From NCBI GenBank assembly GCA_013215385.1, contig JABSOY010000028.1:1-38017 (forward strand): a stretch of DNA of 38,017 nt. The letters run 5' to 3'. Position numbers and translations under genes: made by a program. The notes under the pieces are model-generated. The model saw only the letters and a list, made by a program, of their open reading frames with translations. It searched no databases and was not told the DNA's origin. Below, in pieces: positions 1-38,017 of the stretch (its first letter is position 1; each line of letters starts with the position of its first letter). This DNA is from Colwellia sp. (lineage in GTDB: Bacteria; Pseudomonadota; Gammaproteobacteria; Enterobacterales; Alteromonadaceae).

Positions 1-23
1 AGAGTAGGACATTGCTAGGCTTC
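1..23 (+). rRNA. rrf: 5S rRNA, 3' end only (cut by window edge)
   Basis: The first 23 bases match the conserved 3' end of gammaproteobacterial 5S rRNA (E. coli ends GAGAGTAGGGAACTGCCAGGCAT; here AGAGTAGGACATTGCTAGGC then TTC). It is followed at once by a strong terminator, as expected for the last gene of an rRNA operon. The body of the gene and presumably 23S and 16S lie to the left of the window. Identification is from memory of the family sequence. Confidence 0.85.
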
Positions 24-29
24 TAATAA

Positions 30-62
30 AGAAAGCCCGATACGAAAGTGTCGGGCTTTTTG
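30..62 (+). terminator. Rho-independent terminator of the rRNA operon
   Basis: AAAGCCCGA and TCGGGCTTT form a GC-rich stem closed by a short loop and followed by a T run. It lies a few bases after the 5S end. A near-identical copy lies at 180-209. Confidence 0.85.
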
Positions 63-98
63 CTGTCTGCAGAAAAATTCCAGAGCCTTATGTAAATG

Positions 99-173
99 CA
101 TAAACGCCGATGCTAGTGTGCTTATTTGGCAGTAAAGCCGATGTGAGAGCGAAGCAGACATTGCTAGGCTTCT
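99..173 (+). pseudogene. Decayed partial 5S rRNA copy
   Basis: The segment contains AAACGCCGATGCTAGTGTG (compare 5S GAAACGCCG and GATGGTAGTGTGGGG), then ATGTGAGAG and ACATTGCTAGGCTTC, the same 3' end as the 5S at 1-23. The 5' half is missing or unrecognisable and the GTAGGGGTTTCCCC-type helix is scrambled, so it should not fold as a working 5S. It probably arose by duplication of a 5S-terminator unit at the end of the rRNA operon followed by decay. Confidence 0.7.
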
Positions 174-179
174 AATAAA

Positions 180-209
180 GAAAGCCCGATGCGAAAGCTC
201 GGGCTTTTT
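180..209 (+). terminator. Second rRNA-type terminator
   Basis: AAAGCCCGA-N-TCGGGCTTTTT hairpin with T run directly after the decayed 5S copy. Its sequence is nearly the same as the terminator at 30-62. It may also serve as a reverse-strand stop for the exbD gene that ends at 241. Confidence 0.8.
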
Positions 210-240
210 GCTATCTGAAAATAAAATATACAAACAATAG

Positions 241-636
241 TTATTTGCCAATCGAAACTGTTAATCCTCCAACAACATTTATTTGATCAATTACTTGCAC
301 TACTTTGTCATAATTAGTCTCATAGTGTGGAATAACAACCGCCGTTGACACGGAATTTGTCGCAAGAAAGTTCTCAATATTTGCTGGTAAGCGTTCTATA
401 TCTGTTATTCTATTGTTTAACGAGACAATACCATTTTCATTTATTCTTATAAGTAAAATGGGGGTATTAGTATTGTTTGACTTACCTCCATCAGGCATAC
501 TCACGAGAAAGCCTTCTTCTTTGACAAATGAAGTAGTTACGATAAAGAATATTAAAAGAATAAACACAATATCTAACATAGGCGTCATATCAGCTTCAGC
601 CTTTTGTTCATCATAAATTCTGCTTCTCTTACTCAT
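241..636 (-). CDS. exbD: ExbD/TolR family biopolymer transport protein (orphan)
   Basis: This is a 131-residue inner-membrane protein of the ExbD/TolR family, which with ExbB/TolQ forms a proton-driven motor that energises TonB-type transport or envelope functions. A short cytoplasmic N-terminus (rich in E/D/K) is followed by one membrane helix at about residues 19-38 containing the conserved Asp (MTPMLDIVF, Asp22), then a periplasmic domain of normal length. I chose the ATG at 636 because AAGGA lies 6 bases upstream; a GTG directly before it is possible. No exbB, tonB or tolQ is next to it, so its motor partner must be encoded elsewhere. A long palindrome lies just upstream at 657-692. Confidence 0.85.
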
Positions 637-656
637 CACATTTCCTTATTATTTTA

Positions 657-692
657 ATTTATTATATACGATAAGTTTCGTATATAATAAAT
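657..692. promoter_or_regulatory. Perfect 15-bp inverted repeat upstream of exbD
   Basis: ATTTATTATATACGA (657-671) and its exact reverse complement TCGTATATAATAAAT (678-692) flank a 6-base centre. It begins 21 bases upstream of the exbD start and lies in the divergent exbD/ylqF region. It has no T run and is AT-rich, so an operator for a dimeric repressor is more likely than a terminator. The regulator is unknown. Confidence 0.5.
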
Positions 693-711
693 GTAGCCAA
701 TATTTACTAAA

Positions 712-736
712 AAAACAATCTTATTACGATTGTTTT
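712..736. repeat. Second inverted repeat in the exbD-ylqF gap
   Basis: AAAACAATC (712-720) and GATTGTTTT (728-736) are perfect 9-bp arms around a 7-base loop. On the minus strand it ends in a short T run, so it could act as a weak terminator or as an operator. It is not related in sequence to the palindrome at 657-692. Confidence 0.4.
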
Positions 737-838
737 CGTATTTAATGTAAATTAATATTTATACATCTATTGTTAGTTAGTGTGAAAAGCCTTTGAACTT
801 GCTAAAATCTATTTATTAGTAAATTACTTAGTGTTGTT

Positions 839-1771
839 ATGGCTATTAACTGGTTTCCTGGGCATATGCATAAAGCCCAAAAAGAAATAAAAGAAATTCT
901 CCCTCAAATTGATGTCGTGATAGAAGTGTGTGATGCACGGCTACCCTTTAGCAGTGAGAACCCTATGATCACAGAGATTCGAGGGAATCTACCCTTAATT
1001 AAGATTTTAAATAAATCAGATCTTGCCGATCCTGCTAAAACAGAAGTTTGGTTAGAATATCTGGAGGCTCAAAAAAATGTTAAAGCAATTGCTTTAACCA
1101 CGAATAATCCCACCGTAGCTAAAAACCTTATTGGTCTTATTCGTAAGTTAGTACCTGGAAAAGATGAAACGGGAAAGCAGATTAACGTAATGATTATGGG
1201 AATACCTAACGTTGGCAAGTCTACTTTACTAAATACCCTTGTAGGTAAAGCGAAAGCTAAAGTGGGTAATGAGCCAGCAGTTACTAAGGCACAACAACGC
1301 ATTCGTTTAGAGGATGGCCTCTATTTGTATGATACCCCTGGCATGTTGTGGCCTAAAATTATTAATGATAACAGTGGCTATCGATTAGCTATTACCAGCG
1401 CTATTAAAGATACTGCATTTGATCATGATGATATTGCTTGTTTTGCAGGTGAATTTTTACTTGCAGAGTATCCAGAACGGTTACAACAGCGATATAAATA
1501 TGAAACGAAGCCAGAAACTGAAATAGAATTACTTGAGGAAATTGGTCGTCGACGTGGTTGTATTCGCTCAGGTGGACATATTGACTTTCATAAAGCATCT
1601 GCTATTTTGATTCACGAAATACGTGATAAAACCCTTGGTCCTATTACTTTTGAAACACCTGATATGGTAGAAAAAGAAACCGTCTTTTTTGCCGAGAAGG
1701 AAGCTAAAAAGGTTGCCGCTCGAGAAGCTAAGAAAGAAGCGCGTGGCCGCGGTCGTAGAAACAAACGCTAA
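839..1771 (+). CDS. ylqF: Ribosome biogenesis GTPase YlqF/RbgA
   Basis: The 310-residue protein is a circularly permuted GTPase. The G4 motif NKSD (residues 58-61) precedes G1 GIPNVGKST (121-129), followed by G3 DTPG (165-168). The N-terminus WFPGHMHKAQKEI is the family signature. In Bacillus, RbgA acts late in 50S subunit assembly; in gammaproteobacteria the role is assumed by homology. The C-terminal tail is strongly basic (KKEARGRGRRNKR), consistent with rRNA binding. The ATG at 839 gives the expected conserved N-terminus. The HIT-protein gene follows after 12 bp and is probably cotranscribed. Confidence 0.95.
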   Translation: MAINWFPGHMHKAQKEIKEILPQIDVVIEVCDARLPFSSENPMITEIRGNLPLIKILNKSDLADPAKTEVWLEYLEAQKNVKAIALTTNNPTVAKNLIGLIRKLVPGKDETGKQINVMIMGIPNVGKSTLLNTLVGKAKAKVGNEPAVTKAQQRIRLEDGLYLYDTPGMLWPKIINDNSGYRLAITSAIKDTAFDHDDIACFAGEFLLAEYPERLQQRYKYETKPETEIELLEEIGRRRGCIRSGGHIDFHKASAILIHEIRDKTLGPITFETPDMVEKETVFFAEKEAKKVAAREAKKEARGRGRRNKR

Positions 1772-1783
1772 GAGAGCAAACAT

Positions 1784-2212
1784 ATGCCTAATACTTTTCA
1801 GCTACATGAACTATTACAACGTGACGCAATTGAGTTACTAGAACTGCCATTATCAACGTTATTACTGATGAACGATAGCAACTATCCTTGGTTTGTTTTA
1901 GTGCCTAGGGTAGAAAATATTCAAGATATTTATCAACTCGATTGGGAGCAACAGCAACAGTTTTTAAATGAATCAAGTTTACTTAGTGAAGTATTGATGC
2001 AGTTATTTAATGGCACTAAAATGAATGTTGCGGCACTTGGAAATATTTGTCCTCAACTTCATGTTCACCATATTGTTCGATTTTCTGATGATATTGCTTG
2101 GCCTAAACCAGTATGGGGCGAAGTACCGATGAAAGCATACTCAATAGAAGAGTTAGAACAGTTAAAAGAAAAAGTACTTCCTGCGTTGGCTATTATAACA
2201 ACACAGGAATAG
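1784..2212 (+). CDS. HIT-domain protein (nucleotide hydrolase/transferase family)
   Basis: This 142-residue protein of the histidine-triad superfamily probably binds or hydrolyses a nucleoside phosphate such as a dinucleoside polyphosphate. The conserved blocks are LLMNDSNYPWFVLVPR (about 27-42), NVAALGN (81-87) and the active-site motif PQLHVHHIVRF (90-100). His95 is the expected nucleophile. The canonical pattern is HxHxH; here it reads HVHHI, so the third His position is Ile, which I recall as normal for this proteobacterial subgroup. It follows ylqF by 12 bp. The true substrate cannot be told from sequence. Confidence 0.88.
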   Translation: MPNTFQLHELLQRDAIELLELPLSTLLLMNDSNYPWFVLVPRVENIQDIYQLDWEQQQQFLNESSLLSEVLMQLFNGTKMNVAALGNICPQLHVHHIVRFSDDIAWPKPVWGEVPMKAYSIEELEQLKEKVLPALAIITTQE

Positions 2213-2234
2213 TTATTAATTTTGTCTCGCCGAG

Positions 2235-3440
2235 TTAAGCAACTTTATCTTGGTGATTCTCAATTTTGTCTAATGATTGTTTAAGATCTTCAAGTAAATC
2301 GTTAACATGCTCTAAGCCAACAGATATACGTATTAAACTATCACTAATGCCTGCAGCTGCTCTTTCTTCTGGAGTATAAGGTGAATGTGTCATTGAAGCC
2401 GGATGTTGTATTAATGACTCTGCATCTCCCAAGCTTACCGCGATAGCAAATAAGTTCATACGGTTAATAAACTCTGCACCACCTTTTAAATCTGTATTTA
2501 ATTCAAAAGCGATCACACCACCGGCAGCTTTCATTTGTGTGCCAATAAATTTATAGCCGTCATGAGATTTTAAACCAGGATAATATACTTTAGCTATCAT
2601 AGAATGGCTTTCTAAATACTCAGCAATTGTTTGGGCATTAGAACAGTGGCGTTCCATACGCAATGGGAGAGTCTTTAAGCCTCTCATAATAAGCCATGCA
2701 TCATGAGGGCTCATCGTTGCACCAATATCTTTAAGTGCAGTTAACTTTATATGACTGATCATTTCAGCATTGCTACAAATGATACCTGCAACAACATCAC
2801 CGTGGCCATTCAGATATTTAGTGGCACTATGAACAACGATATCCGCACCAAATTTACCGGGTTGCTGTAAAACAGGGGTGAGAAAAGTATTGTCAACAAT
2901 AGAGAGGATTTTATGATGTTTTGATATCGCTAAGATACGCTTTAAATCTAAAACAACTAAGTTTGGATTGATAGGTGTTTCTAGGAATATGACTTTAGTG
3001 TTTGGTTTTATCTCTTTTTCGATATTTTCAGGAATACTCATATCAACAAAGGAAACTTCAATACCGAACTTGGTCAGCATATGGCTAATTAATGCATATG
3101 AACAACCGTATAGAGCGCTTGACGAAATAATATGATCTCCACACTGTAAATTAGCTAATAAAGCGCCTGAAACAGCAGCCATTCCCGTTGCTGTCGCCGC
3201 TGCATCATCCATATTTTCCATGGCGGCAACACGCATCTCTAATTGTCTTACTGTAGGGTTTCCTAATCTACCATAGATATAACCTTCAGCTTCACCGGCA
3301 AAACGATCAGCACCTTGCTGGGCACTGTCAAAAATAAAAGTAGAAGTTTGGTAAAGAGGTGTAGCTAATGATCCGAACTGTTCATCATTAATCCGGCCAG
3401 AATGGATTGCTTGGGTTTCAACGTATTTGCTATGTTTCAT
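2235..3440 (-). CDS. megL: Methionine gamma-lyase
   Basis: This is a 401-residue PLP enzyme of the Cys/Met metabolism family. Methionine gamma-lyase splits L-methionine to methanethiol, 2-oxobutyrate and ammonia in the cytoplasm. The Schiff-base lysine is Lys208 in HSATKYLNGHGD. The motif ALYGCSYAL places Cys113 where the hallmark Cys116 of methionine gamma-lyases lies, which favours this over cystathionine gamma-synthase or gamma-lyase. YGRLGNPT (56-63) is the usual phosphate-binding and partner-subunit motif. The gene is divergent from tyrR. The gap holds a sigma-54-like promoter and two exact TyrR boxes, so induction by TyrR is likely. Specificity between Met and cystathionine still needs assay. 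Confidence 0.87.
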   Translation of the reverse strand: MKHSKYVETQAIHSGRINDEQFGSLATPLYQTSTFIFDSAQQGADRFAGEAEGYIYGRLGNPTVRQLEMRVAAMENMDDAAATATGMAAVSGALLANLQCGDHIISSSALYGCSYALISHMLTKFGIEVSFVDMSIPENIEKEIKPNTKVIFLETPINPNLVVLDLKRILAISKHHKILSIVDNTFLTPVLQQPGKFGADIVVHSATKYLNGHGDVVAGIICSNAEMISHIKLTALKDIGATMSPHDAWLIMRGLKTLPLRMERHCSNAQTIAEYLESHSMIAKVYYPGLKSHDGYKFIGTQMKAAGGVIAFELNTDLKGGAEFINRMNLFAIAVSLGDAESLIQHPASMTHSPYTPEERAAAGISDSLIRISVGLEHVNDLLEDLKQSLDKIENHQDKVA

Positions 3441-3513
3441 TATTTCTCTGCACTATATTAAGTTTGAATGAAGTAAATTATTGGTGTAGTTTTTTGTTTT
3501 TAGTTTGTTACAC

Positions 3514-3544
3514 CGATAACCTCCCTCAAATGATAAGGTTATCG
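3514..3544. promoter_or_regulatory. Inverted repeat in the megL leader/promoter
   Basis: CGATAACCT (3514-3522) and AGGTTATCG (3536-3544) are exact 9-bp arms around 13 bases. It sits 74-104 bp upstream of megL and overlaps the start of transcription predicted from the sigma-54-like element. No T run follows in either direction. It could be an operator or an RNA 5' stem-loop. Confidence 0.45.
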
Positions 3545-3552
3545 TTGTTATA

Positions 3553-3567
3553 GCAACAATGAAGCCA
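3553..3567 (-). promoter_or_regulatory. Sigma-54-like promoter of megL
   Basis: Read on the minus strand this is TGGCTTCATTGTTGC. The GG of the -24 box and the GC of the -12 box are spaced as in the sigma-54 consensus TGGCAC-N5-TTGC, and all bases of TGGC and TTGC are kept. Transcription would start near 3541, about 100 bp before megL. TyrR boxes lie roughly 90 and 180 bp further upstream. Confidence 0.6.
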
Positions 3568-3630
3568 GTAATTATTTTATGTGTTTAATCAACGTGTTAG
3601 GTGTTTTTCGTCTGTATTCTGAATAATAAG

Positions 3631-3648
3631 TGTAATATTTATATTACA
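3631..3648. promoter_or_regulatory. TyrR box 1
   Basis: TGTAATATTTATATTACA matches the TyrR box core TGTAA-N8-TTACA exactly. It lies about 90-107 bp upstream of the predicted sigma-54 start of megL, a normal distance for an enhancer site. Confidence 0.7.
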
Positions 3649-3717
3649 ATGTTTGGCTGGAATAATTATATAAATAGCAGAAATGCCAATTATCACTGTT
3701 TTAATTGAATTTTTTAC

Positions 3718-3735
3718 TGTAACTTAGTTATTACA
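3718..3735. promoter_or_regulatory. TyrR box 2 (probable autoregulation site)
   Basis: TGTAACTTAGTTATTACA is another exact TGTAA-N8-TTACA palindrome. It ends 24 bp before the tyrR start codon, so a bound protein would block tyrR expression. It also lies about 180 bp upstream of the expected megL start. Confidence 0.7.
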
Positions 3736-3759
3736 GTGTAATTTTATTGGTACAGATTA

Positions 3760-5292
3760 TTGAAAGTTGAAATTGAATCATCTGATAGATTGGGCATCAG
3801 TCAAGAAATTCTCTCGATATTCTCTTTAAATGCGTGGAATTTAAAGGCTATTGAAGTAGAAACATGTTTTACCTATGTCTCCATTGAAAGTCAAAATGTA
3901 GATTTTCATAAAATTGAAGAAGCCCTCAAAGAAACTAATGGCATTGTAAATTGTCGTGAAATTGACTTTATGCCCTCGGAAAAAAGAGAAAATCACCTTC
4001 ATACACTGTTAGCAAGGATCCCCGACCCTATTATCGATATCGACGAAAAGGGCGTAGTACTTGTTATTAATCAAGCAATAAAAGAAATAGTGTCACCTAT
4101 TGAAAATAACTTGGTTGGCAAGTCTATTGTTGCTTTTATAGATTGTACGCTGGATGAATTGTTAAAACCTAAAGAGCATAGCCTTTCTATTACTTTTTAC
4201 GATAGACCATTTATTGCCGATATCTTACCTGTGTATTCCAAAAAAAGAATATCAGGAGCGGTTATTAGTCTGCGATCAATTGATAAGCTCGGTCGACAAA
4301 TCGCCTTAATGCAGTCATCTACTGATGGTATTTTAGATAACATTGTTGGTAAGTCAGAAAAATTACAATCAGTCATGGCGCAAACATTACGGTTTGCAGA
4401 GCTTGATTTACCCGTACTTATTACCGGAGATACCGGAACAGGTAAGGAACTTATTGCCCGGGCACTACATCAAGAAAGTAGTAGGAAAGAAGCGCCTTTT
4501 TTGACGATTAACTGTGCCTCGTTACCTGAGCAATTGCTTGAAAGTGAATTATTTGGTTACGAATCTGGGGCATTCACGGGAGCCGCTAGAGGTGGAAAGC
4601 CTGGTTTATTTGAACTGGCCAATGGTGGTACTGTTTTTTTAGACGAAGTTGCGGAGATGTCGGTATATTTACAGGCTAAGCTGCTTAGATTCCTACAAGA
4701 TTATAGTTTTCGTCGATTAGGTGGAATTAAGGAACTAACGGTTAATATAAAGATAATTAGTGCCTCTCACCAAAATTTTACTGAATTAATTCAAAAAAAA
4801 TTATTTCGAGAAGATTTATATTATCGCTTAAACGTTTTAAGCCTTGCTTTACCTGCACTAAATCAACGCGTTGAAGATATCCCATTATTAGTTGAACATT
4901 TCGTTAAGAATGCCGCTCGCCAAGTTGAACAAGAAGCGCCTATATTAACGCCTTCTGCATTATCATTATTACAAACATACCAGTGGCCTGGTAATATTCG
5001 ACAATTAGAAAATTCAATTTTTAGACTGGTAGCATTAAATACCAAACGTGTTATTCAACGGAATGATGTTGAAGATATTCTATCGGTACAAGTGTTTGAT
5101 AAAAATGATGAGATTGATGTTGTTCAATATGAGAGTTTTAGAGATTGGGCAAGTGCACAACAACATTTTGAAAAGGCATTACTCATGGAATTATACCCTT
5201 CATATCCGAGTACTCGAAAATTAGCTGAGCGCCTTAAGGTCTCTCATAATAAAATAGCGATGAAATTGAGAGCTTATAATATACCGAGTTAA
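3760..5292 (+). CDS. tyrR: TyrR-family transcriptional regulator with intact sigma-54 activation loop
   Basis: The 510-residue protein aligns along its length with E. coli TyrR. It has an N-terminal ACT domain (about 1-72, KVEIESSDRLGISQEIL), a PAS domain (about 78-180), an AAA+ domain with Walker A GDTGTGKE (223-230), GAFTGA (270-275) and Walker B FLDEV (293-297), and a C-terminal TyrR helix-turn-helix (YPSTRKLAERLKVSHNKIA). E. coli TyrR has lost GAFTGA and works with sigma-70; this protein, like Pseudomonas PhhR, keeps it and should be able to activate sigma-54 polymerase. The start is a TTG at 3760, which reproduces the E. coli N-terminus. The ligand is presumably an aromatic amino acid by homology, but the divergent target megL suggests methionine catabolism is in the regulon. 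Confidence 0.9.
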   Translation: MKVEIESSDRLGISQEILSIFSLNAWNLKAIEVETCFTYVSIESQNVDFHKIEEALKETNGIVNCREIDFMPSEKRENHLHTLLARIPDPIIDIDEKGVVLVINQAIKEIVSPIENNLVGKSIVAFIDCTLDELLKPKEHSLSITFYDRPFIADILPVYSKKRISGAVISLRSIDKLGRQIALMQSSTDGILDNIVGKSEKLQSVMAQTLRFAELDLPVLITGDTGTGKELIARALHQESSRKEAPFLTINCASLPEQLLESELFGYESGAFTGAARGGKPGLFELANGGTVFLDEVAEMSVYLQAKLLRFLQDYSFRRLGGIKELTVNIKIISASHQNFTELIQKKLFREDLYYRLNVLSLALPALNQRVEDIPLLVEHFVKNAARQVEQEAPILTPSALSLLQTYQWPGNIRQLENSIFRLVALNTKRVIQRNDVEDILSVQVFDKNDEIDVVQYESFRDWASAQQHFEKALLMELYPSYPSTRKLAERLKVSHNKIAMKLRAYNIPS

Positions 5293-5308
5293 TGTCAGTC
5301 TATCCGAT

Positions 5309-5373
5309 GAGACTACACACCTACCGGGCGTTATTGAACATTGTTGTGTGGCGTTGGTCGCGTGTATAGTCTT
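5309..5373. repeat. Long imperfect hairpin downstream of tyrR
   Basis: AGACTACACAC (5310-5320) can pair with GTGTATAGTCT (5362-5372) with one mismatch. It begins about 17 bp after the tyrR stop. It is not a classic terminator because no T run follows. It could stabilise the 3' end of the mRNA or belong to a small RNA; nothing else in 5293-5516 is recognisable. Confidence 0.35.
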
Positions 5374-5516
5374 AGGTGATAACGGTCGTTACTCTGTAAA
5401 CTCATGCCTGTTGAGTTATATAGCATGAAGTTTCTGCTGAAAATCTAAAAGGTTACCAATAGCATAGGCATGAATTGAAATCATTTGACGGCGTTTATCT
5501 ATTATGAATGTTTAGA

Positions 5517-5936
5517 CTAACCGCCAACAAATTTGACTTTAAAGCCGTTACTTTCTAAAACTTGTTTTATTTGCTCTCTTTTATCGCCTTGAACTTCAAT
5601 TACTTCTCCGACAACACTGCCACCAGTGCCGCATGTTTTTTTTAATTTTTTAGCTAATTCTTTGAGCGCTTTAGCATCAATGCCCAAACCGCTAATGGTA
5701 ATTACACCTTTACCTTTTCTGCCTTTAGTTTCCCGGCGGACTTTTGCAAAACCATCGCTTGGGCCTATGTCTTGAGTTGGTTTTTTTTGTTTTATACGGC
5801 CAGTTTGTGTTGAGTAAACTAATGAATTATCGCTCTTGTCTTTCTGCTCAGTAGAGGAGTTTAGATTATCTGAAACTAGGGGATCTCGGCCAAAAGCACC
5901 GGCCAGATCACTTAAACTAGAAAATGAGTTTTTCAT
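5517..5936 (-). CDS. yciH: Translation initiation factor SUI1-like protein YciH
   Basis: This is the bacterial homologue of eIF1/SUI1, which influences start-site selection on the 30S subunit. The core SUI1 fold covers the last 80 or so residues: GRKGKGVITISGLG, KKLKKTCGTGGSV and VIEVQGDKREQIKQVL, all typical. E. coli YciH starts near SNSRLVYSTETGRI; here the equivalent SDNSLVYSTQTGRI is preceded by about 35 extra residues (SFSSLSDLAGAFGRDPLV...), probably flexible. I use the ATG at 5936; an upstream in-frame GTG at 5951 has no ribosome-binding site. It stands alone between tyrR and the etf terminator. Confidence 0.9.
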   Translation of the reverse strand: MKNSFSSLSDLAGAFGRDPLVSDNLNSSTEQKDKSDNSLVYSTQTGRIKQKKPTQDIGPSDGFAKVRRETKGRKGKGVITISGLGIDAKALKELAKKLKKTCGTGGSVVGEVIEVQGDKREQIKQVLESNGFKVKFVGG

Positions 5937-5972
5937 AACGTTATTATCCACAGTAAATATTAAATTTCAGGC

Positions 5973-5999
5973 AAAAAAAAGCCACTATACAGTGGCTTT
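5973..5999 (-). terminator. Terminator of etfBA
   Basis: On the minus strand AAAGCCACT-GTAT-AGTGGCTTT is followed by a run of eight T. It lies 34 bp after the etfA stop codon. Confidence 0.85.
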
Positions 6000-6032
6000 A
6001 TTATACAGAAAAATTACCGAAAAGTTGAACCT

Positions 6033-6959
6033 TTAAAGCTTATCTTCAAGCTCTGGTAATACGTCAAATAAATCACCAACAATACCGTAGTCAGCCACTT
6101 GAAAAATTGGCGCTTCAGCATCTTTGTTAATTGCCACAATGATTTTGGAGTCTTTCATACCAGCTAAATGTTGAATTGCACCACTAATACCTACAGCAAT
6201 GTATAAGTCCGGAGCGACAATTTTACCCGTTTGGCCAACTTGCATATCATTTGGCACAAAACCAGCATCAACAGCAGCACGTGAAGCGCCAATTGCAGCA
6301 CCAAGTTTGTCTGCAATTCCTTCAAGTAACTTGAAGTTTTCGCCATTTTGCATGCCACGACCACCAGATATAACCACGTCAGCAGCGCCTAACTCTGGAC
6401 GCTCTGATTCAGATAATTGGTCGCTTACGTGAGCAGAAAGACCTGCATCAGTAACAGTGTCTAGTGAAACAATTTCTGCACTACCGTCAGTTGCAACAGC
6501 ATCAAAACCCGTTGGACGAACCGTAATCACTTTTTTGCTGTCTAAGCTTTGCACTGTCGCAATTGCGTTACCTGCATAGATAGGACGAACAAAAGTATCA
6601 GCACTTTCTACAGCAATAATATCTGAAATTTGAGCGACATCTAATAAAGCTGCAACGCGAGGCATGAAGTTTTTACCTGTAGTTAATGCGGTTGCTAATA
6701 TATGCTCGTAATCACCAGCAAGCTCAGTCACTAATAGACTGATGTTTTCTGCTAACTGGTATTCGTATGCAGCATTGTCAGCAACTAATACTTTACTTAC
6801 ACCATTAGTTTTTGCAGCTTCTTGAGCTACAGCTTGACAATTGTTACCTGCAACTAAAAGGTGAATATCACCACCAATAGCTTGTGCTGCTGCAACTGTT
6901 TTTAAGGTGTCTGCTTTTAATGTGCTGTTATCGTGTTCAGCAAATACTAAAATACTCAT
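6033..6959 (-). CDS. etfA: Electron transfer flavoprotein subunit alpha
   Basis: The 308-residue alpha subunit of ETF takes electrons from acyl-CoA dehydrogenases and related flavoenzymes and passes them to ETF-ubiquinone oxidoreductase. The N-terminal domain ([11 protein letters not shown]...) is followed by the FAD-binding C-terminal half with [53 protein letters not shown] and [15 protein letters not shown]. Length is normal. Its ATG overlaps the etfB stop by 4 bp (ATGA), so the two are translationally coupled. etfD, its redox partner, is divergent upstream of etfB. Confidence 0.97.
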
Positions 6960-7708
6960 GAGATCACCTTCGCTTCATTTTTCAGTTTTTCAATTAATGT
7001 ATCAACGCTATCGACAATGATACCTGCTTGGCGTTCAGCAGGAGGCGTTACTTTTAATAAAGTTGAGCGTGGACGTAAATCAATACCAAAATCAGCTGCA
7101 GGCATAACAACTAATGGTTTACGTTTCGCTTTCATTATATTAGGTAATTTAGCATAACGAGGTTCGTTCAATCGTAAATCAGTGGTCACAATTGCTGGTA
7201 AGTTAAGTGCAACAGTTTGTAGGCCGCTATCAACTTCACGGGTAACATTAACTTTATCGCCTTCAACAATTACTTCTGAAGCAAATGTACCTTGTGGCAT
7301 ACCGGTTAAGGCAGCAAGCATTTGACCTGTTTGATTGTTATCGCTATCAATAGATTGCTTACCTAAAATAACTAATTGCGGTTGTTCTTGCTCAACAATC
7401 TTTTGCAGTAATTTGGCTATATTCAAAGCATCTAAGTTTTCATCAGTTTCAATTTGAATCGCACGATCAGCACCTAGTGCAAGTGCTGTTCTTAATTGTT
7501 CCTGGCAAGATTTATTACCGATAGATACGGTAATAACTTCAGTTGCAATACCGGCTTCTTTTAAACGAACGGCTTCTTCTACTGCTATTTCACAAAAAGG
7601 GTTGATTGCCATTTTTACATTAGCAAGATCTACATTTGAATGGTCTGCTTTTACGCGAACTTTGACGTTATAGTCAATTACACGTTTGATAGGTACTAAT
7701 ACTTTCAT
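6956..7708 (-). CDS. etfB: Electron transfer flavoprotein subunit beta
   Basis: The 250-residue ETF beta subunit holds the structural AMP and the partner-recognition loop. [35 protein letters not shown] and [18 protein letters not shown] are family signatures. It is the first gene of etfBA, with a 4-bp overlap into etfA. The 227-bp gap upstream before the first operator of etfD contains three ACGT steps (7821-7839) resembling LiuR sites. It supports fatty-acid and branched-chain amino-acid oxidation. Confidence 0.97.
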
Positions 7709-7820
7709 CGTTGCCTCTGATTGTGTTTGTTGTATTTATATAGTTAAGCTAACGTTTTTTTACACTAAACTAAACATTAGCAAGTATTTCTAATTATTGC
7801 TCGACAGACTAATACTAGAG

Positions 7821-7839
7821 TACGTGAACGTCAACGTAA
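7821..7839. promoter_or_regulatory. ACGT-rich candidate operator (LiuR-like)
   Basis: TACGTGAACGTCAACGTAA has three ACGT steps each separated by two bases. LiuR (MerR family, branched-chain amino-acid catabolism) sites are built on ACGT-N2-ACGT as I remember them. It lies 113-131 bp upstream of etfB. The match is partial, so the regulator is a guess. Confidence 0.3.
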
Positions 7840-7944
7840 TATAGTGTGCTGTCTCTGATAAATTGAGCATATCTTGCTTTTGTCACATTATCTTTAAATA
7901 GAAGATAGTATTTATAGACAAAATATCTATAATGAGTGATATTA

Positions 7945-7960
7945 TCAAACAGGTGTTTGA
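7945..7960. promoter_or_regulatory. PsrA-type operator 1 upstream of etfD
   Basis: TCAAAC-AGGT-GTTTGA is a perfect palindrome and contains the published PsrA core (G/C)AAAC-N2-4-GTTT(G/C). PsrA is the TetR-family fatty-acid-responsive regulator of beta-oxidation and ETF genes in many gammaproteobacteria. Confidence 0.65.
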
Positions 7961-7963
7961 AAA

Positions 7964-7979
7964 TCAAACGAGTGTTTGA
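7964..7979. promoter_or_regulatory. PsrA-type operator 2 upstream of etfD
   Basis: TCAAAC-GAGT-GTTTGA repeats the first palindrome exactly 19 bp further on, close to two helical turns. It ends 34 bp before the chosen etfD start, a position where a bound repressor would block transcription. Confidence 0.65.
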
Positions 7980-8013
7980 TTATATTTCAATGAATATTTT
8001 TTTGGGGAAGTTT

Positions 8014-9663
8014 ATGGAACGTGAATCGATGGATTTTGACGTTGTTATTGTTGGTGCTGGCCCGTCTGGTTTAGCAACTGCATGTCGTTTAATGCAGTTA
8101 GCACAAGAAAAAGATCAAGAGTTAACGGTTTGTGTTGTTGAAAAAGGCTCTGAAGTGGGCGCACATATTTTGTCAGGTGCTGTTTTTGAACCCCGAGCAC
8201 TTAACGAATTATTCCCTGATTGGCAGGAAAAAGGCGCTCCTTTAAACACCAAAGTTACCGGTGATGATATTTACTTGCTAAATAGTGAAAGTAACGGCAT
8301 AAAATTACCGAACTTCTCAGTACCAAAAACTATGCATAATGACGATAACTATATTGTTAGTATGGGTAATGTTTGTCGTTGGTTAGCAGAACAAGCCGAA
8401 GCGTTAGGCGTTGAAATTTTTCCTGGCTTCCCAGCCCACGAAGTTCTTTATAATGATGACGGCAGTGTTGCGGGTATTCTTACCGGTGATATGGGCTTAG
8501 ATGTTAATGGTATTCCAAAAGATTCATTTGAACCTGGTATGGAACTGCGTGCTAAATATACGGTATTCGCTGAAGGTTGTCGTGGTCATTTAGGTAAAGA
8601 GTTGATCAGTAAATTCAACTTAGATGCAGGAAAGTCTCCACAACATTATGGTCTAGGTTTTAAAGAAATTTGGGATGTTGACCCCGAAAAACATCAAGAA
8701 GGTTTAGTGGTTCATACTGCGGGTTGGCCATTAGATAAAGGCACTACTGGCGGCGGATATTTATATCATGCTGAAAATAACCAGGTCTTTGTCGGTTTGA
8801 TCGTTGATTTAAATTATAGCAATCCACATTTAAGCCCATTCGATGAGTTTCAACGTTATAAACATCACCCCAAAATTAGTCAATATCTTGAAGGCGGCAA
8901 ACGTGTATCTTATGGAGCACGTGCTATGGCTAAAGGAGGCTTTAACTCATTACCTAAAATGACTTTACCTGGTGGAATTATTGTTGGCTGTGATGCTGGA
9001 ACCATAAACTTTGCGAAAATCAAAGGCAATCACACAGCAATGAAATCTGGTATGTTAGCCGCTGAAACTATTTTTCAAGCGATAGCATCGGGTGATGAAG
9101 GTGGTAAAGATTTAACAAGTTACACCGAAAGTTTTAAATCGTCTTGGCTATATGAAGAGTTATATAACACACGTAACTTTGGCCCAGCGATGCATAAATT
9201 TGGCACTATGTTGGGCGGGGCTTACAATACGCTAGATCAAAACTTCTTTAACGGTAAATTACCTTTTAACTTTAAAGACGATACGCTTGACCACGACCAG
9301 CTTAAACTAGCGTCAGAAGTTGCGGTTATAAATTACCCTAAGCCAGATAACAAGCTAAGCTTTGATAAGTTAACCTCGGTATTTTTATCTAATACTAATC
9401 ATGAAGAAGAGCAACCTTGCCATCTGAAGCTTGCTGATGCAGCAATACCTATTTCTGTTAATTTAGCTAAGTACGCAGAGCCGGCCCAACTTTATTGTCC
9501 AGCGGGTGTTTATGAAGTTGAAGCAACAGAGCAGGGCGATAAGTTTGTGATTAATGCACAAAACTGTATTCATTGTAAAACGTGCGACATTAAAGACCCA
9601 AGTCAAAATATTACTTGGGTTACACCTGAGGGTACAGGTGGCCCGAACTACCCTAATATGTAA
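8014..9663 (+). CDS. etfD: Electron transfer flavoprotein-ubiquinone oxidoreductase
   Basis: This 549-residue membrane-associated flavoprotein moves electrons from ETF to ubiquinone. The FAD-binding motif VVIVGAGPSGLATA lies at the N-terminus, and the C-terminus carries the four Cys of the [4Fe-4S] cluster (LYCPAGVYEV, then NCIHCKTCDIKDP) and ends in TPEGTGGPNYPNM, as in ETF-QO proteins generally. I start at the ATG at 8014, preceded by GGGGAAG; the reading frame stays open to 7936, but that stretch covers the two PsrA-type operators and is not conserved. It is divergent from etfBA and is followed by its own terminator. Confidence 0.96.
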   Translation: MERESMDFDVVIVGAGPSGLATACRLMQLAQEKDQELTVCVVEKGSEVGAHILSGAVFEPRALNELFPDWQEKGAPLNTKVTGDDIYLLNSESNGIKLPNFSVPKTMHNDDNYIVSMGNVCRWLAEQAEALGVEIFPGFPAHEVLYNDDGSVAGILTGDMGLDVNGIPKDSFEPGMELRAKYTVFAEGCRGHLGKELISKFNLDAGKSPQHYGLGFKEIWDVDPEKHQEGLVVHTAGWPLDKGTTGGGYLYHAENNQVFVGLIVDLNYSNPHLSPFDEFQRYKHHPKISQYLEGGKRVSYGARAMAKGGFNSLPKMTLPGGIIVGCDAGTINFAKIKGNHTAMKSGMLAAETIFQAIASGDEGGKDLTSYTESFKSSWLYEELYNTRNFGPAMHKFGTMLGGAYNTLDQNFFNGKLPFNFKDDTLDHDQLKLASEVAVINYPKPDNKLSFDKLTSVFLSNTNHEEEQPCHLKLADAAIPISVNLAKYAEPAQLYCPAGVYEVEATEQGDKFVINAQNCIHCKTCDIKDPSQNITWVTPEGTGGPNYPNM

Positions 9664-9682
9664 TTTACTGTCTGCTAAATAT

Positions 9683-9708
9683 AAAAAACCTGCATAAGCA
9701 GGTTTTTT
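9683..9708 (+). terminator. Terminator of etfD
   Basis: AAAAAACCTGC-ATAA-GCAGGTTTTTT is a symmetric hairpin with T run 20 bp after the etfD stop. It can also work on the minus strand. Confidence 0.88.
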
Positions 9709-9714
9709 ATGTTC

Positions 9715-9913
9715 AGGATGGCCTTTCTCAGACATCCTGTCTTTCAAGGCATTAGTGCATCCTTGCACGTCAACGGTCATGATTTTAGTTCCAGACAAAT
9801 CATAAGTACCTGCATCCATTTAGGTAATGTCACGGTCACATGGCCGTTTTTTGACATCCATGTCATCACGGCATTAGCACATCCATGTGCGTCGATGTGA
9901 ATGAGTGACGATG
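9715..9913. repeat. Hairpin-rich repeat, copy 1
   Basis: This 199-bp unit is repeated almost identically at 9941-10138. It contains several tiny palindromes with an ATCC-type centre: GACATCCTGTC, TGCATCCTTGCA, GACATCCATGTC and GCACATCCATGTGC. Two halves inside the unit are related (GACATCC...GGCATTAG...CATCC...CGTC), pointing to an older duplication. No convincing protein gene runs through it. The window stretch 9709-10194 holds only this element, its second copy and short flanks. Confidence 0.85.
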
Positions 9914-9940
9914 TTCACGACTGCATGGATGCCCGAGCCG

Positions 9941-10138
9941 AGGATGGCCTTTCTCAGACATCCTGTCTTTCAAGGCATTAGTGCATCCTTGCACGTCAAC
10001 GGTATGTTTTTAGTTCCAGACAAATCATAAGTACTTGCATCCATTTAGGTAATGTCACGGTCACATGGCCGTTTTTTGACATCCATGTCATCACGGCATT
10101 AGCACATCCGTGTACGTCGATGTGAATGAGTGACGATG
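9941..10138. repeat. Hairpin-rich repeat, copy 2
   Basis: It is about 97% identical to copy 1, with one single-base deletion and a few substitutions. Period between copies is 226 bp; a 27-bp spacer (9914-9940) separates them. The substitutions weaken one of the small palindromes (GCACATCCGTGTAC instead of GCACATCCATGTGC). Confidence 0.85.
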
Positions 10139-10194
10139 GTCAGAGAAATTTTTGTTTTACTATATTGAAGACTTTGAGGATGCTACTTATGAAA

Positions 10195-10968
10195 CTACTT
10201 GGTTTGAATTAAATCGAAATGACTCAGTTGTTCGATACTTTGCTGTAATTCGTTTTCAAGCTGATCTAATTTCTTTAAGCTTCTACAGAACTGTATCACT
10301 TTTAATTTTATTTCTTGTGCTCTAGGGCCAACTTCAAGCTTTAAGTCTTTTTCCATACCTCTGATGCGCTCATCGAAGGCTTCAACACGTTGCTCACTAT
10401 TTTGTTCTTCATTGTTGGTCATTGCTTCACCAACAGCCATTAAAATGGTGCCAATTGATTCTGTAACTATGCTTTCAATTTCTTGCTCAAATTCACCAGC
10501 AAAAATATCATCAAAATCATCAAAGTCTTGCGAGGCAATGTAGTAATTTTTATCACTGTGATTAAAACGTTCACGTAATCTATATTGCATTTCGTCAAAG
10601 CGTTCTTGAATTTTTTGATGGGCAGCGCTGTTTTCGCCCGTAAGGCCAGCAATGACTTTATTAACTGCTTTTAAGCCAATATCAACACCTTCAATGGCAA
10701 TAGCGACAATTTCAGGGATTTGTTTACGAATACCTTGACTATAAATAGTCAGTAAGACCATTTGCTGCTGGTTTAGTGATATTTCTCGGCCCTGTATAAA
10801 CAATTGATTATCATTGTTGATTTGTACGTGAGTTTGACTTTTTTCTAAGATACGTACGTGATCAGGATTGATCACGACACCGTAATTAAAATGAATATCA
10901 CACTGTTGGGCAGAAACACTCGCAGCAGCTATAGTCGCTGCAATGATAGTAGGAGTAATTAAATTCAT
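10195..10968 (-). CDS. DUF2884 (YggN-like) exported protein
   Basis: The 257-residue protein has a signal peptide (MNLITPTIIAATIAAASVSA) and a mature chain starting near QQCDIHFNYGVVINPDHV. The pattern (a Cys early in the mature chain, then ..QLFIQGREISLNQQQ.., a long helical middle, and a late single Cys in VIQFCRSLKKLDQLENELQ) matches E. coli YggN, a periplasmic protein of unknown role. The two Cys could form a disulphide. It follows fapA on the minus strand by 27 bp and is probably the last gene of that operon. Confidence 0.8.
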   Translation of the reverse strand: MNLITPTIIAATIAAASVSAQQCDIHFNYGVVINPDHVRILEKSQTHVQINNDNQLFIQGREISLNQQQMVLLTIYSQGIRKQIPEIVAIAIEGVDIGLKAVNKVIAGLTGENSAAHQKIQERFDEMQYRLRERFNHSDKNYYIASQDFDDFDDIFAGEFEQEIESIVTESIGTILMAVGEAMTNNEEQNSEQRVEAFDERIRGMEKDLKLEVGPRAQEIKLKVIQFCRSLKKLDQLENELQQSIEQLSHFDLIQTK

Positions 10969-10995
10969 ATATGAGCCAATTTTAGCGAATACAAA

Positions 10996-12681
10996 TTATG
11001 TGTGAACAATTGGATCAAAATGAATTTTTCGTTCTTTGTAATTCATTTTAGTCGGTCCATATTCTCGACGTGATCTATCGTGAAAGTCACCGACAATTAA
11101 TTGTACGCCGTGGTAAAGTTTTTCTGTTGCTTCAACAGAAACACTGGTCATAAAAGTTTGAAATTTTTCTTCAAAAATTTCTTTTTCGTTAAGAATTTCA
11201 CCCATACGATTAGCATGAAATTTATAAGTCGAGATTAGTTTACTGAGCATTTCAGGATTTACTTTGTCTTTTGGTAACTTTTTAAGTTTTTTAACTGCGT
11301 TTTGTAGTTCAGTTGTTTTATCAGATTCAACTTTTAGTCTTACTTCTATATCTTCAAGCTGTTCTTTCATAACATCAACTTTTTTGGAAAAATTAATGAT
11401 GGTTGTACTACCTGCTGTAGCACCGACTATACCGGCATGAACAGATTGTCCTGCATAAATATAACCCGCAATGAGCTTACCATTAGCTTTTTCATCAGTG
11501 CCTAGCCAAAGTGTTTCTTCTACATCAATAATGCTGTGCATCATTTGATTTTCAATGCGTAAGGAGTGGCAGGATATTTCGGCATATTGACAGTATTTAG
11601 CGAAAACTTTTCCTTTAGCGCGAATACAGACACTCATTTGAATATCATCAATAGAAATTTCTTCTACATCTTGCTTTCTGCCGATTATACCACTGCCAAT
11701 GGTAATATCACCGCCGGCTTCTAATGTTGCAGATTCAACAAAACCGCCAATGGTGATATCGCCAGTAGCCGTTACCTTCATACCTTCACAGATATCACCA
11801 TCAATAATCACACTACCTTCAAACTTGATGTTTCCGGTACTAACATCTACATTTTTAATACGATAGACACTGTTTACTTCCATACCGTTATCTATGATTC
11901 TTGGTAAGCCGACAAGTGTTGACACTAATATTTGATCGTTCTTGGGGCTGATAGTCGTACCTTCCCCTGCATGTAGGGTTACATCTTCTCCTGCAACAGG
12001 TGTTAACGGTGTTCCTGTTACTGTAAAACCTTTAACTCCATCAGTTAACGGGATTTTTTTCGCCAGTGGGTCACCAATTTTTACACAAATAATATCGCCT
12101 AAGTCACGCATATCAACACTACCGTCATCACGCTCTTTGGGGCGTAAAATACGATCTTGGGCACTTTGTACTAACATTTTTATTTTTGAATCTTTACCAT
12201 TAATAGCATCTTTGCCGTGAGCTATTTCGCCCTTAACGATTGAACCTGCTGGCTCTTTAGCCGCTTGATGAGCAAGTTTTAATAATTGCTCTTTGGTAAA
12301 ACCCTTACTAACACCTGATTGCTGAGCAGAGTTGAGGATAGCTTTAGCAGTTAAATGTTTACCGCCAAGTGCTGTTGAGATTTCAGCCGTAGCAGACATT
12401 TCATCTTTTTCAATAGAAATGGTGATGCTTGCATCTCTGCGCTCGAGAATTTGATAGTTAATTTCTCGTCCAGATTTATTGGCTTGCAGAGGTTTTAAAA
12501 CGCTATTAAGCTCAGCAATAGCATTTTTAATATTACCATTATCGACATACAAACTTTTATATTCAGAGCTTTTAATAAGCTCATGAATAGTCGCTTCTGT
12601 TATTTGAGAATCATTTTTAACCGGCTGTAAAACAAGGTCAATATTATTTTTTTTATTTGCTACTAAGCTTGCTTGTGTCAC
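10996..12681 (-). CDS. FapA/DUF342 family protein
   Basis: The 561-residue protein belongs to the FapA (flagellar assembly protein A) / DUF342 family. In Vibrio vulnificus FapA controls polar flagellar assembly and glucose-linked signalling; the role here is inferred. The N-terminal part is variable, the middle has the family signature DGVKGFTVTGTPLTP and GEDVTLHAGEGTTIS, and a beta-helix-like stretch follows (GDICEGMKVTATGDITIGGFVESATLEAGGD in pieces). Near residues 410-490 there is a charged coiled coil (KKVDVMKEQLEDIEVRLKVESDK). The start is GTG with GGAG 10 bases upstream. It lies between a 108-residue unknown and the DUF2884 gene; no flagellar genes are in view. Confidence 0.82.
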   Translation of the reverse strand: MTQASLVANKKNNIDLVLQPVKNDSQITEATIHELIKSSEYKSLYVDNGNIKNAIAELNSVLKPLQANKSGREINYQILERRDASITISIEKDEMSATAEISTALGGKHLTAKAILNSAQQSGVSKGFTKEQLLKLAHQAAKEPAGSIVKGEIAHGKDAINGKDSKIKMLVQSAQDRILRPKERDDGSVDMRDLGDIICVKIGDPLAKKIPLTDGVKGFTVTGTPLTPVAGEDVTLHAGEGTTISPKNDQILVSTLVGLPRIIDNGMEVNSVYRIKNVDVSTGNIKFEGSVIIDGDICEGMKVTATGDITIGGFVESATLEAGGDITIGSGIIGRKQDVEEISIDDIQMSVCIRAKGKVFAKYCQYAEISCHSLRIENQMMHSIIDVEETLWLGTDEKANGKLIAGYIYAGQSVHAGIVGATAGSTTIINFSKKVDVMKEQLEDIEVRLKVESDKTTELQNAVKKLKKLPKDKVNPEMLSKLISTYKFHANRMGEILNEKEIFEEKFQTFMTSVSVEATEKLYHGVQLIVGDFHDRSRREYGPTKMNYKERKIHFDPIVHT

Positions 12682-12719
12682 GCGAAAATCACTCCAGTAT
12701 TACAACTTAAAATAAAAGA

Positions 12720-13046
12720 TTATGTGTAGTTTTCTTGGTGTATTTTAATAAATGATCCAGTGTTTACTTTCGAATAATCTATTTTATATTCTTTGTTGTC
12801 GAGCGCTTGAATAAAAATTAATGTTTTTGACTCACCAAAAACATCAGTTGCACTTACATCAACAACATCTTGGTATGCTTTTTTAGCATCAGCCTTTTTA
12901 CGCGGTACTTCTCCTTTGTACACGCCAATACCACGGTTACTCACAATCACCACCGGGTGGCCACCATTTAGAATGAGTAAATCAAATTTTCTCATTTTGT
13001 GAATAATTGTGTTTCGACCACTTACGATGAAATTTTTCTCTATCAA
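12720..13046 (-). CDS. Unknown 108-residue protein
   Basis: I do not recognise this family. The predicted protein is soluble, slightly basic, with alternating hydrophobic strands (DLLILNGGHPVVIVSNRGIGVYKG) and a Lys/Ala stretch (RKKADAKKAY), which suggests a small beta-rich fold. There is no signal peptide or Cys. A TTG start with AGGAG six bases upstream is convincing. It is the first gene of a probable operon with fapA (38-bp gap) and the DUF2884 gene. A Fur-box-like sequence lies 28 bp before the start. Confidence 0.65.
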   Translation of the reverse strand: MIEKNFIVSGRNTIIHKMRKFDLLILNGGHPVVIVSNRGIGVYKGEVPRKKADAKKAYQDVVDVSATDVFGESKTLIFIQALDNKEYKIDYSKVNTGSFIKIHQENYT

Positions 13047-13073
13047 AATATGCTCCTATCTTTTATGTAAACT

Positions 13074-13092
13074 ATTAATGATAATTATTATT
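13074..13092. promoter_or_regulatory. Fur-box-like site
   Basis: ATTAATGATAATTATTATT agrees with the Fur consensus GATAATGATAATCATTATC at 15 of 19 positions. It lies 28-46 bp before the start of the 108-residue gene. The region is very AT-rich, so chance similarity is possible. Confidence 0.4.
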
Positions 13093-13246
13093 TAATTATT
13101 GATATGCAATCTAATAGTATTATTCTAGTTTATTCTCAGCATAAATATATAAAGTTTTGATTTACTGCGCAATAAAAAGATGTTCTGGCAGTTATTAGCC
13201 AATAATTGCTCAAATCCTAACATTTAATTGACCGCTATTGCACAAA

Positions 13247-14533
13247 TTAATGATGAGCCGGGAAATATAGCGGTGTATTTTTACTGTTTATTAATAGTCG
13301 CCTAATCAAATCAAGCGCTCTCGCCGTTACTATTTGTTGAAAATATGTTCGATTGGCTTTAATACAGAAATATTGAGTATTGATTTTTTCTTTATTTCCC
13401 CAAGCAATCCATACTGAACCAACGGGTTTGTTTTCTGAACCACCCGTTGGGCCCGCAATACCAGAAACGGCAATAACTAGATCCGCATCGACATTTTTTA
13501 ATGCTCCTTCTGCCATGGCTTTAACTGTTTCTTCGCTAACGGCTCCATGTTTATCAAGTATCTCTTCATTAACATTGAGTAATTGAGTTTTTATAGCATT
13601 GGAGTAGGTAACAAAGCCAGCTTCAAAAGACGAGGATGCGCCTGCTACCTTAGTCAGTTCACTGGCAATTAGTCCGCCGGTACAAGACTCGGCAGTTGTT
13701 ATTTTGAGATTTTTTTGTTGGCAAAGTTTTAAGACAAGTTTGGCTAATGACTGTGGTTTATCGGTGATTTCTTCAATAATATGATCATTGAGTAGCCGTT
13801 TTATTTGTTTAATTAACTCATTCTTGATGGGGACGTGTTCGAGTTTTTCCGTGGTAAGTTTTAGCTCTATTAATGGTGAGGCTGCTCGAAAGCCCACTTC
13901 GACCTCAGTGGGCCAATTTGGAAATTCTTTAATGAGCATCATTTGCAATCTTGACTCCCCAACGCCAAACAATTGCAGGCGGGTAATATCCATTTCAGCG
14001 GTAAAACTTGATTGCGATGCTAGCATTGGAATTATTTGCTCATCTAGCATGATTTTTAATTCACTGGGCACACCGGGGGTACAAAATATTTGGCAGTTAT
14101 TTAGTGGTAATGAAAAACCAACGGCACTGCCCACTCTATTAGCAATAATATCGCAATCTTTAGGTAATATCGCTTGCTTTAAGTTCGCTTGGCTTAAATG
14201 GGCATTACGTAGTTCACACCAAGACTCTAGGTGTGCTAACGCAGTAGGATGCTGTTCTAACGGCTGTTTTGATGCTATAGCCAATGCTTGCGCTGTTAAA
14301 TCATCAGTGGTTGGGCCGAGGCCACCATTAATAATTAATATATCTGCACTTTTAGTTAACAAGATTATTTCTTGGGATAATAAATTTAAGTCATCAGCTA
14401 GTGTTACTTTACGACTTATCTTGATACCAATAGCTTTACATTGTTGAGCGATCATTGCCGAATTACTATCAACAATATCACCTGTCATCAATTCATTACC
14501 CGTTAGAAGAAGGTGTACTTTAGCGATAGCCAT
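13247..14533 (-). CDS. cinA: CinA family protein (competence/damage-inducible; NMN amidohydrolase domain)
   Basis: This is a full-length 428-residue two-domain CinA. The N-terminal molybdopterin-binding-like domain (COG1058) shows LLTGNELMTGDIVDSNS and NGGLGPTTDDLT. The C-terminal CinA/PncC domain (COG1546) shows TTAESCTGGLIASELT and GIAGPTGGSENKPVGSVWIAWG, the deamidase active-site region. The PncC domain converts nicotinamide mononucleotide to nicotinate mononucleotide in pyridine nucleotide recycling; the N-terminal domain of several CinA proteins has ADP-ribose pyrophosphatase activity. The start ATG follows directly on the conserved MAIAKVHLLLTGNE. It stands alone, divergent from the DUF4097 gene. 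Confidence 0.93.
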   Translation of the reverse strand: MAIAKVHLLLTGNELMTGDIVDSNSAMIAQQCKAIGIKISRKVTLADDLNLLSQEIILLTKSADILIINGGLGPTTDDLTAQALAIASKQPLEQHPTALAHLESWCELRNAHLSQANLKQAILPKDCDIIANRVGSAVGFSLPLNNCQIFCTPGVPSELKIMLDEQIIPMLASQSSFTAEMDITRLQLFGVGESRLQMMLIKEFPNWPTEVEVGFRAASPLIELKLTTEKLEHVPIKNELIKQIKRLLNDHIIEEITDKPQSLAKLVLKLCQQKNLKITTAESCTGGLIASELTKVAGASSSFEAGFVTYSNAIKTQLLNVNEEILDKHGAVSEETVKAMAEGALKNVDADLVIAVSGIAGPTGGSENKPVGSVWIAWGNKEKINTQYFCIKANRTYFQQIVTARALDLIRRLLINSKNTPLYFPAHH

Positions 14534-14718
14534 TTTAAAACCCTAAAAGCCCGAATATATTTAATCGCTAGGTTACTGTATAAATCAAATTATTGTTAGG
14601 CATTAAATGTAAGAAAAAAAATTATTAAAAGATTTAAAAAAAATTAAACCTTTTGCCGCATAGAGGGTACTTAATCATTATTCAAACTCAAATAATTAAT
14701 AAACCATAAGAGAAGCCC

Positions 14719-15486
14719 ATGACATATTCATTTAAAAAACAACTTTTTTTAGCCTCAGTAATATCACTTTCAGCTATTACCTCAGTATACGCTGATGTTG
14801 AAGAAACCATTGAAAAGTCATTCGATGTCAATGAGCAAGCTACTTTCCGCTTGGCTAACATTAATGGCGCTGTAGATATCCAAGGCTGGGATAGAAATGA
14901 AATCAGAGTGACCGCGTTTATTAAGGCACAAACACAAGAAGCTAGAGATCGCATAAAAATTGAATTTAATCAAAGCTCAAATGGCGTAAGCGTTGAAACT
15001 GAACATAAGCAGCAGTCCTCGTGGAATAATAAACAATCAGGAAAAGTTGACTATACAGTTATGGTGCCATTCGGTGCCTCATTAAGCGATATTGAGTTAG
15101 TTAATGGCTCGCTGGTTATTGATAAAGTACAGGGCGAAATTAAAGCTGATACTGTTAATGGCTCTATAAATATAGCCGGATTCGCCGATAACATTGAATT
15201 AAACTCGGTGAACGGTAGTATTAAAGCAACGTATAATGAAATCGATAAAGGCATTAATAATATTGAATTATCGACAGTTAACGGCAGTATTAAGCTTTTT
15301 ATGCCAGATAATTTGAATGCCACTATTGATGCTGAAACAATGCATGGCAGTATTAAAACTGCCTTTGGTTTATCAAGTGATAAGAAAATGTTTTCTGGTC
15401 GTACATTATCGGGAACCGTAGGCAGCGGAGATATCCGCATTAATTTAGAAAGTGTTAACGGTAGTATTAAAGTATTGAAAAATTAA
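14719..15486 (+). CDS. DUF4097-family exported beta-repeat protein
   Basis: The 255-residue protein has a signal peptide (about residues 1-25, ending TSVYA) and a mature chain made of short beta repeats. The unit xVNGSIxx recurs: NINGAVDI, LVNGSLVI, TVNGSINI, SVNGSIKA, TVNGSIKL, MHGSIKT and SVNGSIKV. This is the DUF4097 pattern, expected to fold as a right-handed beta-helix in the periplasm or on the surface. The function is unknown. ATG at 14719 has AGAAG upstream and a terminator follows at 15521, so it is a single-gene unit. Confidence 0.85.
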   Translation: MTYSFKKQLFLASVISLSAITSVYADVEETIEKSFDVNEQATFRLANINGAVDIQGWDRNEIRVTAFIKAQTQEARDRIKIEFNQSSNGVSVETEHKQQSSWNNKQSGKVDYTVMVPFGASLSDIELVNGSLVIDKVQGEIKADTVNGSINIAGFADNIELNSVNGSIKATYNEIDKGINNIELSTVNGSIKLFMPDNLNATIDAETMHGSIKTAFGLSSDKKMFSGRTLSGTVGSGDIRINLESVNGSIKVLKN

Positions 15487-15520
15487 TTTTTAATTATTAT
15501 TTAAAAACCTAGATATTTGG

Positions 15521-15549
15521 CCACAACATTTGATGTTGTGGTTTTTTTT
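15521..15549 (+). terminator. Terminator of the DUF4097 gene
   Basis: CCACAACAT-TTG-ATGTTGTGG followed by eight T, 34 bp after the stop codon. Confidence 0.92.
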
Positions 15550-15621
15550 ATTTGGTTGTCGATAAAAATAATGCACAATAGCATTCATTATATTGGCTAA
15601 AACAAATAGGGATAACGTTAA

Positions 15622-16008
15622 GTGACTGAACAATATAGTCGAGAATTATTAGCTGGTCGTTGGTATCGTAAGGAAATAAACGCTGAAGGTAACCAATTAG
15701 TTGAATATGCGGAACTCTGCATTGATGGCAGTTTTGAGTTCTCTTTTGTCGAACAAAACGCTCAAAGCGAAGTTATTTGTCAAAATATTGAATTAGGTGA
15801 TTGGGGGTTGGTAGGGGATATTCATTTTACTATTACCCAAGAAGAAGTGGATGATGGTGAACATTATCGCGCAGATTTAGCCGATGAAAACAATTATCAT
15901 GCCTATAAAGTTTTAGCACTAGACAGCCAAATTTTTAAATATCAGCATGTTGTTAGCAATGAAGTGTTTATCCTGCGACGAGTTGTTGATAAAATCGGTC
16001 ATTGTTAG
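15622..16008 (+). CDS. Unknown acidic 128-residue protein
   Basis: I do not recognise a family. It is acidic, without signal peptide or membrane helix. The opening ELLAGRWYRKEINAEGNQLVEYAELCIDGSFEFSF resembles small lipocalin-like or stress-response beta-barrels in style (a Gly-x-Trp near the start, then alternating strands), but this is only a visual impression. The start is a GTG at 15622 with a weak AGGGA upstream. It precedes the dapA-like gene by about 60 bp on the same strand and could be cotranscribed with it. Confidence 0.65.
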   Translation: MTEQYSRELLAGRWYRKEINAEGNQLVEYAELCIDGSFEFSFVEQNAQSEVICQNIELGDWGLVGDIHFTITQEEVDDGEHYRADLADENNYHAYKVLALDSQIFKYQHVVSNEVFILRRVVDKIGHC

Positions 16009-16070
16009 ATGATTTATTTATCTGAAATAATAACAAATATTCCCATTTACTTAATAAGTAGTTGAAAAAA

Positions 16071-16979
16071 ATGAAAAATATAAAAGCAGCAAGTTTAATT
16101 ACTGCGATAAAAACCCCTTACAATGCACAAGGTGAGATTGATCTTGTTACTTATGACCAACTTGTTGCACAGCAAATAGCAGCTGGCGTTGACGGCATTG
16201 TTGTTGGTGGAACCACAGGCGAGGGGCACTTATTAAGTTGGGAAGAGCATTTAATGTTAATTGCCCATACGGTTCATCAATACAGCGATAAGCTTATTAT
16301 TATCGGTAATACGGGTAGCAATAATACCCGTGAAGCAATTAAAGCAACAAAAAATGGTTTTGCCATGGGAATGGATGCTGCATTGCAAATTAATCCTTAT
16401 TATGGCCGAACGTCGATGGCTGGTGTTGCAGAACATTTAAATAAAGTGCTAGAAATTGGTCCTGCATTTATTTATAACGTGCCAGGAAGAACAGGGCAAG
16501 ACCTTACGCCAGACTTGATTGAGCCGCTTTCAAAACATAAAAACTTTATTGGCGTTAAAGAATGTGCGGGTAATGAACGTATTGCACATTACGAGCAGCA
16601 AGGTATTGCTTGTTGGTCAGGTAACGATGATGAAAGTTATGTGGGTCGTCACGAATTTGGCTCTCATGGTGTTATTTCAGTAACATCAAATGTTGTTCCA
16701 AGCTTAATGAGAACCTTGATGGATACTCAAAATAATGAACTCAATGAGCGACTGAAAAACTTAATGACATGGTTGTTCTGTGAGCCGAACCCTATTGCGA
16801 TTAATACCACGTTAATGATGACAGGTGCTGTTGAACGTAATTTCAGATTACCTTACGTAGCATTAACTTTAGAACAGCGACAGCAAGGTTTTGACTTGTT
16901 AAGCAAATTTGACACGGCTGAACTTGTTGGTGATAAATTAGCATTATTGAAAGATAGTGATTTTGATTACTGTTCGTAA
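16071..16979 (+). CDS. dapA: Dihydrodipicolinate synthase, plant-type
   Basis: This 302-residue DapA-family aldolase would condense pyruvate with aspartate semialdehyde, the first step of lysine synthesis. Catalytic residues are present: GGTTGEG (Thr48, Thr49), YNVPGRTG (Tyr135, Arg140) and the Schiff-base Lys163 in GVKEC. What is odd is its close resemblance to plant DHDPS rather than E. coli DapA: SLITAIKTPY, GEGHLLSWEEHLMLI, IGNTGSNNTREAI, INPYYGRTS, WSGNDDE, GVISVTSN and WLFCEPNPIAINT all have near-identical plant counterparts. The plant-type Trp in SWEEH takes part in lysine feedback binding in plants. An in-frame TTG at 16062 is an alternative start; neither has a strong ribosome-binding site. 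No other lysine genes are nearby. Confidence 0.85.
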   Translation: MKNIKAASLITAIKTPYNAQGEIDLVTYDQLVAQQIAAGVDGIVVGGTTGEGHLLSWEEHLMLIAHTVHQYSDKLIIIGNTGSNNTREAIKATKNGFAMGMDAALQINPYYGRTSMAGVAEHLNKVLEIGPAFIYNVPGRTGQDLTPDLIEPLSKHKNFIGVKECAGNERIAHYEQQGIACWSGNDDESYVGRHEFGSHGVISVTSNVVPSLMRTLMDTQNNELNERLKNLMTWLFCEPNPIAINTTLMMTGAVERNFRLPYVALTLEQRQQGFDLLSKFDTAELVGDKLALLKDSDFDYCS

Positions 16980-16986
16980 ATGAACT

Positions 16987-17859
16987 TTATTGTAGAGTGT
17001 CTAATGATGGCATTAAATGCTCTGGAAGTTTGAACGATCTTTGTGCTGCGGTTAAAGGACAAATAAAACTTAACGCCACTGCACAAAGCTGTAAATTAAT
17101 ATTATCGGTATTAGTCCCCTCTACTAATTTTCCGTGTAACCTATCACCAACCACCGGCATTTCAATACTTGCCGCATGACTTCTTATTTGATGTTTTCTA
17201 CCGGTATCTATTTTTACTTGCACTAACGATGCATTATTTTTTTCATCAAAATTAATATGAGTAAAGTGGCTGCTGGCGCTTTTGCCATCAACATCACTTG
17301 ATAACCTATCCGGTTGTGGACGTGAACGGTGATCGCCATGAATGATAATGTGGTAAATTTTCTCTAAATCATGCTTTTCAAACATAGCACTTAATGCCCG
17401 TGCCGCTTTTTTACTGTGCGCGATTAAAATTAATCCTGTTGCCGCTCTATCTAAACGATGGACAATAAACGCAGCACGTTCAGGTTTTAAATGTGTTTGT
17501 GCCCAGCGAGCAATAGTACAGTGGTCGCTCCATTTAGACCCTTGCGATAACATGCCGTAAGGTTTGTACCAGACACTGTAATCAACACAGTCTGCAATTA
17601 ATAAAGCTTCATTAGGCTGTTGGCTTAATACTTGTTTATCATAATAAAAGTGTAAAACATCGTCTATTTTTAGTGGTTTCTTTATGCGTCGTAATCGCTG
17701 TGTGCTTTTACCGCGAGTTAACCACAAAGCACCTTGATGAATTGCTTGCTTTAATTGGGCATTACTTAATGAACATTGTTGTTTGAGTTCAGTGATCACT
17801 GCACTGTTTTCTGTGGTGATATCAAGGTGAAGCTCAAATTTATTCAAGGCTATATTCAA
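16987..17859 (-). CDS. RluA-family pseudouridine synthase
   Basis: This 290-residue protein should convert specific uridines in rRNA or tRNA to pseudouridine. The catalytic motif is VHRLDRAATGLILIA, with Asp as the nucleophile, and the supporting motifs are WYKPYGMLSQG and DTGRKHQIRSHAASIEMPVVGD. About 85 N-terminal residues form an S4-like region (SNAQLKQAIHQGALWL), usual in the RluA/RluD group. The exact target base cannot be told. There is no ATG near the beginning; a TTG at 17859 gives the longest plausible protein. Its 3' end lies 7 bp from the dapA stop (convergent). Confidence 0.88.
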   Translation of the reverse strand: MNIALNKFELHLDITTENSAVITELKQQCSLSNAQLKQAIHQGALWLTRGKSTQRLRRIKKPLKIDDVLHFYYDKQVLSQQPNEALLIADCVDYSVWYKPYGMLSQGSKWSDHCTIARWAQTHLKPERAAFIVHRLDRAATGLILIAHSKKAARALSAMFEKHDLEKIYHIIIHGDHRSRPQPDRLSSDVDGKSASSHFTHINFDEKNNASLVQVKIDTGRKHQIRSHAASIEMPVVGDRLHGKLVEGTNTDNINLQLCAVALSFICPLTAAQRSFKLPEHLMPSLDTLQ

Positions 17860-17982
17860 GGCTAATATTTCTTTTCGATAACTAATGACGTTAGTTTATC
17901 AAAAATAACGACGAACTAAATTGGTATTCTGTTTTTCATCAGATAAAATAACAAAATATTTGCTTAAAACAGAAGATAAAAA

Positions 17983-18324
17983 ATGAACCGTGATTTAGCC
18001 CTATTTCCTGAAGACAATATTGGCAATGCTTTATGGCAGATGATGATTGATGGTGACGATTTAAACCAAGCACGCGAAATTGAATTTTCAGTGTTATTTT
18101 CTAGTGAAGAAGCTGCTTTGAAGTTTGGTAAACTATTATTAGAAAACAATCAAAAAGTATCGTTTTCTCCGTATGAAGACAATGCTGATTTTCCTTGGGA
18201 AATTACCGCTTACCCCTTTGTAGCGGCGAGTTATGAAAATATTAGTTCGTATCAAAATTTGTTGGAATCAAGCGCTGAGCCATTGGCTGGTCAGTATGAC
18301 GGCTTTTATTGCGCCGCCGTTTAA
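17983..18324 (+). CDS. RraB-family protein (possible RNase E regulator)
   Basis: The 113-residue protein fits the RraB family. It has a leading helix with ALWQMMIDGDDLNQAREIEF, then FSSEEAALKFGKLLLENNQKVSFSPYE, WEITAYPFVAASYENISSYQNLLE, and the closing YDGFYCA that matches the family's YDGW motif. E. coli RraB binds RNase E and modulates its activity. The long acidic tail of E. coli RraB is missing, so this may be a paralogue with another role. ATG at 17983; single gene ending in a terminator. Confidence 0.75.
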   Translation: MNRDLALFPEDNIGNALWQMMIDGDDLNQAREIEFSVLFSSEEAALKFGKLLLENNQKVSFSPYEDNADFPWEITAYPFVAASYENISSYQNLLESSAEPLAGQYDGFYCAAV

Positions 18325-18340
18325 CACTCATAAATTAATA

Positions 18341-18378
18341 AAACCTGCTTAGTTTACTCATAACTAAGCAGGTTTTTT
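18341..18378. terminator. Bidirectional terminator between rraB-like gene and nirD
   Basis: AAACCTGCTTAGTT (18341-18354) and AACTAAGCAGGTTT (18362-18375) form a perfect 14-bp stem followed by T on the plus strand and, on the minus strand, by TTATTAATTT. It serves the two convergent genes. Confidence 0.9.
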
Positions 18379-18383
18379 AGCTA

Positions 18384-18722
18384 TTAGGCTACGAGTACTT
18401 GAACCTGCTCTTCGTATATTCGAATATCGTAGTTATTTACAGCCAGTGTTTCATCGTCTAAACACTTGCCCGTATTTAACAAAAATCGCTGTTTATAAAG
18501 CGGAGAAGCAACAAAAAGCTCACCATTATCATCGCCGATAATTCCTCGATAAAGTACGTTCGCATTGCCGATAGGATCCCAATTGCTAATCGCATACACT
18601 TCATCTTCGTTGATTTTAAAAAGTGCTATCTGCTGATTATTCTCTAAAAGAGCACAAACACCCGAATGTGTCACTAAATCGTCTTTGTGGCAAATGGTTT
18701 GCCATTGGCTTTTTACCTTCAT
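18384..18722 (-). CDS. nirD: Assimilatory nitrite reductase small subunit NirD
   Basis: This is the 112-residue small subunit of the cytoplasmic NADH-dependent siroheme nitrite reductase. It has a Rieske-like fold (WQTICHKDDLVTHSGVCALL, then GELFVASPLYKQRFLL), but the Cys-x-His iron-sulphur ligands of true Rieske proteins are absent, which is normal for NirD. It follows nirB by 10 bp on the minus strand and ends 6 bp before the shared terminator. Confidence 0.95.
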   Translation of the reverse strand: MKVKSQWQTICHKDDLVTHSGVCALLENNQQIALFKINEDEVYAISNWDPIGNANVLYRGIIGDDNGELFVASPLYKQRFLLNTGKCLDDETLAVNNYDIRIYEEQVQVLVA

Positions 18723-18732
18723 TTTATATTCC

Positions 18733-21324
18733 TTAAGCTTTTTCAGTGATGCTGAGACTAGTAATATCTAGACTGTGAATAGCGTGACCTTGATAATTTT
18801 TTTCTTCGTCACGCGCGGGGCGTATTTGCTCTCGCTCAGTAACAAACTCAATATTTTTATCAGTATCACTAGAGTTAACAAACTGACGGAAACGCTTTAA
18901 TTGTTCAGGACTTTCAATGGTCGTTTTCCATTCACATTGATAAGTGGCGACAACATCAGCCATTTGTTTTTCTAGCTCGTCACATACTTTTAAGTGGTCG
19001 TCGATAACCACAGATTGCATGTAGGCTAAACCACCTGCCAAGCTTTCAATCCATACTGAGGTACGTTGCAAGCGATCGGCGGTGCGCACATAGAACATTA
19101 AATAACGGTCGATGTATTTTACTAAGGTTTCATCATCTAAGTCGGTGGCGAATAAGTCACCATGGCGTGGTTTCATGCCGCCGTTACCGCTCACGTATAA
19201 GTTCCAGCCATTTTCTGTGGCAATAATACCAATATCTTTACTTTGTGCTTCAGCACATTCACGAGTACAACCTGAAACGGCAAATTTTATTTTGTGAGGC
19301 GAGCGTAAACCTTTATAGCGATTTTCTAAAAATATTGCCATGCTCATGCTGTCTTGCACGCCATAACGACACCAAGTGCTACCCACACATGATTTAACGG
19401 TACGTAATGATTTTCCGTAGGCATGACCTGTTTCCATACCTGCGGCAATTAATCTCTCCCAAATAGGCGGTAGTTGATCAATACGTGCACCAAATAAATC
19501 GATACGCTGACCACCGGTTATTTTAGTATAGAGATTATATTCTTTTGCTATTTCACCAATAACAATCAGTTTATCTGGCGTGATTTCACCACCGGGCATA
19601 CGGGGCACAACAGAATAAGTACCGTCTTTTTGCATATTGCCAAGGTAAGTATCGTTAGTGTCTTGCAGTGGTAAATGATCGTTTTGTAAAATATAGTCAT
19701 TCCACACCGACGATAAAATAGAACCCACGGCAGGCTTACAAATTTCACAACCTAATTTAGCATGCTCATTACCGTGCTGACTGATTAATTTACCGAAGGT
19801 TTTAATTTTTTCTGCTTTAATAATATGGAAAAGCTCAATACGGCTGTAAGCAAAATGTTGACAAATATCTGTGCTCACTTCAACGCCACGTTTGGCTAAT
19901 TCATTATCGGTTACGTTTTTTAATAATGCCGTACAGCCGCCACAACCCGTGCTAGCTTTTGTGGCTGACTTTACTTCGCCAACATCAATTGCGCCGCAAT
20001 CGATCGCGGCAATAATATCGCCCTTAGTGACATTCAAACATGAGCAAATTGTCGCGTTGTCGGGGAGGGCATCAACGCCTAACGTCGGTTTTTCGCCATT
20101 CGAGCTTGGTAAAATAAGTGCGTCGGGAGATTTAGGTAATTCAATGCCATTTAAGGCGTATTGTAAAAGTGAATCGTATTCACTGGTATCGCCAACGAGT
20201 ACGGCACCGAGTAAAGTTTTACCGTCTTGGCTAACGACAATTTTTTTGTAGATATTATCGGGTTGGTTTTCGTAGGTATAACATTGCGCACCAGCCGTTT
20301 TAGCGTGAGCATCACCAATAGAGCCAACTTCAACGCCCATCAGCTTTAACTTAGTGCTCATGTCGGCACCAGTAAACTGCAAATCACCACCGGCAATATG
20401 GCTAGCTGCCGCTTTAGCCATGTTATAACCCGGAGCTACTAAGCCATAAATAAAGTTATTCCAAAGCGCACATTCCCCAATGGCGTAAATATTATCATCA
20501 GATGTTTTACAGCTGTTATCGACTACAATACCGCCACGCTCACCTATGGTTAAGTCGAATTCTCGGGCTAAGTTGTCGTAAGGGCGAATGCCGGCAGAAA
20601 ATAAAATCAGGTCGGTTTCTAAATGACTACCGTCAGCAAACTCCATGCGGTGCACACTTGTCTGACCATCAACAATAATTTTTGTCGCTTTTTCGGTATG
20701 AACCGTAACGCCTAAGTCTTGGATCATCGAACGTAATAACTGCCCACCTGCTTTGTCTAATTGTACACCCATAAGTTGTGGCGCAAATTCAACCACATGA
20801 GTTTCTAAACCCAGTTGCTTAAGAGCATTAGCGGCTTCTAAACCTAATAAACCACCGCCTACAACGACACCAATTTTACCGTTATTCGCTGAAGCTTGAA
20901 TGGCGTCTAAGTCGTCAATTGTTCGATAAACTAAACAATGGTCGCGTTCTTTACCGGGAATAGGGGGAACAAAGGGAAATGAACCGGTCGCCAATATTAG
21001 TTTATCGTAAACGTATACATCACCACTTTCAGTAGTTACAAATTTAGCCGACTTATCAATTTGAGTGACTTTAGCATTGAGTTGAAACTTAACACCTAAC
21101 GATTGATAGTTTTCAGGTGTTGTTAAGGCTAAATCTTCTGCCGTTTTTCCACCAAAATATTCAGATAAATGCACACGGTCATAAGCTAAACGAGATTCTG
21201 CTGATAGAACAGTAATATCAAACAGATTGTTTTCGCTGAGTTGCTCAACAAAATGATGACCCACCATACCGTTACCAACGACGACAATTTTTTGTTTGAT
21301 ATTTGTGGATATTTGCGATTTCAT
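18733..21324 (-). CDS. nirB: Assimilatory nitrite reductase large subunit NirB
   Basis: The 863-residue NirB reduces nitrite to ammonia with NADH. Domains in order: FAD/NAD-binding disulphide-reductase-like part with GNGMVG (17-22) and GVVVGGGLLGLEAA; a BFD-like [2Fe-2S] domain near 426-480 (CSCLNV... STGCGGC); and the siroheme/[4Fe-4S] domain with CVGSTWC (about 645) and CTREC (about 685). All cofactor Cys are present and the length is normal. It is first in nirBD with its own sigma-54 promoter at 21389-21403 and an NtrC-like site at 21488-21504, so it should rise under nitrogen limitation. Confidence 0.97.
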   Translation of the reverse strand: MKSQISTNIKQKIVVVGNGMVGHHFVEQLSENNLFDITVLSAESRLAYDRVHLSEYFGGKTAEDLALTTPENYQSLGVKFQLNAKVTQIDKSAKFVTTESGDVYVYDKLILATGSFPFVPPIPGKERDHCLVYRTIDDLDAIQASANNGKIGVVVGGGLLGLEAANALKQLGLETHVVEFAPQLMGVQLDKAGGQLLRSMIQDLGVTVHTEKATKIIVDGQTSVHRMEFADGSHLETDLILFSAGIRPYDNLAREFDLTIGERGGIVVDNSCKTSDDNIYAIGECALWNNFIYGLVAPGYNMAKAAASHIAGGDLQFTGADMSTKLKLMGVEVGSIGDAHAKTAGAQCYTYENQPDNIYKKIVVSQDGKTLLGAVLVGDTSEYDSLLQYALNGIELPKSPDALILPSSNGEKPTLGVDALPDNATICSCLNVTKGDIIAAIDCGAIDVGEVKSATKASTGCGGCTALLKNVTDNELAKRGVEVSTDICQHFAYSRIELFHIIKAEKIKTFGKLISQHGNEHAKLGCEICKPAVGSILSSVWNDYILQNDHLPLQDTNDTYLGNMQKDGTYSVVPRMPGGEITPDKLIVIGEIAKEYNLYTKITGGQRIDLFGARIDQLPPIWERLIAAGMETGHAYGKSLRTVKSCVGSTWCRYGVQDSMSMAIFLENRYKGLRSPHKIKFAVSGCTRECAEAQSKDIGIIATENGWNLYVSGNGGMKPRHGDLFATDLDDETLVKYIDRYLMFYVRTADRLQRTSVWIESLAGGLAYMQSVVIDDHLKVCDELEKQMADVVATYQCEWKTTIESPEQLKRFRQFVNSSDTDKNIEFVTEREQIRPARDEEKNYQGHAIHSLDITSLSITEKA

Positions 21325-21388
21325 ATTTTGCGAACCTGCTTTAAAGTTAATCTCGGTGTAAACACCTAGATAAGATAAAAACTATTTT

Positions 21389-21403
21389 GCAAGCTAAGTG
21401 CCA
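21389..21403 (-). promoter_or_regulatory. Sigma-54 promoter of nirBD
   Basis: On the minus strand TGGCACTTAGCTTGC matches the sigma-54 consensus TGGCAC-N5-TTGC exactly. Transcription should start near 21377, leaving a leader of about 53 bases. That is short for a NasR/NasT-type attenuator. Confidence 0.88.
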
Positions 21404-21487
21404 GTCTTGTTAATTCTTTTGTTTCAATAGGTTATGTTATTATTGGTTGTCAGGGGAGTTTAAAGTGCACTAGAGTGAATAACTTAA

Positions 21488-21504
21488 TGCACTGCTCTAG
21501 TGCG
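21488..21504. promoter_or_regulatory. NtrC-like enhancer site of nirBD
   Basis: TGCACT-GCTCT-AGTGCG has the spacing of the E. coli glnA NtrC site (TGCACC-N5-GGTGC). It lies about 110-127 bp upstream of the predicted start. A further half site AGTGCACT is at 21464-21471. Confidence 0.75.
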
Positions 21505-21533
21505 TGAGTGCATTAAGTTAAGTCTTGTTGAGA

Positions 21534-21953
21534 TTAACCGACTTGTGGTTTTTCAGTGCGTGGTCGCCATTGCCACCATTGTTGTTCGCCGTCTTTAATA
21601 TTGTTTGTTATGCCATCGGCTGTTTTTTGTGCTTTGGTTTGATAAATATCCCAAGTAATTAAATAATCAGGATCGGTGGTTTTTACGTTTTCAATACTAG
21701 TATGAAAGTCACCTTTAGGCGCATTAAACCAACAAGAAGTATTTGCCGGTAAAATAAATTCTGCTTCTTTATTTTTGGTATTGTTTGCTGAATTTAGTGT
21801 TAATAAGTTTAGCTTAATGCCCATCTCTTCATCAACAGATGTTACCGTGCCGGCGAGTAATGTTTGTTTTAGCTGTACTCCATTAACATCAAAGTAAGTT
21901 AAGCCAATCAAGCATCTTTTTTGTAGAGTATCGTTAAGTGTTTTTATTGTCAT
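21534..21953 (-). CDS. Unknown protein of the nasA operon
   Basis: The 139-residue protein belongs to no family I can name. It has no signal peptide, membrane helix or Cys cluster. The first half is strand-rich (RCLIGLTYFDVNGVQLKQTLLAGTVTSV, then EMGIKLNLLTL), like a small barrel; the C-terminus is Trp-rich (EQQWWQWRPR). It is the third gene after nasA and the Fe-S/DmsC gene (100-bp gap) on the minus strand, ahead of the nirB promoter, so a role in nitrate assimilation (assembly, chaperone or regulation) is likely by context only. I use the ATG at 21953; an in-frame ATG at 21983 adds ten residues. Confidence 0.7.
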   Translation of the reverse strand: MTIKTLNDTLQKRCLIGLTYFDVNGVQLKQTLLAGTVTSVDEEMGIKLNLLTLNSANNTKNKEAEFILPANTSCWFNAPKGDFHTSIENVKTTDPDYLITWDIYQTKAQKTADGITNNIKDGEQQWWQWRPRTEKPQVG

Positions 21954-22083
21954 AATGAATATTCTCGGTGATTGCTCCTTCATTTCTCTAATTTCTTACA
22001 TCCATGTAAGAATCTTCTTAAAGTTATTAACCCAGCTTTTAAGTCTTATAAGTACTGGGTGGGCTCACTTAATGGACTTGATA

Positions 22084-24132
22084 TTAATGGGCCAGTGGAG
22101 CAACCCCAGTAGCGGGATTATCTGCTAAACCAATATCACGAGCATGTTGTTCAAAACCTTTGTTCTTCCAAAAGAATGCACCAGGCATAGTCGTTGGAAT
22201 AACTAAAATATAAAATAACGCTCGGCCAATTGCTGCAGTAAAACAATTAACTAATGCTAAAGCTAACCAAACAATTAATAAGCTTACCTCGTTATAACCG
22301 ATTAAATTAGCGATAAGTAATGCCGATGCTAAGGTAATGTTTATCGCTAATAGCCAGTTTCGGAAAAGGTAAGTTTTGCCGAATGTAGTACATTGAACAT
22401 AATGTGCTGCACCGCCTTCATTTTCGCTGCGATTTAAATCGGCATTATGTTTGAGTAAACCTAAAGCTTCTATCACCATACCGAGTATAAATACACTAGT
22501 AAAAGTTAAACTTGCTTGGTTTATTGTTTCACTAGTAGCACCGTTGAAGATAAAGGTACTAATAACGATAACACCGCTAACTAAAGCACCTAAGGCTAAG
22601 CTATTACCTGCAAAAGAGGTAGCTGTTTGCAAGTGGTGCCAAAATGGTCGTGCTTTTATTTGATAACATTTGTTCATGTAAAACATGCCACCAAAACCTG
22701 CCAGTAAGGTGAATACTCCGGTAACTTTAACAAGTATTGGTAGTGGTAAATCCTCAGTTAAGGTAACTAAATCTAAGCCCAACATACTCGCTGATAATTC
22801 AACTAACCAATCGTTACTGGGTAATAAGCAAAGTGCTGTTAAACCACAGCCCATAGAGAATAAGGCTAAACCCAAACCTTCACGTGCCATCGGTGAAAAA
22901 CGTAAGTTATTAAAACCGCGATAGAAACGCATCGGTTTGCCTAAATGGGTAACACTCATTAATAGCGCGAAAGCTGTCATGATTAATGAAGCAAGGCTTA
23001 ATGGTAAAAACATATCAGACTGAGTAAAACTCACTAATGGTTCAATGCCGAATAACGCTCCTAAAAATGGAATAAGAAATACTCCATAAGCGGCTTGAGC
23101 AAATAGTGTGAATAATACCAGCGGGTTTTCTCTACTGTTTAATTTTGCAAAGTTCCAGTGCTTCGCTTTACCTGCTTTTTGATCAATAACCGGCTTAAAG
23201 TTGCCATCAGCACCTTTATGATATTTTACTGGCATAGAATCTGTGCGCGTCATTTCATTGGGCATCGACTTGGTTTGTTGAAAACGAATGTTCGGATGAG
23301 TTATCTCAGGATCAGGAAAACCCGGAATAGATGTTTTACATTGCTCACGGTTTTCGGGGGTATCTTCAATAACGCCAAAATCTAAGGCATTACCTAGGCA
23401 CGCCGATACACAAGCTGGCTTTAAGCCTACTTCTAAACGGTCAACACACATATTACATTTTGATACTTGGCCTTTTACCGGGTCAAGTTGCGGAGCGTTG
23501 TACGGGCAAACCCAAGTACAATAACCACAGCCGAAACAAGTTTCAGGGTCTTGTAATACTGCGCCATATTCGGCATGTTTAGTGTAAGCGCCGGTCGGAC
23601 ACCCCTTTAAACATACCGGGTCATCACAATGATTACAGGCCATCGATATGTTCATACGTTTATAATCTGGGTATGACCCCCCTTCAACATAACCGACACT
23701 ACGAAAGGCTAAATGAGCTGGGTTATCATTTTTTTCTGAACAAGCCGCTTCACATGCATGGCAACCAATACAATTGTCTGCCGTAAAGAAAAAGCCATGT
23801 TGTTTATTACGATTAGGATTCGTGCCTACTTCTGGATTTTCATTGATGAACATTGAACGATCTTTAGGGTTATCGGTAAGCTCAATAAGATCAATGCGTT
23901 TACCATAGCGATTTTCTATCTCACTTTGATCTTCATCTGCTTTAGTGGGTAAAAAAGCATAGCTTTGTTCTTGAGTACGCACTTCCCAATGATTCGAACG
24001 ACCTATCTGCTCTTTACTTATCGGGTCACTGGTTACTAGGTCAATATCTACTTGGTCATTTTTAGGATCGAATGACTGTACTGATGCTGATGGTGACTTT
24101 ACTAATTCAGTTGGCTCTTTGGCAATATTCAT
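22084..24132 (-). CDS. Fused DmsB-type Fe-S protein and DmsC-type membrane anchor (predicted electron donor to NasA)
   Basis: This 682-residue fusion joins a four-cluster ferredoxin to a quinol-binding membrane anchor. Residues 1-110 are a hydrophilic leader. All sixteen cluster Cys are present: C121/124/127/131, C166/169/174/178, C199/202/205/209 and C226/229/241/245. From about 330 to 670 there are roughly eight membrane helices of DmsC type (FTLFAQAAYGVFLIPFLGALF, MTAFALLMSVTHLGKP..., RALFYILVIPTTMPGAFFW). There is no Tat or Sec signal before the Fe-S part, so the clusters face the cytoplasm. It lies 61 bp after nasA in the same transcription unit. I infer that it feeds electrons from the quinol pool to NasA, replacing the usual NasB or ferredoxin. 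Confidence 0.88.
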   Translation of the reverse strand: MNIAKEPTELVKSPSASVQSFDPKNDQVDIDLVTSDPISKEQIGRSNHWEVRTQEQSYAFLPTKADEDQSEIENRYGKRIDLIELTDNPKDRSMFINENPEVGTNPNRNKQHGFFFTADNCIGCHACEAACSEKNDNPAHLAFRSVGYVEGGSYPDYKRMNISMACNHCDDPVCLKGCPTGAYTKHAEYGAVLQDPETCFGCGYCTWVCPYNAPQLDPVKGQVSKCNMCVDRLEVGLKPACVSACLGNALDFGVIEDTPENREQCKTSIPGFPDPEITHPNIRFQQTKSMPNEMTRTDSMPVKYHKGADGNFKPVIDQKAGKAKHWNFAKLNSRENPLVLFTLFAQAAYGVFLIPFLGALFGIEPLVSFTQSDMFLPLSLASLIMTAFALLMSVTHLGKPMRFYRGFNNLRFSPMAREGLGLALFSMGCGLTALCLLPSNDWLVELSASMLGLDLVTLTEDLPLPILVKVTGVFTLLAGFGGMFYMNKCYQIKARPFWHHLQTATSFAGNSLALGALVSGVIVISTFIFNGATSETINQASLTFTSVFILGMVIEALGLLKHNADLNRSENEGGAAHYVQCTTFGKTYLFRNWLLAINITLASALLIANLIGYNEVSLLIVWLALALVNCFTAAIGRALFYILVIPTTMPGAFFWKNKGFEQHARDIGLADNPATGVAPLAH

Positions 24133-24193
24133 AATTGATGACTCATGTTAGCGTTATTCACTATTTCTTCAGAGGTATGGCTAATAACTGTGA

Positions 24194-26428
24194 CTAATAG
24201 GTGCGACGTTCGACGTTTAATTTCGCCGCTTCTGCTTGGTCTACATGCTCAATACGTACCGAGCATTGTTTAAACGCTGGCTGGCGAGAATGCGGGTCGA
24301 GCAAACCGAGCGTTAAACGATTTACACAGTCGTGATAATGAAAAGGCACAAACACCATATTGCGTGGTACACGCTGAGTTAACTGTACTAGTACTACGGC
24401 GTCGCCTCTGCGGCTGGTTAAACGGACATAACTTTGGTGAGCAATGCCTAAATCGGCCGCGGCATCAGGGTTCATTTCCATATAAGCGGTAGGGCTAAAT
24501 TTATTACAATTACCTATTTTTCCTGTCCGAGTACGGGTATGAAAATGTTCAACCACGCGGCCACTGTTCAACCAAAATGGATATTCACCACAAGGTTGTT
24601 CATTGTTGTTATAAAATTTAATTGCTATTAAATTGGCTTTGCCCGATTTTGTTGGGAAGACTCCGTCGCTATATAAACGTTGAGTCCCTTTTAAACTTGC
24701 CGATGCAGGTAATTGGTCATCTTCTTCACGACTTTCTTCCTCACGATAGGGCCACTGGATTCCACGGGCTTTAATAATTTTTTCGTAGCTCATACCGGAA
24801 ATATCTAAAGTACGAGGGCGACCATTATGAGTGCCTTTTGAAAGTTCTTTCATTTCATTAAATGCACCTTCAGGCTCATCAGGAAACTTCATTGTTTTGC
24901 TATTTTCAAAACGTTTTGCCATTTGGTTAAAAATCCAAAAGTCTGGTTTTGAATTAGCATAAGGGGGTAATACGTTATCAATTAAATTAACACGGCGTTC
25001 AGTATTGGTATGGCAACCTTGCTTTTCTGCCCATACCGAAGCGGGCAAATAAACATGAGAATATTGGTTGGTTTCAACATCTTCATAAACGTCTTGCACG
25101 ACGAGGAACTCAAGTTTTTCTAACATTTTACGTATGCGGGCGGTATTTGGCATAGAGGTCATTGGATTGGTGGCAACTAACCATAAGCCTTTAATCTCAC
25201 CCGTTTCAATGGCAGGGAAAATATCGGTTTGGGCAAGGCCACGTTTTTTTGGTAAAAAATTAACATCAATGCCCCAAAAGTCAGCAATTTCTTGGCGTTC
25301 ATCTTCGTTTTCTAAATAACGATAACCGGGTAAACCTGAGCAAGACGACCATTCACGAGTACCCATCGCGTTACATTGTCCAGTGATAGATAAACTCGTG
25401 CCGCCAGGTATACCGATATTTCCGGTAATTAAATTAAGGTTATTAATATTAGCAACACCGTCTGAGCCGTGTGTTGATTGATTAATACCCATAGTCCAAA
25501 TACTCATCGCTGATGGCGCTTTTGCGTAAATGCGCGCGACATTACGAATGGTGTCTTCATCGATACCACAAATATGTTGAGCTGTTTTTGGATCGTAATC
25601 TTGTACTAGCGCTTTTACTTCATCGAAACCTTGGGTACTGGCGTCGATATATACTTGATCTTGCAAGCCTTCATTAATAATGACGAACATCATGGCGTTA
25701 ATTAATACGCAGTCGGTACCGGGAGTGATAGGTAAATGAATATCAGCAAATTGCGCGAACATAGTGACACGAGGATCAACCACAATGAGCGGAAACTTTC
25801 GTTTTTCCAATGCTTCTTTTAAACGCCAGTAAATAATGGGGTGTTGCTCAGGTAGGTTTGAACCAAAGGCCATTAAACAATGGGTATGTTCAAAGTCTTC
25901 ATAACAACCTGGCGGGCCGTCTAAGCCAAAAGTGCGCTTATAACCACTGACCGCCGATGCCATGCAAAGTGTGGTATTGCCATCGTAATTGTTGGTACCA
26001 ATACAGCCGCGGGTGAGTTTTCCTAAGGTATAAAACTCTTCAGTAACTAACTGGCCGGTGGATATAACCGCGAAGGCGTCTTTACCGTACTTTTCTTGAA
26101 TTTCTTTAATTTTGCTGGCGGTGGTATCTAGGGCATTATCCCATGTGGTTTTCTCAAGCTTTTCAAAGTGTTTGTCGCGTATTAATGGCTCTGTGCCACG
26201 ACCTGGGCTTTCAAATAGCTCATGTTCAAGTAGCCCTTTAATACACAATTTTCCGCGGTTAACATCGGCACCCGCATGGCCACGCGAGGTAACAATTTTT
26301 TTATCTTCACTCAAACCTATTTCAATAGAGCAACCGGTTGAGCAATAGTTACAGGTAGTATATTTCCACTCTTTAACTTGTTTACTGGGAATAGTAATGG
26401 GTTTTCTGTTTTTACGACCAAATAACAT
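24194..26428 (-). CDS. nasA: Assimilatory nitrate reductase catalytic subunit NasA
   Basis: The 744-residue cytoplasmic molybdopterin enzyme reduces nitrate to nitrite. The N-terminal [4Fe-4S] site is C26-x2-C29-x3-C33...C62 (TCNYCSTGC, GKLCIKG), and the predicted Mo-ligand Cys155 is in TTLCMASAVSG, as in NapA/NasA. The C-terminal MoCo domain contains GRVVEHFHTRTRTGK. It lacks a Tat signal and the C-terminal [2Fe-2S] domain of Klebsiella NasA, so electrons must come from a partner; the Fe-S/DmsC fusion downstream is the obvious one. It is driven by the sigma-54 promoter at 26478-26492. Confidence 0.93.
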   Translation of the reverse strand: MLFGRKNRKPITIPSKQVKEWKYTTCNYCSTGCSIEIGLSEDKKIVTSRGHAGADVNRGKLCIKGLLEHELFESPGRGTEPLIRDKHFEKLEKTTWDNALDTTASKIKEIQEKYGKDAFAVISTGQLVTEEFYTLGKLTRGCIGTNNYDGNTTLCMASAVSGYKRTFGLDGPPGCYEDFEHTHCLMAFGSNLPEQHPIIYWRLKEALEKRKFPLIVVDPRVTMFAQFADIHLPITPGTDCVLINAMMFVIINEGLQDQVYIDASTQGFDEVKALVQDYDPKTAQHICGIDEDTIRNVARIYAKAPSAMSIWTMGINQSTHGSDGVANINNLNLITGNIGIPGGTSLSITGQCNAMGTREWSSCSGLPGYRYLENEDERQEIADFWGIDVNFLPKKRGLAQTDIFPAIETGEIKGLWLVATNPMTSMPNTARIRKMLEKLEFLVVQDVYEDVETNQYSHVYLPASVWAEKQGCHTNTERRVNLIDNVLPPYANSKPDFWIFNQMAKRFENSKTMKFPDEPEGAFNEMKELSKGTHNGRPRTLDISGMSYEKIIKARGIQWPYREEESREEDDQLPASASLKGTQRLYSDGVFPTKSGKANLIAIKFYNNNEQPCGEYPFWLNSGRVVEHFHTRTRTGKIGNCNKFSPTAYMEMNPDAAADLGIAHQSYVRLTSRRGDAVVLVQLTQRVPRNMVFVPFHYHDCVNRLTLGLLDPHSRQPAFKQCSVRIEHVDQAEAAKLNVERRTY

Positions 26429-26477
26429 GCACAGATCCTAAATAATTTATTGCTAATAATTCTTTATTTAGAGTAGA

Positions 26478-26492
26478 GCAGATACTGTGCCA
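26478..26492 (-). promoter_or_regulatory. Sigma-54 promoter of nasA
   Basis: On the minus strand TGGCACAGTATCTGC: the -24 element is perfect and the -12 element is CTGC instead of TTGC, with correct spacing. The expected start is near 26466, about 38 bases before nasA. Confidence 0.82.
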
Positions 26493-26563
26493 GATAATAT
26501 TTACTTTTAAATCATGTTGTTATATGTTTTTGGATGGTGGGTTTTGTGCTTTTAAAGTGCTTG

Positions 26564-26580
26564 TGCGCTTTATTGGTGCG
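26564..26580. promoter_or_regulatory. NtrC-like enhancer site of nasA
   Basis: TGCGCT-TTATT-GGTGCG has the same 6-5-6 layout as the sites before nirB and narK. A weaker one, TGTGCT-TTTAA-AGTGCT, lies next to it at 26545-26561. Distance to the predicted start is about 98-114 bp. Confidence 0.7.
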
Positions 26581-26660
26581 TTTCGGCTTTGCATTTATGC
26601 TTTAGGTTAAATTTTTGCTAACCTGATGGTATTTTCAAAAACTCGCACTTTAAATGGACA

Positions 26661-27464
26661 TCAATCTAACTTTTCGGAGATTTTAGATACTTTTTTATTT
26701 TGACGATATAGTAATGGTTGCTTTAAAACGCCTATAAACGATTGTTGAGCAGGCTTTCGAAAATATTCTAACCCGTAAGTTATCGGTTGCATTACATTGT
26801 TTGGCTGGGTGAACGTGCCAAAGAGCCTATCCCAAAGTGTAAAGATCATTCCATAATTGCTATTAGTGTAGGTTTTGTCAGCTGAGTGATGAATTCTGTG
26901 TATCTTTGGTGTCACCAATATATAAGCTAAATAATTATCGAGTTTGGCGTTTATTTTGATATTGCTATGGTGCCACATTTGAATGATAGCGGAGACTCCG
27001 CCAAATATAACTAATACGCTAAAATCTATTTCTATAAGCCAAACGAAGCTCGACATCAAGCTCCACGTTAGCATTAACTCAAAAGGGTGGTGCCTAAAAT
27101 TTGTTGATATATCTATATTTAAGTCGGAATGATGAACACAATGACATCGCCATAAAAGATGATAATAATGCATTGTGCGATGTAACAAATAATAAAATAA
27201 ATCTAATAATAGAAACAGACTTAGCAAGATAAATAAGTCTTTATTTGCGAATAAGGGTGAAAGTAGTTCGGTATTGATATTATCCGAGGAACTTAAACTC
27301 GATATGAAATTGAGTGAAGCTGTTATTGCGAAAGAGATGAGTAACAAGGAAAAATTTATTACCCATCTGTGTTGGATAGTTGCTAACGATTTGTCAGGAG
27401 ATATATTTTCCCACAAGAGGAATACTGCCAATGATAGCCAAATTATATCTGTACCTGCTAACAC
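26661..27464 (-). CDS. Sterol desaturase/fatty-acid hydroxylase family membrane protein
   Basis: The 267-residue integral membrane di-iron enzyme carries the eight-His set of this superfamily: HRTMH (HX3H), HCVHH (HX2HH) and HRIHH (HX2HH), plus the extra FRHHPFE. Membrane helices lie at about 5-20, 35-55, 75-92 and 130-160. Members hydroxylate or desaturate lipids (sterols, fatty acids, carotenoids); the substrate here is unknown. The start is GTG at 27464, 8 bp after the PEP-CTERM gene, so both form one unit lying between the nasA promoter and the narK-kinase genes. It is not obviously related to nitrate use. Confidence 0.85.
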   Translation of the reverse strand: MLAGTDIIWLSLAVFLLWENISPDKSLATIQHRWVINFSLLLISFAITASLNFISSLSSSDNINTELLSPLFANKDLFILLSLFLLLDLFYYLLHRTMHYYHLLWRCHCVHHSDLNIDISTNFRHHPFELMLTWSLMSSFVWLIEIDFSVLVIFGGVSAIIQMWHHSNIKINAKLDNYLAYILVTPKIHRIHHSADKTYTNSNYGMIFTLWDRLFGTFTQPNNVMQPITYGLEYFRKPAQQSFIGVLKQPLLYRQNKKVSKISEKLD

Positions 27465-27472
27465 TTAGTTAG

Positions 27473-27652
27473 CTACTTGTTACGCTTTTTGATAATAAAA
27501 GCAATTGCGCCAGCGATCGCGAATAATGCAATAGCACTAGGTTCAGGTACCTGTGTAGAGTCTTGTGGTAGACCAGCAAATGCGCTGCTCATATTGGCTA
27601 AATATAAAGAGACTAGAGCGATTAATTGAATTTTTACGTTTTTAATTTTCAT
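27473..27652 (-). CDS. PEP-CTERM microprotein
   Basis: The 59-residue precursor consists of almost nothing but sorting signals. Residues 1 to about 25 form a signal peptide ending in SSAFA. About ten residues follow (GLPQDSTQ), and then a textbook PEP-CTERM tail: VPEPSAIALFAIAGAIAFIIKKRNK split as PEP motif, hydrophobic helix and basic end. Such proteins are processed by exosortase (EpsH/XrtA type) and are often linked to exopolysaccharide. The ATG at 27652 has AAGGA five bases upstream; the reading frame is open further upstream but without function. The residual mature peptide would be about ten residues. No exosortase is in the window. It is cotranscribed with the desaturase-like gene. Confidence 0.85.
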   Translation of the reverse strand: MKIKNVKIQLIALVSLYLANMSSAFAGLPQDSTQVPEPSAIALFAIAGAIAFIIKKRNK

Positions 27653-27829
27653 AATATTCCTTAAGTATTCTAGGAGTACATAGAAATGCATAGTTAGTAC
27701 CATAAATACAAGTGTCTATATTTTAATCGTTTTTAAACCTTGTATAGATAAAATCTTTATATTTGTAAAAATAACTGACAGCAAAAATTAGTATGATGAT
27801 GTTTATTGTAGACTCAGCTGACAAATAAT

Positions 27830-29662
27830 CTAGTTTGCTAAAACAATGACCAGCACAATAAATAATAGTGCCGATACGCCTTGCCAAAACTGCACCGGAT
27901 TGCGCTGCATAATAGGTTGGCTGTTATAGTCTGCAATGGCTGATAAATTGGGTTTGTTTAAATCGGCATTAAATTCTGAAAATGCGTGGTAACGAAGGCT
28001 AGGGTCTGCTTTAGTTGACTTTTCTAACGCTAAGTCTAACCAAAGAGGTAAGTCGCCACGAAATTGCTTAATACTACGATATTGCCACTGGGTATAATCG
28101 TTAAAGTAAACTTCAGCTCTGCGCATAGGTTTATAGGGTAATTCACCACATAACATCTCATAAGCAATAACACCTAAAGAAAATAAGTCACTTTGATGAT
28201 CCGCTTTAAGGCTTAATAGTGTTTCAGGAGCAATATAGTTCATGGTGCCCTGCGGTACGGTTTCGTTAATTGTATCGCAATTTTCGGCGAGCGAAGCGAT
28301 TAATACCGTGCCGTAATCAATCAACTTAATTTGCCCGTTATTGTCGATCATTATGTTGTCAGGTTTTAAATCACGATGCACCAACTCTAGGCGCTGAAAA
28401 GCGCGTAAGGCAAGGGTTATTTGTTGAATAATATTTCTAACTTGAGCAATGCTTGGTTGAGGGTTATCAAACATCCACTGGGATAATGTTTGGCCATTAA
28501 TGTACTCACACACATGATAAAGAAAAGGGCTGTTAACTTTCGCCGTTTTAATTTTCATGATGTGCTGATGACTTATTCGCTCTCCGAGCCAAGCTTCGCG
28601 CATGAAACCTTGTAAGTACAAAGGATCGTCTGAAAAATTTTCAGAGGGCACTTTGAGTACCGATAAAGTTTTATTGTTTTTAGTCTCGTTATCAGCAAAT
28701 TCTTCGACTAAGTCCTCATCTACACTTTCAACTAAGTAAAGATGTGAACGTGTGCTGGCGTGAATAATTTTACAGACTTTATAACCATCTAATTTCATGC
28801 CTATTGATAATGCTGGCGGTATCGTTTTACTTAATAAGTCTCGCTCAATTTCAATAAGTTCTCGATTTGGCGTGCTATTAATGTAAACCAATAAACAACT
28901 GACATTATCGTCACTGCCATGCTCTATTGCTAACTGGGTTAATTGTTGGCTAAGTTGTTCTAATGCTAGATTTGTTGGCGGGCTGTCAGCTTGTCTCTTG
29001 AGTTTCAGTAATGCGGCGGAAATTTGTTTATCGGTCAAATATTCATGTAGACCATCACAGGTTAATAGGTAAATGTCGCCAGCTTGAATATCAACTTGAT
29101 GTACATCTACTTTTAAACGACTATCTGCGCCAAGTGCTCGGGTGAGTACCGTATGTCCATGACTTTGTTTTCGATTATGATCATGGGTAATAGCGCTGAT
29201 TTTATTTTGGCGAAATAAGCTGATACGCGTATCACCGACATGAAAAATATAACCCGTGCTAGATTTTACAATCAGCGCTGAAAAAGTAGTTAACCACTCG
29301 GCGCTTTGTTTATTCATGCCATCACTTTGTGAATACAACCATTGGTTTAAACTGGTCAGTACTTTGGCCGCTGACTTTTGCGTTGACCAAGTTTCAGGTG
29401 TTGCGTAATAGTCATTAATAAACTGAGTAACACTGAGTTGTGCCGCTTCTGCAGCTTTACTGGCGCTGGAAACTCCATCGGCAATAGCGGCAATAATACC
29501 TTTGCTAACAATGTCACTTTTTTGTGGGATAAGCGCGGCAAAAGCATCTTGGTTGTGTGCTTTTTTACCCGCACAACTGTAACCACCAAAGCTCAGTGAA
29601 AGTTTATTTTTACTTGGCTTTGGTGACGTTACCGTTTTATCTTGTGATGACTTAACTGACAT
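27830..29662 (-). CDS. Bifunctional PP2C phosphatase and Ser/Thr protein kinase, membrane-anchored
   Basis: The 610-residue protein has an N-terminal PP2C phosphatase (about 25-265: HNQDAF, IADGVSSASKAAEAA, TCDGLHEYLTD, GSDDNVSCLLVY) and a C-terminal eukaryote-like kinase (about 290-570: LSVLKVP lysine, HRDLKPDN near 425, IDYG in place of DFG, GTMNYIAPE, SDLFSLGVIAYEMLCGELPY). One membrane helix closes the protein (FWQGVSALLFIVLVIVLAN). All catalytic acidic residues seem present, so both activities are plausible. The ATG at 29662 overlaps the narK end by 11 bp, so the gene is coupled to the nitrate transporter and under the same sigma-54 promoter. Its substrate is unknown; a nitrate-assimilation protein is the natural guess. 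Confidence 0.9.
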   Translation of the reverse strand: MSVKSSQDKTVTSPKPSKNKLSLSFGGYSCAGKKAHNQDAFAALIPQKSDIVSKGIIAAIADGVSSASKAAEAAQLSVTQFINDYYATPETWSTQKSAAKVLTSLNQWLYSQSDGMNKQSAEWLTTFSALIVKSSTGYIFHVGDTRISLFRQNKISAITHDHNRKQSHGHTVLTRALGADSRLKVDVHQVDIQAGDIYLLTCDGLHEYLTDKQISAALLKLKRQADSPPTNLALEQLSQQLTQLAIEHGSDDNVSCLLVYINSTPNRELIEIERDLLSKTIPPALSIGMKLDGYKVCKIIHASTRSHLYLVESVDEDLVEEFADNETKNNKTLSVLKVPSENFSDDPLYLQGFMREAWLGERISHQHIMKIKTAKVNSPFLYHVCEYINGQTLSQWMFDNPQPSIAQVRNIIQQITLALRAFQRLELVHRDLKPDNIMIDNNGQIKLIDYGTVLIASLAENCDTINETVPQGTMNYIAPETLLSLKADHQSDLFSLGVIAYEMLCGELPYKPMRRAEVYFNDYTQWQYRSIKQFRGDLPLWLDLALEKSTKADPSLRYHAFSEFNADLNKPNLSAIADYNSQPIMQRNPVQFWQGVSALLFIVLVIVLAN

Positions 29663-31142
29663 GAATGAGCTCAACCGTACCGTCTTCGTTTATTTCGGTC
29701 ATAGCGCCTTTGGGCTCTTCCATTAATAGCAATACCATAAACCCTAACACGGCGGTTGCTGAAATCACTAGGAAGAAGATTTGGTAGCTCACTAATGAAA
29801 GTACCGTTAAATATACCACTGCACCAACGTTGCCATAAGCTCCGGTCATACCGGCAATTTGTCCGGTTAATCGGCGTTTAATTAACGGCACGGCGGCAAA
29901 TACTGCCCCTTCACCGGCTTGCACGAAAAATGAACATGCCATTGCAGCAATTACCGCTAATGCTAAAGGCCATGAACTATCAATCGCCGACATAGTAAAA
30001 TAACCTATCGCTAGACCTGCAGTTAAAATAAGGAGCGTTTTTTTACGACCATATTTGTCACTTAACCAGCCGCCGCCTGGGCGAGACATTAAATTCATAA
30101 AGGCATAAAGAGACGCTAATAAACCCGCGTAAACCATATCTAAACTAAATACATCAGCAAAAAATAGCGGTAGCATTGAAATAACCGCAAGTTCAGAGCC
30201 AAATGTCGCGAAGTATAAAATGTTCAATACCGCGACTTGTTTGAATTTATATTGATGCTCAACCAGTACTGGTGTGGTAAAAATATGTTTGTTTACTTTA
30301 TAAGTTTGCGCGACTTCAATAATAAATAAAACCACTAAAGAAAGATAAGCGATTAGCGCGATATTATCGCCAAATAAATTGACTCCCTTAGGTGACAATT
30401 TCCAGGTTAATAATGCCAAGGCACCATACATAGGTAACTTCATGACTAATAACAGATAGAAGTCGCTAATACTGGTAACTTCCATTGCTCCGGTTTGTTT
30501 TGGCTTGAAATAGGTTGAACCCTTTGGCGTATCGTCAATATTGAAATACCAAATAAAACTAAAAACAAGGCTCATTAATCCTGTTAGTGCAATTGCATAG
30601 CGCCAGCCATTTTCGCCGCCACTCACGTAGCTAAAGTAAAGCGCGATTGCCGGTAAAGACATTGCTGCGGCAGCTGAACCAAAATTACCCCAGCCACCGT
30701 AAATACCTTCAGCGGTACCCAATTCGTTAGCCGGAAACCATTCACTGACCAGACGAATGCCAATCACAAAACCAGCACCAATAAAACCTAATAAAAAACG
30801 GGCAAGGGCGGCTTGTTCAAAGTTATCAGCCAGGGCAAACATAAAGCAGGGTATGCTACAAACTGCCAGTAATATCGAGAAGGTTAAGCGAGGACCATAC
30901 TTGTCGGTAACCATGCCGATAATCACCCTCGCTGGAATGGTGAGCGCCACATTGAGAATAAGTAAGGTTTTTATTTCACTTGCCGACAAACCTAAACTGA
31001 CTGCTATTACCGCAAGTAATGGCGCATGGTTAAACCAAACCATGAAAGTGATGAAAAACGCCATCCAACTTAAATGTAATGTTTTCATTTTTCCTGTAAA
31101 CGACAACAGTTTAATACCCGTTGATGTATTCTTTACGCTCAT
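29652..31142 (-). CDS. narK: Nitrate/nitrite transporter of the NarK/NasA MFS family
   Basis: The 496-residue protein is an MFS carrier with about twelve membrane helices. The typical NNP-family opening FTGKMKTLHLSWMAFFITFMVWFN is followed by the first nitrate signature around GFIGAGFVIGIRLVSEWFP...GTAEGIYGGWGNFGSA and the second in GQIAGMTGAYGNVGAVVYL, with the two conserved Arg of the substrate site. MSRPGGGWLSDKYGRKK is the MFS A-motif. It imports nitrate for NasA. The start at 31142 (GGAG nine bases upstream) is preferred; ATGs at 31148 and 31157 are alternatives. The open frame up to 31196 crosses the sigma-54 promoter and cannot be coding from that transcript. Confidence 0.92.
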   Translation of the reverse strand: MSVKNTSTGIKLLSFTGKMKTLHLSWMAFFITFMVWFNHAPLLAVIAVSLGLSASEIKTLLILNVALTIPARVIIGMVTDKYGPRLTFSILLAVCSIPCFMFALADNFEQAALARFLLGFIGAGFVIGIRLVSEWFPANELGTAEGIYGGWGNFGSAAAAMSLPAIALYFSYVSGGENGWRYAIALTGLMSLVFSFIWYFNIDDTPKGSTYFKPKQTGAMEVTSISDFYLLLVMKLPMYGALALLTWKLSPKGVNLFGDNIALIAYLSLVVLFIIEVAQTYKVNKHIFTTPVLVEHQYKFKQVAVLNILYFATFGSELAVISMLPLFFADVFSLDMVYAGLLASLYAFMNLMSRPGGGWLSDKYGRKKTLLILTAGLAIGYFTMSAIDSSWPLALAVIAAMACSFFVQAGEGAVFAAVPLIKRRLTGQIAGMTGAYGNVGAVVYLTVLSLVSYQIFFLVISATAVLGFMVLLLMEEPKGAMTEINEDGTVELIHVS

Positions 31143-31188
31143 AACCATAAGCTCCATAAAGTTAAAATTTTTAATTAACTGAACTAGA

Positions 31189-31203
31189 GCAAACACAGTG
31201 CCA
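31189..31203 (-). promoter_or_regulatory. Sigma-54 promoter of narK-kinase
   Basis: On the minus strand TGGCACTGTGTTTGC matches TGGCAC-N5-TTGC exactly. Start of transcription is expected near 31177, which fixes the narK start downstream of that point. Confidence 0.88.
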
Positions 31204-31294
31204 GTGAATGATGTTTTTTTAACTGTTATTTATTAGTAGCTTAATGGTTTTGTTTTTTTATTAGCTGTGCAGTTGTGCACTAAAGTTACGGTAA

Positions 31295-31311
31295 TGCACT
31301 GTTAAAGTGCA
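31295..31311. promoter_or_regulatory. NtrC-like enhancer site of narK
   Basis: TGCACT-GTTAA-AGTGCA is a perfect palindrome with NtrC spacing, about 118-134 bp upstream of the expected start. A further half site TTGTGCACT lies at 31274-31282. Confidence 0.78.
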
Positions 31312-31475
31312 CTGACATTTTTTATGATTAAAATATTATTTTCCAGTGAATTACAGATAACGTATGATAGCCGGCAATAAACGCTTGGATTATCGGTTTA
31401 TTGCTCCTGACTACAGTTAAGTACCTAGATTAATGTCGACACAGGTTTATCTTTTAATTATTAATAGGCAGTTTT

Positions 31476-31688
31476 ATGCTTGATATAAAGCAGTTTGACC
31501 AACTTAAGAAAACAAGCGCAAAGTCATTTAATGATCAAAAAGCCTTGATCAAAAAAGTGATGGCTGGGCGACAAATGAAATGTGATACCTGCGGAACGAT
31601 TATTAAATTAGTAGTACCCGAAGATAAAGGGTCTCCAGGTCTTTATTGTGACAAAGGCTGTACTGATATCTCTTTAGATTTTATTTAA
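31476..31688 (+). CDS. Small zinc-finger-like protein
   Basis: The 70-residue protein has a basic helical first half and then a possible zinc site: C36-x2-C39 and C58-x3-C62 (KCDTCG ... YCDKGC). The function is unknown; I do not recognise the family beyond this layout. ATG at 31476 with AGGCAG upstream. Its 3' end overlaps the convergent lysR gene end by 15 bp. Confidence 0.72.
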   Translation: MLDIKQFDQLKKTSAKSFNDQKALIKKVMAGRQMKCDTCGTIIKLVVPEDKGSPGLYCDKGCTDISLDFI

Positions 31689-32540
31689 TTGCTCACTACT
31701 CAGCTCAGTTGAAGCGCAACAAATTTCTTTTAGCTCAGTAATTATTGGCGAGTCTTCTTTATTACGTTTAAACGCTAAACCAATATCTTTAACTAACGTG
31801 TTGTTTGCTATTGGCACGAGCGACAGTTGGTCAGCTTCCAATATTTCTTGCCAATCAGGCAGTAACGCTGCGCCGATACCAGCACAAACCAATTGCCATG
31901 CATATTCTATGGTTTTAATATTAGCGCGTGGTTGAAACCTTACTGATTCATCGGCCATAAGTACTTTTAATTTATCTAGCGCGTCGCATGGCGATCTATT
32001 GATAAAAGGCATGCCTTCGAGTTCAGTAATATCAATAGATGACTGCTGAGCGATAGACCAACTCTTCGGCACAGCAAGTTGATAACTGTCTTGCCAAATA
32101 GGAATAAAACGTTCATTGCTCGCCACTGAATGGGCGACGACAACTCGTGCATCACAGGGCTCTTCTGGATCAACTAATGTCAATTCTACATTCGCTATTT
32201 TTTCAGTGATATTCTTCAATAACGAACACATCCTTTGTGCCCCTAAAGAACGCATTATGCCTAATCTTAAAATTACTGGTGCAGGCGAGCCGGAAAAAAG
32301 GTGGTTAATTGACTTGGCATTATCGGCAATTTCCTTCGCTTTCGGGTACAGCTTGTCGGCAGCATCTGTAGGTAATACGCCGCGAGCATGACGAATAAAT
32401 AAAATAATATCTAAATCTGATTCAAGCTGTTTAATAGCGGTGGTAATCGAAGGCTGAGAAACAAAACAAGCACGGGCAGCTGCACTAATACTACCTTGCT
32501 CATAGACAGACTGAAAATATTTTAGTGAGCGAAGTTCCAT
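31674..32540 (-). CDS. LysR-family transcriptional regulator
   Basis: The 288-residue regulator has an N-terminal winged helix-turn-helix (MELRSLKYFQSVYEQGSISAAARACFVSQPSITTAIKQLE) and a C-terminal effector-binding domain. I start at the ATG at 32540, which has GGAA six bases upstream and gives the canonical N-terminus; an ATG at 32552 adds four residues. It is divergent from pcaIJ-aminotransferase-pcaF, the classical arrangement for a LysR activator and its target, with a palindromic site in the gap. The inducer may be an intermediate of the beta-ketoadipate-type pathway, by analogy with CatM/PcaQ, but the sequence does not prove it. Confidence 0.92.
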   Translation of the reverse strand: MELRSLKYFQSVYEQGSISAAARACFVSQPSITTAIKQLESDLDIILFIRHARGVLPTDAADKLYPKAKEIADNAKSINHLFSGSPAPVILRLGIMRSLGAQRMCSLLKNITEKIANVELTLVDPEEPCDARVVVAHSVASNERFIPIWQDSYQLAVPKSWSIAQQSSIDITELEGMPFINRSPCDALDKLKVLMADESVRFQPRANIKTIEYAWQLVCAGIGAALLPDWQEILEADQLSLVPIANNTLVKDIGLAFKRNKEDSPIITELKEICCASTELSSEQLNKI

Positions 32541-32616
32541 GAGTATTTCCATTTAGGTTTTAAAAGCTAGGTTTATTATATTTGATATATGCTTTGTGAA
32601 TGCTAATCGAGATCAA

Positions 32617-32635
32617 GTATAGTTTATATCTATAC
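32617..32635. promoter_or_regulatory. Candidate LysR-type operator
   Basis: GTATAG-TTTATAT-CTATAC is a perfect 19-bp palindrome containing the LysR pattern T-N11-A. It lies 77 bp upstream of lysR and 136 bp upstream of pcaI, in the divergent gap. Confidence 0.6.
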
Positions 32636-32770
32636 CTTTCATAAACAAATTATATTTTTCAATGTTAAAGACAAACAGTAAAGTTAATTAATATAAATCA
32701 ATAACGTCACCTTGAATGAATTTCAGGCTCTTGCGTTAAGATGACCAGTTAAAATAAAAAGAAGGTAACG

Positions 32771-33481
32771 ATGATAAATAAATTTAGCACCACTGCCGCA
32801 GATGCTGTCGCCGATATTTTTGATGGGGCGACCGTGATGATCGGCGGTTTCGGTGAAGCGGGTAGCCCGATTGAGTTGATCCATGCACTTATTGATCACG
32901 GTGCTAAAAACCTTACCGTTGTTAACAATAATACCGGCAGTGGTCATGTTGGCTTAGCGGCATTAATTGAAAATGGCCAAGTAGGAAAAATGATTTGCTC
33001 ATTTCCTCGTACCGCCAATTCAACGGTTTTTCCTGACTTATATCGCGCAGGTAAAATTGAGCTAGAACTTGTGCCGCAAGGCACGCTTGCCGAACGTATT
33101 CGAGCTGGTGGCGCTGGCATTCCAGCATTTTTCACCGCGACTTCGGTAGGAACGCCTTTGGCTGATGGCAAAGAGCATCGTAACTTTGATGACCGTGATT
33201 ATGTGATGGAGCTAAGCTTAACGGCTGACTTTGCCCTTATCAAAGCGAAAGAAGCAGATCGTTATGGCAACTTAACCTACAACAAAACAGCACGGAATTT
33301 TGCACCGATTATGGCAATGGCAGCAAAGACCACCATAGTGCAAACGAGTTACTGTGTGGCGGCTGGCGATATTGATCCCGAAACCGTAGCTACCCCGGGC
33401 ATTTTTGTTGACCGCATAATTCATATTGAAAAGCCGTTACAAGAATCTAACTTAAATGCACAAGGGAGAACTTACCCATGA
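32771..33481 (+). CDS. pcaI: 3-oxoadipate CoA-transferase subunit A (PcaI-type)
   Basis: The 236-residue alpha subunit of a succinyl-CoA:3-oxoacid CoA-transferase. It resembles Pseudomonas PcaI along its length: MINKF, VMIGGFGEAGSPIELI, ICSFPRTANSTVFPDLYRAG, IELELVPQGTLAERIRAGG, and ADRYGNLTYNKTARNFAPIMA. With the B subunit it would turn 3-oxoadipate into 3-oxoadipyl-CoA. ScoA (acetoacetate) is close in sequence, but the adjacent PcaF-like thiolase favours 3-oxoadipate. GAAGG precedes the ATG. It overlaps pcaJ by 4 bp (ATGA). Confidence 0.88.
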   Translation: MINKFSTTAADAVADIFDGATVMIGGFGEAGSPIELIHALIDHGAKNLTVVNNNTGSGHVGLAALIENGQVGKMICSFPRTANSTVFPDLYRAGKIELELVPQGTLAERIRAGGAGIPAFFTATSVGTPLADGKEHRNFDDRDYVMELSLTADFALIKAKEADRYGNLTYNKTARNFAPIMAMAAKTTIVQTSYCVAAGDIDPETVATPGIFVDRIIHIEKPLQESNLNAQGRTYP

Positions 33482-34158
33482 GCTTAGAAAAAAATACAGA
33501 AGCCGTTGGCTGGACACGCGACCAAATGGCTGAGCGTGCCGCACTTGATATTCCTGATGGTTCATACGTTAATTTGGGCATTGGCATTCCTGAAAAAGTC
33601 GCTCGATATGTACCACAAGGGCGTGAATTTATTTATCACACCGAAAATGGCTTATTAGGCATGGGGCCGACACCAGAGATTGGTGAAGAAGATGCGGACT
33701 TAATTAATGCCGGCAAAAAACCGGTAACGGCTATTGCTGGGGCAGCCTATTTTCATCATGCAGACAGCTTTGCAATGATCCGCGGACAGCATATCGATGT
33801 TTGTGTCTTAGGGGCAATGCAAGTGGCACAAAATGGCGACTTAGCTAATTGGTCAACTGGCGCGCCAGACGCTATTCCTGCGGTTGGCGGTGCGATGGAT
33901 CTCGTCGCTGGCGTTAAAACCATTTATGTTATCACCCAACACACCACTAAAAATGGTATTGCCAAACTGATTGAAGCATGTAGTTACCCGTTAACAGGTC
34001 AAAGTGTTGTTAGCCGAATTTATACCGACTTATGTGTTATTGAAGTGACCAGTAAAGGTTTTGAATTGGTTGAATTAGCCCCTAATGTAGCGTTCGACAC
34101 TGTTCAAGAACGTACTGGTGCACCGCTTATTGATTCACGTAAATTTTCGGAGAAGTAG
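33478..34158 (+). CDS. pcaJ: 3-oxoadipate CoA-transferase subunit B (PcaJ-type)
   Basis: The 226-residue beta subunit carries the catalytic Glu in YHTENGLLGMGP. YVNLGIGIPEKVARYV, GEEDADLINAGKKPVT, FHHADSFAMIRGQHIDVCVLGAMQV and GDLANWSTG match PcaJ. It is translationally coupled to pcaI, and the aminotransferase gene starts 2 bp after its stop. As for pcaI, the natural acceptor is inferred from the neighbouring thiolase. Confidence 0.88.
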   Translation: MSLEKNTEAVGWTRDQMAERAALDIPDGSYVNLGIGIPEKVARYVPQGREFIYHTENGLLGMGPTPEIGEEDADLINAGKKPVTAIAGAAYFHHADSFAMIRGQHIDVCVLGAMQVAQNGDLANWSTGAPDAIPAVGGAMDLVAGVKTIYVITQHTTKNGIAKLIEACSYPLTGQSVVSRIYTDLCVIEVTSKGFELVELAPNVAFDTVQERTGAPLIDSRKFSEK

Positions 34159-34160
34159 TT

Positions 34161-35504
34161 ATGTCTACAAACCCAAAAGAATTGAGTAAAAGTGCGGTAT
34201 TATTTTCTCGCGCAAAAAAAGTATTACCGGGCGGTGTTAGTCGCAATACCATTTTTAAATTGCCACATCCTGATTATGTTGAAAAAGGTCAGGGCTGTTA
34301 TGTTACCGATATTGACGGAGTTACTCGCATAGATTTTGCCAATAATATGGCGTCACTTATTCATGGCCACGCTAACCCAGAAATTACCCAAGCGATTATC
34401 GAGCAAGTACAAAAAGGTACTGCCTTTACTATGGCCACCGAAATTGAAATTGAGTATGCCGAATTATTATGTGAACGTGTGCCGGGCTTTGAAAAAATTC
34501 GTTTTGTAAATTCTGGCACGGAAGCGGTAATGGCGATGATTAAAGCGGCGCGTGCTTTTACCGGTAAAGAAAAAATAGCTAAAGTTGAAGGTGCCTATCA
34601 CGGCGCTTATGATTACGCCGAAGTTAGCCAAACCGCAGCCCCTAAAAATTGGGGAGATGAAGACCAACCGGCTAGTGTTCCTGTAGCAAACGGTACACCA
34701 GAGGGCGCTTTAAATGACGTTATTATAATACCTTATAACAATGTTGAAAAAGCCTTAGCCATTTTAAATCAGCACAAAGGTGAATTAGCGGGAATACTGA
34801 TTGACCCCGTTTCTCATCGTGTTGGTATGGTGCCAGCGAGTGAAGCTTTTGTTGAAGCACTTTATCAATGGACACGAGCAAACGACGCGTTATTGATGTT
34901 TGATGAAGTGATCACCTTCCGCGTTAATTATGCTGGCGCTCAGCAAAACTATAAAGTGGCTCCTGATTTAACCGCGATAGGAAAAATGATTGGCGGTGGC
35001 TTTCCTGTTGGTGCATTTGCAGGCCGAAGTGATGTAATGGAGGTGCTTGACCCAACTCAGCCGAAAGTTTTATTGCCCCATTCAGGTACTTTTTCTGCCA
35101 ACCCTGTCACTATGACCGCAGGACTTACCGCGATGCGTTTGTTTGATGAAAAAGCGGTAGATTATGTTAATGCTTTAGGCGACTTAGCCCGTAAAGAAAT
35201 TACTCATGCCATTGAAAAAACCGGTATTAAAGCTTGCGTTACGGGAGCGGGTTCGATGTTTCGTATTCACTTAAAAGCACAAGCACCAAACAACTATCGT
35301 CAAGCATATGCTAACGAAGACGAAGCGAAAGGCTTGAAGCTTTTACTCTCGCATTTGTTTGAACAAGGACTGATGATGATCAATACTTGCTCGGCGATGT
35401 TATCAACGGCAATGACAGAAAAAGAAATTATGATTTTAGTGGAGCATTTAACCTCGGGCTTTGAAAAAGTCATCGAGCAATATCCTTCACTTAAGAAAAG
35501 CTAA
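34161..35504 (+). CDS. Class III aminotransferase (glutamate-1-semialdehyde aminomutase-like group)
   Basis: The 447-residue PLP enzyme has VLPGGVSRNT (21-30), VNSGTEAVMAMIKAARA (NSGTE 117-121), YHG (146-148), DEV (248-250) and the Schiff-base Lys275 in AIGKMIGGGFPVGAFAG. This is the HemL-like branch that includes beta-amino-acid aminotransferases such as the Variovorax beta-phenylalanine enzyme, whose PGANSR..., NSGTEAN and LGKYIGGGMSFGAFGG are similar. It is embedded in the pcaIJ-pcaF operon with GGAG upstream and a 2-bp gap. By context it may deaminate an amino acid to 3-oxoadipate or a related 3-oxo acid. A role in haem synthesis is unlikely here. Confidence 0.88.
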   Translation: MSTNPKELSKSAVLFSRAKKVLPGGVSRNTIFKLPHPDYVEKGQGCYVTDIDGVTRIDFANNMASLIHGHANPEITQAIIEQVQKGTAFTMATEIEIEYAELLCERVPGFEKIRFVNSGTEAVMAMIKAARAFTGKEKIAKVEGAYHGAYDYAEVSQTAAPKNWGDEDQPASVPVANGTPEGALNDVIIIPYNNVEKALAILNQHKGELAGILIDPVSHRVGMVPASEAFVEALYQWTRANDALLMFDEVITFRVNYAGAQQNYKVAPDLTAIGKMIGGGFPVGAFAGRSDVMEVLDPTQPKVLLPHSGTFSANPVTMTAGLTAMRLFDEKAVDYVNALGDLARKEITHAIEKTGIKACVTGAGSMFRIHLKAQAPNNYRQAYANEDEAKGLKLLLSHLFEQGLMMINTCSAMLSTAMTEKEIMILVEHLTSGFEKVIEQYPSLKKS

Positions 35505-35506
35505 AG

Positions 35507-35554
35507 AAAACTCAAGTAAAATAAAACTCAAGCAAAATAAAATTAAGCTAAAAC
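35507..35554 (+). repeat. Short tandem repeat before pcaF
   Basis: Two units AAAACTCAAG[TC]AAAAT of 16 bp (35507-35522, 35523-35538) and a third degenerate one (AAAATTAAGCTAAAAC) fill most of the 72-bp gap between the aminotransferase and pcaF. It is probably slippage-generated leader sequence. Confidence 0.6.
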
Positions 35555-35576
35555 AAACTCAAAAGAGAAAAAATGA

Positions 35577-36881
35577 ATGAGTGACTTTTCAACTGAACAA
35601 ATAAGCACTTCACAAAGTGAAAGTAATGAGATAAATGAAGTCTTTATTTGTGACGCAATTAGAACACCGGTTGGCCGTTTCGGTGGTTCACTAGCAACCA
35701 TACGTGCTGACGATTTAGCGGCATTGCCCTTAAAAGCATTAATGGACAGAAATCCCGATTTAGATTTTAGCCAAGTAGACGATGTTATTTTAGGGTGTGC
35801 TAACCAAGCAGGTGAAGACAATCGTAACATTGCGCGTATGGCGACTTTGTTAGCCGGTTTACCGTATCAAGTTCCAGCAACAACGTTGAACCGTTTATGT
35901 GGTTCAGGTTTGAATGCGGTCGGTATTGCCATGCAGGCGATTAAATCTGGTGAGGCTGAAATGATTATTGCTGGCGGCGCTGAGAGTATGACTCGTGCAC
36001 CTTTTGTAATGGGCAAAGCAGAAAGTAACTTTTCACGAACTCAAGAAATGTTTGATACCACCATGGGCTGGCGTTTTGTTAATAAAGCACTCGATAGTGC
36101 TTATGGTACGGAAACCATGCCACAAACCGCTGAAAATCTTAGCGAAGAATTTAACATTAGTCGTGAAGACCAAGACAAGTTTGCTTTTGCCAGTCAACAA
36201 AAAGCAGCCAATGCACAACAAGCGGGTTTATTTGACGAAGAAATAGTGCCGGTAAGTATTGCTCAGCATAAAAAAGAGCCGATAATTTTTTCAAAAGATG
36301 AACACCTAAGGTTAACCACTTTAGAAAAAATGTCAGCGTTAAAACCTTTTGTTCATGCCAAAGGCTGTATAACGGCTGGTAATGCTTCGGGTATTAATGA
36401 CGGTGCTGCGGCAATTTTACTTGCTTCAAGTCAATCGGTGAAAAAAAACAACTTAACTCCTATTGCTAAAGTACTAGGTATGGCAGTTGCCGGAGTTCCA
36501 CCTCGTATTATGGGCATTGGTCCAGTACCGGCAACGAAAAAGTTATTAAAGCGATTAAATTTGACATTAGCTGACATGGATATAATCGAGCTAAACGAAG
36601 CGTTTGCCGCACAAGCATTAGCCTGTATTCGTGAATTAGGTTTGCAAGATGATGACCCGCGTATTAACCCACAAGGTGGCGCTATTGCTTTAGGGCATCC
36701 GCTTGGCATGAGTGGTGCGCGTTTAATTACCTCTGCAGCTCGTCAATTACAACGCACCAACAAACGTTACGCCTTGTGTACTATGTGTATCGGAGTCGGG
36801 CAGGGCATTGCTTTGATTATTGAAAGCGTGATTAACCCCGTTGGGAATGACAAGTGTGATCTGACTAAGTCAAACACTTAA
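35577..36881 (+). CDS. pcaF: 3-oxoadipyl-CoA thiolase (PcaF-type)
   Basis: The 434-residue thiolase would split 3-oxoadipyl-CoA with CoA to succinyl-CoA and acetyl-CoA. Catalytic Cys108 lies in TTLNRLCGSGLNAVG, the His in GGAIALGHPLGMSGAR and the second Cys in CTMCIGVGQG. PcaF-specific stretches such as VFICDAIRTPVGRFGG, DVILGCANQAGEDNRNIARM, WRFVNKALDSAYGTETMPQTAENL, VLGMAVAGVPPRIMGIGPVPA are all recognisable, which separates it from AtoB/FadA. There are about 18 extra Ser/Thr/Gln residues before the conserved start and a short extra tail. Last gene of the operon, ending inside its terminator. Confidence 0.9.
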   Translation: MSDFSTEQISTSQSESNEINEVFICDAIRTPVGRFGGSLATIRADDLAALPLKALMDRNPDLDFSQVDDVILGCANQAGEDNRNIARMATLLAGLPYQVPATTLNRLCGSGLNAVGIAMQAIKSGEAEMIIAGGAESMTRAPFVMGKAESNFSRTQEMFDTTMGWRFVNKALDSAYGTETMPQTAENLSEEFNISREDQDKFAFASQQKAANAQQAGLFDEEIVPVSIAQHKKEPIIFSKDEHLRLTTLEKMSALKPFVHAKGCITAGNASGINDGAAAILLASSQSVKKNNLTPIAKVLGMAVAGVPPRIMGIGPVPATKKLLKRLNLTLADMDIIELNEAFAAQALACIRELGLQDDDPRINPQGGAIALGHPLGMSGARLITSAARQLQRTNKRYALCTMCIGVGQGIALIIESVINPVGNDKCDLTKSNT

Positions 36882-36911
36882 TTTGATAGATGATAATTAA
36901 GTGTTTTTTTC
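36872..36911 (+). terminator. Terminator of the pca-like operon
   Basis: AAACACTTAATT (36872-36883) pairs with AATTAAGTGTTT (36895-36906), followed by T. The left arm contains the pcaF stop codon. Confidence 0.8.
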
Positions 36912-37277
36912 CATAAATGATAATTGGTAAATACTGTATATAGCTGTTTTCTTCTGCCTATTTATTGTAGGTTTTTAGATACGAAAGTTGAGCTATTCAA
37001 TATTTTTTATGACTTCTCAGTGCGCTAAGCGGAACAAAACCATCAAAAAAAATCAATACTTTTTCTAATGTTTAATTAGAAACATATGGACTGAATTAAA
37101 GAAACGGATTTCCACCACAAATAAAGATAAATTCCGCCTTTCAACGGAAAATCACAAAATGTTAAATTTGTAACCTATTGATGATGTGTGAGTAAAAAGG
37201 TACAGTTGAATTATTAAATTAAAATTTAGTCAGAAATATTTCAGCCGTAAGTGCGGAATTAATCGGGCTAATAAGCT
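36912..37277. other. Gene-free stretch before the cassette-like repeats
   Basis: No reading frame, RNA gene or strong hairpin is visible in these 366 bp. The last 20 bp (GGGCTAATAAGCT) run into the first cassette boundary and may be what is left of an integration site. Confidence 0.5.
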
Positions 37278-37655
37278 GTTATTTGGCACCACTAAATCAC
37301 GTTATTATTTATGTGTAAGAGCGGTATTTTCTAAAATGGTTTAGTGAGTTACGCCTCAGTTTTCGCCTGTTCAGTTAGGTTAAAGCCGCTAATAGGTTTT
37401 ATTGTTTTAGACATTATTTGTTGTAAAGCCATTAGCTAAATTAGCTTTTGTGTTTGGCTCAAAATTCACTGTTTGGTTAGTCGTGGCGCTGGGCACTTTT
37501 TGCTTCTACGGTCGGGCTGCCAAATAGTTAAAAGTTCTTGTTTTCGTTAGTAGTTTTCCGCTACCATCAAATAACAAGATAATTCAAACGGACACGTACA
37601 GTTTGCTCGCGCTTCGCGCATTTTAGCAAATTGTACTTAGCCACTTAACTTAAGC
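37278..37655 (+). mobile_element. Integron-like gene cassette 1 (no intact ORF) with attC
   Basis: The unit begins GTTATTTGGCACCAC and ends with an attC-like site; the same unit starts again 378 bp later with GTTATATGGCACCAC. Inside, matching stretches such as GTTACGCCTCAGTTTTCGCC, TTGTTGTAAAGCCATTA, GTTTGGTTAGTCGTGGCGCT, CTACGGTCGGGCTGCC and TTTTCCGCTACCATC are shared by both copies. Translated pieces look like the remnant of a small hydrophobic protein, but stops interrupt every frame. No integrase is in view. Confidence 0.65.
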
Positions 37656-37662
37656 GTTATAT
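37567..37662 (+). other. attC-like recombination site 1
   Basis: Layout as in chromosomal-integron attC sites (compare Vibrio TAACAAACGCCTCAAGAGGGAC): AAATAACAAG, then ATTCAAACGGAC, an imperfect palindrome GTACAGTTTGCT / AGCAAATTGTAC around a variable middle, TTAGCC and the closing AAGCGTTATATGG. The 5' TCAAATAAC is complementary to the GTTATTTGG at the beginning of the cassette. Confidence 0.68.
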
Positions 37663-38017
37663 GGCACCACGAAATCAACTGAATATTTTATGGTAAGAGC
37701 GGTGATTTTCAACTTTGTTCTGTGGGTTACGCCTCAGTTTTCGCCTAAGCAGTTTGGTTATAGTCGCTAATAGACTTTACTATTTTAGACATTTTTGTTG
37801 TAAAGCCATTAACTTAACTGGTTTTAGTGTTTGGCTCAAAGTTCATTGTTTGGTTAGTCGTGGCGCTGGGCATTCTTTAGTTCTACGGTCGGGCTGCCTA
37901 AACGTTAAAGTGCTTGTTATCGTTAGCACTTTTCCGCTACCATCATATAACAAGGGCATTCAAGACGGACAAAAAACAGTTGGCTTTGTTCGTGCCTCAC
38001 AAATTATAGCCAACTAT
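37656..38017 (+). mobile_element. Integron-like gene cassette 2, cut by window edge
   Basis: Second copy of the unit at 37278, clearly diverged from it by many substitutions and small indels. It ends with a second attC-like site starting near 37944 (CATATAACAAGGGCATTCAAGACGGAC, written here in two parts: CATATAACAAG and GGCATTCAAGACGGAC). That site has the palindrome CAGTTGGCT / AGCCAACT and runs out of the window at 38017 before its closing GTT core. Confidence 0.62.

What the first reader, a model, noticed from the sequence alone, without database searches (positions are those of the whole stretch)
32771..36881. Class III aminotransferase embedded in a pcaIJ-pcaF operon: candidate amino-acid route into 3-oxoadipate
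The order is pcaI-pcaJ-aminotransferase-pcaF with a 4-bp overlap and a 2-bp gap, under a divergent LysR gene. No ring-cleavage or muconate genes are present. The aminotransferase belongs to the HemL-like branch that contains beta-amino-acid transaminases. A simple reading is: 3-aminoadipate (or a similar beta-amino acid) to 3-oxoadipate, then its CoA ester, then succinyl-CoA and acetyl-CoA. I know of no described pathway of this kind.
Basis: partly seen in the sequence, partly recalled or inferred. Interest (0 to 1): 0.7.

Follow-up and report, generated by a model that had tools for sequence, protein, structure and literature searches.

The report
Candidate lysine breakdown route via 3-aminoadipate
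A four-gene bacterial operon, together with a separate unnamed radical-SAM enzyme gene, looks like an undescribed way to break down 2-aminoadipate (a product of lysine): the amino group is moved one carbon along, then removed, and the product feeds into central metabolism.

Summary
The operon is real: LysR, then pcaI-pcaJ-aminotransferase(AT)-pcaF. The AT and 16 close relatives form one clade (100/99). All 12 genomes found through the AT carry one of two uncharacterised KamA-type radical-SAM families, KamX (8) or AM2 (4), none both. The window's genome, a Colwellia relative, has KamX on another contig. In Mesorhizobium and kin KamX lies beside fdxA and the AT, in several with L-piperideine-6-carboxylate dehydrogenase, which yields 2-aminoadipate in lysine catabolism. 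AM2 heads the pcaIJ-AT-pcaF operon in Photobacterium and Pseudoalteromonas. In three of five Mesorhizobium loci pcaIJ is replaced by the CoA-transferase pair found in protocatechuate operons elsewhere. KamX and AM2 have Arg where lysine 2,3-aminomutase has Asp293. Proposed route: 2-aminoadipate, 3-aminoadipate, 3-oxoadipate, 3-oxoadipyl-CoA, succinyl-CoA plus acetyl-CoA. My searches found no paper describing it. Main gaps: no recognised maker of 2-aminoadipate in the window's genome or the AM2 genomes, and no activity shown.

The parts
31674..32552 (-). Divergent LysR-type regulator of the operon
   Evidence: Homologue (59-82% id) divergent from the operon in Colwellia DT_21, Photobacterium obscurum, P. 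denitrificans and Pseudoalteromonas NBT06-2; in the last three AM2 is the first operon gene.
32553..32770 (.). 218-bp divergent intergenic region, expected to hold the operon promoter and LysR sites
   Evidence: for its length; the role is inference, no promoter scan was made.
32771..33481 (+). pcaI, 3-oxoacid (3-oxoadipate) CoA-transferase subunit A
   Evidence: TIGR02429 350.8 bits, cut-off 128.5; a broad subfamily, so 3-oxoadipate specificity rests on context.
33478..34158 (+). pcaJ, CoA-transferase subunit B
   Evidence: TIGR02428 299.4 bits, cut-off 243.55; overlaps pcaI by 4 bp.
34161..35504 (+). Class III (HemL-like) aminotransferase, predicted 3-aminoadipate:2-oxo acid transaminase
   Evidence: Nearest solved chain 6K8H (402 bits), the S. 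thermophilus beta-transaminase (PMC10589169 passages). R28 aligns with its proposed carboxylate-binding R36, K275 with K282. One clade with KamX- and AM2-associated ATs, 100/99.
35577..36881 (+). pcaF, 3-oxoadipyl-CoA thiolase
   Evidence: TIGR02430 equivalog 683.2 bits, cut-off 597; nearest solved chain 6pca, beta-ketoadipyl-CoA thiolase, 572 bits.

Best explanation
The operon is the lower part of a catabolic route for L-2-aminoadipate, an intermediate of lysine and pipecolate breakdown. Step 1 (gene elsewhere in the genome: KamX, G000:C37:473590-475023; in other hosts AM2): a PLP- and iron-sulfur-dependent radical-SAM aminomutase moves the amino group from C2 to C3, giving 3-aminoadipate. 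Step 2: the window's aminotransferase passes that amino group to a 2-oxo acid, giving 3-oxoadipate. Step 3: PcaIJ (or a CatIJ-type CoA-transferase in some Mesorhizobium) makes 3-oxoadipyl-CoA from succinyl-CoA. Step 4: PcaF cleaves it to succinyl-CoA and acetyl-CoA. Shown by sequence: gene identities, conserved neighbourhoods, co-occurrence, the clade of the aminotransferases, cofactor motifs. Inferred: all substrates and the direction of flow.
For: (1) Co-occurrence: the 12 genomes found through the AT (58% identity or more) have KamX (8, at 64% or more) or AM2 (4, at 70% or more), none both; KamX is rare (3 of 59 relatives; 8 of 394 genomes of the M. sophorae family). (2) Linkage: KamX-fdxA-AT in all five Mesorhizobium loci read and in G549, G441, G617, G713; KamX beside pcaI in G427 and beside divergent pcaI-pcaJ in G733; AM2-pcaI-pcaJ-AT-pcaF in Photobacterium and P. 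denitrificans, AM2-pcaI-pcaJ in NBT06-2. (3) Substrate side: Pcd (NF050084) follows KamX by 26 bp in Mariniblastus (766 bits in the genome, cut-off 730), and lies in the KamX-AT stretch of G549, G441, G617 (799, 821, 820 bits), M. sophorae (811) and M. carmichaelinearum (815); the two Mesorhizobium stretches also hold HglS (740 over 550 in the first, 93% identical in the second) and a saccharopine-dehydrogenase-like gene. (4) Product side: PcaF passes its equivalog; three of five Mesorhizobium loci use instead the CoA-transferase pair found between pcaG and pcaF in protocatechuate operons (81/79% id to Chelatococcus). (5) Interchange: in the AT tree KamX and AM2 hosts are interleaved, and one LysR family stands divergent to KamX in Colwellia and to AM2 in Litorilituus: two dissimilar enzymes for one step. 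(6) Active site: both have CxxxCxxC, a Lys aligned with the PLP lysine of KamA proteins, and Arg in place of Asp293 of lysine 2,3-aminomutase (KamX).
Against: No enzyme has been assayed. In the window's own genome KamX and the AT are on different contigs, and neither Pcd over its cut-off nor the LysDH-like protein is found; nor in G005 or the four AM2 genomes, so the source of 2-aminoadipate there is unknown. The LysDH-like protein is also missing from the KamX hosts G429 and G433. G003, same genus, has Pcd without KamX or this AT, and G004 has KamX without this AT and without Pcd. Clusters with HglS could send 2-aminoadipate through 2-oxoadipate instead. None of 16 reference proteins other than KamX lies near KamX in 20 kb of G433 or 7.9 kb of G775; M. 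sophorae has no CoA-transferase beside the AT, one M. waimense copy has broken ones, and M. carmichaelinearum has only a fragment of pcaF after them. The alignments of KamX and AM2 to the solved aminomutase are weak, Arg at that position is also seen in a Mesorhizobium KamA-family protein of unknown substrate and in AM2-like paralogues, and both AlphaFold models were too poor to use (pLDDT 54 and 44).
Confidence: 0.7

Rival explanations
1. The route serves glutamate: the aminomutase makes beta-glutamate (3-aminoglutarate, a known compatible solute, recalled), the AT makes 3-oxoglutarate, and CoA transfer plus thiolysis gives malonyl-CoA and acetyl-CoA.
For: Arg at the Asp293 position suits any acidic side chain; the AT-pcaF of G427 lies beside an NADP glutamate dehydrogenase; several hosts have marine genus names or records.
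Against: KamX lies with genes for making 2-aminoadipate; PcaF passes the 3-oxoadipyl-CoA thiolase equivalog and the alternative CoA-transferase is of the protocatechuate type; KamX and AM2 score far below the glutamate 2,3-aminomutase model (83 and 54 of 650 bits).
Confidence: 0.1
2. The operon takes a ready-made beta-amino acid from outside (3-aminoadipate or another) and the aminomutases serve something else.
For: KamX and AT are unlinked in the window's genome; 6K8H, the nearest solved relative, accepts several beta-amino acids (PMC10589169 passages).
Against: 12 of 12 co-occurrence and repeated physical linkage of AT or pcaIJ with either aminomutase.
Confidence: 0.08
3. Beta-lysine route: lysine to beta-lysine, acetylation, transamination and thiolysis (N6-acetyl-beta-lysine pathway, recalled).
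For: Same reaction order; KamA-family enzymes.
Against: Asp293, recalled as binder of the lysine amino group, is Arg in KamX and AM2 while EpmB keeps Asp; scores against AblA are 71 and 60 of 525 bits; the only other KamA-family protein found in the window's genome is EpmB (494 bits, cut-off 369); linkage is to Pcd, which oxidises the epsilon end.
Confidence: 0.04
4. An ordinary aromatic beta-ketoadipate operon with an aminotransferase inserted by chance.
For: pcaI, pcaJ, pcaF are the classical lower pathway; Litorilituus has a PcaR-type regulator upstream (252.8 bits on a truncated gene, cut-off 284.75); the three Mesorhizobium genomes do have strong intradiol dioxygenase matches, up to 182 bits.
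Against: No intradiol dioxygenase domain in 6 of 12 AT genomes; the two of the window's genome are 212-215 aa proteins with signal-like N-termini whose matched parts score far below every ring-cleavage cut-off; the I-J-AT-F order is kept across families.
Confidence: 0.05

Closest known systems
Lower beta-ketoadipate pathway (PcaIJ or CatIJ, PcaF)
   Same: Same CoA-transferase and thiolase families; PcaF passes its equivalog; 3-oxoadipate as the predicted node.
   Different: 3-oxoadipate would come from an amino acid by aminomutase and transaminase, not from a ring.
Lysine 2,3-aminomutase (AblA/KamA, 2a5h) and glutamate 2,3-aminomutase
   Same: KamA-like by sequence, CxxxCxxC, a Lys aligned with the PLP lysine.
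   Different: Two separate families far below all curated cut-offs; no Pfam match for KamX at E 0.01, sub-threshold Radical_SAM for AM2; Arg instead of Asp293.
Lysine catabolism through 2-aminoadipate, 2-oxoadipate and HglS (P. putida)
   Same: Shared upper part; Pcd and HglS genes lie near KamX in two Mesorhizobium loci.
   Different: 2-aminoadipate would be isomerised instead of transaminated at C2.
Aerobic N6-acetyl-beta-lysine degradation (recalled)
   Same: 2,3-aminomutase, beta-transaminase, CoA transfer and thiolysis in the same order.
   Different: Different substrate and no acetylation; products succinyl-CoA and acetyl-CoA.
Beta-transaminase of Sphaerobacter thermophilus (6K8H)
   Same: Nearest solved relative of the AT; proposed carboxylate-binding Arg and PLP Lys conserved.
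   Different: The window's AT is in a separate clade with its own invariant residues, such as H219 and W237.

Membership tests
3-oxoadipyl-CoA thiolase PcaF | Passes equivalog TIGR02430 | tested here: met
   683.2 bits, cut-off 597
PcaIJ 3-oxoadipate CoA-transferase | Pass pcaI_scoA and pcaJ_scoB subfamily models | tested here: met
   350.8 over 128.5 and 299.4 over 243.55
PcaIJ 3-oxoadipate CoA-transferase | Acts on 3-oxoadipate rather than acetoacetate | not testable with these tools
   The subfamily models are named for both; nearest solved chains of PcaI are succinyl-CoA:3-ketoacid transferases; context only
Glutamate-1-semialdehyde aminomutase (HemL) | Passes equivalog TIGR00713 | tested here: not met
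   354.6 bits, cut-off 527.3; the genome's HemL is another gene on contig C38 (632.6 bits)
Beta-amino-acid transaminase (6K8H type) | Carboxylate-binding Arg36 and PLP Lys282 | tested here: met
   R28 and K275 in the alignment; roles from PMC10589169 passages
Beta-amino-acid transaminase (6K8H type) | Activity on beta-amino acids | not testable with these tools
   Needs assay
Lysine 2,3-aminomutase (KamX and AM2, outside the window) | CxxxCxxC cluster motif and PLP lysine | tested here: met
   Alignment; invariant; the role of the aligned Lys is recalled
Lysine 2,3-aminomutase (KamX and AM2, outside the window) | Asp293 that binds the lysine side-chain amine (role recalled) | tested here: not met
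   Arg353 in KamX, Arg424 in AM2 (KamX)
Lysine 2,3-aminomutase (KamX and AM2, outside the window) | Passes AblA equivalog TIGR03820 | tested here: not met
   70.7 and 60.2 bits, cut-off 525.4
Glutamate 2,3-aminomutase | Passes equivalog TIGR04368 | tested here: not met
   82.7 and 54.2 bits, cut-off 650
Lysine catabolism through 2-aminoadipate | L-piperideine-6-carboxylate dehydrogenase in the genome | tested here: inconclusive
   Over cut-off in 6 of 12 AT genomes, all KamX hosts; not in the window's genome, G005 or the four AM2 genomes; over cut-off in 1 of 14 control genomes
Aromatic beta-ketoadipate pathway | Intradiol ring-cleavage dioxygenase in the genome | tested here: not met
   Window's genome: two PF00775 proteins whose matched parts reach at most 134 bits against cut-off 296 for protocatechuate beta and 84 against 126 for alpha; no PF00775 in 6 of 12 AT genomes, strong matches in the three Mesorhizobium

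The most novel reading that the evidence does not exclude
Bacteria of at least two phyla degrade lysine-derived 2-aminoadipate by a route that my searches did not find in print: a radical-SAM 2-aminoadipate 2,3-aminomutase, recruited from two separate KamA-like families (KamX and AM2), makes 3-aminoadipate, which a dedicated transaminase and the lower beta-ketoadipate pathway turn into succinyl-CoA and acetyl-CoA. This would link lysine and aromatic catabolism at 3-oxoadipate.
Probability: 0.65. Interest if true: 0.85.

Novelty: new variant of a known kind. Interest (0 to 1): 0.75.

Why it matters
If true it adds a route for 2-aminoadipate beside the 2-oxoadipate branch, a metabolite (3-aminoadipate) that my searches met in the held library only in a meteorite paper (listing), a new substrate for the 2,3-aminomutase reaction, and functions for two radical-SAM families that the curated libraries searched here do not name. 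It also warns that pcaIJF genes cannot be read as proof of aromatic catabolism, and offers enzymes of interest for turning lysine into C6 diacids.

Tried and rejected
Aromatic operon with a hitch-hiking aminotransferase: rejected on the intradiol dioxygenase survey and conserved order. Beta-lysine pathway: disfavoured. HemL duplicate: fails the equivalog. Five AT relatives under 50% identity on plasmids sit in varied neighbourhoods (hydantoinase, ectoine, acetolactate-synthase and other genes) and told nothing about this clade; 198 plasmid records matched in all, 40 were listed. AlphaFold models of AM2 (pLDDT 43.8) and KamX (54.3) were too poor for fold searches, so none was run. KamX on plasmids at E 1e-30 gave only the Mesorhizobium record already known. 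AM2 on plasmids gave 19 records under 60% identity, not followed. Papers: beta-glutamate 49 papers, 20 listed, none opened; the one beta-aminoadipic hit is a title in a reference list about lysine 6-aminotransferase (passage), where I take beta to be a misprint for alpha; the last searches found nothing relevant.

Rows dropped before counts: of 35 loci (found with two peptide patterns only, so other relatives may be missed), the 12 with 58% identity or more (11 genomes) were used, the 23 others, at most 43%, were not. G005 and G424 are taken as one genome because contig lengths and coordinates agree. The 12 AT genomes are the window's genome plus these 11. Of the relatives of 56% identity or more, L027 was not put in the tree, and L033 was dropped from its outgroup because its stretch holds a stop. 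The regional map used 16 reference proteins on 27 loci at E 1e-8.
Full report
What is there. The window is contig C22 of a 5.1-Mb genome; the nearest named match to the operon is Colwellia sp. DT_21. LysR (31674-32552, -) stands divergent to pcaI (32771-33481), pcaJ (33478-34158), a class III aminotransferase (34161-35504) and pcaF (35577-36881). Spacings are 218 bp, 4-bp overlap, 2 bp and 72 bp. PcaF passes the 3-oxoadipyl-CoA thiolase equivalog, PcaI and PcaJ pass broad 3-oxoacid CoA-transferase models, and the aminotransferase is HemL-like but fails the HemL model, which another gene of the genome passes. Its nearest solved chain is 6K8H, the beta-amino-acid transaminase of Sphaerobacter thermophilus (PMC10589169, passages seen); the Arg that paper proposes as carboxylate binder is R28 here, and the PLP lysine is K275.

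How rare it is. At E 1e-100 or better the AT occurs in 2 of 59 relatives, the window's genome and one congener, which has the whole five-gene block. At E 1e-95, 2 of 369 genomes drawn from the class match: the window's genome and G142, the latter at 40% identity. A scan of genome contigs with two peptide patterns found 35 related loci, 12 of them with 58% identity or more, from 11 genomes: Colwellia, two Pseudoalteromonas, Litorilituus, Photobacterium, an unnamed gammaproteobacterium, three Mesorhizobium species, Mariniblastus and another planctomycete. In a 28-row tree 17 such ATs (56% or more to the window's; L027 not put in) form one clade (100/99) apart from 6K8H, ForI, HemL and eight other rows.

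The missing partner. The best plasmid relative (62%, Mesorhizobium sp. 113-3-3) follows fdxA and a gene annotated as hypothetical, which is a KamA-family radical-SAM protein; I call it KamX. The window's genome has a 69% identical KamX on contig C37, divergent from its own GcvA-like LysR. In Photobacterium and P. denitrificans a second, dissimilar KamA-like protein (AM2, about 22% identical to KamX) is the first gene of the pcaI-pcaJ-AT-pcaF operon. Searching the 12 AT genomes: KamX at 64% or more in 8, AM2 at 70% or more in 4, both in none; remaining matches are other KamA-family proteins of 38% or less. In 7 of the 12 the aminomutase adjoins the AT or pcaI (G425, G427, G428, G430, G431, G432, G434); in 5 it does not (G000, G005, G426, G429, G433). 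In G427 KamX is followed by a pcaI cut by the contig end, whose protein is 183 of 189 residues identical to that of the AT contig but whose DNA differs, so it is a second copy or a strain variant. KamX is found in 3 of 59 relatives, so both AT genomes there have it (hypergeometric p = 0.0018, not corrected for kinship), and one KamX genome, G004, lacks this AT. In 394 genomes of the M. sophorae family KamX occurs in 8: the AT adjoins it in 5 (G431, G549, G441, G617, G713), divergent pcaI-pcaJ in G733, a LysDH-like gene 3 kb off in G660, and none of 16 reference proteins in 7.9 kb of G775.

What goes in. KamX and L-piperideine-6-carboxylate dehydrogenase (Pcd), which by its family forms 2-aminoadipate, are neighbours in Mariniblastus (26 bp; 766 bits, cut-off 730) and lie in one stretch in G549, G441, G617, M. 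sophorae and M. carmichaelinearum, all over the cut-off. The last two stretches also hold a saccharopine-dehydrogenase-like gene and HglS, of known lysine catabolism (for HglS see PMC7286885, abstract and passages). Pcd over cut-off is in 6 of 12 AT genomes, all KamX hosts, but not in the two Colwellia nor in the four AM2 hosts; it is also in G003, a congener without KamX or this AT. The LysDH-like protein is in 4 of these 12, G427 and the three Mesorhizobium.

What comes out. In 3 of 5 Mesorhizobium loci the place of PcaIJ is taken by another CoA-transferase pair; it is broken in L027, absent in L029, and in L030 followed by a fragment of pcaF only. Homologues 81 and 79% identical lie between pcaG and pcaF in the protocatechuate operon of Chelatococcus, and similar ones in Methylocella; in S. 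meliloti a homologue lies upstream of pcaF. Thus the AT pairs with two different 3-oxoadipate-type CoA-transferases. This is the strongest ground for 3-oxoadipate as its product. A full pcaF was not sought in the Mesorhizobium genomes.

One step, two enzymes. In the AT tree Colwellia (KamX) is sister to Pseudoalteromonas (AM2) with Litorilituus (AM2) outside, and the G427 bacterium (KamX) pairs with Photobacterium (AM2; 93/83, not starred). The LysR family that faces KamX in Colwellia faces AM2 in Litorilituus (56% id). Both enzymes keep CxxxCxxC and a Lys aligned with the PLP lysine of KamA proteins, and both carry Arg at the position of Asp293 of lysine 2,3-aminomutase, whereas EpmB keeps Asp. 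That Asp293 binds the lysine side chain, and which Lys binds PLP, are recalled, not from a call. Arg suits a side-chain carboxylate, but it also stands in a Mesorhizobium KamA-family protein of unknown substrate and in AM2-like paralogues. The alignments behind this are weak for KamX and for AM2 rest on MAFFT alone at this place.

Against the aromatic reading. Six of 12 AT genomes have no intradiol dioxygenase domain match at all; the window's genome has two short proteins with signal-like N-termini (by eye), whose matched parts are well under all curated cut-offs; the three Mesorhizobium have strong matches and so probably degrade aromatics as well. Extradiol and muconate genes were not searched genome-wide.

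What remains open. No assay. In Colwellia and the AM2 hosts no maker of 2-aminoadipate was recognised, so uptake or another enzyme must be assumed. KamX and AT are on separate contigs in the window's genome. Other acidic amino acids, chiefly glutamate, are not excluded. Literature: 3-aminoadipate 0 papers; 3-aminoadipic 1, a meteorite paper by the listing; aminomutase with 3-oxoadipate and transaminase 2, judged irrelevant from the listing; 2-aminoadipate with aminomutase and lysine 2, an aminotransferase review and a B6 database by the listing; further wordings none relevant. The library lacks most subscription journals.

Noticed in passing
18733-31196: Nitrate assimilation block on the minus strand: NirB, a NasA-like reductase (under its cut-off), a NarK transporter, and between them a 614-aa protein with a Ser/Thr kinase part.
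   Followed up: no
22084-24132: 682-aa protein with only a sub-cut-off DmsB-like iron-sulfur match, between nirB and the nitrate reductase.
   Followed up: no
2235-3440: Methionine gamma-lyase, just over its equivalog cut-off (552.3 of 549.7 bits).
   Followed up: no
L079, L084, L085: A third KamA-like family, 36-38% identical to AM2 (open frames 446-511 aa), in G142 and both Pseudoalteromonas; the G142 and G434 copies also have Arg at the Asp293 position, and the G142 copy matched no NCBIfam model at E 1e-40.
   Followed up: partly
L138:961-7391 (Tistrella mobilis pTM2): pcaI-pcaJ (70 and 68% identical to the window's) lie near a Pcd, a gene annotated DUF1338 and a LysR like the one facing KamX, without KamX or this AT in the stretch.
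   Followed up: partly
L027 (Mesorhizobium waimense): One of two copies of KamX-fdxA-AT in this genome, followed by broken CoA-transferase genes.
   Followed up: no
G004:C15:213742-215088 (L059): Same-genus genome with KamX (93% identical) but without this aminotransferase at E 1e-100.
   Followed up: partly
L141:5684-6331, L142:5544-6182: Two small intradiol-dioxygenase-like proteins with signal-like N-termini in the window's genome.
   Followed up: partly
L023:1-660: PcaR/PcaU-type regulator, truncated by the contig end, divergent from pcaI-pcaJ-AT-pcaF in Litorilituus.
   Followed up: no
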